Part shown: piece by piece, positions 1 through 64,000 of the stretch
Position numbering within the stretch: the first letter of the stretch is position 1
Layout: every line of letters starts with the position of its first letter
Assembly (NCBI GenBank): GCA_035771165.1
Contig: JAWNZC010000235.1
Location: 1 to 64,000 of the forward strand
DNA from: Paragorgia papillata
Lineage: Eukaryota > Cnidaria > Anthozoa > Scleralcyonacea > Coralliidae
Reading direction: 5' to 3'
Length of the DNA: 64,000 nt
Made by a program: the position numbers and the translations under genes
The notes under the pieces: generated by a model
What the model was told of the DNA's origin: nothing
The model's input: the letters and a program-made list of their open reading frames with translations, nothing else
Databases searched by the model: none

Positions 1-2
1 TG

Positions 3-815
3 ATATACGTAGATGAGTACCGTAGGCAAGTCATGCAACATCCGTTTACCTGCATTGTAGCTGGGTGTACTCAGAGCGGTAAGACCGTTTGGGTGAATAC
101 ACTTCTGGAGAACGCAAGAACAACCATAAATCCCCCTCCTGGACGTTTCATATGATGTAATGGGCAGTGGCAACCCATGTATCATGAGATGATCAAAACT
201 ATACTGGGCATTTAGCTTAAAGACTAGTTTCCCGACTCAGGAAAATCTTCCGCATGACAGGAACGGACCGACAGGAAAGTTTCCTTTGTATTAAAGTCAT
301 TAGTTCCGACCGAGAGCTCACAAGACAAAGAAAACTTCCCTGTCCGTCCCGGTCCCGAGGAAGATTTTCCTGAGTGGAAACTAGGCATACCTTCCAACAT
401 AGATAAATATCACTTTTTAGATGTTTCGAAGAGAAACCTTATTGTCCTCGATGATCTTATGGATCAATCAGGGGGAGATAAACGTATTGCTAGTTTATTT
501 ACAAGGGTCAGCCATCATCGGAAGCTCTCCGTGATCTATATTTATACATTGTTCGGAATATATTTCACCAAGGAAAGGAAACCAGAAACATCTGTCTTAC
601 CGCACACTATATCGTACTCTTCAAGTCTCCGAGGGATACGCAGCAAATTTCTATCTTGGCATGAACCCTGGACATGTCCAGCAATTTATGAAGAGCTGCG
701 AGGAAGCCACAAGTCGCCCTCATGGATATGGCTTATGCTTGATCTAAAGCCGGCTACGGATGACCAACATCGTCTCAAGACCAATGTTTTTTACCTGAAG
801 AAAATAGCTCCGTCC
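3..815 (+). pseudogene. Polinton-like packaging ATPase, decayed copy 1
   Basis: FtsK/HerA-type ATPase of the kind that packages DNA in Polintons and adintoviruses. Seen: a P-loop GCTQSGKT at about 62-88 after the family-typical HPFTC stretch, a proline run (NPPPG), and after a gap a Walker B strand LIVLDDL at about 440-460 followed by a C-terminal half ending near 815. The frame is broken: a TGA near 153, a shift just after it, a 161-bp MITE at 224-384, and more shifts after 540. It resembles the minus-strand ATPase at 52818-53458 in layout but differs clearly in sequence, so it comes from another Polinton lineage. The 5' end lies at or before the window edge. Family assignment is by motif; non-function is plain from the breaks. 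Confidence 0.72.
224..384. mobile_element. MITE inserted in the ATPase remnant
   Basis: A 161-bp block bounded by inverted repeats CTAGTTTCC..ACTCAGGAAAATC (left 224-251, right 358-384 in reverse). It splits the ATPase reading between the P-loop part and the Walker B part, and the protein similarity resumes right after it. Superfamily is not decidable from the ends; no clear target duplication beyond a shared CTAG. Confidence 0.65.
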
Positions 816-879
816 TGGAGCAGAACATAAGCAGATATATTCAAAAGAAATCGTATCAGCAACCTCCAATCGTCAACGC

Positions 880-1335
880 TATGTACAGGCAGAACAGCTA
901 ACATGCGAGATATTGTACAAACACCACAATTAACACCCGATGAAAAGAACATCCTATATACTCTAATCAACTCGATCGTTTTCTGACATTCCAACAACAG
1001 CTGCAGAACCAGCAGCATCAAGTTCAAACTAATCTTCAAACACAGCTACTAATAAAAGTTATACAAAATGTAACAGAGACCCCACAGAAATGAACCTCAA
1101 CAACCTGAACACCTTCCGTTAGATCCTCCGTCTGGACTTAGTGTACCTAAACCATATTTTCTAACTCCTCCTCCGACTGTTGAATACCCAAAGCGGAAAC
1201 CTTTGCAAAAATGGTTAATTGTTGATTCTGACACAAGTAACAGCGATTCCGGTGAAAACGACTCGGACAACGAAGACGCACATGCATGGAGAAGACCCAT
1301 ACGAAACAGAAGATGATACTGGAGTACAAAACTAT
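880..1335 (+). pseudogene. Decayed coiled-coil/acidic protein gene downstream of ATPase
   Basis: Piecewise coding after the ATPase. One frame gives LTPDEKN at about 927-950, then a glutamine-rich helical stretch (FLTFQQQLQ) to about 1080, then in another frame a proline-rich part (PPSGLSVPKPY) and a serine/aspartate-rich acidic part ending in a basic patch near 1310. At least two frameshifts and a stop separate these. Its position behind the ATPase suggests a structural or accessory gene of the same Polinton copy. No domain recognised. Confidence 0.4.
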
Positions 1336-1355
1336 TACTAAACATCCCTCTCTTA

Positions 1356-1901
1356 GGGGGCGATTACATGGACCGCGCTGGCCTGATTACCCGGGCTGGC
1401 CCGCTTTATATATAAAGCGCATCTTTTTTTTAACATTTCGATTACATGGCAAGCGGGCTAGCCCGTTTTGCCGGGATCCCGGGTTGTCGCAACTGTGCTA
1501 GCGGTTAACCGAGATGAAAATGCCAATACAATCGTTTTCATCCCGGCAAACCGGGCTGAAAAGCTGTTGAACACGCTTCGATATATACGCATTGAAAGGA
1601 ACTGAAATAGAACATCAAAACCTTGTTCGTGTGTTTCGTGACCATAGCGAAGACTTAATAAATTAATTATTCTTCGTGAATTCGTGGGTTAGCTAAGACT
1701 ATAACAATTTTTTTATTAACGGTGGGCTTACAAAATAAATAATAGACTAATTATTAGTGTAAAACGTAACTTTTCCCATATTTACTTGATAATTGCGCAT
1801 TTCGGCCTGAAAGCATCCACGTCAATTCATCCAGTGTTACCGGGCTATCCCGCTCCATGTAATCGTTTCGTAAACTCAGCCCGGACCATGTAATCACCCC
1901 C
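1356..1901. mobile_element. MITE with GGGGGCGATTACATGG ends
   Basis: 546-bp element. The left end GGGGGCGATTACATGG is mirrored by CCATGTAATCACCCCC at the right. The GATTACATGG motif recurs at about 1440 and, inverted, at about 1857, so the ends carry sub-terminal repeats. CCCGGGCTGGCC-type palindromes lie just inside. Flanks are TTAG (left) and TTAA (right), compatible with a decayed TTAA duplication as in piggyBac-like elements, but unproven. No coding. Confidence 0.55.
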
Positions 1902-3680
1902 TTAATACCTTTATGCTGTGTTGATTGTAATAGAATACTTACCACGCAATCCGGTAAAGGACCTGAGTATAAGGTGGGAACACTAGATCTCGAGTTGCGA
2001 TCGTCAATAGTTAACTTGTTCTCAATCGGCTTCCCTTAGTCAACAACAAAAAAAAACCATTTCTTGCATTAATTTGTACTGCAAACTATTCTTTCGTCGA
2101 AAATCCAAAGTCATTTATACTTTTAAGCATGCAGCGGATTGGCAGTCCAATCAGATCGAAAAACGAGCGTGAAGTCAATCCGGACACATGTTTACATGGA
2201 GAATCCGATCTGATTGGAACATTGTTTTTGGTTTTGGAACACTATTTTCTGTGCTACCAACTTCACTCATGCGTATCAAGTTATTTTCAAGTCCAATCGT
2301 GTTTAGATGAATCAGATTGGATTGGATACATTCAAGTCGACCCTTGCTTGAATCTCAAGTCAATCCACTCCACTGGGTGGATTGGCTTCAGCTATCCGTT
2401 TCGCCTTCACCCGCGAAAACTTTCAATCTTCTTCATATAAACACAATTAACAAGGAGAAACAACATGGGAGATTTGATTTGAACACTCAATCCGCTTCAT
2501 GTATTTCAGCTCATAAACTACCTGTTGAAACTGGTCGATACGGAAATGTTTCATACAGTGAAAGATTATGCAAACATTGTGATCTAAATGAGATTGCATG
2601 GGAACGAACAACACCTTTTAATGTCATGCAGAAACACAAAGTTCGCCGATCTTAGAGTTAATTTTATGGAAAGTCTCTGTAAAATAAATAACTCATTTTC
2701 TAAATTTAGCTATCAATACCTTTTTCATGTATGTCATTGCTATGCAAGACAAAACAATTATGACTTTGGTAGCTAAATACTGTTTTAATGTTTTAACAAG
2801 TTTTGAAAGTTTATAGTTGAGCACGTACTCTAGTTTATATGTTATATGTATGTATCTTATATACCAAATCTGGTATTTATGTTGTTTGAATAAAGTGTAA
2901 ACAGAGCCAAAAACCGCCTGGCTGAATTTAGCTTACCAACAATTATCGACAGAAAGAACAAAGGGAGAACAACGCGAACGCAATAAAAGTAATTCAAAGC
3001 CGTCGACATATCCCGTCTTACTGCCGACAAAATTAACGACGGTAAAAGAAGCAATGTCTCATCACTAACATGAACAATTCACTGATTCAGCACTTGTTGA
3101 TATAAGATTAGAAAACGGCAAACGCTGTTAGCAATTTGTACCGCGCGGGTGGCTCGTTAATTAGAAAAGTCGGTCAATCGTGCCTGCGTGGTATAGTTGA
3201 TGTAGACATCTTATTCTGACCGCTCATATAGTCCGATCCGGTAAGCTAGCTGGCACGGTTAGCGAAGTCTGTCTTGTGTTCATATGGAGTTTTCACCCCG
3301 CCTAGCGAGGAGAAATCATGAATAAAATTAGCTTGTTTGATGATTCGTGACAGGAATTAGCCATCAAAGATCACAATTTTGTCGTATTGCACAGGTTTGT
3401 TTGTTTCAAAATCAATCAATCCCTTTGTTATACAATTCGAGATACAATTGTGATTAAAATTATGTGATTATTGTGATTATAAAATTGTGATTATATAAAG
3501 CAAATTTTTATTCTTATTAATGACTTCTTCCCGGTAGACGGGAGAAGTGCTCATATGAGGAAAATTTCATCCCGCTTACAGAGATCTGGGCAATCCTTAT
3601 ATCATACCAGCTAGCTTGAAACCAAAGACATTGTCTTCTACTAGTCCAGGGCATGCTATTTTTCTTGTCTTTGTTATTTA
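1902..3680. other. Non-coding interval with short repeats
   Basis: No gene recognised. 2129-2440 contains several copies, in both orientations, of CCAATCAGAT-type motifs and looks like part of a decayed MITE. 3290-3600 has CCCGCC/CCGGTAGACGGG patches without coding. The short open frames here have no recognisable motif. Confidence 0.5.
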
Positions 3681-3687
3681 GTCAAAT

Positions 3688-4249
3688 CATGGATTGTAAA
3701 AGGACTGGATAGGAAACGAATAGTCATGTGGTGTATTGAGCCTTTTGATTGGTTAAATCGCATTCACTCAGTTTGCAAAATGGTTGAAACCTAGTTGAAA
3801 ATTGTGATGTCACGAATGGCGTGAGTATGCTTGTTTTACTGAGGTTTTTAAGTGAAATTTTCTTCAAATTCTTCATATTCTCACATTAGATGACTATGTT
3901 GACGTTTCAAATGATTTTATCGCCTTACAAACCTGCCTATAAAGCCACAATCGAGTGTTCGAGGTAAACGTTGTTGATCTTTGTTTTGATGTTTTCTGTG
4001 TTGTTTAGTACTTGTTTGCTTGGAATTTGTGATGCATATATTTTAACTAGTAAACCTTGATATTTTCTTTTAAAATGAATAAGAATAGACGGGCATTTTA
4101 TCGTATTGTGGCTTTGTCGTATTATTTTGATTCTAAGTTGTAATCCTAAACTTTGAATATACAAGGGTTTTTTAAGCTTGTTAATTTCAACCAGGTTGTT
4201 ATGCTCACGCCATCATCAAGTTTCCTATCCAGTCTTTTTACTATCCATG
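3688..4249. mobile_element. Foldback-type MITE, copy A
   Basis: 562-bp unit with ends CATGGATWGTAAAARGACT inverted at both sides. A 7-bp direct duplication GTCAAAT flanks it exactly (3681-3687 and 4250-4256). It is non-coding. It matches the unit at 4956-5741 over nearly its whole length in the opposite orientation, so the pair forms a 2-kb inverted repeat with a 0.7-kb spacer. Confidence 0.8.
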
Positions 4250-4440
4250 GTCAAATGAATGCCAGACCAGCAACATGAAAAATTTCATGTGATATCGTGG
4301 GATAATTTTAAATATATACAGGATTTTTGAATTTTTAAAATGTAGGACAAAACTAAAATATCTCAAAAACAAAATGAAATATAAAAGATCTGTAAACTTG
4401 ACGTCTAATATTCTTTAAAATTAAAAAAAGTTTATTTTAA

Positions 4441-4557
4441 CCCTTTAACGGACAGATGACCAGGAGGTCTCCACTTGACGAGTAAAATCGTCTGGCGTTA
4501 GCCAGAGTAAAAGTACAATAAGTTGCCAAATGGCAACCATGCCTGATAAAGGGTTAG
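4441..4557. mobile_element. Small CCCTTTAACGG MITE
   Basis: About 117 bp starting AACCCTTTAACGG and ending ATAAAGGGTT, short imperfect inverted ends, internal GCAACT/GTTGCC pair. No target duplication seen. Tentative. Confidence 0.35.
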
Positions 4558-4662
4558 TGGACATAGTCTTTAGTGGACATATAGCCTTTAGTGGACATAT
4601 AGTCTTTAGTGGACATATAGTCTTTAGTGGACATATAGTCTTTAGTGGACATAGTCTTTAAA
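4555..4662. repeat. 18-bp tandem repeat
   Basis: About six copies of AGTGGACATATAGTCTTT; the first and last copies lack the internal TA. It directly follows the small MITE above. Confidence 0.85.
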
Positions 4663-4955
4663 AAACATTGCATTGCAATATAAATTAAGTTCGTCTAACT
4701 TGAAAGAATTCCTGAAACGGTAAAGACCTTCCCCTTTCCCCTTTTTTTCATTTTCGGGATATTTCAATTTGTTGTTCAATTTGTAAATAAGATGGTCTCC
4801 GACGTCATGCAGGGTAGAGCATTTTCACAGAGCAAACTTAGTTAAGGCAAAGCATAAACCGAAAATAAACATCTTGAAACTAAAAATATGAGCTAAAACA
4901 AGAAAACAAATGAAACGCGTTAACGGTGATATGTATTGCAAAGTCATCGTCAGAC

Positions 4956-5741
4956 CATGGATAGTAAAAAGACTGGATAGGAGACTTGATGGCGTGAGCA
5001 TAACAACCTGGTTGAAATTGACAAGCTTAAAAAACCCTAGTATATTCAAAGTTTAGGATTAATACAACTTAAAATAAAAATCGAACTGCCTATAAATACG
5101 ACAAAGCCACAATAAAGTAAAATTCCCGTCTATTCTTAAGGCCATGTCACACGAGGCAATTTTTATTGAACTTGCAAAGCAATGGCGTTGCATTGCAATA
5201 GTTGCTACGAGACAAGTTGCAGCGTGCAACACTCCACTACAACTTGTTTTGCAACATGCAATATTTTTTCAGCAAAAATCGCATTGCAAGTTGCAAGGAA
5301 AATTGCTTCGTGTGACATGGCCTTTACTCATTCTAAAAGAAAATATCAAGGTTTATACTAGTTAAAATATGCTTCACAAATTCGGAGCAAAACAAAGTAC
5401 TATTTTGGGACGCCAGTTTCTTCAAAACAACACAGGAAACATCAAAACAAAGATCAACAACGTTTTCCTCGAACACTCGATTGTGGCTTAGGCAGGTTTG
5501 TAAGGCGATAAAATCATTTGAAACGTCAATATAGTTATCTGAATGTGAGAATATGAAGAATTTGAAGAAAAGTTCACTTAAAAACCTCAGTAAAACAAGG
5601 ATACTCACGCCATTCGTGACATCACAATTTGTAACTAGGTTTCAACCATTTTGCAAACTGAATGCGATTTAACCAATCAAACGGCTCAAAACACCCCACA
5701 TGACTATTAGTTTCCTGCATCCAGTCCTTTTACAGTGCATG
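4956..5741. mobile_element. Foldback-type MITE, copy B (inverted)
   Basis: 786-bp second copy of the unit at 3688-4249, inverted, with a perfect 7-bp target duplication GTCAGAC (4949-4955 and 5742-5748). It is longer only because a separate 190-bp MITE is inserted at about 5137-5326. The target duplications of the two copies differ, so these are independent insertions rather than one long palindrome. Confidence 0.8.
5137..5326. mobile_element. MITE nested in copy B
   Basis: Ends AAGGCCATGTCACACGA and its inverse, with CAATTTTTA/TTGCAAGTTGCAA sub-repeats inside. Comparison with copy A shows the uninterrupted site; the likely duplication is TA or TTA. Non-coding. Confidence 0.7.
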
Positions 5742-5749
5742 GTCAGACC

Positions 5750-6490
5750 AAGTGACTAGAATCAAATATCTACGTTGAGTTCTATATATACAAAAATGGA
5801 GAAATAGGATACCATCCCACTTGGTCTGAAGATAACTTTGTAATAAAGTCGAAATATCACCGTTTGATTTGTTTTCTTGTTTATTTTCGGTTTGTGCTTT
5901 AAACTCAGTTATATCTCGAAGTTTATTCAACAAATTCACTTAAAACTGTGTACATTAAAACTCCTCGTGACACTGAACGTTTCATGTTGAGCAATCATGG
6001 AGGTTTATATAAGTGGTTATGACGTCAGAGACTCATTTACATGGCAAACAAACTGAAATAACTAAAAAACGAAGAATGATATGAAAAAGTTGTAAAAGAT
6101 CTTCCATTACAATTTCACTAGTTCTTTCAAAATAGACAAATTTAATTTCTATTGCCAATGCCCTTTAATAAAGACAAGATTAATTTTTGCATCATAGAAA
6201 CACAAAAGATGTTGAAGGGGCAAAAAATCTTCTATTCAATTTTGATTTTATCTAGAAGTACTTTCCGTATGAGCGTTCTTATTAAATCAATATCTCATCA
6301 TGTTCCAGAGACATTCAGGTTTTTGTACGATGCAAATGAGATGCCTTATGATGTCATCTACTCCACACTGACCAAACAAACTTCCCCAAATGAGAAATAT
6401 ATCAAGCAATAACTGTGTACATTGCAATGTACCATTACTATACCATTCGTATTAGAACAGCTTCAAAGCTTCAGCACAATGTACCTACCC
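5750..6490. other. Non-coding interval
   Basis: AT-rich sequence with no recognised gene or repeat boundary. The 86-codon open frame at 6152-6412 has no recognisable motif. Confidence 0.5.
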
Positions 6491-7000
6491 TATTATAGGA
6501 AATTAACGCTCCATGAAATTAACACGAATTTCCAAAATTCGCGTTAATTTAAGTCGTGTTAATTTTTGCGAGCGTTAATTTCCGCGACTTTAATTAAGTG
6601 GAGCGTTAATTTCCGCGACCTTGATTTCTATTAATATAACCCTAAATTCTGGATCCTGTTCAGATGCTGTAAATAATGCTCGAAGTGACCAGATTTCTCC
6701 TCTTAACCCCTATACATTTAGGTATTAAAGGTTCTCAAGCAACCGCCAGTCTGGTTTTACATGCAGTATACATTTGTTTTGTTCAGGTTTTTTATATTCA
6801 GTGTTAAAATAAAAATATGTTCCTGTTGTCACCACAAACTGCGTTGTGTTAATCGCGTTAATTTCCTTCGTTTTGAAATCTTACATCCTTTTCGCGTTAA
6901 TTTCCTTCATTCGGAAGTTGTTTTAACTTCAAATCGCGTTAATTTAAGCCGCGTTAATTTCAAATACCTTAATTAACCCGAGCGTCAATTTCCTATAATA
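6491..7000. mobile_element. MITE with TATTATAGGAAATT ends
   Basis: About 510 bp with inverted ends TATTATAGGAAATTRACGCTC. Inside are at least eight copies of GCGTTAATTT in tandem-like spacing near both ends, so the sub-terminal regions are built from this decamer. No coding. Confidence 0.68.
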
Positions 7001-7770
7001 ATAATTATTTCCGTAGATATTCCTCCCCCTTTACAGAGGAGTAGAAGACATCATAAGGTATCTTATTTCCATTTTTTAAAAACCAAAATATCTTGGAAAC
7101 ATAAATGAGAAATTGAACAAGCGAAGAAGCTATCCTTCTTTATTTTCAAAACAATTCAAAATAAAATCAAAATTGAGATTTTGGCGTCTTACGAAAGGCT
7201 TTCTTCAAAAAGACCCTTTAAAAAAGACTTTCCAAATCAGGTTAATGTATAATATTTTAAATTAGTAAAGGTAAAATACACTTTTTATATTCAATGCAGA
7301 CAGTTAAAACAACCTTGTATATATAGAATTCATTCTCAAATCGTGCTCAGTATTTATACTAAAAAGATTATCATTATCTTTTTAAAATGTAAGAAGTATT
7401 TTTAAAAAGTATTCAGTCTTGTACGAGTGGTTTCTAAAAACCATCCAGTCGTAATTTACAAATAAAACAAAAGCATAGTGCTGAAGTAGTTTCTAACTGA
7501 CCAAGGGAAGGATTAAGATTCGGTTTAAAATATCATTCGTGTCTTTATAACATTCTGCTAACTTCATTCAGGGTTCTAAAAAGTAAAAGATAACCAATAA
7601 ATTACTTGGCAAAAAATAACAAATATATGATTTAACAATTATTCACCGATATTCACGGAGCCTGAGGTGAATAATTGTTTTAAATACACATTTTCGTACT
7701 TTAGGAACATCATTTTCTTAAATATTGTCTATCGCATTGAGAAATTGACTGGGGGCCATGTTGAATAAAC
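7001..7770. other. Non-coding interval
   Basis: AT-rich. Holds a small hairpin-like motif around 7640-7675 (AATTATTCACC..GGTGAATAATT). Nothing else supported. Confidence 0.45.
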
Positions 7771-7778
7771 GCTGTAGG

Positions 7779-8551
7779 CAGGCGCGCAACTAGAACATTT
7801 CGAGGGCAGGGGTTGAACGCAAAAAAAGGGCAAAGTCGTTCAGTGTTCTAAACAATTTACAGTGCCATAGCAAGGTGTCAAAAATTAGGGGGCAGTAGTT
7901 GCAATTATTGACCGCAACCTCCCCCGGAAATTTTTGAAATCTAGAACCTCGGAAACACCATTTGCAGCAATTTAGCGAACTTTTTCATCTAATTCTACAG
8001 CGAGTATAGTTCAAATTTTACTGTAAAAACGAAGAAATTATCACACCAACATACCCTACAGGTTGCCAAAAATTCAGCTCTATCTCTATGATTGGTTCAG
8101 GGAATTGAAGCCTCGACAGACGACACTTCACAAAAGTGAACATATTTTGGGGGTCCGTTGCTCCGTTTGAGATTTTGAGTCGCTTAATCTTTCAATAATT
8201 AAATACCTATACATTACTAAATAGCTTCTAATTCTTCTAAGATGCCTCTGCCCTCGGACACATCAAAAGTTCGACATTTGGTCTTAGCCTTATTTTGCAC
8301 AAAGTTAAATTCAGGTTATCAAAACAGGCAAAGAACTTCATCTGCGAAAAATTTGGGGCACTGATTTGGGATACTAGATATCTTCGTTATGCTTCTTCGA
8401 GAACACTCAACAGCCACTATTGTATTGCGTACTACACCAGACGATTAATTGTCTGTTTATCTAATGTCTAACCTGGTATTAGAGGTCTCGCAAAAAGGGC
8501 AGGGGTTGCACCCCCCACCCCCCCCCCCCCCCCCCCCTAGTTGCGCCCCTG
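7779..8551. mobile_element. hAT-like non-autonomous element
   Basis: 773 bp with hAT-type ends CAGGCGCGCAACTAG (left) and CTAGTTGCGCCCCTG (right). The flanks share CTGTAGG (7772-7778 and 8552-8558), close to the 8-bp duplication expected for hAT. Near the right end is a pure C run at 8515-8537 that may be length-variable or misassembled. No transposase is visible. Confidence 0.72.
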
Positions 8552-8639
8552 CTGTAGGTGATTATCGAGAACTAGTCCGAAGTAGCTCGACCAATCACCG
8601 CGCGCGATTTTCTATAATCACCTGTGCATTATTTATACA

Positions 8640-8887
8640 CAGCAAAATCCTGATTCTTATTTTAAGAAAAAAAATACTTGTTTTAAGCAAACAATTGCTT
8701 AAAACAAGTAAGATTGTTCTTGTCAGTATAGTAAGAATAATATTCTTACCAAGAATCTTGTCAAGAATCTTGCCAAGAATATTATTCTTACCTAGAATTT
8801 TTCGAGAATAATTTTACTTAAAATAAGAAATAATATTCTTGTGCAATTCTTGTTTCAAGCAAAAAATTACTTGTTTTAAGTAATAGA
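8640..8887. repeat. Palindromic AT-rich block
   Basis: Nested inverted repeats of ACTTGTTTTAAGCAA and AAGAATATTATTCTT, able to fold into hairpins; the block starts and ends with the ACTTGTTTTAAG motif. Non-coding. Confidence 0.55.
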
Positions 8888-9925
8888 CGGCCGGCCAACC
8901 TCGATAAAAGTGTCTCAAAAACACCGTTGATGGCATTTTTTGTTACAAGCAGGCAACCATGCTAAATCGTATCGGATAGTGTATACTTTGAAGGTGAGGG
9001 GTGTTGGCAGCCGTAATTATTGATTTATATACTAAAATTTAGAGCTTTTTGAAAGCACAATGTGATGGATGGGATATCTGTAAAGTGCTGCCTATTTACG
9101 TTCGTGTTTTATTTGAATTAGCTAAATTTAGAATGCTATCCAATCAGCGTGCCTCTAGTTTTGCTTAACCTAATTCGCATAACTCACAATCATAAACAAA
9201 CAAGAAATATGGCGTGAATACACCAAAATATAATACTTCGAAGAAAGGCTACAAAAAGGTAAGCTTGCCAAGAATCAGAAATTTATTTGATCTGGTAGTT
9301 ACAGGAAAGTCTCATATTCGTAAATTACTTCGTTTTATTTTGGTAATTTGCCGATACCGTCATCTATCTACTGTTATAAAGCTGAGCTTTTGTACTACAG
9401 TGTAGTGTTACTTATATTGTTCCTTAGACATTTAACTCACCGGTTCTGGCGGTTCAACAGTGCTGTCTTGTGATACACGAAAGGCAACCGGCCTAGTCAT
9501 CTTGATCAATGTCTAAGCTACATTTCTATGCTGGTTGCCTGCTTGTAACAAAAAGGTTTCAGATTGTTGTGGCTGTTCTTCCAAGTGTTATATTTAGGCG
9601 AATTTGCGCCATGTTTCTTGTTTGTTTATAATTGTGAGCTATGCGAATTAGAATAATCAGAACTTCAGGCACGCTGATTGGATAGCATTCTGAATTTGTA
9701 ATTCAAATAATACACAAACGTAAATAGGCATCGCTTTACAGATATCCCATCCATCACATTGTGCTTTCAAAAAGCTCGAAATTTTAGTATATAAATCAAT
9801 AATCACGACTGCCAACACCCTTCACCTTCAAAGTATACACTATCCGATAGGATGTGGCATGGTTGCCTGCTTGTAACAAAAAATGCCATCAAAAGTAATA
9901 TTTTGAAGCTTTGGCCGGCCCTCTA
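8888..9925. mobile_element. Foldback element with GGCCGGCC ends
   Basis: Two inverted arms of about 330 bp (8888-9215 and 9600-9925) around a 380-bp centre. Each arm begins with GGCCGGCC and contains the sequence TGGATGGGATATCTGTAAAG in the left arm and its inverse in the right. GTTGCCTGCTTGTAACAAAA occurs in both arms and once more in the centre at about 9530. No coding. Confidence 0.78.
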
Positions 9926-10450
9926 ACCCGTAATATAATAATATTGACGGGTTGTTATTCTGGAGCAATCTTGAAACTTAACCAACATATCATCGCAAAC
10001 TCACCACAAACAACCCAGGCAAGTGTATTTTGTTTATTTCAGTGCGTCAAGGTTATTTTGAGCTAATTTAGCATGTTGGATTTCTCGTAGAGACAATAAA
10101 TTGTGTTGACTTGTACAACGGCTTATTTAATGAATTCAGTTCATTCAAATATATAAGCTCACGTACATAGACCGGAAGCCCGATGGTCAATCTGGCGGGA
10201 AAACTTTCCAAATATATTGGAATATTTTCTCACGTGATTCCAGCCTTTGCCAGGGCGTTTGATCGGCCTGCTCGCTTCCTTCCTCAAACGCCCTGGGGAC
10301 GAGGTTGATGAATTACAACAATATTTTAGGAACACTTCTATATTACCACGACAGTAATAAGTGTTTGACTTTTCCGTAATAAATGTTCGCTTTTGTTTTC
10401 AAGTTTGACTAGTTCCTTATTCAAACAAATCCTGGCATTGTGGAAACCTA
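9926..10450. other. Non-coding interval
   Basis: No gene recognised. Two short related CCCTGG-type patches at about 10250-10300. It borders the FERM-like exon. Confidence 0.4.
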
Positions 10451-10451
10451 C

Positions 10452-10542
10452 CAAAGCTAAGTGACGATGAACACCATACATTATTGGTAACTTCCGGACG
10501 TTGTCAAGAAAATTGAGTTCCGCTCGTTCGGGAGTCATTCCT
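10452..10542 (-). CDS. Isolated FERM-domain exon (protein 4.1-like)
   Basis: A 91-bp minus-strand stretch bounded by an acceptor (AATATTTGTAG) and a donor (GTAGGT). It encodes RGMTPERAELNFLDNVRK followed by MYGVHRH, which matches the conserved RGMTP..A...FL...KL.MYGV pattern in the FERM F2 lobe of the band 4.1 family as I know it. No neighbouring FERM exons were found within several kilobases on the same strand. It may be one exon of a host gene with large introns, or a lone fragment carried by a mobile element. Similarity is by eye. Confidence 0.45.
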
Positions 10543-10766
10543 CTACAAATATTAAAAAAAAAAAAATCATGTTTATTATTTATTGCTGCATGAGCTTCCG
10601 ATTTGTTGAATCAGACCTTCATCAGAGCAACGTTGACGGCAATAAACAAAACCGATCAACAAGAATCACGCGAGAACACAATGGCGTCTAGTCACCACAG
10701 GTCGTGTTACTACTGTACAGGTTTTAGCTTATTACAATTTTTCACCATGCAAACATTCGAGCAATT

Positions 10767-11266
10767 GCGGTGCCCTGAAAAGTTAGCTTGCGGGCGCAGC
10801 TGACTTTCAGGCAGCTTTATATTTTATCTGCGATGTTCGTGCGGAATCAATAGCAAGCGTCATTTTTGGCGCTTGTTTGGGGGGAATCAATAGCAAGCGA
10901 CATTTTTGGCGTTTGTTCGTGCGGAATCAATAGCAAGCGACGTTTTTGGCGTTTGTTTGTGTGGAATCAATAGCAAGCGACATTTTCGACGTTTGTTCGT
11001 GCGGAATCAATAGCAAGCGATATTTTTTGCGTTTGTTCGTGCGGAATCAATAGCAAGCGACATTTTTGGCGTTAGTTTGTGCGGAAACAATAGCGACATT
11101 TTTGGCGTTTGTTGTGCGGAATCAATAGCAAGCGACATTTTTGGCGTTTGTTTGTGCGGAATCAATAGCAAGCGACATTTTTGGAGTTAGTTCGCGCGGA
11201 ATCAATAGCAAGCGACATTTTTGGCGTTTGTTTGTGCGGAATCAATAGCAAGCGACAGGGCACCGC
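10767..11266. repeat. 40-bp minisatellite bounded by inverted GCGGTGCCCTG
   Basis: About ten and a half copies of a 40-bp unit (GTTCGTGCGGAATCAATAGC then AAGCGACATTTTTGGCGTTT) run from 10835 to 11257. The block is flanked by GCGGTGCCCTG at 10767-10777 and its perfect inverse at 11256-11266, so the array is the interior of a small TIR-bounded element. Copies differ by single substitutions and one short deletion. Confidence 0.85.
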
Positions 11267-11803
11267 TCTTTAGTACTGTGTCTGGTTAATATTCTAACTC
11301 CACTCTACAAATTCAACTAAAAAATGTTTGACATAATTTAAAAACTCGCACATTCCGGTTTGGCCCAAGTTTAATTACGTACTGGAGTCATTGTTGAAAC
11401 ACAACAAATTGCACTTTTAAAGTTCTTATCAAACAAAAATTTGACGATTGAACCACAACACTTTAATAAAAAAAAATACCGCACAAATTCATGGGAGGCG
11501 GAGAAACTGTTTGGCTTAGCTTTGATAACAATAAGAAGGCTCTGTATGTTCAGCACAAAGTGTCTATAAAATGAAAAATTCATTGGCATTTTTGTGTAAA
11601 TACGCAAATTAAGAGCATGGTAGGAGCATTCAACGAAAATTTCAAAGGAAATAGAGATTACTTCATGGTTGGTGAGCGCGTACGATTTTTATTCACTAGT
11701 GGATTATTACAAGCGAACGAGTGAGCGCAGCGAACGAGTGAGCTTATAATAATCCACGAGTGAATAAAAATCGTATTCGCGAACCAACCATGATGTAATT
11801 TGT
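11267..11803. other. Non-coding interval with hairpin
   Basis: No gene. 11680-11785 can fold: CGATTTTTATTCACTAGTGG pairs with a near-perfect inverse at about 11750-11775. Related CACTAGT motifs recur at 12190-12260 within the neighbouring MITE, so this may be part of the same composite. Confidence 0.45.
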
Positions 11804-12354
11804 TTATTATATAAGTACTGAGATTTCATTCACGATGACAAAGTTTTTAATGTTATTAACGTAGAATATTTAATGGCATTTATTCATTTCCGGTTTGCAT
11901 AATTAAAGTACTATCGACATCGAGGTCGTTTATAGTCGTTAATATTTGTATAAAGCGTTTATATTTGGGGTTTTATTAATGTTATTATATTTATTGGGTT
12001 TTTTTTAGTTTTTTTTATTGTTTTTTTAGTTGTTTTTTTTTGTTGTTTTTTTATTACTTTTTTTTTATTGTTTTTTTTTGTTTTTTGTTTTTTTAGTTTT
12101 TTTTTTATTGTTTTTTTTTTGGGGTTTTTTTTTTTTAGTTTTTTTGGGTTTTATGTGGTGGAAAAGGAACGTATTTTCCCGTACGATCATTTTTCACTAG
12201 TAAAAAAACATCGTTCGTCCAATCAGACGGCACGAACGATATTGTTTCACTAGTGAAATTTCATCGTTCACGTCGCTGATTGGCTGTGGCTAAATTCCAT
12301 ACGATTATTACGCAATGACATTTTAATGAATAAATCTCAGTACTTATATAATAA
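11804..12354. mobile_element. MITE with TTATTATATAAGTACTGAG ends
   Basis: 551 bp with inverted ends TTATTATATAAGTACTGAG plus ATTTMATTCA. The middle (about 11995-12150) is nearly pure T broken by single A and G, giving a strongly strand-biased tract. No coding. Confidence 0.65.
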
Positions 12355-12824
12355 TCTGGTGTATAGTCTTCGCGCTATCAACTCTCGAAGTTTGCCATGG
12401 ATAGTTCGTTTTTGGAGAAATTTGGGCTCTTGGTAACAATGCCTTACGACGTACCCAAATGAACCATTGGTGCTAAAATCCATTGTCCGTATGCAAAAGT
12501 CCAAGTTTTCTCTAAAAACGAACAAGCCATTGCAAAATTTGATAGTTAATAGCACAAACACTACGCATCACATTCTCTTCAAATTTTCTGTGAATGCTCC
12601 CACCTTGCTCATCTGGTCATTAAAACAACTAAAATGCCAACGAGCTTTAAACTTCATAGACATCTTAAGTACAGTCAACATCTCTATGTGTACCGTATTG
12701 GTGCTTAATTGTGTCTCTTGTGGTAATCGTGAATTTTTTCTATCAGATCGGGTGGCTAAAATTAGCAAAAATATAAATGCGTGAATTCACCAATATAAAG
12801 TTGACAGTAGATGTCATTTTTGAA
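12355..12824. other. Non-coding interval
   Basis: Open frames on both strands lack any recognisable domain. Borders the pentamer satellite. Confidence 0.4.
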
Positions 12825-13375
12825 ACGTGTCACTTCACCGCACCGCACGTCACTTCACTTCACTAAACGTCACTTCATGTCACTTCACTATACTACACGT
12901 AACGTCACTGCACCACTTTACTACACGTGACGTCACCTCACTTCACTTCACTACACGTACACTATACTTCACTTCACTTCACTTCACTACACGTCACTTC
13001 ACTTCACTACAAATGACGTCACTTCACTTCACTTCATTCCGCACTACTTTACTTCACTTCATTTCACTTCACGTGACATCACTTCACTACACGTGACGCA
13101 TTTCACTCCGCACTACTTCACTTCACTTCGCTTCACTTCACTTCACTTCACTTCACTTCACTTCACTTCACTTCACTTCACTTCACTTCACTTCACTTCA
13201 CTTCACACCACTTCACTCCACTTCACTACACGCGAGGTCACTTCACTCCACTTCACTGCACTCCACTCTACTCCACTCCACGCGACGTCACTTCACTTCA
13301 CTCCACTACACGCGACGTCACTTCATGATCACTTCACTTCATTTCACTTGACTTCACTTCACTTCACCTCCTTTA
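12825..13375. repeat. CACTT pentanucleotide satellite
   Basis: 550 bp of 5-bp repeats of CACTT, pure at 13110-13205 and elsewhere interspersed with CACTACACGTSAC variants. Open frames through it only reflect stop-free pentamers. Confidence 0.92.
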
Positions 13376-13639
13376 AAAAACCACTCACTTGATCAGGGCA
13401 GAACTTGAAATCGTCTAGATAATTTGAGCTATGTTCTCTAGAATGATAGTCTCCAAACTCAGCTAGATAGGCAAATAAAACATTGTTTATGAAAAATATA
13501 TTGAAGCTTTGCACATCTGAAAAAGTCAGTAAGACTAACCTTGTACAATAAAAGAACCAAGTAAGGCATAAATAGGCATTGAGCATTCCAATCTTTATAA
13601 AGAGAACACAGTAAAATGTAAAGAAGAGTACACGTAGAG

Positions 13640-14521
13640 TAGTCTCCTTCGCAGACGTTCTTATGGCTCGCTCACACTCCCCAACCAACGTCTGCTGAAA
13701 TGAGCCACACATTCCATTCCCTTAAACCGACCAATCAAAGCGAGGCTTCCAGATTCTGGAAACCTGGCCTCCGACCTTGAGGCTTGAGCTGACCGTTATA
13801 TAACCAATATTTCTTAAGACTTTTGCTTATAGTTTAGTAAAAAATTTGCGTCAATAGAATCAATAAGATGTTGTAACTGTAAATCGCGATATGAATACAT
13901 GTACATGAAGTAAAGTTAACAGCGTCACTGCATTTTGGTATATATGAAGCTCAGTAACATCATCCAGGTTGCTACCCAGACATGGCCAGACATCCCAGTA
14001 AAAAATTATTATCCGCTAAATATATTTCGCCGACACTTGTTAGCTTTTTTAAAGCTTTTCGCACAGATTTATTTACACGACCAGCAAGAACATATTCATA
14101 ATACCATTCTTCGTAAATTTTGTAACGCTCTGAACTATAGTAAGCGAAATATTAGCTTTCAAGTAAACTAATTCGGGCAGTCGCTTCAGACACTAAACAC
14201 CTTTTAGCTTTGAACTTTTGTTTACAATCTTAAATTTCTCTTACGCTCTACACTGACTTTCACGCTTATTTGTTTGCATAGGCAGCAAGAACATAGTCAA
14301 GACAATATTCTTCGTAAATTTCGTGAAGTTCTAGGCTAAACTTTTCAAAATATTAGCTTTCGACTAAACAAATTACACATAACAATAATAGCCCAGGACG
14401 GCTTTATTTAGCACGACAATGGTGTAATTTCATTGGTCCATGTACACAAAGGGAATGGAATGTGAGCAGACGTTAGTTGGGGAGTGTGAGCGAGCCATAA
14501 GAACGTCTGCGAAGGAGACTA
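13640..14521. mobile_element. TIR element TAGTCTCCTTCGCAGACG
   Basis: 882 bp. The left arm (13640-13700, TAGTCTCCTTCGCAGACG then GGCTCGCTCACACTCCCCAA) is repeated inverted at 14465-14521. The right end abuts a pentamer satellite. No transposase seen. Confidence 0.72.
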
Positions 14522-14757
14522 ATGTAGAGTAGAGTAGGATGGACCTAGTAGGGTAGACTAGAGTGGGTAGAGTACTAGTAGAGTACGAGTAGAGTACGAG
14601 TAGAGTACGAGTAGAGTACGAGTAGAGTACGAGTAGAGTACGAGTAGAGTACGAGTGGAGTGGAGTGGAGTAGAGTGGAGTGGAGTGGAGTGGAGTGGTG
14701 TGGAGTGGTGCGGAGTAGAGTGGAGTGGAGTGGAGTGGAGGTTGGGCTTGGGGTAAC
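14522..14757. repeat. GAGTA(C) and GGAGT satellite
   Basis: Begins as 10-bp GTAGAGTACG units, then turns into GGAGT pentamers with a GGTGTGGAGTGGTGCGGAGT variant block. That variant block recurs at about 15260-15290. Confidence 0.88.
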
Positions 14758-14881
14758 ACCGCTGCCAAACGTTTGCGCATGCGTGAATTCGCTGAGTAAA
14801 CATTGCAAGAAAAGTGGGAACTACCCGTGGCGACAACAACCAGACAACGAAGACTAAATAAGACTCGACTATTAATTTGTG

Positions 14882-15315
14882 TTTTAAAAAAAGGGTAAAG
14901 AAAATTACGAAGGGGTAAATTCAGAATATGTTACAATATTGACAAGGAAGCATGCATGCACAAATGACCTACCTTATCTTTTTGGTAGTATGCTTATAAT
15001 TTTAACTTTTGTGACTCTCGGACCAGTCCAAATATTTCAGTGTTTTCCCGCCCTTTTTCTGAAGACGAGCTCGGACGTCGCGCATGCGCAAAACGTTTGG
15101 CATCGGTGTTGGTTGGGGTTGGGGTGGGGTGGGGTTGGGTTGGGGTGGAGTGGAGTGGGAGTAGGGAGTGGAGTGAGTGGGGCGGAGTGGAGTGGAGTGG
15201 AGTGGAGTGGAGTGGAGTGGAGTGGAGTGGAGTGGAGTAGAGTGGAGTGGAGTGGAGTGGAGTGGTGTGGAGTGGTGCGGAGTAGAGTGGAGTGGAGTGG
15301 AGTGGAGGTTTTGTG
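14882..15315. repeat. 434-bp tandem duplication, copy 1
   Basis: A unique-sequence part (about 14882-15105) plus a G-rich part (GGTTGGGGTTGGGGTGGGG) and a GGAGT array. It is repeated with an offset of 434 bp in the next entry, with nearly no differences in the unique part, so the duplication is recent. Confidence 0.85.
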
Positions 15316-15775
15316 TTTTAAAAAAAGGGTAAAGAAAATTACGAAGGGGTAAATTCAGAATATGTTACAATATTGACAAGGAAGCATGCATGCACAAATG
15401 ACCTACCTTATCTTTTTGGTAGTATGCTTATAATTTTAACTTTTGTGACTCTCGGACCAGTCCAAATATTTCAGTGTTTTCCCGCCCTTTTTCTGAAGAC
15501 GAGCTCGGACGTCGCGCATGCGCAAAACGTTTGGCATCGGTGTTGGTTGGGGTTGGGGTGGGGTGGGGTTGGGTTGGGGTGGAGTGGAGTGGAGTGGAGT
15601 GGGGTGGAGTGGAGTGGGGTGGAGTGGAGTGGAGTGGAGTGGGGTGGAGTGGAGTATAGTGGAGTGGAGTGGAATGGAGTGGAGTGGGGCGGAGTGGAGT
15701 GGAGTGGAGTGGAGTGGAGTGGAGTGGAGTGGAGTGGAGTGGAGTGGAGTGGAGTGGAGTGGAGTAGAGTAGAGT
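15316..15775. repeat. 434-bp tandem duplication, copy 2 and GGAGT array
   Basis: Second copy of the unit above, then a longer GGAGT pentamer array to about 15775 with scattered GGGGT, GGGGC and GTATA variants. The G-rich junction (15542-15590) has closely spaced runs of three to four G, a classic G-quadruplex-capable pattern. Confidence 0.85.
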
Positions 15776-16097
15776 AGAGTAGAGTAGAGTACTAGTAGAG
15801 TAGACTACTAGTATAGTAGACTACTAGTATAGTATAGTATAGTATAGTATGGTATGGTATGGTATGGTATGGTATGGTATGGTATGGTATGGTATGGTAT
15901 GGTATGGTCTGGTCCGGTCCGGTCCGGTCCGGTCTGGTCTGGTCTGGTCTGGTCTTGTCTGGTCTGGTCTGGTCTGGTCTGGTCTGGTCTGGTCTGGTCT
16001 GGTCTGGCCTGGTCTGGTATGGTATGGTATGGTATGGTATGGTATGGTATGGTATGGTATAGTATGGTATGGTATGGTATAGTATAGTATAGTATAG
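15776..16097. repeat. Graded pentamer satellite GAGTA, GTATA, GGTAT, GGTCT
   Basis: Blocks in order: GAGTA, ACTAG-containing 18-bp units, GTATA, about 13 GGTAT, about 22 GGTCT/GGTCC, about 13 GGTAT, then GTATA. The order is roughly mirror-symmetric around the GGTCT block, and each step is a one-base change of a 5-bp unit. Not coding despite long open frames on both strands. Confidence 0.9.
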
Positions 16098-16739
16098 AAC
16101 ATTCTCGTCCCCAGAGCTTCTCCAGTGCTGGCGCGCGGAAAAGGCGCTGGGGAATCCAAACCGGAACACCAAGTTTCTTTGGTGTTCTTTCTAAAGCGGA
16201 TACGTTTACGTTATTTGTTTCTGTTACTGAGCTGTAAAACATTTAATGTTATATGTAATCATATACATTGGATCTTATTAAAAAATCTTGTTCAAAAAAA
16301 AATAATAATAGTTAATACTGATGTTTGCAACCTGGCTTCAATCACACCACCTTTCACATGTATATTTCAAAGTGATATAAACAGATGGTAAAGAATTACC
16401 GTATTTTGTTCTTACCTGCCATTCAAAAGTGATTCTCTTAGTTGAAGTACAAATTGGTATCTAAAAAATTGACATATGAATGCTCAAATGTTACTCAAAC
16501 CTTAATAGTATTAGTTTCATATAACTGTTACGTCAAATTACTTTTAATCTCAACTCCATTTCACCATATTTAACTTATCTTCTTGCAAAATAGGTCAAGC
16601 ATGTTGTAGTCTTTCCTATCATTGAGCACTTACCCAGTCAATCAGTGCATCTGTCGGTCAGTCCATCTATTAGCCTGCGAGCCGGCTCTCCTTTGGGGGA
16701 TTGGGGAGAGGAGGAGAAGGAGAGTCTGCACGCGTAAAA
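16098..16739. other. Non-coding interval
   Basis: Starts with a CTCGTCCCCAGAGCTTCTCC motif (16104-16125) akin to the end of the next element, so a decayed end or solo terminus of that family may lie here. Otherwise nothing recognised. Confidence 0.4.
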
Positions 16740-18054
16740 TCTCGTACCCAGAGCCTTCGCCGGCGCGCAAACGAAGGCTCTGGGATAATCCGTTTCAAAT
16801 CGACATTTCATTGGTTGAATAATTGACAGTGGCTAGTGGACGGAAGTTAAATTTTTATATCAAGGGACATTTGAAAATATGTATTCCTTGTTCTTTCGAA
16901 AGCCTTGAAGGGTTTCAAATTTTATCTGGCGACTGAAACTTGTCAAGAACCAAACCTCTGGAACCAAGTATTCGGTGAGTACAGAAGTGGCGTGTTGCCC
17001 GCGGTGCGGTATCTTGTCAGTAATTTCAGAACTACATATCGTTGAAGTATATGGTGTACGTATGTTGTTACGTGTTGAATGAGCTTACATTTGATGTATC
17101 GTTCAAAATTCTGCGTTTTATTAAACTTGTTAAAATGTCCAAAATGTGCGAACCACTGTTTGAAATAATATTACAAATAAACAGGAAATAGATTTATTTT
17201 GAAATATTTAACGCACAACATTGAGATATATATATATATATCATACAGAAGCTCTTGAAAAATTATATTCGGGGTGGAAATTTCAAGCTTCTGGTTAAAC
17301 GGGAAATATTTTAAAAATGGAAAAACGTCTGTCGTTTTGGTTCATTGCGTCGATTTCCGGCTGTATATTTGTAATGAAATATTATTTGGAACAGTGGTTC
17401 GCAAATTTTGGACAGTATAACAAGTTTCATAAAACGCAGAATCTTGAACTGTACATCAAATGAAAGCTCATTCAACATATAACAACATACGTACACACTA
17501 TATTTCAACGATGCGTATAGTTCTGAAATTACTAGTCATCTTGTTCCACAAAAGTCGTGCCACTTCGGCTACGACAAGTTTGCTACTCACCGCTTTCTCT
17601 CTTGGAACCATTCAAAAGCCGTCGATAACTTACTGTTTAAAATGCTGTTTAGTTCTTGACAAGTTTATCCGCTGGTAAATAAGCGATTTGCCATAACCAG
17701 TGGGAAGAACACACAGGGTGTCTTTTCGCTCGACAACAATCGTCTTCAGGGCTTCGAACTGCTTTTCTTTGATGCGTAATCCATATCTCTAATTGTTTCT
17801 CGCAGTGCATACTTCAATGCAGCATTAAATAAATCAACGTTTTTCGAGGCCATAACAAATAAATCTAAAAGATACCGACAACATCGAATACTCTTGAAAA
17901 CCGCAGTAAATGTAAATATTGCATTGAAGAAGCGCTTCGTAATCTCACGCATGCTCAATTGCGACGGAAGCTAAATTTTGGCAAGAGACGATGGATTATC
18001 CCAGGGCTTTCGGTCGACGGGCACGGCCCGCGTGAGAAGACTCTGGGAACGAGA
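16740..18054. mobile_element. TIR element carrying a RecQ-like fragment
   Basis: 1,315 bp. Ends are TCTCGTACCCAGAGCCTTC (left) and an imperfect inverse CTCTGGGAACGAGA (right). Inside, 16930-17240 and 17340-17690 are long inverted arms, so most of it folds back on itself. The right part keeps the start of a helicase gene (next entry), suggesting a non-autonomous derivative of an element that encodes its own helicase. Confidence 0.62.
17680..17853 (-). pseudogene. RecQ-like helicase N-terminal fragment
   Basis: From an ATG at 17853 (MASKNVDLFNAALKYAL) and, after one frameshift near 17770, KEKQFEALKTIVVERKD followed by LPTGYGKSLIYQ. The Q motif-like KxKQ.EAL and the Walker A TGYGKS are the order found at the start of RecQ-type helicases. 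After about 17680 the similarity stops and foldback sequence begins, so only motifs 0 and I remain. Multicopy RecQ-like genes are common in coral assemblies as I recall. It cannot be functional as it stands. Confidence 0.6.
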
Positions 18055-19080
18055 TTGGCACGCGTAGTATTGTTTTTTTAGTAGTAGCGTTCCAAATTGG
18101 GACGCAGCTTACTGATTGGACGAGATGCTGATTGTTGACGTACAACCATATATTAATAGACTGCTGGTAATTTGTGCATTTGTGTCTGAAAGATATTTCC
18201 ATCAGGTAAATATTTTTAATATCTTTGACCATTTATCAAGGATTGTACGAACCGTAATCATATTATTAGGATAGACCCAGATCGATAGATCCGAATCGTT
18301 TTGAAACGAAATACTGACGTTTCTAGGGGAGTCCTTCATCAAAGTAAATACTCTGGTGAAGAGCTTTGCTCAAAATGTCAGCATTTCAAATTCGTTCCAA
18401 AAATTTCACCACCTTTTCGCTTTGCCACGGTTGTTAAACACTTTATCTGAAAGCAAATCGTCCTCTCATGGAGAAGTCAATTAATTGAAAATTTGGTATC
18501 AAAGGACCACTTCCTACGATTGAGAAAATATTATTTCTATAAAACAAACGATAAGGTTCGAGAAACACCATTCGCCTGCAATACACACAGCTTTTTGTAC
18601 CGGCCAGGACTGATGGTATTTACGGATTTACCAAATTCAACAGTTGTGAATAGCAAACCGATAGCATTATTAAATCTTGCATGCCCATCAAATGATTTGT
18701 TGTTATAAAGCTCGCGGGATACCACAGAATATTTTTTATATTCCAACTTAATTATTATTGATATGACTGAAGTTCCTATGGCCAGGTAAAGTTAAAGTCT
18801 GAAAGACTCCGGCTCCTTTTCAGTTCTCCCACTCGATATGTGAAAATAGAGATAGGAAAAAGTCAGACAGGACGTAGCGTATTCGTCTGGCAAGGAAGTA
18901 AAACCGTTTTATTTGTTTACATTGCGCGTCTGGTTTTTGTGATTGGTAGCTTTTGATCATGACAACCCGTTAGAAGGGGCGGCATTCAAATTTGATAGCT
19001 ATGCGTGCAGGCTCTATTTCACCTCCCGCTCCTACCCAAGAGCCGGCTCGCAGGCTATCCATCTATCGGTTCAATGGTCC
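18055..19080. other. Non-coding interval
   Basis: 18493-18746 is open on both strands (about 70 codons each) without a recognisable motif. Nothing else supported. Confidence 0.4.
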
Positions 19081-19495
19081 GTCAGTCACTGTCGGTCACA
19101 ATCAGTCACTATCAGTCAGTCAGTCAGTCAGTCAGTCAGTCAGTCAGTCAGTCAATCCATCCGTTGGTCGATCCACCCAGTCCATCCATCCATCAGACGG
19201 TCAGTCGCTCACAGTTAGTCAGTCACAGTCGGTCGGTCAGTCGCTCACATTTGGTCAGCCACAGCTGGTCACGGTGGTCGATCACGATCGGTCTGTCATG
19301 GTCTGTCATGGTCAGTCTGTCATGGTTGGTCGGTCATGGTTTATAGTCGATCACGGTCTGTCAGTCACGGTCGGTCGGTCACAATCGATCGGTCACGGTC
19401 AGTCAGGCAGCGAGGCAGCCGGTCAGTCGGTCGGTCGGTCGGTCGGTCGGTCGGTCGGTCGGTCAGTCAGTCAGTCAGTCAGCGAGGCAGTTATA
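19080..19495. repeat. CAGT/GGTC tetranucleotide repeat
   Basis: Pure CAGT run at about 19110-19155, then imperfect CAGT/GGTC/CGGT mixtures, a pure GGTC run at about 19425-19465 and a final CAGT run. Translates as Ser/Val/Gln repeats but is simple-sequence DNA. Confidence 0.9.
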
Positions 19496-19734
19496 TTGCT
19501 AGGACTGCAAAGTATTTAACTTTTTTAAAAGGCAAAAAATCTTTTTCTCTCACCTGGTCAAATCATGTTTTATATTTGTTGGGTTTACTGGGAAGAATTT
19601 CACAGCAAAATGAAGATAATGAGTGATATTCTCATTGGCTTCTAAAATATAGTGTATACAAAATATTACTTATACTGTACATATAAAGATAACTCTACAA
19701 AATATAATTACAATATTGTAATAACAACTTATAT

Positions 19735-19912
19735 CAACAACAGCAATAGCTACCGTACTATAACAGCAGCAGCAAACAGCAGCAACAACAACAACAAAAA
19801 CAGCAGTAACAGCAACAACAGCAACAATAGGAGCAGTAAGAAAAACAGCAAAACAAAAAACAACAGCAACAACAACATTAGCAACAACAACAACAACAAC
19901 AACATTAGCAGC

Positions 19913-19973
<61 letters not shown>

Positions 19974-20025
19974 AACAACAGCAACAACAAAAGCAGCAGT
20001 AACAGCAACAACAGCAACAATACAC
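19735..20025. repeat. CAA/CAG trinucleotide repeat
   Basis: About 290 bp of mixed CAA and CAG triplets with phase slips (TAG, AAC). Both strands look open for that reason alone. Its right edge coincides with the start of the next MITE-like piece. Confidence 0.9.
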
Positions 20026-20290
20026 TGTTATTTTCAAGGAGCTGTTTTAATCCCAATGGGAGGGTCAGAGTAACTCCCTTCGCTCGAGTTATTTTAAAGG
20101 AGTTATTTTAACACCATTTGTTGGGTTATTGTAACGCCGGCGAAAGGGTAGAATTGCAGGCAATTATCTTTAATCCCCTGAAGGGGGGTCAGAGTTACTC
20201 CCCCCGGGAGAGTTATTTTACATTTGTATTTTTAACTCCATTTATTGGGTTCAAACAACACAAGGAGTATTTGAAGGAGTTTTATTCACT
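20026..20290. mobile_element. MITE fragment, ACACTGTTATTTTCAAGGAG family
   Basis: Starts ACACTGTTATTTTCAAGGAG and is built of repeated GGAGTTATTTTAA / GGGTCAGAGTAACTC motifs. The same terminal sequence occurs inverted at 27838-27853. The far end is not clear. Confidence 0.5.
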
Positions 20291-21102
20291 CTCACACATG
20301 TAGTTAAAGCTTGTTGCGTTAACGTGTTGTTGCTGCAAGCTGGTGACGTAACCAGACCTTATATGGTAAACCGCGCCATTTATTCAAAGTGATGACGAAA
20401 CATCACGCCACCTTTTTCAGTCCGAAGTCCAGAGCTGCGGGGCGAAGGTTTTTATATTTTTTTGTCTGAAAAAGAGTTTTTTGAAGAAAATAACAGTAAA
20501 CCACAACATTTATAACGTCTGAATTGTATCCTTGGAAGAGACAACGTTCACCACAACTGTAAATACCACTACAATGCAGAGCTGAGGACTTTTAATAAAG
20601 AAATGTTACGAAGATTATCAAGCTTTGGACACAGTAAGTAAAATTTTATAACGGGTTGCTATAAAAAGTTAGTGTTTTTCAGCATGAACGCCACGACGTT
20701 GATTAAAAAAACCTATCAATATCATATGAATAATATAATATTGTTTCTATTTTTTACGTTCAACTTTTGAGAACCCAATGTAAAAGAAAAAGCATCTCAA
20801 ACTGCCCAGTCAAATGTGGAAATACAATGGTTCGGGTTTTCGTTTTTGCTGTTATCTCACATGAAGTTTGTACTGTTTGAACTGAAACAGTTCGACAAAA
20901 AAGAAACTACAACGCTGTAATATCATTGTATATAAGGTAAGAAGTCATATAACGATTAAAGTAAATTGTTCACTAAACACATATTTGTCCTAAACATCTA
21001 GTCAAAATCGAATTTTACGGATTTTTTAAACTTTTAAATCCTTGCATGTAACTTACATCCGCCGCCATAACCCATGAGCTGTCGTCCTAAATTTTCCCAA
21101 TC
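20291..21102. other. Non-coding interval
   Basis: Short stem TTTTTCAGTCCGAAG..TCTGAAAAAG at about 20418-20475. No gene recognised. Confidence 0.4.
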
Positions 21103-22403
21103 CAATGGACAATTTGCATTATCGCAATGCATGCTGGTAGTTGAGGTACGGATTCACTTTCAGGGGAAATGGCCGGCGTCATGCGAGCATTTCGCCTGAA
21201 AGATTAATTCACTGTTTTAGCGGTATTTTCTTTCCCGAATGAGAGATTTTTACTTCTCGTTAGGACAGGTAGGTTATGAACTATGTTTTGTGTAAATGGG
21301 AGCAAAACTGCTTTTGATACTGGCGAGAAAATTACTTCAGAGTTGTCGATGGAGTGAAGAACGTTCGAACAAAACCATGCTTGAAGAAAGAACTTTTTGC
21401 ACATTTCGAGGTGCGTAAAGAAATCGGTTGTTGTACAGTAAGCCGTTTGCCTTCACATTCATGCATATGTAGTAGATCTATGCAGATCGTATAGTTGATG
21501 CCCTTGTAAATGCCTCTTCTCTGCATTTTCGCTGGTTGAAATTGACAAGGCTTTGAAACAGCTCACGATCACTTGTTGTTTGAATAGAATCACCACGTGA
21601 GGCTTGGTTTTGATTTGTTTTGCATGGAAAAAAACTTGTTTCACTAGCCACTGTTCAGGTATTTTGCAAAAACTCCGAGTGCAAAGTAATTTCGGTTTCA
21701 CCTAGGCTAAAATAATTGTTCTATTAACGTTAATTCTATTCGACTGTTGTCACAGAGCCCTAGTTATCGTTTTTAACCTATAGCTATAAATTGATTTAAT
21801 AATATAAACTGTAGTACTATTACAGAGTAGTTTTAACATGTAAAGAATGCACTGTAGGCATATATTTAAACTGTTAGGTAGCTAGCTGAATGCTGTAAAT
21901 ATCCAATTAAACTGTAACTCTGAGCAATTTAATTAGTTATCTAAAAATAACTTTTTGCAATCAATAACGACCCTTGTGTTGGGATAGTTCTGCTTAAAAT
22001 GTGGAGGCATGTTTTTTAGAAAGTTAACTTGAATGTTGACTCGTCGCTTGATTATAATTTCTCTTTGTAACAGTTTTTCTGGCTTTTTTCCACAAATTCA
22101 TTGTTTTCACAGTTGTCAAATAGAATAACAGATAATAAAATAACAAATTCATGTTGTAATACCTATACCTTTTGTCTGAATATATTTTCTCCAGTGTCAA
22201 GCAAAATACAATAAATTTAATATTAGTAAAAAGATTTTGTTTTTAAACTTGTCTTTTCAATCCACAAGCAGTCTGGTTGCAAGATCTGGATAGGAGGATA
22301 CAAACTGCTTGCCACTGAGCCAATCAGAGCACACAAATATTGAGTTGGATACTGGACCAGAGAAAAATAAAATCTAATATGGTTGTGATGAAATTTTGGC
22401 TCT

Positions 22404-22661
22404 ATGAGTCTAAGGGAGAAAGTAGAACAGCAAACATTTTCAGACCAATGTTTCAAAAACAGTAATAAAAAATGGGAATTGCACACTGGGTTTCCAAATT
22501 ATGAAACATTTCTTATGACTTTCTCAGTCCCACTTGTGAAAGACTGTAAAGATACAGTGGATCCAATAACATCCAAGTCAAAAGAAAAAGGAAAAGTGGA
22601 GGACACTGTCACTGACACAGGCACTATCTCCCAAAGAAGAATTATTTTTATGCCTTTCTAG
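22404..22661 (+). pseudogene. Possible HTH part of a DDE transposase
   Basis: 86-codon open frame in the centre of the long-inverted-repeat element. Contains CFKNSNKKWELHTGFPNYET, reminiscent of the helix-turn-helix segment that precedes the DDE domain in HARBI1/IS5-type transposases of cnidarians. The catalytic part is absent. A weak, by-eye match; its place inside a TIR element supports it. Confidence 0.3.
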
Positions 22662-23001
22662 GCTTACAGTAGATGTGGTCTGCTGGAAAAAGATCTGGTT
22701 ATATGATACAACATATCTGCAGTGTCACAAGTTTTGAGGGTTTAGATAACATGGCTGGACTTCCTTCGAAACAGGTTTTGGCCCACACAAGAGTCCAAGG
22801 CACTGGCAGGACTGGCATATTGGTGTGTGTGTGTGGGGGGGGGGGGGGGGGTGATTGGGGGCCAGGGGGGTCTGAGGGCATGCTGTATATCGTAGACATT
22901 CTTTTTCAACAACATTCTTAATAGACATTTATAGGAAAATTCAATTAGCCATCATCATGCAAGTGACTTAAGTTTTGCAAAATGCAACATGGTGATGTTA
23001 T

Positions 23002-23436
23002 CAGTAGCATAGCCAAGGGGGTGTGGGGGGTGTGGTCGCCCCCCAATGGTTTCCAAGACCGTTCTCGTGAAAAGTTTAAATCCATTGAGAAACTCGCAGG
23101 GGGGACAGTACATTGTTTTAAGGCCAAGTGAGTAGACTAGTAATGTGTTAATACTAAGGTCTATACAAAATGCCTCCAACTTGTTTTTACATTACGACTG
23201 GTTTATTAATACATGTAAATCTAAAGATATTCTGACGTGTATCATTCTATGTTCTGGTTTGATTTCAACAAAATTATGTAATTTATGGCTTTTGGATTAC
23301 TCTTAAATTCTTGCCTCAAAATCCAGGAAATAGCGTTTCAGAGACCGTAGAAATCCAAAATTTTCCAGGCCCGCCGAGCCCCCTAGGAATTCAAGGTTCT
23401 TACCCCCCCAAACTCAAGACCCTGGCTACACCACTG
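23002..23436. mobile_element. hAT MITE with perfect 8-bp duplication
   Basis: 435 bp. Ends CAGTAGCATAGCCAAGG and CCTGGCTACACCACTG (inverted, hAT-type). Flanked by GATGTTAT at 22994-23001 and 23437-23444, a perfect 8-bp target duplication. Non-coding. Confidence 0.88.
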
Positions 23437-24557
23437 GATGTTATTAATAAACATGGGAAAATATCTGCAATTTTGCTAACATTAATTATTCTTTTCCCCC
23501 CTGTTTCTCATCAAATTTCACACTAACAGTCCTGGTGACAATTAGGGGCAGGTTCCCCCCTTGCCCCCCCCCCCCCCCCCCTCCCCACTGCTGATGCCAC
23601 AAATCACAGATGAGACTTTGTAAAAAAAATCCCAAAGCCCCCAAGTTTTAAATGCAAAGAGTTATTGGATATCTATTAAATTCAGACTTACAGTTTAATT
23701 AGAAATTTACAGCATTCAGCTAGCTACCTAACAGTTTAAATATCTGCCTACACAGTTCTACAGTTTATATTATTGAATCAATTTATAGCTATAGGTTAAA
23801 AACGATGACTAGGGCTCTGTGACAACAGTCGAATAGAATTAACGTTAGAACAATTATTTTAGCCTATTGCACTGTACTATTTTACACCACACTAAAATTT
23901 ATACACTATTTTCACCAGTACAAAAGGGAAGAGAAGAAAAACAAAGACCAAAACCCAGGTGAAACCGAAATCACTTTGCACTCGGAGTTTTTGCAAAATA
24001 CCTCAACAGTGGCTAGTGAAACAAGTTTTTTTCCATGCAAAACAAATCAAAACCAAGCCTCACGAGGTGATTCTATTCAAACAACAAGTGATCGTGAGCT
24101 GTTTCAAAGCCTTGTCAATTTCAACCAGCGAAAATGCAGAGAAGAGACATTTACAAGGGCATCAACTATACGATCTGAATAGATCTACTACATATGCATG
24201 AATGTGAAGGCAAACGGCTTACTGTACAACAACCGATTTCTTTACGCACCTCGAAATGTGCAAAAAGTTCTTTCTTCAAGCATGGTTTTGTTCGAACGTT
24301 CTTCACTCCATCGACAACTCTGAAGTAATTTTCTCGCCAGTATCAAAAGCAGTTTTGCTCCCATTTACACAAAACATAGTTCATAACCTACCTGTCCTAA
24401 CGAGAAGTAAAAATCTCTCATTCGGGAAAGAAAATACCGCTAAAACAGTGAATTAATCTTTCAGGCGAAATGCTCGCCTGACGCCGGCCATTTCCCCTGA
24501 AAGTGAATCCGTACCTCAACTACCAGCATGCATTGCGATAATGCAAATTGTCCATTG

Positions 24558-25122
24558 AATTTACAATTAATTATTATCAACCTATATTTGGTAGATCTAA
24601 AAAGACTATAAAGTATAAACACTTTAAAAAAAGACTAGGGCTACTAGGGAACAGAGGTCTGCAATTAAACCACATTTCTCTGTTTAAGCGAACTAGCCTT
24701 TTTGCACTGAATGAAGGAATGTTTGTGATACAAGTGATGTTTTGTATGCTTCCTGAAGCTACCAAGCAACCTTTCTTGTGAAGTTTTGTTTATTTGAGTT
24801 CCCTAATGAGGTCCGACAAGAAATACTGCAACCAAACAATTTAAAATTTGCATGAAATAGTCAAAGAACAGGTATGCTAAATACATTACTAAATATCAAG
24901 TGATCACTAGTTTTGTACATGCCCTTTATTAAACCCACAAAAAAGCAATTTAATAAATGGCTTGAATGAAATCATCTATAAATTAAAGCAATTATATGTA
25001 TTACAAACTATATAAACTCTCTGTTGACCACTATCAATTATATAAATATGCAGGTTTCCTACGAAGGTTCTTAACAGCAAAATGTTACTGAATTTGAATT
25101 AATTGTACGTATAGTCTAGAGT
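24558..25122. other. Non-coding interval
   Basis: AT-rich. The 77-codon frame at 24548-24781 has no recognisable motif. Confidence 0.4.
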
Positions 25123-25318
25123 GCAGATTGGAAAATGCAGAGTACAGAGTGTAGAGTGCAGAGTGCAGAGTGCAGAGTGCAGAGTGCAGAGTGCAGAGTG
25201 CAGAGTGCAGAGTGCAGAGTGCAGAGTGCAGAGTGCAGAGTGCAGAGTGCAGAGTGCAGAGTGCAGAGTGCAGAGTGCAGAGTGCAGAGTGCAGAGTGCA
25301 GAGTGCAGAGTGCTTAGT
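25123..25318. repeat. GCAGAGT heptamer satellite
   Basis: About 26 near-perfect 7-bp GCAGAGT units. At 25319 the period changes abruptly to 5 bp. Confidence 0.95.
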
Positions 25319-25673
25319 GGAGAGTGCAGTGCAGCGCAGCGCAGCGCAGTGCAGTGCAGTGCAGTGCAGTGCAGCGCAGTGCAGTGCAGTGCAGTGCAGT
25401 GCAGTGCAGTGCAGTGCAGTGCAGTGCAGTGCAGTGCAGTGCAGTGCAGTGCAGTGCAGTGCAGTGCAGTGCAGTGCAGTGCAGTGCAGTGCAGTGCAGT
25501 GCAGTGCAGTGCAGTGCAGTGCAGTGCAGTGCAGTGCAGTGCAGTGCAGTGCAGTGCAGTGCAGTGCAGTGCAGTGCAGTGCAGTGTAGTGTAGTGTAGT
25601 GTAGTGTAGTGTAGTGTAGTGTAGTGTAGTGTAGTGTAGTGTAGTGTAGTGTAGTGTAGTGTAGTGTAGTGCA
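25319..25673. repeat. GCAGC/GCAGT/GTAGT pentamer satellite
   Basis: Short GCAGC block, then about 48 perfect GCAGT units, then about 18 GTAGT units from about 25586. Borders between monomer types are sharp. The very long open frames on both strands are an effect of the pentamer. Confidence 0.95.
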
Positions 25674-26240
25674 GTGTAGAGAGTAGAGTGCAAAGTCTAG
25701 AGCGTTGAGTGCAGAGTGCTTAGTGGAGAGTACAAAGTGTAGGTTGTGGAGTGTAGAGTGCAGAGTATGGAGTGCAGATTGCTGAGTGTAGAGTTCGGAG
25801 TGCAGAGTTCAGACTTCAGAGTGCTTAGTGGAGAGTGGAAAGTACAGAGTGTGGCGTGTAGTGTAGAGTACAGGGTGTAGTGTAGAGTGTAGAGTACAGG
25901 GTGTAGTGTGGAGTGGAGAGTGCAGAGTGTAAGCTGCGGAGTGTATAGTGCAGAGTGGAAGCTGTAGAGTGGAAGCTGCAGAGTGCAAGCTGCAGAGTGC
26001 AAGCTGCAGAGTGCAAGCTGCAGAGTGCAAGCTACAGAGTGCAAGCTGCAGAGTGTAGAGTGCGGAGTACAGAGTGCAAGCTGCAGAGTGTAGACTGCAA
26101 AGTGTAGAGTGTAGAGTACATAGTGCAGAGTGTGGAGTGCAGAGAGTGTGGAGTGCAGTGAGTGTGGAGTGCAGTGAGTGTGGAGTACAGAGTGCAGAGT
26201 GTGGAGTGCAGAGAGTGTGGAGGTTTGAGAGTGCACTCAG
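25674..26240. repeat. Degenerate GCAGAGT-type satellite
   Basis: Degraded 7-bp and 14-bp units (GCAGAGTGCAAGCT, GTGGAGTGCAGAGA) continuing the heptamer array. Interrupted by the MITE at 26241-26627, after which GTGCAGAGTGTAG resumes. Confidence 0.88.
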
Positions 26241-26627
26241 CAGCCCTCGAAAACGAGGTCGGCATTCAGCAATGCCGACCTAGATGCCGACCTGTCAATC
26301 TCCAGTTCTTCTCAGTTGATGAATTACCTTTTTCGGCCGCGTATAGCAGCTCAAGAAGCCTTTGTTTTCGTTCGCATAACCCTCGCATTTAATTGATCGA
26401 GTTAAATTTGTCGATGTCAGAATTATTTAAAAAGTGCGATATATAAGGAGAAGCCAGTTAGCTGCATCAGTTGTCAGCGTTGTAATTTTTTCTTTGGTCG
26501 TAAACAACTCCATATATGGGAGTTGGTTATGCAAATGTAGAAAGTGGCCACCAAGAAATGCCGACCTAGGTCAGATTTAGGTCGGCATTTTTTTGCCGAC
26601 CTCAATTTTGACTTTTTTCGAGGGCTG
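26241..26627. mobile_element. CAGCCCTCGAAAA MITE inside the satellite
   Basis: 387 bp with inverted ends CAGCCCTCGAAAA, plus an inner pair of AGGTCGGCATT motifs repeated in both directions near both ends. The satellite continues on both sides, so it inserted into the array. No clean 8-bp duplication because the target itself is repetitive. Confidence 0.75.
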
Positions 26628-26639
26628 GTGCAGAGTGTA

Positions 26640-27600
26640 GCGTGTATAATATTGAAATATCAAAATACTCTAGGCCTAATTGTATAACATGGTATTATAA
26701 CATTAGAGTACTAAAGTGTTATAGTATTAGGGCTTATGAAATTTAATTTATAGTTTTAACATTACTCTTTTACTATTTTATTATAGGTTTGCAGAACTGC
26801 GTGAAGTGAAAAAAAAGGAACGTGATATCTAAAACGATTTATGTTTTATTTACGCTATAGAACAGATTAATTGATTAACAAAAATTAATGCCAAGAAACG
26901 AACTATTAAATTACGAAGGTTAAAGATAGTATATTACTTTCTCTGGCGACGTTACGTATGCGAGACAATCAATAGATTGCCAATTCTCACTGAGATCATT
27001 AATTACCAATTATATATTATAGACTATTTATTCGCGCGCCTTTACAGTAATACCCTTGATTTGTAAAAATAAAATTTATCAACCTTAAGTTATATTTTGT
27101 ATGTGTTTTTGAATTTAACACACAATTTGTGTGTGTTGTTGAGTGTTTTACTTTGTTCTCTCAGATCACACATTTCGACGTGTTGTTTCTTGGCGTGATG
27201 TTTATTTTGGTGTGTTGCTTATTTTGGTGTGTTGTTTACTATGGTTGTTTCTTGACGTGTTTTTTCCTGATGTGTTTTTTCTTGACGTGTTGTGTTGTTT
27301 TTGATATGTGTTGTTTCTAGATGTGTTGTTGCTTGACGTGTTATTTTCTTGACGTGTTCGGTTGCCTGACGTGTTGTTTCTTGATGTGTGACCAGTAAGA
27401 CTCGCCTGGCGTGTTCCTACAACACACTAACGTTGACAACACGCCAAAACCGTGTTCAACACGCTTTTGGCGTATCAACTGAGAGGAAAAAACGGCGTGT
27501 TGTTTTGATAATGAAAAACACGCTAAATGTAGTGTAGTTGTAATGTAGTGTAGTTGCTTCACTGAAATCGCTTCGATGCCAAGGCAAGGCAGAAAGTAAA
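26640..27600. other. Non-coding interval with GTGTTG-rich degenerate repeat
   Basis: 27120-27420 is a loose tandem of TTTCTTGACGTGTTG-like units. 27420-27540 carries inverted ACACGCC/GGCGTGT motifs. No gene recognised. Confidence 0.5.
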
Positions 27601-27614
27601 AAAAACAACCGGAA

Positions 27615-27853
27615 GATCATTTTAACTCTAAAAACGGGGTTAATTTAACTCCACAATTTGCCGAGTTAAATTGACTCTTAATTTAGGGTTATTTTGAATT
27701 ATAAATTAGGGATTAAATTAACTCTACACGCGTAGGGCTAATTTAATCCCCAAAAGAGGGATCAAATTTAACCCCCAAAATCGGCTTATTCTGTACCTTT
27801 TTTTTTGACCCCCGTTTTGGAGTTAATTCAACTCCTTGAAAATAACAGTGTGG
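27615..27853. mobile_element. MITE fragment, second copy of the 20026 family
   Basis: Repeated TTAACTC/GAGTTAA motifs and a right end that is the inverse of ACACTGTTATTTTCAAGGAG. Related to 20026-20290 in inverted orientation. Confidence 0.5.
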
Positions 27854-27877
27854 AAAAACGATTTCCGGTTGAATATA

Positions 27878-28210
27878 AGTTCCTCTAAATTATTGCATGT
27901 TTGTAAACAGGTGCTAGAAATTGGCCAAATTGCATTCGACTTGAGTCAGTCTACTTCGAAAGCACATAAAGATCCCGATTTGTCCCTAGCATAGTACTTC
28001 CAAAATCGTTTGAATTTGCTTGATTTCACAGTCCTTATAGTCGTTTACAGGTTGTTTACATATACACAAATGCACGATTTAGGAAATTAAATTCTAAAGA
28101 ACTCAGATCAATGACCTGAATAAAGAGAAACACCAGCCTAGTCCCGTCGTTCTAAAGCACGCGCGTATTTGATGAGACTGGTACCTAGGTCTGACGTCAC
28201 CGCCCAAGGA
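27878..28210. repeat. Direct repeat, left copy
   Basis: About 330 bp from GTTGAATATAAGTT to TGACGTCACCGCYCAAGG, repeated in the same orientation at 29672-30012 with scattered substitutions and small indels. The pair brackets about 1.46 kb, an LTR-like arrangement, but no primer-binding or gag/pol similarity was seen. Confidence 0.75.
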
Positions 28211-29671
28211 ATAGCAGGAAATTTTGACTGCGCATGCGTCGCGTGAGTTGTCGTGGGGAGTCTGGGGACTTCAAAAACATAAACAAAGATGGCGGTAAAT
28301 GTTTCCCCCCACAACCCTTATGGCCTTATTTCCCCCAGAAAAAGGTGTGTATAGTTTGTAAAATGGCTAGTGAAAGGACACTGGAAACAGGCAGAAGCAG
28401 CATCCCACAACGTGAAGAAATAGAAAGATATTTTAGTGAATCGTACGATATTAAATTGGGTGTCAACGACTTGAGTACGTTGTGGTCAACATGCCGTGGC
28501 TTCAAATGCACGCAGTTTAATTGAGCTTAAAACCCCATTTCTACAATTTTTAGAACAAAAAAGTGTCGTTAAAATTGAAGAAAATCAACTAAAGACTGAC
28601 AATCGGTAAAAATATTTTGTGGCGATAGGGCAGATTTTGCAGTATATCATTTTAAACAGATCAATGGAGACTTTCAACTAACGATAACAAAACAAGAAAG
28701 CAAACAAGGCAAAATTGCTCCAAAGAAACCTACTTGATTCTAGGCTTTTTTAGCGTAACGAAGAAATTTATCATTCAAGAGAATGCTAATCCTCAATATA
28801 GCCCTCACCAAGGTTGGTTTTCGCCAGTAGGTGACCGCTTATTTCAAGTACCTTGATACGTAAACTTTCACTAGATGCACAGATCATGGGCCAATTTTCT
28901 ATACATTCTACAATTTTGCAAAGGCCGATTCCTTCTTAGATACGAAGAATAATATGTAACAACAACATATTGGCAATAAAATTTTGAGGCACAAGAAAAA
29001 ATTTTAGTTAACGGTCAACAAGTGCTTTTCAACATGGCGCACCATTTTCGAACATTTACAAGCCCGGCAATAGCTTCTTTCCACGATCTTTCGACAATAC
29101 TCTAAAACATGAACATTAGAAAGAACAAAAACATGACTTGATATTAAAAAAACGTTTTCACTTACCTTTTTCATTAATTATGGCCAAACAGCCAAAGAAC
29201 AACTGTCTTGTTGATGGTAGCAGTCAGATCACATCGAATAAACACAAGGGTAAAAGTTTGCCGTTCTGTATGGCCAAATACGGAAGAAACACTGATCATT
29301 TCCTTATAAGAAAATCCGGCGTGATAATATCACCAATTCTTACGTCTTGGATGTTAAATCTACGAACTCGTTTGTACCGATCTCGCTCTACCATTTTCTC
29401 TCTTCCCGCTGCTCTTTCCAACCTCGAAATTCAGCTTGTGTCAAACTTTGAAGAATTTCACTTCGGTAAAACAATTTCTTTGTACTTCAGTAGGATGAAC
29501 TAGCTGCTACATCACGTCTTCACTTTATATTCGAAAGATCAAGAAACACGAGAAATCCAGCTCATCAGAGCAACTGCAATGAAGCACCTTCGCAAAAACA
29601 ATTCGCACGCACAGAATTTGTCAACAGCTTCCCAAAGTCCCGCGATATTTTTACTCAGCGCAGACTATAAG
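28211..29671. other. Interval between the direct repeats
   Basis: Contains an open frame at 28234-28524 with an internal ATG context (MASERTLETGRSSIPQREE) and another at 29138-29503. Neither shows a known domain. May be a first exon of an unrecognised gene or the remnant interior of a non-autonomous element. Confidence 0.35.
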
Positions 29672-30012
29672 TTGAATATAAGTTGTTCTTTCCTCTAAAT
29701 TATGGTATGTTTGTAAACAGGTGCTAGAAATTGGCCAAATTGCATTTGGCATGAGTCAGTCTACTTCGAAACCACATAAAGATCCTGATTTGTCCCTAGT
29801 ACTTCCAAAATCGTTTGAACTTGCTTGATTTCACAGTCCTTATAGTCATTTACAGGTTGTTTACATATACACAAATGCACGATTTAGGAAATTAAATTCT
29901 AAACTAAGATCAATGACCTGAATAATGAGAAACACCAGCCTAGTCTCGTCGTTCTAAAGCACTCGCGTATTTGATGAGACTGGTACCTAGGTCTGACGTC
30001 ACCGCTCAAGGT
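29672..30012. repeat. Direct repeat, right copy
   Basis: Same sequence and orientation as 27878-28210. Confidence 0.75.
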
Positions 30013-31635
30013 GCTCTAGAACGCCTAGCAGATTTCAGTATTTTCAAGATGGCAGTATTTTATACACTTGACAAGGTTAAAACACAAATTGTTTACGCTT
30101 GACATACCTTCAATAGGAAAGAGATGGTAAACCATATGTAACATTTAAACAAGCATGTTTTAAGAGCTCATCACCTTCGATATCTTCTGTACTTCGTAAA
30201 AATATTCGTTGTAATAACTTACCAATGTTAACGATTCAAATTTAAATACACACGACATTACAAAATGCGAAATACAACAAAATCACAGGTCAAGTGGTGT
30301 AAATATTAATATCATATAACAAGCTTGATTTCAGCACAGATCGAGGTCAAGCAGGTTCTTAGTCATTAGGTTGGAACAAGTAATAAAACAAATCAAAATT
30401 ACTTGGTTTTGCGGCCGTTGAAAATATTTTCTTTTACGAGCAGGACGGGGTCTGGTGACCATTACTGAAATCTGCTAGGCTCTCTGTCCAGCATATTCTC
30501 TCATCTCGAAATGATGATTACCGTTAATTGTGAAATATCTTATAGAATTAACAATAATCATCATTTTTAAAAAAGAATACCCTACCCCCAAACCCCCAAC
30601 CCGACCCCCACCTCTAAACCTGACCCTAAACTTCACCACAAACCCCCCTGGAAACCCTGAATCTAACTACCCCCCGTTGGACCTAAACCTAACCACAACC
30701 CTCCGGGAAAAAAAGACCCACCTCTCAGACCCCGACAAATATATAACCGGCGAATAGCCGCTGACGCGTAGGCCTGTCCACAAGTTGCTCGGCAACTTTT
30801 CGGCAACTTTTCCTGGTACGAGCAACTTTTCCTGGTACGAGCAACTTTTGTTTCACCTGGCAACTTTTCCAGCTTTAAGCAACTTTTTTGAAAATTTCAA
30901 AAATGTTGCTCTGTTATTCAGCAATTTTACTAATTTTATGGAAATTATCCATTACTTGAATAAATGTCCGTGCAGGAATGCTAAATATTTAGGTTTTTGT
31001 TGTTTTCCACTTTCCAGTCCAGTGTATAAATACTAGATAGTGTGGTATTATTAATACGCCGAATCAAAAGCCCGGTGGGGGAAATTGATACCGGGGTCCG
31101 GGGATTGTTGATGTTCTCACCGTGACGGAGAGCGGCGGCACAAATGAACCTACATTTCTGGTGATGGTTTATTCATATACCTTTAAAGTGGTACCAGAGT
31201 ATGAAAAATTGGGTGTCGATTTTTCCCCATAAAATTAAAGTTTAGCACCAAATAAGTAAACTCACTTAATATTAAAGCCAAATAATAAATAAATATAAGT
31301 CTTCAAATTTTGAGTTTCTTTTCACTAATTCTCCGAATGTTTTCTCGAGAAATAAACCACTGTAGAAGCTATCAAACATACTGGAAGAAAGATAATTCAT
31401 CTGGCTACAACATACGTACAGTTTATCCGACTAAATAGCTTAGTTTTCTTAAAAAAGGGAAATACCGAACATGTCCAACACGAACTAGAGATTCTTAGGT
31501 ATCGGTCAGCGACCTTCACCATTGGCAAAAGGACCCATAAATGCCGCCATTTTGAAAACGATTTTGGGGACACTTTTCCTAACTCAAAGGTAATAGGAGC
31601 ACGCAGTTATATATATAGGTCAGTGCTTGGAACTC
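30013..31635. other. Non-coding interval
   Basis: 30575-30740 is C-rich on the top strand (CCTAACC/CCTAAACC-like, not a clean telomere repeat). 30790-30880 has four GGCAACTTTTCC-type copies. No gene recognised. Confidence 0.45.
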
Positions 31636-31747
31636 TGACAGAATAAGAACTGAGCAGAAGCGCCACTCGGGGTGCGAAGTGTCGCCGTTTTTCAGTGCGC
31701 ATGAGCGAGGTCTGCGAAGCTCGCAGCCAGTAAACCTCAGCCAGGTC
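31636..31747. mobile_element. Left arm (part) of foldback element split by the Polinton
   Basis: Reads inwards CAGAATAAGAACTGAGCAG ... CGCAGCCAGTAAACCTCAGC, then CAGGTC. The same sequence occurs inverted at about 60286-60420, where it runs without a break into CAGGTCAACAAGGAGTG. The rest of this arm continues after the Polinton at 58474. Confidence 0.78.
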
Positions 31748-31941
31748 AGTAGATGACCCCCCCCCCCCCCCCCATATACCGTCCGAAGGGATGCCGCCTC
31801 ATTAATATTCAGCATGACTCACGCATGACTCACGAATGACTCACGCATGACTCACGCATGACTCACGCCTGTGACAGAATAATAGGATAAGTTTGGACAA
31901 GACTGGGGTAATTAGTGCGCATGAAAGCTATATAAGCTCGG
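31748..31941 (+). repeat. Polinton left terminal inverted repeat
   Basis: Matches 58307-58473 inverted. Differences: a longer C run (about 31757-31773) and two extra 11-bp repeat copies on this side. Similarity ends just after the TATA element. Confidence 0.92.
31815..31941 (+). promoter_or_regulatory. Left TIR promoter: five TGACTCA sites and a TATA box
   Basis: TGACTCA at 31815, 31826, 31837, 31848 and 31859, each 11 bp apart in an ATGACTCACGM unit, then TATATAAG at 31929-31936. TGACTCA is the consensus AP-1 (bZIP) site. The mirror-image arrangement sits upstream of the polymerase gene in the right TIR. Regulation by bZIP factors is inference. Confidence 0.6.
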
Positions 31942-31969
31942 AGCTGAGCTATAATCACTACGATTTTAG

Positions 31970-32242
31970 GATTACACCTGGTCTGGTCGGCTAAGTTCGT
32001 TGGACGATTCTACACTTGTTCGAGACTTTAGAGAAGGATTGGAACGTTTGTTGAAAGCATTAGAAAATCTACAGTCGGACTGAATACAACTCACGGCGTC
32101 ACAAATCAGCCAAATTCCTCCCATCGGCCTTGAATGCGCGCCGAGTTTTAGGGTACTTGGTGTCAGCGGCTTATCGCCAAAAATGTCGCCAAAGAAGTCG
32201 CTCGTAAATGCTCTACCTTTAGCCAACACAATGGAAGTATAA
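31970..32242 (+). pseudogene. Left-arm Polinton gene remnant
   Basis: Just inside the left TIR promoter. A 90-codon frame, opened after an acceptor-like TTTTAG at 31964-31969, runs to a TAA at 32240 with a single in-frame TGA at 32081. It encodes LDDSTLVRDFREGLERLLKAL, and after the stop IPPIGLECAP..LGVSGLSPKM. Coding-like composition on both sides of one stop suggests a nonsense-mutated last exon. No family recognised. A shorter frame on the opposite strand is judged a shadow. Confidence 0.42.
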
Positions 32243-33599
32243 GTTATTTATGAAACTTTTGTAGCTGGAAATGCAACTTATAAATAAAATATTAAACGTT
32301 TTTTCCCTCTGAGCTGCAATTGAGCGTTTTCTCACCATATTTCCCTTTGATATTGCACATTTTATGATGCGAGTATTACGTCAGTATTCGATTTTAACGG
32401 GCGAACTAAAAGACGGACGACAACATTAGTTGTCGATATTTTTAGCGAAATACTGTCGCATTTATCTCCCTTTTGTCGATTGCGAATATAGGAGCTGTGC
32501 CAAGAGAAATAGCCAATGTTGTGATTTTTTTACAGTTTTCTCGCCAATGAACGTGCAAAAGATGAAGGCTTTAGGGCAAACACAAATTTTGTCTAAGCCA
32601 AAATGAGCGCAAAGTTTTAAACTACTGAATTATTCATGTTGAATGAAACGTTGTCAAGGTAAACGTCGCTTTTAAATACGTATTTTTGTTGTACATGTTG
32701 GTGTCCGCCATCTTGAAAATTCCCTTGTACTTCCGCGGCGGTAGTCTTCGTCAAGTGAGCATTAAATGATCAAAGAACGATTATCATCGTGGAAAATGTA
32801 TAAAATCTCCCAAAGACAGAGTTTTGAAAGTATTGACGAAAATGAGTGGTTTGTCTGAAGAAGAAAGAGCTAAAGACGTGTCATAGAAATGAATTTGTGA
32901 ATATTTAATAGCTTGACCAACGTAATAGCGGGAAGAAACCTTTAGCTTTGCCAAATCCATCTATCCCGCGAAGTAGAAAAATATTCCATTTCGATAACTG
33001 CCGAAGCTCAAAGGCAAGCGCGTACAAATATATAATTATATAGTGTTGTTTGAACATTGGTATATAGTGTATATATTCTAAGGAAACTTGACTGAAATTC
33101 TCCAGTTTTAAAATATGTTGCTAATGATTTGTTATCAGTGTATTCTTAACTTATGTGACGAAAACGAAACGTTTGCAGTAAGTCAAAATATATCCAGTTC
33201 CACATGTGTGCCTTTAAAGATTAAATTAAATAAATGCTTAACATATTTGAATTGAATTTTGAAACATGTACCCTGTGAACTTTTGAATTTATTTCCAAAT
33301 TTTACAATTATGTACATAAATTTTACAATACTCAATAGAATTTACCCTCCTCCCTCCCTGTAATAAAAAAAAATTCTCAATATAAAAGACATGGTATAGA
33401 CATACCATCCAATGTGTGCTGGGGGTGTAAGTGGGTCTGTTTCAGCTGCCATGTCAAGCAACAGTGACCCTGGACTCAAGGAAAGTGGATGTTGGAATTC
33501 ATTTGGGCTCATTGTAATTAGTTCTTTCATTTACTATTTCGGACAAATGTTTCTTTCCTCCCCCCCTCTCTATGCACACACACACACACACACACACAC

Positions 33600-33647
<48 letters not shown>

Positions 33648-35145
33648 GATGTACATCCTCGTATAAACAAATTGTACCTGACATATACAAGCACAATGCT
33701 TTAATAGCAACTACTAGGATTTGTATTTTGCCCAGGAAAAACTCACCATGTAATTATAGGAATTATACAGGAAAAATTAGGGTACAATACTACAATTATA
33801 ACACTTGTGTTTTGCTTCCAATTTCAAACATGTACAGTTTAATACCCAAAAATATTATAGTTAAAGACCTGTACAGTTGCCTATAAAGTATTATAATTCA
33901 TTATAGAGTATGAATACCCCAAATCAAAACAACCAATAATTTTTGAATGATTATTTTGAGTACTGAGCTATTATTGTCTTGCTCAAAGTGGACTGTTCTT
34001 TAGAGATTCAATATATAGTGACATTTTACAGTAAAGGAAGTTATTAAAGCATGGTTTTTGGATATAGCCTTAAGAGCTAGCAGACAGCATAGTTGTTCAG
34101 CTGAAAGGCACAATCATGGACAACACATTGGATCCACAAGCAATACATCTGCAAGACCATATGATCAAACCGATATTCCTCTGGATCTTACATCTATATG
34201 GAAACAATGTTTTAATACTGTTGTATTAAAAGTACAATACATTATTGCATTATTTGGAGCAGGCTGGGCCACTGGGGTTGTTTACCACAAAGACCCGAGT
34301 ATGGATAATTTAATGAGTCTATTTCAATATATGCATGGGAACCCTGGCCTTTTTGCACTGAAACCATAAAGCATTGCCCTGGAAAGTCATTTCACTAGCT
34401 AACAGCTGATTTTGGTCAACTGATAAGAATATTTTTCTGGATATCTACTGCAGTCCAGGCAAGGTTTTAACAGTTATGACACTTATAATTATTAAAACAC
34501 CTGGCCATACAAGTTTAATACAACAAAATTCACTGTACTACAGTAGATATTTATACATGTATGGTGACAAAGAGAATACAAATTAACAGTTAATCAATCC
34601 CTGCAACGTTAAAATCTCCAATGTCATTATTATGATAGTTCTGTTTGTAAATTAAAACTTATCTCGACTGTCTCTGGCTCAATTTCTGGCTCAATTTAAA
34701 CAAAATAGTAAAAGAGCTCTTCTCCAGCTCCTACACCAACTGCCCAGCAACATCACCGAACGAGTGTTCCTCGAATTAACAAATTTCGGTTTACCATCAC
34801 ACTTTAGTTGATTCTCAAATTTTGCTGTAATACAATTTTCCCCACTGAATCTTGCTGAAGAAAAGATCAGATCTTGATTGTCGAAAATCCAGTGCTGACG
34901 TCCGAAGAGATAGTTCCCCATAGGTTCTACGCAACACACAAATATACTTCGTCAAATCCATCGGAATTGTAGTGGAAAAGTCTTATCGCTTGACTGATGT
35001 GCTTGAGGAATGAGGAAGAATACGAGCGTGGCGCTCAATCGCTCATATATAGTTTGTATTATCTGCTTCTTGTCGAGCGTATTACCAACTGTTAATTCAG
35101 GCGACTTTCGGACGTCCGAATGTGTTGAAACCACGATTCTCTGAC
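32243..35145. other. Remainder of Polinton left arm
   Basis: No Polinton core gene recognised in 2.9 kb. A CA microsatellite lies at 33575-33645. Open frames at 34058-34369 (+), 34691-34939 (-) and 34952-35134 (-) lack known motifs. 32695-32890 looks like a gene start (GCCATCTTG context, short ATG frame MSGLSEEERAKD) but ends quickly. Could hold decayed accessory genes or other nested insertions. Confidence 0.4.
33575..33645. repeat. CA microsatellite
   Basis: About 70 bp of CA with one slip near 33600. Confidence 0.95.
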
Positions 35146-35156
35146 GGCTATCTTTA

Positions 35157-35420
35157 AAACGGGGAACGGGGAATCGGGGAATGGGAACGGGGAATGGGAA
35201 CGGGGAATGGGAACGGGGAATGGGAATCAGGGGGGTGTCAAACGGGGAATCAGGGGGGTCAAACGGGGAATGGGAACCAGTTGGGGTGTAAAACGGGGAA
35301 TCAGGGGGGTGTCAAACGGGGAATCAGGGGGGTCACACGGGGAATGGGAATCAGGGGGGTGTAAAACGGGGAATTAGGGGGGTTTCAAACGGGGAATGAG
35401 GGGGTGACAACAGGGAAACA
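35157..35420. repeat. Left terminal minisatellite of the MULE
   Basis: Starts as GGGGAATGGGAAC 13-bp units, then passes into AATCAGGGGGGTGTCAAACG-type units of about 23 bp. Inverse of the right terminal array. Confidence 0.88.
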
Positions 35421-35939
35421 GGGAATACATTAAAGAAGCCCAAATTACATTTATGTAGACTGATATAAATGCACCCACGGCATGCTAATTCTCTAGGTAC
35501 TCGTGCTATGTAATCAAGATTTACTTGCTGCGTACAGGAAATTTTTAAAACAGTACGTTATTAAGTCTGGTTTTCGTACGTTGGCAATGTTTTTCTGGCC
35601 CCATTTTCAGTAATCATTAATGAGAAAAATTTATTGGCTAGTATTCTCTCTTTCATTGATCACCAAAAATGCCAATGGAACATGGGAACATCTCCGATAA
35701 ATTGAGATGAATGAAAACCAGGCTTTTGTAAATACATTTTTATTGTTTATATTGGTATTTTTTAAGCTTAGAAAATTTCTGCATACAAAAGTACGCATTG
35801 ATAACATACAACCAATTTGAATTGACTAGGCCAAGGCATTAAGTTTCATGAAAGTTAGTTATCCAAAAACAAAATATCTTGACAATGTAGCAGGGCAAAT
35901 TAGTTGCACACACTCATGCAACTGATATAATCATGTAGT

Positions 35940-36075
35940 GAAATAAAAGTAGCGTGCTGCGTAGGCAGTGTAGAAACAACAATCGAAATATAGTTAGGAG
36001 TCTAACGTTTCGAGCGAAGGTCCTTCGTCAGAGAGAAACGTCAGTATATCTAACTTTACTATATTTCGATTGATA
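35940..36075. repeat. Partial copy of the GTTTCGAGCGAAGG MITE
   Basis: Contains the AGTAGCGTGCTGCGTAGGCA flank and the TAACGTTTCGAGCGAAGG core in a compact, fused form; a shortened relative of 36478-37043. Confidence 0.6.
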
Positions 36076-36477
36076 TTATCATGATGGATATTTCCATGTT
36101 GTCTTTGTAATTTACTCGTAACAGGAACAAAAATTATCTACTAGTAGTAATAGAAGCATTATATAGTAATAATATCTAATATAGAGTAAAATGTTTCTCG
36201 ACTCTGGTTGTTTCCAGTGCAATAAATTCCAAAGAACACTGCAAAAGTCTGTTTTTACAGTGCAAAAATTTGTTCCCACAGTGCAAAACTCCGTTATCAC
36301 AATTTACCGAAATTTATAGTGAATTTCGCTTTAATTTGGCAAGTGAAGTGCCTGCTAAAACTCCTAAGCAATGTATTAAAGTACTCTTTTCAGAAAAAAA
36401 TCTGTATACTGGTTAAGTGTATACTGCTATTATCAGTACAATATAAGTAGCGTGCTGCGTAGGCAGCGTAGAAAGAA

Positions 36478-37043
36478 CAATCGAAATATAGTAAGGTTAG
36501 GTATACTGCCGAAACAGAGAACGTAGGAGTCTAACGTTTCGAGCGAAGGCCCTTCGTCAGAGAGAAACGTAGAGTGTAAACAAACAATGAGCTTATATAC
36601 GAAAGGTAATCATGTGACCAAAAATAAGCCAATCAGATAAAAATGACAATAACAAATTGATAATGAGATGCGAAAAATTAGCCAATCAAAGCAAAATAAC
36701 AATAACAAATAGATGATGAGATGCGAAAGACATTTGCTATTCATACCGTCGATGAGTAAAAAGGAGGGGGTGTAAAAAGGATGAGCGAGAGTAAAAATAA
36801 ATTAATTAATAAAGTTAAATTAAGTGAAAACGCTGTTTATGTCCGCCCTTGCTGAACAGAAACAACGTCTTCAGAGGTGTTAAATAAAAGAAAAACGTTC
36901 GTTGAGTCCGTGAGGGTGAATGGTACCACTATTGTTTGTTTACACTCTTTACGTTTCTCTCTGACGAAGGGCTTTCGCTCGAAACGTTAGATTCCTACGT
37001 TCTCTGTTTCGGCAGTATATCTAACCTTACTATATTTCGATTG
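36478..37043. mobile_element. MITE with about 115-bp TIRs (CAATCGAAATATAGTAAGG)
   Basis: Ends CAATCGAAATATAGTAAGG inverted on both sides; each arm carries the motif ACGTTTCGAGCGAAGG. 566 bp, non-coding, in the 3' flank of the transposase gene. Confidence 0.78.
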
Positions 37044-37224
37044 TTATTATTAGTACATGTGTTTCGAGTGCAATTTGGAAAAATAAGCACTAAAACGTCT
37101 CCTGCGCCCAATTCCGGCTTCATTTAAGGTATTTAATCCAGTATTATTTCGAGATCAGTGCTGGCAAACCATACGAGGAACACTGAACTAGAAAAGCGGA
37201 TTCAGTTAGTTGCGACTGTTAAAG

Positions 37225-38691
37225 TTACGGTATCCAACCAAACTCTGCATTCAATCTTTGGATATGCTCATAATGAAAATATTGCGGGAAATCGTCAGGT
37301 ATCACAAGGGCACTAGCTCCAGGAAAATTCGGATACCTTAATCTAATGAAAGCAATTCGAAGGTGGAAATGTACGTTCTGGGGTGAAGGCGTAAAACGCA
37401 CCTGTCCAGTGTTTCGTTCCCGGAATTGGCGAATATCGCGATACACCACAGCAAGGTCATCTGGAACTGATTCGGGTGGGTTTTTTATTTCTCCATTGCA
37501 ACCATAGCAGCGAGAGACAGTGGTCCCTCCAACCCACTTCAATCCAAACGAGGTGCCTTGGCTAGACGATGCAGGCGGTGATGGAAAAGTATGTTGGCTG
37601 GCCGCTCCAGGATTACTTGGGCGATTTGTACTTTGCCAGCCACTCTGCACATGTTGCTGATGCATTGGAACGAGGGGCACAAAAGGCAAGTTAGGTTGAG
37701 ATGGGACAAGCAATGCAGGTGGATGTACCCGAGCAGGCAATGGTTGATGAGGTGGGACAACCAATGCTGGTGGATGTACCGATGGTTGCTGAGATAGGAC
37801 CCCAAATGTTGGAAGAGGTGCTGAAGTAGAATCGTTTTCTTGTAGGATATCGACCACTTCAGTTACAGTGGCTTTTACTTTGTTGGGTTTTTTCCGTTTG
37901 CTAGGCTTTTTCCCAGCGTTCTTTGGTCCGCTTCCCAGAGCCATCTTAAGTACTTTTGGCCCCCTTCGAGATCGTTTGTACCATTGCAGGTATTCTTGCA
38001 ATGAACCCCGAACATGTGCTACTGCTAAAATATGTTCGCAAATGTCTGTTGAAAAATTCACACAACTTCGATCGCATTTAAGACAACCGCCTTTTCCAGG
38101 GGTAACGCAGTGGATTGTGTTCCCAAAGCCAGCGACAACAAAAGACCCATCAGAAGCTCCTGGCTTTGGTACTGCGTTGTTGGGCGTTCTCACCAAGTCG
38201 TTTGCCTTGCGAAACATAGTTTGAAGGATTGCTGAAGGAACGGTCGAGATTCCTGTACCAGAAGCGCTTACTGAGAGAAGCGGTGCAGATGACGAGGACT
38301 GAGTATCAACCTTGCCTCTTTTACTGGAAAGATCTTTCTTGCATTCCATGCCACTCTTTACAAACTTTTCAATTTTTGATCTCTTTTCCTCAGGGCTCAA
38401 TTCACTCCACTTATTTTCGTCAACGGCGAGATGTTGAAATTCTGGTCGAACTTCGTATGGCCCTTTGCCAAATAGTGCGCGGTCCTCGTTACGAAATTGT
38501 GTCTCCACAATGTTCCGCATTTCATCTACAAATTCATGTGGCTTTTTCGGATCAAACTTTAATTCGTGTTTGATCATGAAATTTGCTGCTTCCGGGTCAT
38601 TGTTAGTATACTCTTTCGGCCCATTCGGGGGATTCCCAAGTCCGGCTTCGATCCTGATTGGCTTGAGCATAGACTCTTTGACGTGGGTAGC
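37225..38691 (-). CDS. Exon 6: SWIM-like zinc finger and C-terminal domain
   Basis: 489 codons from acceptor CTTTTTAG to TAA. Starts ATHVKESMLKPI, continuing the transposase. Near the middle is GGCLKCDRSC..DICEHILAVAH, a CxxC..CxH SWIM-like zinc site, followed by a lysine-rich patch (KPSKRKKPNK), a proline-rich region with HPPALVVP repeats, and a C-terminal domain with SRCYGCNGEI, a possible zinc ribbon. In MULEs the SWIM domain follows the transposase, as here. Intact. Confidence 0.82.
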   Translation of the reverse strand, partial: ATHVKESMLKPIRIEAGLGNPPNGPKEYTNNDPEAANFMIKHELKFDPKKPHEFVDEMRNIVETQFRNEDRALFGKGPYEVRPEFQHLAVDENKWSELSPEEKRSKIEKFVKSGMECKKDLSSKRGKVDTQSSSSAPLLSVSASGTGISTVPSAILQTMFRKANDLVRTPNNAVPKPGASDGSFVVAGFGNTIHCVTPGKGGCLKCDRSCVNFSTDICEHILAVAHVRGSLQEYLQWYKRSRRGPKVLKMALGSGPKNAGKKPSKRKKPNKVKATVTEVVDILQENDSTSAPLPTFGVLSQQPSVHPPALVVPPHQPLPARVHPPALLVPSQPNLPFVPLVPMHQQHVQSGWQSTNRPSNPGAASQHTFPSPPASSSQGTSFGLKWVGGTTVSRCYGCNGEIKNPPESVPDDLAVVYRDIRQFRERNTGQVRFTPSPQNVHFHLRIAFIRLRYPNFPGASALVIPDDFPQYFHYEHIQRLNAEFGWIP

Positions 38692-39400
38692 CTAAAAAGC
38701 GGTAAATTTCGTAAGTTTTTGTTTTAGCAAATTATGCAACCAGGTGAGTTACCTTGACACATCTTCAGTTAAATTATTAATTCGGTGTAGTGTACTGTTT
38801 ATACCTTTCTATCCCGTGAGCTGCTTGACGTGAGTGAGTACGTGAAAATCTAGTCAGGACCGTGACTACCAATTTGTTATGTTGCCAAACAACCGTACCT
38901 CAAATTTTTAATACCGGTAAACGCGGCCTTTTGGGCTTCGTGACTACACTATTTCATGTTTTAACCTATTTGCTTCTACGTAGTAAAAAATCAAGCATTC
39001 AAAATTAGGAATTTGAACGCGTATAATAACTTCTTTGGATATGGCAACGCCATAGGCGATTTGAGCGCGTGCGTATAATTCAGGATATCACATTAGTAGA
39101 TTAATAACAGCTGTCCAAGAAATACGAAAAGTTCATCGCACTAAGTAGCAGATTTACTACACTTTCACTTAATAGGTTAACCTTTAAGTGGCAATATAAA
39201 TCTGCCAATTATTATTTTCAATCTGTCTAACATCACATGCACGATTTTACTCGCCAAGGTGCAACCTCCGGCAAATGGTCTCTTAAAGCATTAATATCAT
39301 ATTATGCGTTGTTTTCGTAGCAGTCAGATTTAGCAAGACGAATGAAAGCGTTATTTAATTAACCGAGTATCCCCATGCAAACCTTCTATCAATTATATAC
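38692..39400 (-). other. Intron 5 of the MULE gene
   Basis: 709-bp GT-AG intron with no separate feature recognised. Confidence 0.6.
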
Positions 39401-40464
39401 CTTTTCTTTGCAAAACCATTCGTAGAACGTACTGGCACGAGTCGAACCACCACACTCAGCTTCCCTTGCGTTCCATCGCTCTTCCAGGCTCTCCAGTTTG
39501 GTCTGAAACTCTTCTTCGCTGTCGCAATCCACCAATCCTGTATACTTTATCTGCTCCTCTTGTTTCCCAAAGATCTCGTTGAGAAAAAATTTCTTGGCCC
39601 CAGGCGAAATTCCCCGTCGCTCCAGCTCTCTTTTTACGTTGTCCTTAAAGTGAATGAAACATCTAAGGAGTAACGCAAATCGAAAATTGCGCTTCAGGCC
39701 ATCTATTAAAGCTTTCTCACCATCTGTGCCACAGGCTAGCACTCCTTCAAGATCTGGACATTCAGCAATAAGAGAGTTCGCGAATCTTGAGTAGGTCTTC
39801 CAATCCTTTCGTTGGTGCATAAGAAGCGGGCCAATAAAAACTGGCGGTTTCTGGGTCGCGTGGTGGTGCAATTTCAGATTCCGGTAAGTCATCACGGTCA
39901 AGCTAATATTTTCTTCGAAAATATTAAATGTTGGGTCCACTCCAAGAATACAGAACTCGTCTGCATTGGTACAGAAATGTTTGAGATCTTGAAGCTGACG
40001 GTTGCTGGCCAGAACAACGAGAAAGTCTGGATGAATTCTGCATTCTCGTATAAAAGCGGAATCATTACCCTCTTCTTCTTCCCTCTTCGCATTCTCCAGC
40101 AACTGCCAAATACCCTGCACTTCATTGATGTTGGCGGACTTCTGCTCGTTTTGTCCGAATTTTCTTTCTTTCTTTGCAGCGAATCTTGCGTTGTACACAT
40201 CGCGTGGTCCCCGTGGAAGTTGCCCAAGATTTCGAGCTTCCGTCACATCCCCAACTGAACGATACACATTGTCTAGCAACTGCTTTGGGGTTTCTTTCTT
40301 GCTAGCTGTAGAAGCCTGTAATGCTGTCCGTGTGCTTTGAAACATACGTCTGTATGAACTTCCCTTCTTTGAGTTTCCATGAGGTAATGGCGTCTTTACT
40401 TCATGTTCTTTGTCTTTGAAAAGATATTGAACAAGAGTATACCTTGACTCTACCCCTTTGCAAT
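39401..40464 (-). CDS. Exon 5: MULE transposase catalytic domain
   Basis: 1,064 bp. After SRYTLVQYLFKD and PHGNSKKG it contains the MULE/DDE core: LGVDPTFNI with the first Asp, a central strand GPLLMHQRKDW, then ACGTDGEKALIDGL with the second Asp, and LLLRCFIHFKDNVKREL. The C/H dyad near the second Asp (RCFIHFKDN) is typical of MULE transposases. It ends at a GTATAT donor in phase 0. The reading is open across 354 codons. Confidence 0.82.
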
Positions 40465-40632
40465 CTATATTAATAACAAAATGGGATAGATAAAAAAGCT
40501 TGCTACAAATTACATTGTATCAACTGTATTCTACACATTAATCTAATCCGCAACAATATGTTTTTATACCACTACGATACGTACAATGTACAAGCCAGTG
40601 TTCTCATACAAGTTGAACAATGCTGCATTATT

Positions 40633-40664
<32 letters not shown>

Positions 40665-40984
40665 TGATGTTTACTTAAAACTGGATATACATTGCTACTT
40701 CAAGTTTCACTCACTCACTCACTCACTCACTCACTCACTCACTCACTCACTCACTCACTCACTCACTCACTCACTCACTCACTCACTCACTCACTCACTC
40801 ACTCACTCACTCACTCACTCACTCACTCATCTACTTACACGACTATGACTTATTGCCAATTCGATGCATATGCCTCAAAATAGAATTGATCTAGTTTACA
40901 AGTATGTGATATACTTCAAAACGCCAGTATTATACAAACATACAGTATTGCTATGCAATTAGATCCGTACTGATGCATATTTAC
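40465..40984 (-). other. Intron 4 with AT and TCAC microsatellites
   Basis: 520-bp GT-AG intron. Holds an AT run (40640-40664) and about 31 TCAC units (40707-40830). Confidence 0.65.
40707..40830. repeat. TCAC tetranucleotide repeat
   Basis: About 31 almost pure copies; open frames across it are artefacts. Confidence 0.95.
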
Positions 40985-41421
40985 CTTGCAAAGTGGAAAC
41001 AATCTTTCCCACATCCATACTAGATTTATTGATGTAATAGATTCTCTTGAGGATAGAAGCATTTGTATCCTTAGCGTTGCTGGCATCAGTGCTGTGCAAA
41101 ATTTCTTTGATTTTTCCCTCTTTGGTGTACGTGACAGCAATTGACCTCTTCGGCGAACCAGTGTGAATCCATGCACCCATGTCGTCGCACTTTATGTCGT
41201 TTTTGTTCTTCATACTTGCGTTATTGACCAAAAACGCTACGTTATGGGCTACATTAATCGGTGGCGCAACGCACAAGCGTTCGGTAGCATACTCCCCGAG
41301 CAAAATTTTGACCAATTCGTCCAACGAATATGCTTCACTTGCCCATTCAAACACAGGGGTTAGTGCGTCACCTTTGTAGAGAACTACCTCTGTGTCTTTA
41401 TGTTCTTCAGAACTTGAATTA
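40985..41421 (-). CDS. Exon 4: N-terminal region of the MULE transposase
   Basis: 437 bp between acceptor TTTTTTAATAG and donor GTAAAT. Encodes CDDMGAWIHTGSPKRSIAV and KRIYYINKSS, a pattern I associate with the conserved segment that precedes the MULE catalytic domain in hexacoral MULE/SWIM proteins, where it probably binds DNA. No frame break. Confidence 0.68.
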
Positions 41422-42088
41422 CTATTAAAAAAGTGAATTTTTGTTCAGCTACATAATGGGGACAGAGAATTCATTTTTAAAGCGCTAAATTCGCGGAGTG
41501 TACAATATCATTGCTTTTGATTGCTATTAATGTTTTGAACGTTATTAACGAGTAGGGGAGCGACTATCAATGACCGCTATAGATCAACGAGGATAATATC
41601 ATTGGAATAGAATGATAGACTCTTGACACTATTAACATTATTCCGTCTCTGCGGGCGGTAAATACTGCATGGGACAACAAAAAGTGTTGGGACAGCTTGC
41701 AGTTTCGTGCAATTTTTGACGATTTGCACTTGGTGTCCCAAGAACTTTTGACCAGGATTGTAGGTGTCGATACGAAATTGCGCTAGGCTATATTCTGACA
41801 TTATTTCATAAGCTGCTCGTCGGCAAGTAGAAACAACAAGGTGTAAACGCTAAACACTAGTGTTTTGAGAAAATTATCCAGGTGCAATGTCGAGAATAAA
41901 ATCCACATATGGAAAAGGCGACCAAAATAGTGAGCCTTGTTGTTGATGCAGACTTGCCGTGCAAAGTTGCAAGAACACTATACACGCTGTACCAATCAAT
42001 GTACAAGTTTCAATATAATGCTATTAATGCGAGTTGGAAATGGAAAATTTTTACGGACTAAACATTTAATTATACCGAATTAAGTTAC
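41422..42088 (-). other. Intron 3 of the MULE gene
   Basis: 667-bp GT-AG intron. A 74-codon frame at 41577-41801 has no domain and is not needed for the model. Confidence 0.55.
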
Positions 42089-42180
42089 CTGCTTATGCAA
42101 ATGCTTTCGTGGATTGCCGTTATCTGCAAGTCATCTTGCTCATCGCGAGATCTACTTACAGTCAAAAGACTGCCTGAAAT
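42089..42180 (-). CDS. Exon 3: linker
   Basis: 92 bp between acceptor TATCTTTCAG and donor GTAACT, encoding SRSRDEQDDLQITA. No domain. Phase agrees on both sides. Confidence 0.6.
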
Positions 42181-43481
42181 CTGAAAGATAGAATCGTTTT
42201 GTTAATAAGAAAAGAGGAATATTGCTATTTTATGCATGTTGGCATGTCTCGTTCTTGAACTCATAACTAAATCTAAGGTGTTCAATTATATGGAGCCCGC
42301 TTTGCCGAGATCTCGCGTTCAATATTATTTTTTGTTATTTCCATTTTCGTTTATATGCGAGACCGTTTGCGGGACCGAGATCTCGTGGGAAAATATATGC
42401 TGTTGTAACCACTCGGTAAGAGGGCTAGAAATTCTCATATAAACATGGGATGAACTTTTCCTCGGCAAAGCGGCCCAGCCCGAGAACCCGGGCTAGCCTG
42501 GGTGACGAAATTTTATTATCAATAAAGAATGTATGACCAGATCATTTTAAGCGCCTTACAAACTTTGCACAAATACCATGCCAATGACAATGCTTATCCA
42601 CGATCTAGCTATTTATCTTCAAACATAATCAAATGCATGTTAAACAAAAGCTTTCTACCTATTGATTTGAAAAAATCTCCTAAAATACTAGCCCTTGTAG
42701 CTTACTGTTTTCATATTATCATATCTCTCATTGCATTATACGTTTTTCCCCCACTTATTTATCGTTCAAGCTCTATAACGTAACATAAATAGACGATATT
42801 ACACGGTGGTAAGATATATGAATTTTATCTTCGAGTGGTGAAAACAATATTTTACGGATGAGCGTAGAGAATCAGAAAAATATTGTTCTTACAAAGAGAA
42901 GAAAAATTCATAACTTTAGTGTGCCACCGTGTAATTTTCTTTTTATTATATATAGATTTAATGAAAACAAATGGAGGAAATGCTTAATAAGGTCATCGAT
43001 ATCTTCACTAGTGAGGATATGAAAAATAAATTTCACTGCATATTCCCTAGTAAAACACTTTTAATAATGATCATTAATAATGATCATTTGGCATGCAGTT
43101 AACACAATGATCATTCTGCAACATACAAAATGTTCAGTTTGGGCATCTTATAAACAATACTATACGAACTGACAAAATACTAGCTCCCGTTACCTTTGTA
43201 TGCTTACCGCTCAAAAATATTCAACAATCAAAAAAATTATTGCATGCACGGAAGGCCCGTTAACCCTGGCGATGTTGATTCATCACACATGCATGTGATT
43301 ATTCATTCTAAGCTAAATGCTAAAATACTTTCCTAAGATATCTAGTCAAATTGAAGCGTGGATCGCCAGTGTAAACAGTCCCTTACATGTCCACGTATAC
43401 AGTACACGTACACGAATTAAGAAGATGCGTAATTACAACATCAGTTCCGAAACAACCCAAAAAACGCAAGAAAATTTTTAC
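42181..43481 (-). other. Intron 2, with MITE and repeat sequence
   Basis: 1.3-kb GT-AG intron that has taken up repeats: 42285-42500 (CGCTTTGCCGAGATCTCGCG with an inverse CGGCAAAGCGG), the ACACGGTGG MITE, and a block at 42936-43070 that recurs in intron 1. Confidence 0.6.
42798..42935. mobile_element. ACACGGTGG MITE
   Basis: 138 bp, ATTACACGGTGG and its perfect inverse at the ends; inner inverted AATTTTATCTTC-like arms. Inside intron 2. Confidence 0.72.
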
Positions 43482-43594
43482 CTCAGATCCATTACGAATT
43501 TCATTAGGTTCTAAATCCTCCAATATTATCTCGTTGGCATTAACACCATAGGGACTAGCTTCTTCCTGAACTCCACGGCAGTCGTCTTCGGTAT
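43482..43594 (-). CDS. Exon 2: acidic linker
   Basis: 113 bp between acceptor CCCATTTAG and donor GTAAAA. Encodes an acidic stretch (DTEDDCRGVQEEASP) with no known domain. Its entry phase fits exon 1 and its exit phase (0) fits exon 3. Confidence 0.65.
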
Positions 43595-44326
43595 CTAAAT
43601 GGGCGATCAATTTTGCTCTTTTAGTTTCATTGTTTAAATAACTAGCTTAACCTTTTGCAAAACATGCACTTGCTACCAAACCAAACTGCAATCTAATACC
43701 AAGAATGTTGTATGCAGACTGAATTTTTTTCAATGACTTGATACAAATTCTGTAATTTTACTATCGACAGATTACTTAGTTTCTTTTTTTTACCACGGGA
43801 GTATCCAAATGATTACTAGGTTATTTGGGGTATAATTAAACAGCGGACGGCGAAACTGCGGACATGCAGAACCTAGTTGAAACACGTTTTTCTTCGTGAA
43901 AACTTTGTTGCAGGTTTATTTTAAAAAGAGGAAAAGCTATTTAATTTCGAACCCTAATTAAGACTTTCAGTCCAATACAGATTATATATTTATATCTTCA
44001 AGCGACCGTGTAATTTTCTTTTGATTATATAGATTCAATGCAAAAAGCGGAAAAATTCTCGATGACTTCATCGACATCTTCACTAATGAGGATATGGAAA
44101 ATATGTCACTGCATATTTCCTATAGTAGAACACTCCCAACTACTGTATATAATAAAAGACGATACACTATATATGAAGTGTAAAAGTAATCAGTAGCAGA
44201 CTTGACGGAAAAAAGCTCTGGGAAATGATGAAGTTTGCCGTTTGTAGGAGCTTAAATTCCCAAATATATAAAACCCAAAAAACATAATCTTATTACAAAA
44301 AACTTAGGTTAGTACATGTAACATAC
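43595..44326 (-). other. Intron 1 of the MULE gene
   Basis: 732-bp GT-AG intron. 43985-44135 repeats, in the same orientation, the sequence at about 42925-43070 (CCGTGTAATTTTCTTT, then ATCTTCACTA and TGAGGATATG). Confidence 0.6.
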
Positions 44327-46030
44327 CTCCAGTTTTGTTTAACCACGCCAAACTCTGCGGCGTTTTCGCATCCACGCCACTTAGTCTTAGTCGCTTCAGG
44401 ATCCACTGGGTTATCAAACTGCAAGAACGAGATGTACGATCAGTCGTTGCCACAAGAACCCCATTTCCATTGCCACCTAACTCTTCTGCAATTGGATGTG
44501 TATCCACCAAAAAGAAGGAATCGTCGTGTAGAGCTATCATGAACGTGTAAGGAGAGCAGGTGTACACACCAACTTGATTCGTAATGCCCGATGGAATGCT
44601 ATTGAAAGCATCCAACAGTTCATTTCTTCCAGACTCAGAAAAAACACCACTGCCAGATACGCACTCTTCTGATAAATCGTACTGTCGACTTAAAAGTCCA
44701 TTTGATGCAAGAATGGCTTTGGCCTCGGATGGCTCGTACGTTTCCGAAGAATCTCTTAAGCCATTAATTTTCCTTGGTAGCTCGGTTATTATGTCCTCAG
44801 CCAATCTTGCCAATTGAGGCCAAGATAGGCGCTGGTCTCCGTTTTCCCGTTGGTTCAAGAATGTGTCGCAAATGGCGAGTGCAAGAAAGGTGCATGCGTT
44901 GGTTCCGTCATTCAGTGGAGGCTGTGGAGCTTGTAGCTCCAATTCTGATTGCGGCATCGACATTTCAACTTGAAGTTGATGCGCAACATTTACGTCGGCG
45001 TTTACGAGTGCGGAATTCTGGCTGACACTTAGAGGTTGGATTACGAGGGAGGCTTCTGGGTCGTTTATCTTTACTCTGCTTAAGACGTCCGCTACCGAAG
45101 GTCTACAGTTAGGATCAAACTTTGCGCACATGGAGAATACATCTGCTGCTTGCCACCATCGCGTAACGCGGAATGATTCATACTTCGTGTCGTGGCTAGG
45201 AAGCTGTTTAGCTTGCATAAACCGTTTCATCGTTTCCATATTGAATTGGACACCCAATTGTTCCGACTCTTTGCGATAGGGGTTTGTTAGGTTTGGATTT
45301 ACCAGAGCGTAGGCTAACAAGCCCAGGGACCAAATATCCATTTTCTTCAAATCAGACTGAGTTGCTGCTGTTAAAAGACTCATATGAATTTCTGGAGCCA
45401 TGTAAACCGGCGTACCACGGCAGATATCTTCGGTACGCGATTGCAAGATGGATTGTGTTTGAGTGTCCAAAGATCTACTCAGGCCAAAGTCAGCCACCTT
45501 ACAAATAATGGGACAATGTTCGTATTCTTTCTCAACCTCTAATTTATCTCTATCGCAATAGTGTTGATTTGAAACTAAAATGTTACTCGGTTTCAAATCT
45601 CGATGAGCAATTCCCGCTTGATGAAGGAAATTCAGACCTGTTAGGACATCCCGAAGACAAACTATGATAACATCATCAAACGATTCAAAATCAAACTCGC
45701 AGTCAACAAAATGATAGAAGTCTTCTAAAGTGCTTACCGTCTTCTCGAGGCCAAAAGGTGCGAAGTCAAATGCGACGTATTCCATCATTAGCCCGGAGGG
45801 AGTATCGGAAAATCCAAAAAATTTGGGGATATTCGGGTGATTGATTGCGTTTAGCATCTCTGCTTCTTTTAAGAAACGGCGTTTGGCGTCGTCAGATTCC
45901 CCTCTGAGTTTCTTAACAACGGCATTCTTTTCTTCATAGTTTGCCAAATAAATTGAACCAAAACTACCAACTCCAAGCTCGCGTTGAATTGTGACTTTTT
46001 TTCAATCAAACGTAGGCAACCCATGGCCAT
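44327..46030 (-). CDS. Exon 1: protein kinase and papain-like domain
   Basis: Complete kinase core: glycine loop GVGSFGSIYLA (45,980-45,945), lysine in NAVVKKL, catalytic loop HRDLKPSN at about 45,600, DFGLS, VYMAPEI and DIWSLGLLAYAL. After a linker comes a second domain with NDGTNACTFLALAI at about 44,900, a plausible nucleophile Cys, and FFLVDTHPI at about 44,500, a plausible His, as in papain-fold deubiquitinase-like proteins. MULEs are known to carry ULP- or OTU-type proteases, which makes this plausible. The best ATG (46030) is separated from the kinase frame by one base within an A7 run at 45996-46002. In the kinase frame itself there is a TGA at 46004-46002. The exon ends at a GTATGT donor in phase 1. 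Confidence 0.78.
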
Positions 46031-47693
46031 GACAATTTTTGCGCTTCTTAACAAGAATCGGGACTTTAAAACTTCTTGATATCCCAGACATAAGAACAAC
46101 TCCGAATTTTACGGACTAATTACACCTGTGATTTTGTCTTTACGCTGGCGAATCAACAAGTTCAATCGGCATCGCTACTACAGCAGTGAGTACACGTGCA
46201 GCATTACAATGCCAGGGAAGCAAACAAACGTAATATGATACGCGCTGAAAATTAATATCTCTAACTATACATTCTTTTAGATATTTTCCAAGTTAACGGG
46301 TGTTCTAATTTAATGGATATAAACCCAAAATAGGGTGACGGAAAGTGCGATTCAAGACCCGCGCTAGTCGTTTCGATTCGGAAACATTGTCATTAAACCG
46401 TTACAGGGCTAGTTAGCCTTGTTTCATCGTCAGGCGATGTTTTTAAATCCGCGATACGATTTGAGAACTTTAGAGCATATCCTGTTGTATTCTGCTCAGG
46501 CGGTGTGCGCCATGTTATTCGAGGAAATATGGCCATTATGCGTTCGACCATCGTCGAGTGCATGAAGAACTCCTCGAAGTAACGTTTGAAAGATTCTGGA
46601 CAAATGTGAAATCTTAGGATATTTAATAATGATAAATTGTGTTTCATTCTTGTTTTTTTAAGCAAGTCAAAAAGCCGGTTGGTTCATCAAGACCATCAAG
46701 CCCTGACAGCTCATTGGGAGTGCGTTTTGGGGGCATGTGAGAGATAAACCATAGAAAACATTATTTTATCAATACGCTTGCCGCCTGAGTTTGCAAAAGC
46801 CGTCAAGCCGAAGCACATTATTCGTAATCGTATTTTTGATATGCTAATATTGCGGACTGCCGACACCAGCAATTAACAATTTTACCAGTTAACAATGAAA
46901 TATAAACAATACTAGTATTATTAGACGACAAAGTCGCAGACTGTTTCCTTTTTTGAACCAAGAAATAGCCTTTCTAAATTACAAAGTAACTAAGCTTCTT
47001 GATATAGATTTCTCCATGCTTTCCTTTGAATAAGGTTGATGTATTTCGTATTAAGGATATCTTATTCTTTAGCAGTTTAAAACAAAAAAGTCGAAAATCT
47101 AACCGTACTCAAATTACATTTGCGGTCACACAAAACAACAACTCAAATTCACATGCCATAAAATACCATCAGAAACTTGTTTTCTTCCAACCTGAGATGT
47201 AACTACCCACTTTTGTATGTAAAGTTCACAATTATATAAAAATAATTGACAAATATCTTAATAAACAAAGCCTAAACATACTGCCGGTCTTTAAGTGTTA
47301 TTAGTTTGCCATGCTGCGAACAGATCATTGCCTCACACGGTCTGTATTATGAATGAAACAGGGTTTATTACAAGTTCCAGAGTGTAGATTTAGTTATACT
47401 GTAAGCTCCGAATATTGCCGCACAGCCTATCACGAGGTTGTGAATCCGGTCTAATGGTCTATAGTATATTATATAGTGTAGAAATTTGGTTTCATGGTTA
47501 AACTCTGTTAAACACTTAAACCTTGCGCTAAATAGTGAAACCGAAAACTGTTATTTCTCTTTACTGATAATACTGTTTTTCTCTATAACACAGGATTTGA
47601 ACTTAAGCTATGAATGGCATTCCGAACGGACGACGTCGCAGCGATTTGTTTGTTCGAACCTTGCCTAAATACATATTTCAGCTGACTCCCCGT
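46031..47693. other. 5' flank of the MULE gene
   Basis: No further exon recognised in 1.66 kb. The 91-codon frame at 46393-46665 has no domain. The promoter must lie here if 46030 is the start, but no clear TATA box with initiator was picked out. Confidence 0.4.
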
Positions 47694-47899
47694 TTTATAC
47701 CCCCCTGATTCCCATTCCCCGTTTGACCGCCCCCCCTGATTCTCCCTTTGACACCCCCCGTTCCCATTCCCCGTTCCCATTCCCCGTTCCCATTCCCCGT
47801 TCCCATTCCCCGTTCCCATTCCCCGTTCCCATTCCCCGTTCCCATTCCCCGTTCCCATTCCCCGTTCCCATTCCCCGATTCCCCGTTCCCCGTTTTAAA
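47694..47899. repeat. Right terminal minisatellite of the MULE
   Basis: About nine units of GTTCCCATTCCCC (13 bp), then the inverse of the element start. Inverted relative to 35157-35420. Confidence 0.9.
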
Positions 47900-48087
47900 G
47901 ATAGCCATTCTTCGGCCACGGATATCATTTCTACCGTCACGTCACTGAATTACAATTTCCAAATTAAAAACCACATCATGTCTATGTCTTTCTAGCTTCT
48001 TTCAGCCATGTTTATTGAATATATCAGCTTCGCGCAGCGCGCGCGTCCACGCGAGGCCTGGAACTGAGCGATTCCACCGTGACTATA

Positions 48088-48685
48088 ATGGAATGTTTAC
48101 ACGGTGAACCTGCATCTTCGACAATTACACAGAAGGGTACGTTCTGGTTCTGTGGACAGAAACCTAGTTGCGAGTTCTTTTGCCCAGAAGAAGATTGCTA
48201 CATGTTTGGAAAAGCCGTAGCCTCCTTCCATGAAAGTGGATGTATACATCCAAGGTGCTATGGCCATGGACGACTAGCACAGATGCGAATGGTTAAAGAT
48301 AAGATGAAGGAAAGTTATGGGAGACCATACTTTGTTTGCTCCGAACGAGGAAATCCCTGTTCGTTTTGGCAATGGGCTGATGTCTTCGAAGGTATCAAAC
48401 CAATATGTCGACATGGTCTGATTTGTCGTACTAGCAAAGTCAAGAAAGAAAGTCCTAATCAAGGTCGTCTATATTTTACTCTCCCACGAGAGAGAAAACT
48501 GCTGTGACTTTTTCGAATGGAAACCGGAAGAAGATCCCCTTGAACCATTTTCCACTGTTCTGTTTAGTATGCCACCATCTTACAGATATACAGTCAAAAA
48601 GACTGGAGAGACATTCACGAGCCATGAAACTGATCATAAGAAAGCCTACGAAGAGTACCTTTTTCAAAAGTCGGTAGCTAAATGA
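48088..48685 (+). pseudogene. Triple GRF zinc-finger protein, frameshifted
   Basis: From ATG 48088, three Cys-rich modules of GRF type. First: CLHG ... GTFWFCGQKPSCEFF. Second: GRPYFVCSERGNPCSFWQW. Third begins CRHGLI ... GRLYFT and, in the next frame, continues with CCDFFEW. GRF zinc fingers bind single-stranded nucleic acid in APE2, NEIL3 and TOP3A. Reading shifts by one base at about 48485-48500, and the second part ends at TGA 48683. About 199 codons in all. First gene of the Polinton plus-strand cluster; it may serve replication or genome handling. Not one of the standard Polinton core genes as far as I know. Confidence 0.68.
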
Positions 48686-48818
48686 CTTGACTATAGACTT
48701 GGAAAAACTGCACATTTGCTGAACATTTATAATTTTGTATTATAATTATCTATCTAATAAATATATGTTTATACCTGACTTTTTTGTGATTCATTTATCT
48801 CCAACTTTGGTCGTGTGA

Positions 48819-49045
48819 ACACGAATTGTTATAGACCAATACAGCGCGCATACGCTATGGATTACAATTTTTGATGAATTAAAACAACATAACATTGATA
48901 TCGATAAAGATACGTTATCATTTTATATTCAGACATGTCTTGACGACCATCGACACCTGTTTGATAGTTTTAGCGATCAATTAGATCGTGTGAACCTTCA
49001 TCACATCTATGAAGAAATGGATCAAGAAATGGATACCGTGTCGTA
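48819..49045 (+). CDS. Hypothetical small acidic protein
   Basis: Open frame of 75 codons ending at TAA 49043 with sequence such as DELKQHNIDIDKDTLSF and HHIYEEMDQEMD. It has no ATG near its start; an acceptor-like TTGTTATAG lies at 48826-48834 but uses a different frame. The composition looks coding, and it sits between the GRF gene and the integrase, overlapping the decayed integrase N-terminus. Not recognised. Confidence 0.35.
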
Positions 49046-49156
49046 AAAAGTGACGGAAAATTCCAGATATCTCGAAACAAGATAAAAACATGGCTTAGAT
49101 GAAGCCATAAACCCGTACGACATATTTTCAAGCGAAATCGTGTTATTGTTGGAGCG

Positions 49157-50002
49157 ATGGATGAACAATGGGAGGCGGATCTAGTAATTATGGACTCGCT
49201 TAGTAAAACAAATAATGGTTATAAATACGTTTTAACTGTTATTGATGTACTGTCCAAATTTGCGTGGGTGGAACCATTAAAAACAAAGGCTGTAGAGAGT
49301 CTGGTTAAAGCCTTTAAAAAGATACTAAAGAAAGGAAGGAAGCCGGAAAAACTTCATACCGATAAAGGAACAGAATTTACCAATAAACGTTTTCAAAAGT
49401 TATTGAAGGACAAACATATTCGATTTTTTACAACACACAACGATACCAAGGCATCCATCGTTGAACGATTTAACCGAACCTTAAAGGGGAAAATGTGGAA
49501 ATATTTTACAGCAAAGAATACGTTGAAATATACCGATGTACTACAAAAATTAGTATATTCCTACAACCATTCGAGACACCGTAGTATTGGGATGAGACCA
49601 GCTGATGTTAATCGAGAAAACGAAAGTATTGTGTGGCTAAAACTGTATGGTGATGAGTCCAGCAAACTCATCAAATATAAATTCAACATTGATGACCAAG
49701 TTCGGATTAGCAAAGCAAGACGTACATTCAAGAAAGGTTACTTACCTAACTGGACCGAAGAGGTGTTCACCATCACTAAGCGAGTACCCAGACGACCGCC
49801 AGTGTACAAGATTGCTGATTATCACAGAGAAGAGTTACAAGGAACATTTTACGAACAAGAATTGCAAAGAGTTAGAAAGACAACAGTAATTACGTCACGC
49901 ATGCGTGGTAAACGTAGAGAATATCTTGTAAAATGGTTAGGCTACCCTGAAGATTTTAATTCATGGGTATCAGCCGATAATGTAAAAGATATAACGAAAT
50001 AA
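49157..50002 (+). CDS. Polinton integrase with C-terminal chromodomain
   Basis: Retroviral-type DDE integrase that inserts the element. Seen: WEADLVIMD with the first Asp (residue 8), LHTDKGTEF with the second (69), SIVERFNRTLK with the Glu (103), and a C-terminal chromodomain (YLVKWLGYPEDFNSW) that in relatives targets chromatin. 281 codons are open. The same frame continues upstream to at least 49046 (KSDGKFQIS..KTWLR, typical of the family) but is broken by a TGA at 49100-49102, and no HHCC zinc finger was found. So the catalytic core is intact while the N-terminus is lost or out of frame. The start chosen is the first ATG after the stop. Confidence 0.85.
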   Translation: MDEQWEADLVIMDSLSKTNNGYKYVLTVIDVLSKFAWVEPLKTKAVESLVKAFKKILKKGRKPEKLHTDKGTEFTNKRFQKLLKDKHIRFFTTHNDTKASIVERFNRTLKGKMWKYFTAKNTLKYTDVLQKLVYSYNHSRHRSIGMRPADVNRENESIVWLKLYGDESSKLIKYKFNIDDQVRISKARRTFKKGYLPNWTEEVFTITKRVPRRPPVYKIADYHREELQGTFYEQELQRVRKTTVITSRMRGKRREYLVKWLGYPEDFNSWVSADNVKDITK

Positions 50003-50050
50003 AAATGTGTGTATTTTACAATTTGTGTTCATTTGTGTATTATTCTTGAC

Positions 50051-50803
50051 ATGGCAACACAGTTTTATTTAACGCTTCCAAGCAATAGCTCAATGGAATA
50101 TTTTCCAGATAATACTGTAGCAAATTTTAAAGTTAAACTTGCTGAAACTATACAACTGACAGGCGACTGGGAAGTAGCTTTATCAGAGTTATATTACCCC
50201 CATACATGGAGCGCGATTCGAAAAGGTAGTCAACAAACGTTTCTCTATAACGCTGGAACAAAATATGACGATACGGGTATTATCCCAGATGGCTACTATA
50301 AAACCATTGCTGAGCTGGTGGGGGCTTTAAACCGTAGCATGAACAAAGAGGCACGAGCAAAGATAAATTTTACGTATAATCGAAGTACACGGAAAGTTGC
50401 CGTCGATGTAAAAAATGGGGCAAACGTTTGGTTTAGTGGTGACATTGCTACAACATTGGGGTTTCAACAAGACACCTTTATTTAAAAGAAAACCCTAAGT
50501 CCTTACGTAGCAGTTGTTAACTGTGGATTTTCAGCCATGTATGTATACACTGATATCGTGGATGCACAGTTTGTCGGTGATGTCAAAGTGCCCCTACTCA
50601 GAATTGTCAATACTCAAGGAAGTTATGGTGAAAACGTGAACGTCAGTCTCCGTAACCTACAATATATTCCTGTCAAGGTAAAGTCCTTCGAAACAATCGA
50701 AGTGAACATAAAGGACGACAAAAACGAAAACGTATCATTTGGCTTCGGGAAGTCGATCGTGACACTTCACTTTAGACAGCGAAGATCTTCGTATTTCATT
50801 TAA
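50051..50803 (+). pseudogene. Polinton minor capsid (penton-like) protein, one internal stop
   Basis: Starts MATQFYLTLPSNSSMEYFPD, then DWEVALSELYYPHTW, a pattern I know from the Polinton minor capsid protein, a jelly-roll protein at capsid vertices. The frame is open to 50482, has a TAA at 50483-50485, and continues in the same frame to TAA at 50801 (VYTDIVDAQFVGDV, KSFETIEVNIKDD). Full length would be about 250 residues. A single nonsense codon is the only visible damage. The neighbouring integrase ends 49 bp upstream; the next gene starts 3 bp after the stop. Confidence 0.8.
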
Positions 50804-50805
50804 AA

Positions 50806-51279
50806 ATGAGACATACAATTATTCCAGACGTAAAGCAATTTCAACAGCATTATTTAGGAAGACAACAAGGTGGAAGTCTACCTGGTTTCCGAGGTGCACG
50901 TATTCAGAAAGGTTACGGCATTGGAAGTTTTTTTTAAAGTATTGCACGCTTTGCAATACCTCTGGTGAAACGATGAGCTCAAGCTATTGGAAGAAGAGCT
51001 CTGCAAGCTGTAAAAGACGTTGGTCAAGATGTTCTGGCAGGGAAGAATGTAAAGCAAGCGATAAAAGGGCGTGGTTCTGAAGCCGTGAAAGATCTTGCTC
51101 AAAAAGAGGTCCGTCGGATTACGAACCAATCAGGAGCCGGTCGTAAACGCAAACGGGTGAATTCTCCTATAAAAGTCATCACAAGACGTAAAACCGTCAC
51201 TCGTTCGCAAACTGTGAAGAAGAAAACATCTGAGCCTACGGAAGCAAAGATTGGACCGTTTATAAAATATAAATCATGA
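50806..51279 (+). pseudogene. Basic virion-core-like protein, two internal stops
   Basis: Frame from ATG 50806 to TGA 51277, interrupted by TAA 50935-50937 and TGA 50974-50976. Features: LPGFRGARIQKGYGIG, a short hydrophobic/amphipathic segment (IARFAIPLVK), and a strongly basic tail (GRKRKRVNSPIKVITRRK). The layout resembles the basic or membrane-active minor virion proteins placed between the two capsid genes in Polintons and adintoviruses. Its end overlaps the capsid start (ATGA). Assignment is by position and composition. Confidence 0.6.
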
Positions 51280-52616
51280 GTCAAGCTTTTAGTGCCCTAC
51301 ATAAAGATTCGTGTGAGTGTGCAAAATCAGAATTAGATTTATTTGTAACGCCTGCTACACAAGTAGAAATGAATAAAGGATTTGGGGAAGATATAGATCC
51401 AGTGTCGAGTATTGGAGCTTCAGACACCATAGAGTTTCTCTGTGCTGCAAATTCTGATGTGTATACCGATTTAGCAAACAGTTATCTACACGTGAAAGCA
51501 AAAATAACCAACCATGATGGAACTAATCTCGATAAAAATGTTCAAGTCGGACCTGTAAATCTGTGGATGCATGCTTTATTTTCTCAAGTAGAAGTTTACC
51601 TGAACAACAAACTTGTCACACCGTCGAGCAATGCTTATCCCTACCGATCATATATGGAAACTGTACTGAACTTTAGCAAAGACGCAAAATCATCTCATCT
51701 GACCTCTGCGCTGTTCTATAAAGATCAAACTGGTCGAATGGATGTCGTGAACCCCGTGGCAGTAGATGCCGATGCAAACAAGGGTTTGAAACTGCGGTAT
51801 GTTCATGCAAATCAAAGTAAGTATGTGGCTATGGAAGGCAGAATCCATTCCGATCTGTTTGCACAAGCCATTTATATCCTTGGTGCTGTACCAATCAAGC
51901 TCAAGCTAGTGCGTTCGAGAAACCCATTTTCCCTAGTGTCGTCAGCAGATCATACTGACTTTAAAGTGGTTTTGGAAGAATGTGTATTTCGCGTTCGACG
52001 TGTCAACGTCTCTTCTACCGTTATGATGGCTCATGCCCATGCCCTTCAACGTATCATGGCCAAGTACCCTATCAATCGTGTCAGTTGTAAAGTCGTTTCT
52101 ATACCGAGAGGAAATATGTCGGACAATCAACCAATTCAAGGCCCTATACCGGATCGAGTGGTCATTGGAATGGTAGATGCAGATGATTACAATGGTACCT
52201 ATACCAAAAATCCTTTCAATTTCAAAAACTACGACATCACTTCTCATGGTCTAACGGTAAATGGGGAGCATTTGCCTGGAAAACCCCTACAATTGAAATT
52301 TGCTGCTGCGAGAGGAAGTAACTACGTGTCCGCTTTCCAAACCTTGTATGCTGGTGCTAACAAATTATTTCAAAATGATGGCAATGGTATTACACGAGAC
52401 GAGTGCGCTAATGGGTACACTCTATTCGTGTTTGATCTAACAGCTGATCTGTGTCTGAGCGATCATATTCAACCGATTAAAAATGGAAACGTATCGATAG
52501 AATGTCAATTTGGTACGGCTCTGACAGCAGCTATAAATATCGTGGTGCTTGGAGAATTTCAAAGTCTTATCGAAATTGACGCCAACCGAAACGTTCTATG
52601 TGACTTTAGCAGTTAA
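51276..52616 (+). CDS. Polinton major capsid protein (double jelly roll)
   Basis: 446 codons, intact. Hexon-like double jelly-roll capsid protein. Typical features: an N-terminal SELDLFVTPATQVEM stretch, FLCAANSDVYTDLANSYLHV, LWMHALFSQVEVYLNNKLV in the first barrel, and SFEC-like FKVVLEECVFRVRRV before the second barrel. The length fits the family. It begins within the stop of the preceding gene (ATGA overlap at 51276-51279), and the protease starts 2 bp after its TAA. It is the only core structural gene without a break, in an otherwise decayed element. Confidence 0.88.
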   Translation: MSQAFSALHKDSCECAKSELDLFVTPATQVEMNKGFGEDIDPVSSIGASDTIEFLCAANSDVYTDLANSYLHVKAKITNHDGTNLDKNVQVGPVNLWMHALFSQVEVYLNNKLVTPSSNAYPYRSYMETVLNFSKDAKSSHLTSALFYKDQTGRMDVVNPVAVDADANKGLKLRYVHANQSKYVAMEGRIHSDLFAQAIYILGAVPIKLKLVRSRNPFSLVSSADHTDFKVVLEECVFRVRRVNVSSTVMMAHAHALQRIMAKYPINRVSCKVVSIPRGNMSDNQPIQGPIPDRVVIGMVDADDYNGTYTKNPFNFKNYDITSHGLTVNGEHLPGKPLQLKFAAARGSNYVSAFQTLYAGANKLFQNDGNGITRDECANGYTLFVFDLTADLCLSDHIQPIKNGNVSIECQFGTALTAAINIVVLGEFQSLIEIDANRNVLCDFSS

Positions 52617-52617
52617 G

Positions 52618-52830
52618 ATGAACACTCTACAAATCCTGGACGTTCTGAAAAGTGATCCATTTACCAAGACCGTATTATTTTAAAGACGTGTTACCATCGA
52701 ATCATCTACCAAGCCAGATATCTGAAAGACCTAGAGGTTTTATTCTGAATGTGGATCCTAGTAATGGACCTGGTACGCATTGGGTAGCAATTTATCTCAC
52801 CACAGATGGAAAAGGGGAGTTATACTCTGG
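52618..52830 (+). pseudogene. Adenain-like maturation protease, 3' half deleted
   Basis: Starts MNTLQILDVLKSDPF, then shifts frame near 52668 and continues with RPRGFILNVD and THWVAIYL, which holds the catalytic His of the Ulp1/adenain-type cysteine protease. Similarity stops at about 52826. The downstream acid residue, the Gln and the catalytic Cys are absent. Immediately afterwards the minus-strand ATPase gene ends, so a deletion has joined the two convergent genes tail to tail. Cannot be functional. Confidence 0.72.
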
Positions 52831-53458
52831 GCTGGTACACGTAGTGGATGTCAGTCGGAAAGATCCCGGATCTTACTCGGATTTCATCGGGACAGGTCGG
52901 AGTGAGATCGACAAACAAGTAGGAATATGGCTCTTTAGTTGCCATCTGATAGGCTTGCTGGAAAAACTTTGTGTTGCTGGGATACAGCTGTTTCGCCAGA
53001 TGAATTACTTGACTAGCATCGCGGACATTTTTCGTGAGGACTAAGTAACTAGCGTTGAGAGAGATGGTACGGTGATCTTTGCTTTGATGAAATAAGTTTT
53101 GCACGATATAAATTACACTGAGATTCCATGGTGGGATTTTTTCGTAAAGAGTTTAGCAATTTCAGCGTCTTTTTCTCCCATCATATCATCAATTATAAAT
53201 AGATTTCTTGTTTGGGGGTTAATGTTATCCAACATCGACTGGGGCAAACCTTGGACAAACTGAATCCCTGGAATTAAGGTTTCTATTTCACCAAATGTAT
53301 CTTGATATTCTGTATAAAAATACACGATGTTTTTCCGGAGGTGGATCGATCATGATCTTAGCATAAGCCAATAACTGTTTCACAAACGTTGTCTTTCCTG
53401 TCTTAGTACCTCCAGAGACCAAGAGACCAAAAGGGTGTGTTAGCTGTATGGAGTACAT
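52818..53458 (-). pseudogene. Polinton packaging ATPase, copy 2, frameshifted
   Basis: From ATG 53458: HPFGLLVSGGTKTGKTTF (Walker A GGTKTGKT), MIDPPPEKH; shift near 53328; then LFIIDDMMGEKD (Walker B) to 53113; shift; then QNLFHQSKDHRTISLN and a C-terminal part ending at TAA 52818-52820. Order and spacing match the FtsK/HerA-type packaging ATPase. At least two frameshifts. It faces the protease gene, and its stop lies at the deletion junction. Confidence 0.8.
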
Positions 53459-53490
53459 AGTTAAACTGAGCAGACCGATCTAGTGAAATC

Positions 53491-53727
53491 TTATTTATAC
53501 CATTTTGGCCGCTTCGTACATTGTGCCCATTTTGTGTACTTAGTATTTCGGATAAGTCTGTGTAATTCGTTTAACAAAGTTTCTAAATCTTTAGGAGAAG
53601 CTTTAGCGCGAATCAAATATGGTTGCCTATCTTTTGAAGAGAGTTGATGAACATTGGATAAATGATTTGCTAATCTTAATAAACCTTGGTTGCCACAGAC
53701 AGGACAATCCTTACGCCTTCGAGGCAT
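53491..53727 (-). CDS. Small C2H2-type zinc-finger protein
   Basis: 78 codons from ATG 53727: MPRRRKDCPVCG, then LANHLSNVHQL, giving a CxxC..HxxxxH finger, then a helical tail (DLETLLNELHRLI). Intact. Small single-finger proteins of this shape accompany cnidarian Polintons as I recall; function unknown, probably DNA or RNA binding. It lies 32 bp upstream of the ATPase in the same direction. Confidence 0.62.
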   Translation of the reverse strand: MPRRRKDCPVCGNQGLLRLANHLSNVHQLSSKDRQPYLIRAKASPKDLETLLNELHRLIRNTKYTKWAQCTKRPKWYK

Positions 53728-54050
53728 GATAACAAATGAACGATTTGAAAAGGTACTCAAAAATAAATACTTTATATTGCCCTGGGGGGCTTTTTCGTGG
53801 CCATATGGCCCTATCGCTTGAATACACTCCCTGTCCCCTCTGACCCCCCCCCCCCCTACCCATCTGCTCTAAAAGACCCTCATTAAGCCCTTGAACCGCC
53901 ATACCAGAAATTAAGACAACAGGTAGTGTTAATAAGAGATATATTATTAAATTTCCTATTTACAAGTACACACAAAAGTATTAATTATCAGCACACAAAG
54001 TTAAAAACCCTAAACTATTTACAATTATTTACAGATCCCATGTACAAAAA
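53728..54050. other. Spacer between zinc-finger gene and polymerase
   Basis: Contains a C run at 53847-53860 and two stop-rich frames. The 63-codon frame at 53711-53902 is composition noise. Confidence 0.45.
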
Positions 54051-57000
54051 TTAGTAACCGTACGGAATGGTGTTGAAATTTTCTACAATTACTCGTTTAT
54101 TGTACACTATCCTATAGTCCTCGTGTTGTTGTTTTGTGATAACTTGCTTTGTGCTAGTGTTCCTTGTAATTTTGAATGGTATATCTACAGCGACTTTCAC
54201 TGGATCTGCGTTTTTCATATCACACAGAACATTAAGATACACTAAATCACACATAACATTGAAATTAACTGTTTTTAAAGTGATACCTCGTATCTTACAA
54301 CACGTTTTTCCGCTACTAAGTTCATAAGAATAGTTCTTCGGGCCACCAGAAACAAAAGTCGTAATGTAATCATCGTCCAATTCGTCCGTCAATTCGCCCA
54401 AATAGACGCCTGTCTCCGGTTCTGGCTCTCCTGGTTTACTCACGTAAATCACAGAGTCCGTGTCGTAATATAGCACTCTTTCTCCGAGCTGTTCCAACGT
54501 GCTGTAGAGCTTTAACCGGGCGTGAGCAGTTGTGAAAGCAGCAATCACCACGTTGGTCTTGGCATTCGGTTCGATGAAGTTATCTTTGTGTTCATATCGT
54601 AGCTCTATGACATCATCACTCACAAACGAAGCATCGATCACTTCTATTTCGTCGGCCGTCAGCATGTCGAAATACTCTTGGGGATCTGTGATGAGCTTTA
54701 CTTTAGTCATGTTGGTTCTCTGCGCAAATTTCCCTGCAAAACAAAACGAAAAAATCAATATCTATCAACAATATTAATGTGCGCACTCTCTCTAATAAAT
54801 TTACGTTATTTATTACGATATTTATTACAATATTTGTACTCACCCCAAAAAGAGTTCAACATGAGCTTCGCCAAAGCACGGAGTCCAGGATTTTTCGCAA
54901 TTTTTGTACGATCCATGAGAATACCCTCTCGTTGATTGTACTCGTCGATATACTGCTGCTTCTTGTCCTCGGTGTCACAGCCCTCCGGATATATAACCGC
55001 TGGATTCCTGCTTGATCTTCAGGAAAGTGTCGATGTAGTCCTTGAATAGCTCGTTGCCTACTGTTGGGGAAAATGCCACACTTCGTGTATTCCGATCAAT
55101 CGATATCCTTTCTCCAAAGCTTTCTGTAATTCATTGGTTACCCAAGTACCCTGAATTGCACGCTCCTGGTCTGTATGGGTGCATTGCTCCTGGTTCAATC
55201 CGTCAGCACAAGTTTGGCACAGCGGGAACATAAGCTTTCCGTGAGCACGATACGGTATCGTTATACGTTTTCATGTCCGAGTTTGCTTCGAGTTGACGCT
55301 TCAAGTTGCACTCCCACATCTCAATCACGTTGTAACCTTGACGTTTTAGAAAACGCGTTTTCTCGAGCGTGCGCTGATGTAAATCTTGCATGGTTTGTTG
55401 ACTGACGGGGTTAACTGTGTCTCGTGCGTAACAAGAGACGCAGCCGTGCCAGAAACACCCATGGAGCTCGTAGACGGTGTTTGACTCTGCATGATACCCA
55501 TCAACACGATACTCGCCAAAATTTCGAGAGTGACGAATGGAGATGTTATTGCTTTGTGCTGTGTACGCTAACCACTTTAGAGCAATAACCGACTGTTTAT
55601 CGCGAGGTCTATAACCATGTGGAGGAATTACAGCAATCGATTCTTCACGAAGAAAGTTCTTTCGAAAGACTAAGTTGCATGCTGAAGCAATTGTGAGACA
55701 ATTTTCAAACAGATCAATGTTGGTAACAGATCGAAACAGTTCGCGAAATTCAAGACAACACCTCCGGAGGATGTCAACGTCTGATCGACAATACTTTAGA
55801 ATTTCTTGTTGAAAATCAAATACGTATTCGTTGGCTCTCAGGTTATTGTACCATTGGAAAAATTTTGTACGGTCTTCAGGAGCCATTCCGTGCGGATCGT
55901 AATAGCTTGCGTCGGGTAGTGGGCCTCGGTAGTTTTGGTTGGTTTCGGTGTTGAAGTGATGCGGAAAGTAACCTTTGGAAAGTTCACTCAAACCAAATGT
56001 TTTCGGAAAGTTTGCTAGCTTCATAGGGATAAAACATAGCGAATCAACAAACTTGATTTTCAGTGCAGGAACATTTAGTGTTAAAATCTTTGCACCGTTC
56101 ATAATAACTTCGGGTACCAAACCATTCTTATGGAGATATTGGAGAATGAAATAACCATCATATCCCTGGAAATTATGAGCCATCACTATACTGCCGGAGT
56201 TGTTCTCTTGAAATACCCACTCGCAAAATTCATCCCGTGTGTTTGCACCGCTAAACACCCACTCTTGACCACTTTCGTCGTGAACAACGCATAAATTCGG
56301 TACGTGTTCGCCGCCTTCTTGTATACATTCAAAGTCGAAAAACAACAATTGATTGTAACCTCCTTCGCCCCCGTCGTCTTCATTCTCGTCTCCCCCTACT
56401 TCCGCCTCATCATCTACTAAATCATTCGTGTCCGATCGCGTTTGATGAGTAGTTCTTCTTTTCTTTGCCGGTTAAATGTAACATTGGTGATCCTCGGGAT
56501 CTACGTATTGCTGGCATATGGTACATCGAACAAGTCCGCAATTGTGTTTCTCAGGCTGTTCGTTAGCTCTCCTCACCACATGGTTGCAGTGTTGACATTT
56601 CACAACAGATGCGCAAATTGGTCGCTTATCACCTACCGCTGCTTTATGCCGATTGAAACATTCCTGGCTCTTGAAAAACCGGCCGCAATCTTCGCAAAAT
56701 ACCCAGTTCGTTATCGGACAGTTTTGTATATGGCATAACTTGCACGTATCTCCCCATATATGGTCTTCGATGTTATCATAATTACAGACGTGGCAGTATT
56801 TCTTACGAGCGAGGAAAGCTGGCATGCTTGTAATTACGTCATAGTGGTTATCGTGGGCGTAAAGATAAATACGCTTCGGTGCCCCAGGGCAAGAGTAAAT
56901 AAGAGCATTCAGATGCTCTTTTGAAACGATGTTTATCTGGTAATCGGTCAAATAGGCTTGAAACTTTTTCACTTCTTCGATACCGCACTGTCCGAGTGGT

Positions 57001-58096
57001 ACGCCGGCATTCTCATGTAATTCGTGAGCAAGGTCACCTTGCAATGGCCTTCGAGACTCGCTTATGTAAGGGTATCGTTCATCGTTGTCGACTTTGGCTT
57101 TGGCTACGACAATGGCACGACTAAGACAGATATCGTCTTTGTTCTGAATACGGACGATGGCTCTTTTGTTAGTAAGATACTTATCGAGGTTAGCAATCTT
57201 TCGCTTTCTTCCCGTTCCACCGTGTGGCATCTCAACATGGATGATACGGTAATCGAATCATCTAACTTAAACGAATCATTCGATTGAATGACTCTTTCGA
57301 TTTCGGCTAAGATTCTCTCGACTGTTAATCTTTCACGAGGCATGAATGCTAATGAAATGGGATATTCAAGCTAGGGAGAATGCATTATAAACCTGACCTG
57401 ATCATGCATAGCAATACCATCGGTAACACGATCGAGTAGGCTTTCAAACACATGATGTAATTGCCTCAGGACATCAGGCAAACCTTGGACTTGCAAATCG
57501 CCAAACTGAACACGATAATCAAGGCCCGTGGTCTTAAACTTTTTCACGCGTACTTGCTTAACAGATTTTATCGTAAATAACGGAACAGTTTTAGATCTCT
57601 TACTTGGTATTGATTCCGTACTTGGTTTAGCGGCTCGTTTTCGGCTTCCTTCTCCGGTCTGGATAGATACCTCGGGTATCAACGGTTCACCAGAGACTTG
57701 ACAATCAGAAATATCCTCTAGTTCGGCCATAAATGAATCGTCGTTCCAATCCATTCTGAAGGATTCGTGTTGCTCGTTCGACCAACCATCCATTAACGAG
57801 GGTATCGCCGGTTCGGTGGCCTGACCGCCGGGGATATCATCCATCTTGGCCCTAAACGAATCATCGTTCCAAACGCGTTTGAAGGATTCGCGTTGCTCGT
57901 CCGACCAACCATCCATTAACACCGTAGAAATCCCACAACGTTCGTTCTCCAAATCACGCTCCAAGGCATTCGACAATATAATGATACGTTGCAATAAGGC
58001 TGCTTCCTTATGCCTCTCTTCGAAATCAAAGAGCCATTCCAGCGTCTCAATTTCCTCGACGGTTGTACAACCTTTGAGTACATCGATAAGATCCAT
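54051..58096 (-). pseudogene. Protein-primed DNA polymerase B (pPolB), broken
   Basis: Replicative polymerase of the Polinton. From ATG 58096: N-terminal region with two copies of an LMDGWSxEQxESF unit, a basic NLS-like patch, then LTVERILAEIERVIQS, a Cys/His-rich zinc region (CEDCGRFFKSQECFNRH), and exonuclease motifs LFFDFEC, AHNFQGYDGYF and YCRSDVDIL. The DTDS motif C (YYDTDSVIYV) and the C-terminus ending PYGY are present. Breaks: TAG 57373-57371, shift near 57250, TAA 56474-56472, a deletion near 55240-55262 that removes palm motif A (DxxSLYP), and shifts at 55205-54960. It has a coding intron at 54843-54734. Without motif A the polymerase is dead. Confidence 0.85.
54734..54843 (-). other. 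Spliceosomal intron inside pPolB
   Basis: 110 bp with donor TGGG|GTGAGT and acceptor TTTTGTTTTGCAG|GG. It lies exactly at the LNSFWG/KFAQRTN motif B, and splicing keeps the frame (phase 1). Confidence 0.75.
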
Positions 58097-58098
58097 TG

Positions 58099-58195
58099 CT
58101 GTCAATGAAACAAAACGTATATTAAACTCTGATAAAATACACAAATAGTGAACGTCGTCAGGCAATATAAAACGAATAAGTGCAAAATATCTTAC
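58099..58195 (-). other. 5' UTR intron of pPolB
   Basis: 97 bp with donor TTAAG|GTAAGA and acceptor TTTCATTGACAG, ending two bases before the ATG at 58096. Together with the TATA box at 58312-58319 it gives a capped-transcript model with a leader of roughly 100 bp. Confidence 0.62.
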
Positions 58196-58306
58196 CTTAA
58201 ATCAGACAAATACACTTCGAAAATATCTCCCAAGAAAACGCAATATCACAGACAGTAAACTCCACAAGTAAAACACTTTAGGAAAAGTTGCAACTATACG
58301 AAATCA

Positions 58307-58417
58307 CCGAGCTTATATAGCTTCATGCGCACTAATTATCCCAGTCTTGTCCAAACATGTCCTATTATTCTGTTCCGTTCGTCATGCGTGAGTCATTCGT
58401 GAGTCATGCGTGAGTCA
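58307..58417 (-). promoter_or_regulatory. Right TIR promoter driving pPolB: three AP-1-like sites and TATA
   Basis: On the minus strand TGACTCA sites at 58417-58411, 58406-58400 and 58395-58389 (11-bp spacing; a fourth degenerate copy follows), then TATATAAG at 58319-58312, then the leader and intron of pPolB. Same architecture as the left TIR. Confidence 0.62.
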
Positions 58418-58473
58418 TGCTGAATATTAATGAGGCGGCATCCCTTTGGACGGTATATGGGGGGTCATCTACT
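58307..58473 (-). repeat. Polinton right terminal inverted repeat
   Basis: Inverse of 31748-31941; ends GGGGTCATCTACT next to the CAGGTC duplication. Confidence 0.92.
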
Positions 58474-59671
58474 CAGGTCAACAAGGAGTGTAATGGAGTC
58501 AACAAGGAGTTGCTTCGCTAAAATCGATATATCTCACGAACTAGTCGCTCGATCTTCACGCTACAACCAGTAGTGATTCAGAGGAGGTAAGTGACAATAT
58601 TTTTGCTGTTTAGAAGGTATGAAAGACATCTGAAAGTGAAAATTTACGGAATTAAAACCGCCACATTATTGAGCCACTAAAGCATTCTTGTCGACTTTCA
58701 ACTTGCCTTTATGGCTAGAAAGAGAGTAGAAACTCTTTGAAAACATTTCAAACATGGAGTACAAAGATGAAATCACACTTTTTGTTATTGTTATTGTTAT
58801 TGTTATTGTTATTTATTGAATTGGACGAGTAGCTCTGAACAGCGAAGCAATTCCGTTATGTGAATTTGGGGCAATTGGACACTGAAATTTGCTGACCGGT
58901 ATTCTATATTAAAAGACAACCCGCTTTTCAAAACTAAAGTTATATAGTGCTGCAATGATGGCTGTGATTTTTATGTTTGTTTTATTTTTTATTACAGTTG
59001 AATCGTGCATACAGTACTTCTTCTTGAACTTGTTTATATTCACATCATGTCCAGGCTACATCATGTCAGACCCTTGATCTTCTTGAACTTGAAAGTAGTG
59101 TACTGAAATATATGCAATTCAGTCCAAGATTGGGGTTGCTAACCTAAGCTGTAATGTTTCATGGTAGAGGAATGATCATATATTTTAGATCAAAACAAGG
59201 ACTGGTGTATAATAATAATTTTAGTGGAGTATTTTGTTTATTGGATGGTCACTTGTAAATTATTTCTAAAAAATCTATAGTTTGATACTGTACTTTGATT
59301 TTCACTAGTGTAAATTATTTTAATATTTTTTGCTATATGAAAATAAATATTTGGGATTGACTGTTTGTGATTGCACAAAAAGTTTATCATTTGAGGTTGA
59401 ATTTCTTGTTGAATTGCACCAGTGCAACAGCAAGTTTGCACTAACTTTGAATTTTGCATATTATTATGACCAAGCAAAGTCATTCAGAGAAATTCTGTTT
59501 TCCTGTAAAAAGTCAGGTTTAATTTTATGAGTCTCCAGGCTGGTTGTTTGGATGGATCTAATAAAACATAAATGGCTCGTACAAAAAAAACATCAAATTA
59601 AATCATACTTGTTTATTGCTAATGCATCAACTGAGAGTTTTTTTGCTAAAACGATTCCCTTGTCCAAATTG

Positions 59672-59710
<39 letters not shown>

Positions 59711-60420
59711 TTCATTGTAAATCCATTGTAATTCAGTTTTTTAACTGCAGAATTGGTTATTAAAACATACATTACACTGATGTCAAACAACATGACAGCA
59801 AACTCAAAGGTGGTGACACCAAGCAGTAATTTAAACATGAGTTATGAAAAAAAAATATATGTTGTTGCATCCCTATGAAATAAAACAACAGCTGGCCTTA
59901 TTTTCAAGTATTACTTGTAAAACGTCAACTAATAGAATTGCTTCGTTCTTCAAAATTACTCATCCCATTCAAAAAATAACAGGAAATATGTGCAGTTTAA
60001 TCTTTATATTTAACGTTTAAACTGTTTTCAAAGATAGTCTGCTCTTATTTTTGCTTGCAAATGCAAGTTTAAAGTAGACGGTAATGCTTTAAATAGCTTC
60101 ACACAATGGCGGTTCGAGTTCGTTTTAATCCGTAAATTTTCACTTTCAAATGTCTCCCATACCTTCTAAATGGCAAAAATATTGTCATCTACCTTTCCTC
60201 TATTATTACTGGTTGTAGCGTAAAAATGGGGCGACTAGTTTGTGAGACATAGCGATTTTAGTGATCCAACTCCGTATTTCGCCATTGCACTCCTTGTTGA
60301 CCTGGCTGAGGTTTACTGGCTGCGAGATTTTCCGGAAGTGGTTTTGAGTAACCAGCGTGGGGACAAAAACTTCAAAGGTTCCGACCCGAGTGGCCCTTCT
60401 GCTCAGTTCTTTATTCTGTG
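58474..60420. mobile_element. Right part of the foldback element hit by the Polinton
   Basis: Continues the left arm (58474-58690), then a 1.4-kb non-coding centre, then the full right arm (about 60104-60420), inverted. Both arms carry CTACAACCAGTARTRAT, then a GTAAGT/GTAGAT donor-like site and ACAATATTTTTGC. The right arm shows CAGGTC once and uninterrupted. The centre holds TTATTG hexamers (58780-58815) and a TA run (59674-59708). No transposase recognised. Confidence 0.72.
59674..59708. repeat. TA microsatellite
   Basis: About 17 TA units in the centre of the foldback element. Confidence 0.95.
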
Positions 60421-61374
60421 CATTTGGCATGCACGCATCAGTTTCGCAAAGCCTGATGGGATGACGTAATGATTGGCATTTCGAAACATAGACTCGGCTG
60501 TTAGTTTGAAACGGCTAAACTTTAATAATTATTTAGTTAGTATAATAGAACCTTTATTATTTAGTACTTCTTTGTTCCTACGGAAACGCCTTCAGGGTAT
60601 TTCTAATTGGTAACAATCTAAGGACAGAATTATTATAGTCAAGACTGTGTTTCAGTACAGACGCTACCAAAGTTAAGGGACTTTATTTCAATCTACCCAA
60701 TCTACCTATCTACCTATCTACTCAATCTACTATCGCTACAAGTACAAGTGTAAACCAAAGTACGTAAGTCCATTTATTCTTGTATGTAATCGTAAACGTA
60801 TAATTAGTATGTTTATTTATCAATATTTGCATGCGTAACATTAGTTAACATTAGCTAATAAGATAGATTATCCGTTGTCGTATTTCAGTTCGAACCTACA
60901 GTTCAACAGTATTCAACAGTATTCAGCAGTTCAACAGCGCTACAGTTCTACGGTTCCCATTGGCTAAATTTCGCAACCGACTCTACTTCTTCGTATAACT
61001 TACATCAGCTTACCTAAGCTAATCGTTTATTTGTTAATTAAAGTCTTGTTTATTGTTTATCTGTTGAGTTCGAAAATCATTTATTGTACCATCCGCTATC
61101 CCCGTGGCTCTAGAAATATTCAGATCAGCAACCCTGGAGTTACATTAGTTCGAATTTGATACACATAGATACAGTTCGAGTTTTCAGTACATTATCGCAA
61201 AGGAATTTGAACAATGCGCTTACAAACGGAAATACGATGCAATAAACCTATGTGATCCACAACACGCGATTGTTCGTCTTAAGATCCTTGTTATCCGATA
61301 CAAAACGCAATTTGGAAAACTAATTAACTTTGAATTAACTAAACGAGTGAAGACGTCCCAATTATCACCTTGTA
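60421..61374. other. 5' region of the BEL/Pao remnant
   Basis: Precedes the gag frame. It could hold a 5' LTR (candidate start TGTTAG near 60499) and leader, but with no second LTR in the window the borders cannot be set. 60693-60735 has CTATCTAC-like short repeats and 60900-60950 TTCAACAGT-like ones. Confidence 0.4.
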
Positions 61375-61893
61375 ATGGAAAACGGAAACCAGCTACCGAG
61401 TTCGCATGAGTTGAAAATTGCTACTGATAAATCGCGTAGAAAAATAGATATCCGACCCGAAGACTCGATTAGTAACGTTGACTCTAGCGATGGTTCTCGT
61501 TTTTCTACGCGTTCGCACGCTAGCTCTAAATCGTCGCTCAGAAGCTCCGCAAGCGCAAGGGCCAGAGCAGCCGCAAAGAAGGCAATTATTGAAGCAGAAA
61601 TCGCGGCAATGCAACGTCTTCACGCACTCGAAGAAGAAGAATTAAAGTTACAGCAAAGAAAGAGGCAATTAGAATTACAAACCAGCCACGCAAAGGCGGA
61701 AGCCGAAGAAAGGGCATACGCTGAAGTGGAAAATCAAGAAATGGAGAATTTCTTCGTTGTCGACGAGATAAGAGATAACCTTAACTCAACATCTCCTTTG
61801 CGCACTTGCGAGATCGAGGACGAAACGCCGTCGAAGGCAGATTGTTCCAAAATAATCCGAGATAGCGAAAGAGCTAGGGCGCAAGATGCATGA
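61375..61893 (+). pseudogene. BEL/Pao gag-like protein, N-terminal part
   Basis: 172 codons from ATG: a serine-rich start, then an alanine/arginine coiled coil (ARAAAKKAIIEAEIAAMQ, then LEEEELKLQQRKRQLEL) and an acidic tail. This is the usual N-terminal helix of BEL/Pao gag polyproteins. It is cut by a frameshift; the next frame (61886 on) continues the protein. Confidence 0.68.
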
Positions 61894-62578
61894 GTCCACG
61901 GAAATTAGACCGAATCATTCCTTCGCTTTACGAGAAGACGCGCTCCAACCAACCAAGTCAAGGTCTCGTAGTATGCTAAATCCTAGCGCAGCTGAGTTGA
62001 CTTACGACGTGTCCAACGCCCCTCTTCAAAACGTGAACGCTGACGTCATTACAAGCATGCTACATGCTCAAGAACGACAATCTCTAGCCTTCAATCAACT
62101 TATTCAACAACAACAAGAAAACATCTCGGCATTAACTCTTCCACAACCCGACCTTCCTATTTTTGACGGCAATCCTACGCAGTATTGTGATTTCGTCCGC
62201 GCTTTCGAGAATCTTATTGAAAGAAAAACTCGAATTGATAGTTCACGATTGTACTACTTGGTTCAGTACACAGCTGGTCAGGTCCAAGAGTTGATGCGTA
62301 GTTGTCTGTCCATGCACGAAGATCAAGGCTACAAGGAAGCAAGAAGGTTGTTGAAGGAAAGATATGGACAACCCTACAAAATCGCAACAGCATTGGTGGG
62401 TCGAGTAATCAATGGTGCGCCTATTAAGGCAGATGATGGCCCTGGTCTACAAAGGTTTTCCGTTCTTCTAACTTCCTGCAGTAACACCCTAAAGGAAATC
62501 GGGTACATCAGCAAGCTGGAGAATCCCGATGGATTAAGGAGGATCGTCGCCTTATGGTTTCAAGCTAAAGTGGCGTGA
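61886..62578 (+). pseudogene. BEL/Pao gag-like protein, DUF1759-type core
   Basis: 230 codons with LPIFDGNPTQYCDFVRAFEN, LYYLVQYTAGQVQELM, ARRLLKERYGQPYKIA and LVGRVINGAPI, the classical DUF1759 pattern of Pao-type gag. Overlaps the previous frame by 8 bp through a shift and ends early through another. Intracellular particle protein in intact elements. Confidence 0.82.
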
Positions 62579-63200
62579 GACAGTCGATACTATAATGCAA
62601 AGGGAATAACGAGACGTCACCGTAAAGGACATTACGGAATTCATCAATATCAGGGCGCGAGTTGCAAATCACCCTATTTTCGGCCAAATATCGGGTAATG
62701 ACCTTAAGAAAAAGGACCATATCAACCACGGTAAATTTCGATCATCGAAGGCGAATAACTATACGCGACCCAGAGTAAAGGAGCGCTACCTGATGGCAAC
62801 AGTATTAGCAAAGGCGCGGAATTTCCGTCCTGCGAAGCTGCGCACTGGCTTTCTCAATGCAATAATTTTAAGAAGTTAAGTGTAGACGACCGATATAAGT
62901 TCGTTCGTGAGAAAAAACTATGCATTAACTGCTTAGTCTCTGGACACTTTGTGCGAGACTGTCCGAAGAAGAGTTTCTGTCGCGTCCAAAGTTCAACGGT
63001 AAACATTCCATCTTCTTGCATTTAAAAGAGCCTACATCAAGAAACCCACTATCCAAGGTACAGCCAGGAGAAACGAAAAAGGATCCCGGTGCGACAAAAT
63101 CTGACGAAATTGAAACAGATGTTGAATCTGCGACAAAGAATTCCAACAACGGTTATGTTAGAACATAGTCCCTGGATAACAGTGTCTGGAAACGCGGCAC
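62579..63200 (+). pseudogene. BEL/Pao gag tail with zinc knuckle
   Basis: Continues in shifted frames: WRETVDTIMQRE, DITEFINIRARVANHPIFG, CEAAHWLSQCNNF, and a CCHC knuckle CINCLVSGHFVRDCPKKSF at about 62920-62980. Several stops. No protease, reverse transcriptase or integrase follows before the THAP gene, so the element is a 5' fragment. Confidence 0.7.
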
Positions 63201-63386
63201 GGATCAAAGCAGGAGGTTATTGTGCAATTTTAACCCGCGTCCAGGTGTTTATTAGGTGCACGCTTCGATGGCTCCGCCATATTGGTTTCAAGTTCTAAAA
63301 TTAAAAGTGCAATTAAGCGTGAAACTATTATTAAATTCAGTGTCTTTTGTATCGTTTTTCAAAGAAAATAGTTTTCTTATCAGAGT

Positions 63387-63630
63387 ATGCCAGGAGCAAA
63401 TTGCTCTATATTCGGTTGCTCTGTATCAAGAAGGAAAAAACACAAAGGAATCAGCTTATTTGCCATCGCTCCCAGCTCAGGCTCAGACCCAACCAAGGCT
63501 GAATGGAGGAAGAAATTGATCTCGATTATTACTCGAGATAGGGTGATTGACAAAGAGTTGCACAGGCAAATAAAGGAAGGAAAACTCCACATCTGCGAAC
63601 GACATTTCAACCCTGATGATATTGAAGTCA
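63387..63630 (+). CDS. THAP-domain protein, exon 1
   Basis: From ATG 63387: MPGANCSIFGC, then WRKKLISIITRDRVID and HICERHFNPDD, the C2CH THAP zinc finger (Cys 6, Cys 11, then CxxH) that binds DNA. 244 bp, ending EVS at a GTAAGT donor in phase 1. THAP genes of this type are abundant in hexacorals and often derive from P-type or other DNA transposons. Complete domain, no breaks. Confidence 0.85.
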
Positions 63631-63783
63631 GTAAGTTATAATTAATGTTCTTTTGTCAAACTTTCGTTCATATCTTGCCGTTTGTGTTTTGGCTTAATTG
63701 TCAATTGATGCATAATTATTTGTTTACTACGGTTCTAATATGACCCACGCGTTTATTTAGTGCTTACTATTCATCTATCATAG
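63631..63783 (+). other. Intron of the THAP gene
   Basis: 153 bp, GTAAGT to TTCATCTATCATAG; phase 1 on both sides. Confidence 0.75.
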
Positions 63784-64000
63784 ACGAAGCTAGAAAGAGG
63801 CTTAAAGTTGGAGCGTTACCTACTCTTAATTTACCTCAAAAAAGCCACCAAAGCCATTCGACGACGTCTTCGAGAGCGACGACAACAAGATCCAGCAGGG
63901 TCAGGGAAATTGACTTGCCAAGTAGTAGTGGTCAAGTGGGTGAGCCTTCTTCAGCTTCAGATGAGCGAGAAACCTTCAAAGTTAGCAAACCTTTGTTCAA
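63784..64000 (+). CDS. THAP-domain protein, exon 2, truncated by window end
   Basis: Continues in frame: EARKRLKVGALPTLNLPQK, then a serine/threonine-rich linker (SHSTTSSRATTTRSSRV). The ALPTLNLP motif after the THAP finger is familiar from this cnidarian family. The C-terminal part, and whether it carries a coiled coil or transposase domain, lies beyond the window. Confidence 0.78.

Follow-up and report, generated by a model that had tools for sequence, protein, structure and literature searches.

The question raised by this locus is whether a protein kinase, a protease and the transposase of a mobile element are encoded by a single gene, and what kind of element such a gene would belong to. 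In the window, a stretch of 64,000 nucleotides from Paragorgia papillata, six open stretches on the minus strand had been proposed in a preliminary description to be bounded by GT-AG signals with matching phases, and we were able to rebuild them as a continuous reading frame of 1,615 codons that contains no internal stop and displays GT-AG at all borders (Table 1). The gene had been placed at 37225 to 46030, which captures most of it but misses its true start, an ATG at 46091, and the ends of the surrounding element at 35146 and 47906; the overall interpretation as fusion of kinase and transposase is well supported, whereas the terminal repeats and a premature stop had been overlooked. The ATG opens the same frame as exon 1, which is interrupted by a single in-frame TGA, with the next in-frame methionine of the window copy located behind the G-loop of the kinase. 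The stretch following the ATG is comparable to the N-terminus of the homologues P0001 and P0002, and a near copy on contig C458 and a sister element on C311 are both open at the position of the TGA and begin with the residues MSGIS. Due to the one premature stop, the window copy is probably no longer functional, and since both relatives are open at this site and share the same start, it has probably been disabled only recently.

Table 1. Features of the element and its gene in the window (feature, positions, strand, remarks).
Whole MULE element, 12,761 bp	35146..47906	.	81-nt arms; end motif at 81 genome places
Left TIR and G-rich subterminal repeats; flank ATTCTCTGAC	35146..35417	+	
Right TIR and subterminal repeats; flank ATTCTTCGGC	47682..47906	-	
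Start codon (46091) and 29-residue N-terminus	46002..46091	-	in-frame TGA 46004-46002 closes the window copy
Exon 1 after the stop: kinase (residues 5-308) and VTD (about 318-558; C370, D500, H502)	44327..46001	-	
Exon 2, linker	43482..43594	-	GT-AG and phase; low conservation; no match in C311
Exon 3, linker	42089..42180	-	GT-AG and phase; low conservation; no match in C311
Exon 4, conserved middle domain	40985..41421	-	matched weakly by DUF7747, under the cut-off
Exon 5, MULE catalytic core: D949, D1020, CxxH 1041-1044	39401..40464	-	
Exon 6: third acidic residue E1161, SWIM-like cysteine finger (1330-1347), C-terminal domain	37225..38691	-	

The claim that the junctions exceed what would be expected by chance is strengthened by a blastn comparison with the diverged element on C311, where matches longer than 60 bases are located in exons 1, 4, 5 and 6 and in the TIRs and none in introns. 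Among 153 proteins compared, 5, 4, 5, 8 and 19 align across the successive junctions from exons 1 and 2 to exons 5 and 6, with just 2 to 10 of 41 residues agreeing at the junction of exons 2 and 3. At the first junction, P0131 consists of one open frame without a splice, and some of the 19 relatives aligning at the last junction cross it in one unbroken frame. Exons 2 and 3 are the least certain portion of the gene model and, because both are poorly conserved and unmatched in C311, it is the agreement of the phases, together with the gene models P0001, P0002, P0043 and P0148, that supports the join from exon 1 to exon 4. The kinase exon of C311 is itself interrupted by about 1.4 kb, constituting either an insertion or an intron. 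Together, the six exons are presumably spliced into one transcript.

The weak conservation of exons 2 and 3 would also be compatible with an arrangement where the transposon contains two genes, one formed by the transposase exons and the other, formed by the kinase-VTD exon, encoding an accessory kinase-deubiquitinase comparable to the second gene of maize MuDR. This arrangement, which we consider unlikely, is favoured by the fact that kinase and VTD share one open stretch of roughly 500–630 codons in many relatives and by extra open frames in several MULEs, as described in the available portion of PMC6446971, but it is at odds with the sequence following the VTD. A GGTA donor is found at most 24 bases past the end of the VTD in 7 of 8 loci (C235, the contig of the window, C458, C311, C406, C86, C87 and C372), with no stop ahead of it, while C100 is less clear; 14 loci had been queried in this comparison, with the other six being located on the opposite strand of the extracted pieces or unmatched. 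It is also opposed by gene models made independently, of which P0001 crosses all junctions, P0002 all but its missing parts, and P0043 and P0148 those from exons 1 and 2 to exons 3 and 4, and by P0006, in which, as judged by eye, a VTD-like region continues into the transposase.

Homologues in which kinase and transposase are always separate genes, the pattern named at the outset as speaking against a fusion, are not what we found. A search with residues 340–1615 identified three proteins, all of which contain a kinase domain fused to the transposase, with P0001 and P0002 aligning end to end (the latter with gaps) and P0003 partially. The VTD region retrieved 31 proteins, 24 with PF00069. A MULE profile search returned 197 proteins, 46 of which were chosen for the alignment of exon 5. 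Most of the 120 matches listed are single-exon frames that are uninformative on the kinase, and the gene models P0004 and P0005 of Dendronephthya gigantea, also among the matches listed, are without kinase; the hosts named among the matches listed for the VTD and MULE searches are D. gigantea, Paramuricea clavata and Desmophyllum pertusum.

The N-terminal domain of the window model is recognized by Pfam as Pkinase (E 6e-37), and it contains a G-loop, the VAIK-type lysine within a VVK sequence, HRDLKPSN, DFG and APE. This set of motifs is shared with Ser/Thr protein kinases, from which the domain differs by its fusion to a deubiquitinase and a transposase. Its best sequence matches in the PDB are STK10 (E 5e-16) and ULK2 (E 3e-14), with the top match reaching only 62 bits. 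In PADLOC the domain matched defence-system kinases, the best being mad6 (E 1e-46), which was read as general kinase likeness, and the corresponding assignment was rejected. The catalytic residues are largely conserved across loci: the Asp and Asn of the HRD motif are lost in C297 and C381, the catalytic Lys in C458, the first glycine of the G-loop in 3 and the third in 4 of 15 loci. The kinase is predicted to be catalytically active.

The papain-like protease suspected in exon 1 could be assigned more precisely to the VTD type known from herpesvirus tegument proteins, with the predicted papain-like fold of the C-terminal half of the exon being nearest to tegument deubiquitinases. The catalytic Cys and the Asp-x-His motif (Asp-Thr-His in the window) are kept in 15 of 15 loci. 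In a structure alignment of 30 rows, comprising 27 of the 31 search matches (without P0145, P0150, P0152 and P0153), P0001, P0002 and the window, Cys and His are invariant and the Asp is nearly so; in P0006 the His appears, by eye, to be replaced by Asn. PADLOC yielded no match for the VTD. Judged by its predicted fold, the domain would cleave ubiquitin and thus act as a deubiquitinase, and the proposed role in countering ubiquitin-type restriction fits this prediction.

Exons 5 and 6 encode an RNase H-like DDE core in which both Asp residues, the CxxH motif and the Glu are all present, with the second Asp being lost in C406. The CxxH motif following the second Asp is a trait of MULEs. Pfam found no match when applied to exons 5 and 6 alone, and the public MULE/Transposase_mut profile did not match the window, with the relative P0079 reaching 25.0 bits where the cut-off is 27.6.

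The gene is enclosed by two arms of 81 nucleotides (35146-35226 and 47826-47906) that are 100% complementary in the repeat analysis. Their end motif GGCTATCTTTAAAANGGGGAAC occurs 81 times with at most two mismatches in the genome of 618 Mb (42 forward and 39 reverse), compared to 0 and 1 occurrences of a reversed control motif, and many of these ends form facing pairs, mostly 2–6 kb apart. We compared the flanks of 12 pairs, those of the window and of C311 together with 10 further facing pairs that match the motif exactly, leaving out C471 and pairs bearing mismatches. A 10-bp target duplication with at least 9 matching positions is found in 7 of the 12, six of them perfect, compared to 0 of 132 mismatched pairings; the pair on C241 shows a perfect 9-bp duplication, and the remaining four score 8, 7, 6 and 3 of 10, with the window flanks (Table 1) accounting for the 7. 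The sister element at C311:57986-77480, whose exons are 64–70% alike to those of the window, is flanked by the perfect 10-bp duplication GTAGCCATCG. Three deleted copies on C86, C89 and C95 have lost the middle but still possess both ends and a portion of the kinase exon and are flanked by perfect duplications, with break points that in window terms (45121/38099, 45290/36228 and 45278/38406) are all different. The kinase stretch is open in the copy on C86 and contains stops in those on C89 and C95, and since the facing pair on C89 spans 21.9 kb, there are insertions inside this copy as well. Ends with two mismatches (GGCTATCTTTAAAATAGAGAAC) precede kinase matches on C405, C14 and C113 by 1.2 kb, suggesting a second subfamily that shares this outer end. 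As recorded in these ends, duplications and copies, the family is shown to have been mobile in the past.

The element is most likely a DNA transposon of the Mutator superfamily (MULE) that occurs in cnidarians. It shares long TIRs (here 81 bp and perfect), a target duplication within 8–11 bp (here 10 bp) and a DDE transposase with the MULEs of the Ghost, Spectre and Phantom clades and its SWIM-like finger with the SWIM-type finger of some clades, and it differs from those covered in the accessible text of that source by the kinase and VTD ahead of the transposase (PMC6446971). Two other assignments were rejected. A Helitron with VTD would contain a Rep/helicase protein, whereas no helicase was recognized by Pfam in the gene model, and a Pack-MULE would consist of fragments in a transposase-less element, whereas here the transposase resides in the same element and frame. 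Other frames of at least 120 codons within the element are confined to three on the plus strand (123–155 codons), of which two lie opposite exons 5 and 6 and the third covers a microsatellite in intron 4. In viral contigs, 44 pattern matches to the MULE alignment were found, none of which was confirmed, and no exact match to the TIR motif was present.

The same order of domains recurs within the genome. Matches to the MULE core (109 rows) merge into 90 loci and those to the kinase (125 rows) into 113, and the VTD was matched in 50 rows. A kinase match is located within 10 kb of 22 of the 90 MULE loci, in all 22 cases upstream and on the same strand, compared to an expectation of 0.33. Within 20 kb there are 24 co-oriented cases and one opposite (expected 0.66), and within 50 kb 26 cases, with two in reversed order and three opposite (expected 1.65). 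With the best 47 kinase rows, 24 of the 90 MULE loci have a kinase within 20 kb, which in 22 of the 24 is accompanied by a VTD, and 66 have no match within this distance. Because kinase, VTD and transposase recur in this order at many places, the fusion seems to represent a true type of transposon and not an accident of one copy. The kinase-transposase fusion put forward in the preliminary description is thus sustained by full-length homologues, by the 22 co-oriented loci and by target duplications around copies containing kinase-exon sequence. Kinase and MULE distances correlate over 19 loci (rho 0.50, p 0.0002), a value to which close copies contribute, and the correlation is 0.56 over 16 loci if the window family is omitted.

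Between the window and C311, synonymous positions are saturated (pS 0.73–0.87), while pN is 0.188 in the kinase, 0.278 in the VTD, 0.272 in exon 4, 0.165 in exon 5 and 0.255 in exon 6. With pN far below pS, all parts including kinase and VTD were therefore held by selection over the divergence of C235 and C311. This argues against a non-functional capture, where the MULE would carry a host kinase-VTD gene as passenger in the manner of Pack-MULE fragments, as do catalytic residues that are mostly kept across subfamilies with 35–55% identity to the window kinase and the correlated distances described above. Such a capture, which we regard as improbable, is not without support, since MULEs capture gene fragments (PMC6446971 and PMC6431247, in the portions available) and the nearest copies are decaying: compared to C458, dN/dS is 0.85 in the kinase, from which both this copy and that of the window appear to be in decay, and 0.63 in exon 5, with the value of exon 6 being spoiled by frameshifts in C458. 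A host gene with a domesticated transposase, as might be suggested by a long gene rich in introns, is contradicted by perfect TIRs, 10-bp duplications and dispersed, internally deleted and mobile copies to an extent that leaves it hardly credible.

As the probable explanation, we thus favour a single gene giving rise to one polypeptide, consisting of a Ser/Thr-type kinase, a VTD deubiquitinase, a middle domain, a DDE transposase and a SWIM-like finger, where the VTD would guard against the proteasome and the kinase would time or license excision. In such a protein, the VTD might remove ubiquitin attached to the transposase or to factors of the transposition complex and so spare the transposase or its partners from the proteasome. 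The kinase might phosphorylate the transposase itself or host repair and chromatin factors, and this phosphorylation could time or license excision; the notion that it acts on its own transposase or on host factors is plausible. Host kinases are known to affect the transposition of P-element and mariner. Prevention of ubiquitin-dependent loss has been proposed for the VTD of Helitrons (PMC9741609, in the part accessible). We hold the structural description of the element to be very likely correct and offer the functional reading, by which the VTD would prevent ubiquitin-dependent loss and the kinase would act in the same complex, only tentatively. With somewhat greater reserve, the transposase might be viewed as a single self-governing enzyme, whose own kinase sets the timing and whose own deubiquitinase averts destruction.

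OTU-type proteases are also found in Ginger transposons, and to our knowledge no kinase occurs in transposons with OTU-type proteases. Helentrons with such proteases resemble our element in containing a deubiquitinase-type domain in a transposon protein and differ in their transposition enzyme and peptidase family (PMC9741609 and PMC6431247, as far as accessible). The VTD of Helitrons, Helentrons and herpesvirus tegument shares the predicted fold and the Cys followed by Asp-x-His, whereas the present case concerns a TIR element with a DDE transposase and a kinase ahead of the VTD; since cnidarian genes fusing VTD to various regions, including transposon-associated domains, are noted in the same source, the link between VTD and transposons in cnidarians was partly foreseen, and what is new is the kinase and the MULE context (available text of PMC9741609). 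Within the main text available for PMC9741609, PMC6446971, PMC13359780 and PMC6431247, the word 'kinase' appears 0 times, as does 'Mutator' in that of PMC9741609, and the accessible part of PMC5982333 has kinase and MULE in separate genes. In the open-licence PMC literature, a body that excludes Repbase reports and most subscription papers, we recognized no account of a transposase, whether of a MULE or of another kind, that is fused to a kinase. In the usual view, cut-and-paste transposases play a passive role and serve as substrates for the kinases and ubiquitin ligases of the host. In a transposon lineage with a kinase and a deubiquitinase built into the transposase, both maintained by selection and dispersed across a genome, the conflict with the host over phosphorylation and ubiquitin would become directly testable, and the VTD family would gain a second transposon home besides Helitrons. 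Herpesviruses carry a tegument-type deubiquitinase and a Ser/Thr kinase in separate genes, and, if our reading is true, cnidarian transposons might be a workshop for herpesvirus-like counter-defence kits.

The history of the association was approached with a tree of 35 MULE loci, which, like the distance correlation, includes 19 of the 24 kinase-bearing loci. These loci are clustered, with 5 state changes compared to 12 in shuffles, and a single kinase-bearing clade of one origin was rejected (p 2.5e-6). The pattern may reflect an old association followed by losses, repeated gain or an exchange of modules. For one locus scored as kinase-less, C405 253047, a kinase match is located upstream at a distance of 26 kb, which exceeds the 20-kb cut. 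On C105, the kinase is nearest to the window family while the MULE belongs to another clade, which may be due to chance or to a mixed neighbour.

In the tree of Mutator-type elements (MULEs), the kinase-less loci of the same genome, which carry a MULE core without a kinase match within 20 kb (on contigs C38, C448, C152, C261 and others), interleave with the kinase-bearing clades. The cores of these loci are related. Separately, P0145, a protein of 977 residues found in the search with the herpesvirus-tegument-type deubiquitinase region, joins TPR repeats to a relative of this domain and displays no kinase match in Pfam.

The features in and next to the element are listed below.

Repeats and neighbouring sequences of the MULE in the window
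Feature	Position	Placement	Basis
Terminal tandem units, short and G-rich, GGGGAATGGGAAC and similar	35146-35417 and 47682-47906	Element ends	Repeat analysis
Inverted repeat, 105 nt, 94% complementary	36473-37048	Within MULE, behind gene	Repeat analysis
TGAG tetranucleotide array, long	40700-40830	Intron 4 of MULE gene	
Polinton-like pieces	48019-58201	Directly adjoin MULE right end	Open frames and Pfam

In the diverged sister element on C311, short G-rich tandem units make up almost 600 bp of the element end (57986-58570), and in both elements such units could form G-quadruplexes. On C458 (17787-21081), foreign sequence takes over at 17787 where the left portion of the 97% copy stops, and the terminal motif is found again at 21060-21081, as if this end had received an insertion. 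The surroundings of exon 4 are also disrupted in this copy. Within the window element, the inverted repeat is MITE-like.

The Polinton-like pieces include a GRF finger, an integrase with a chromodomain and fragments of DNA polymerase B, together with a long frame that has no match in Pfam and looks capsid-like on inspection by eye.
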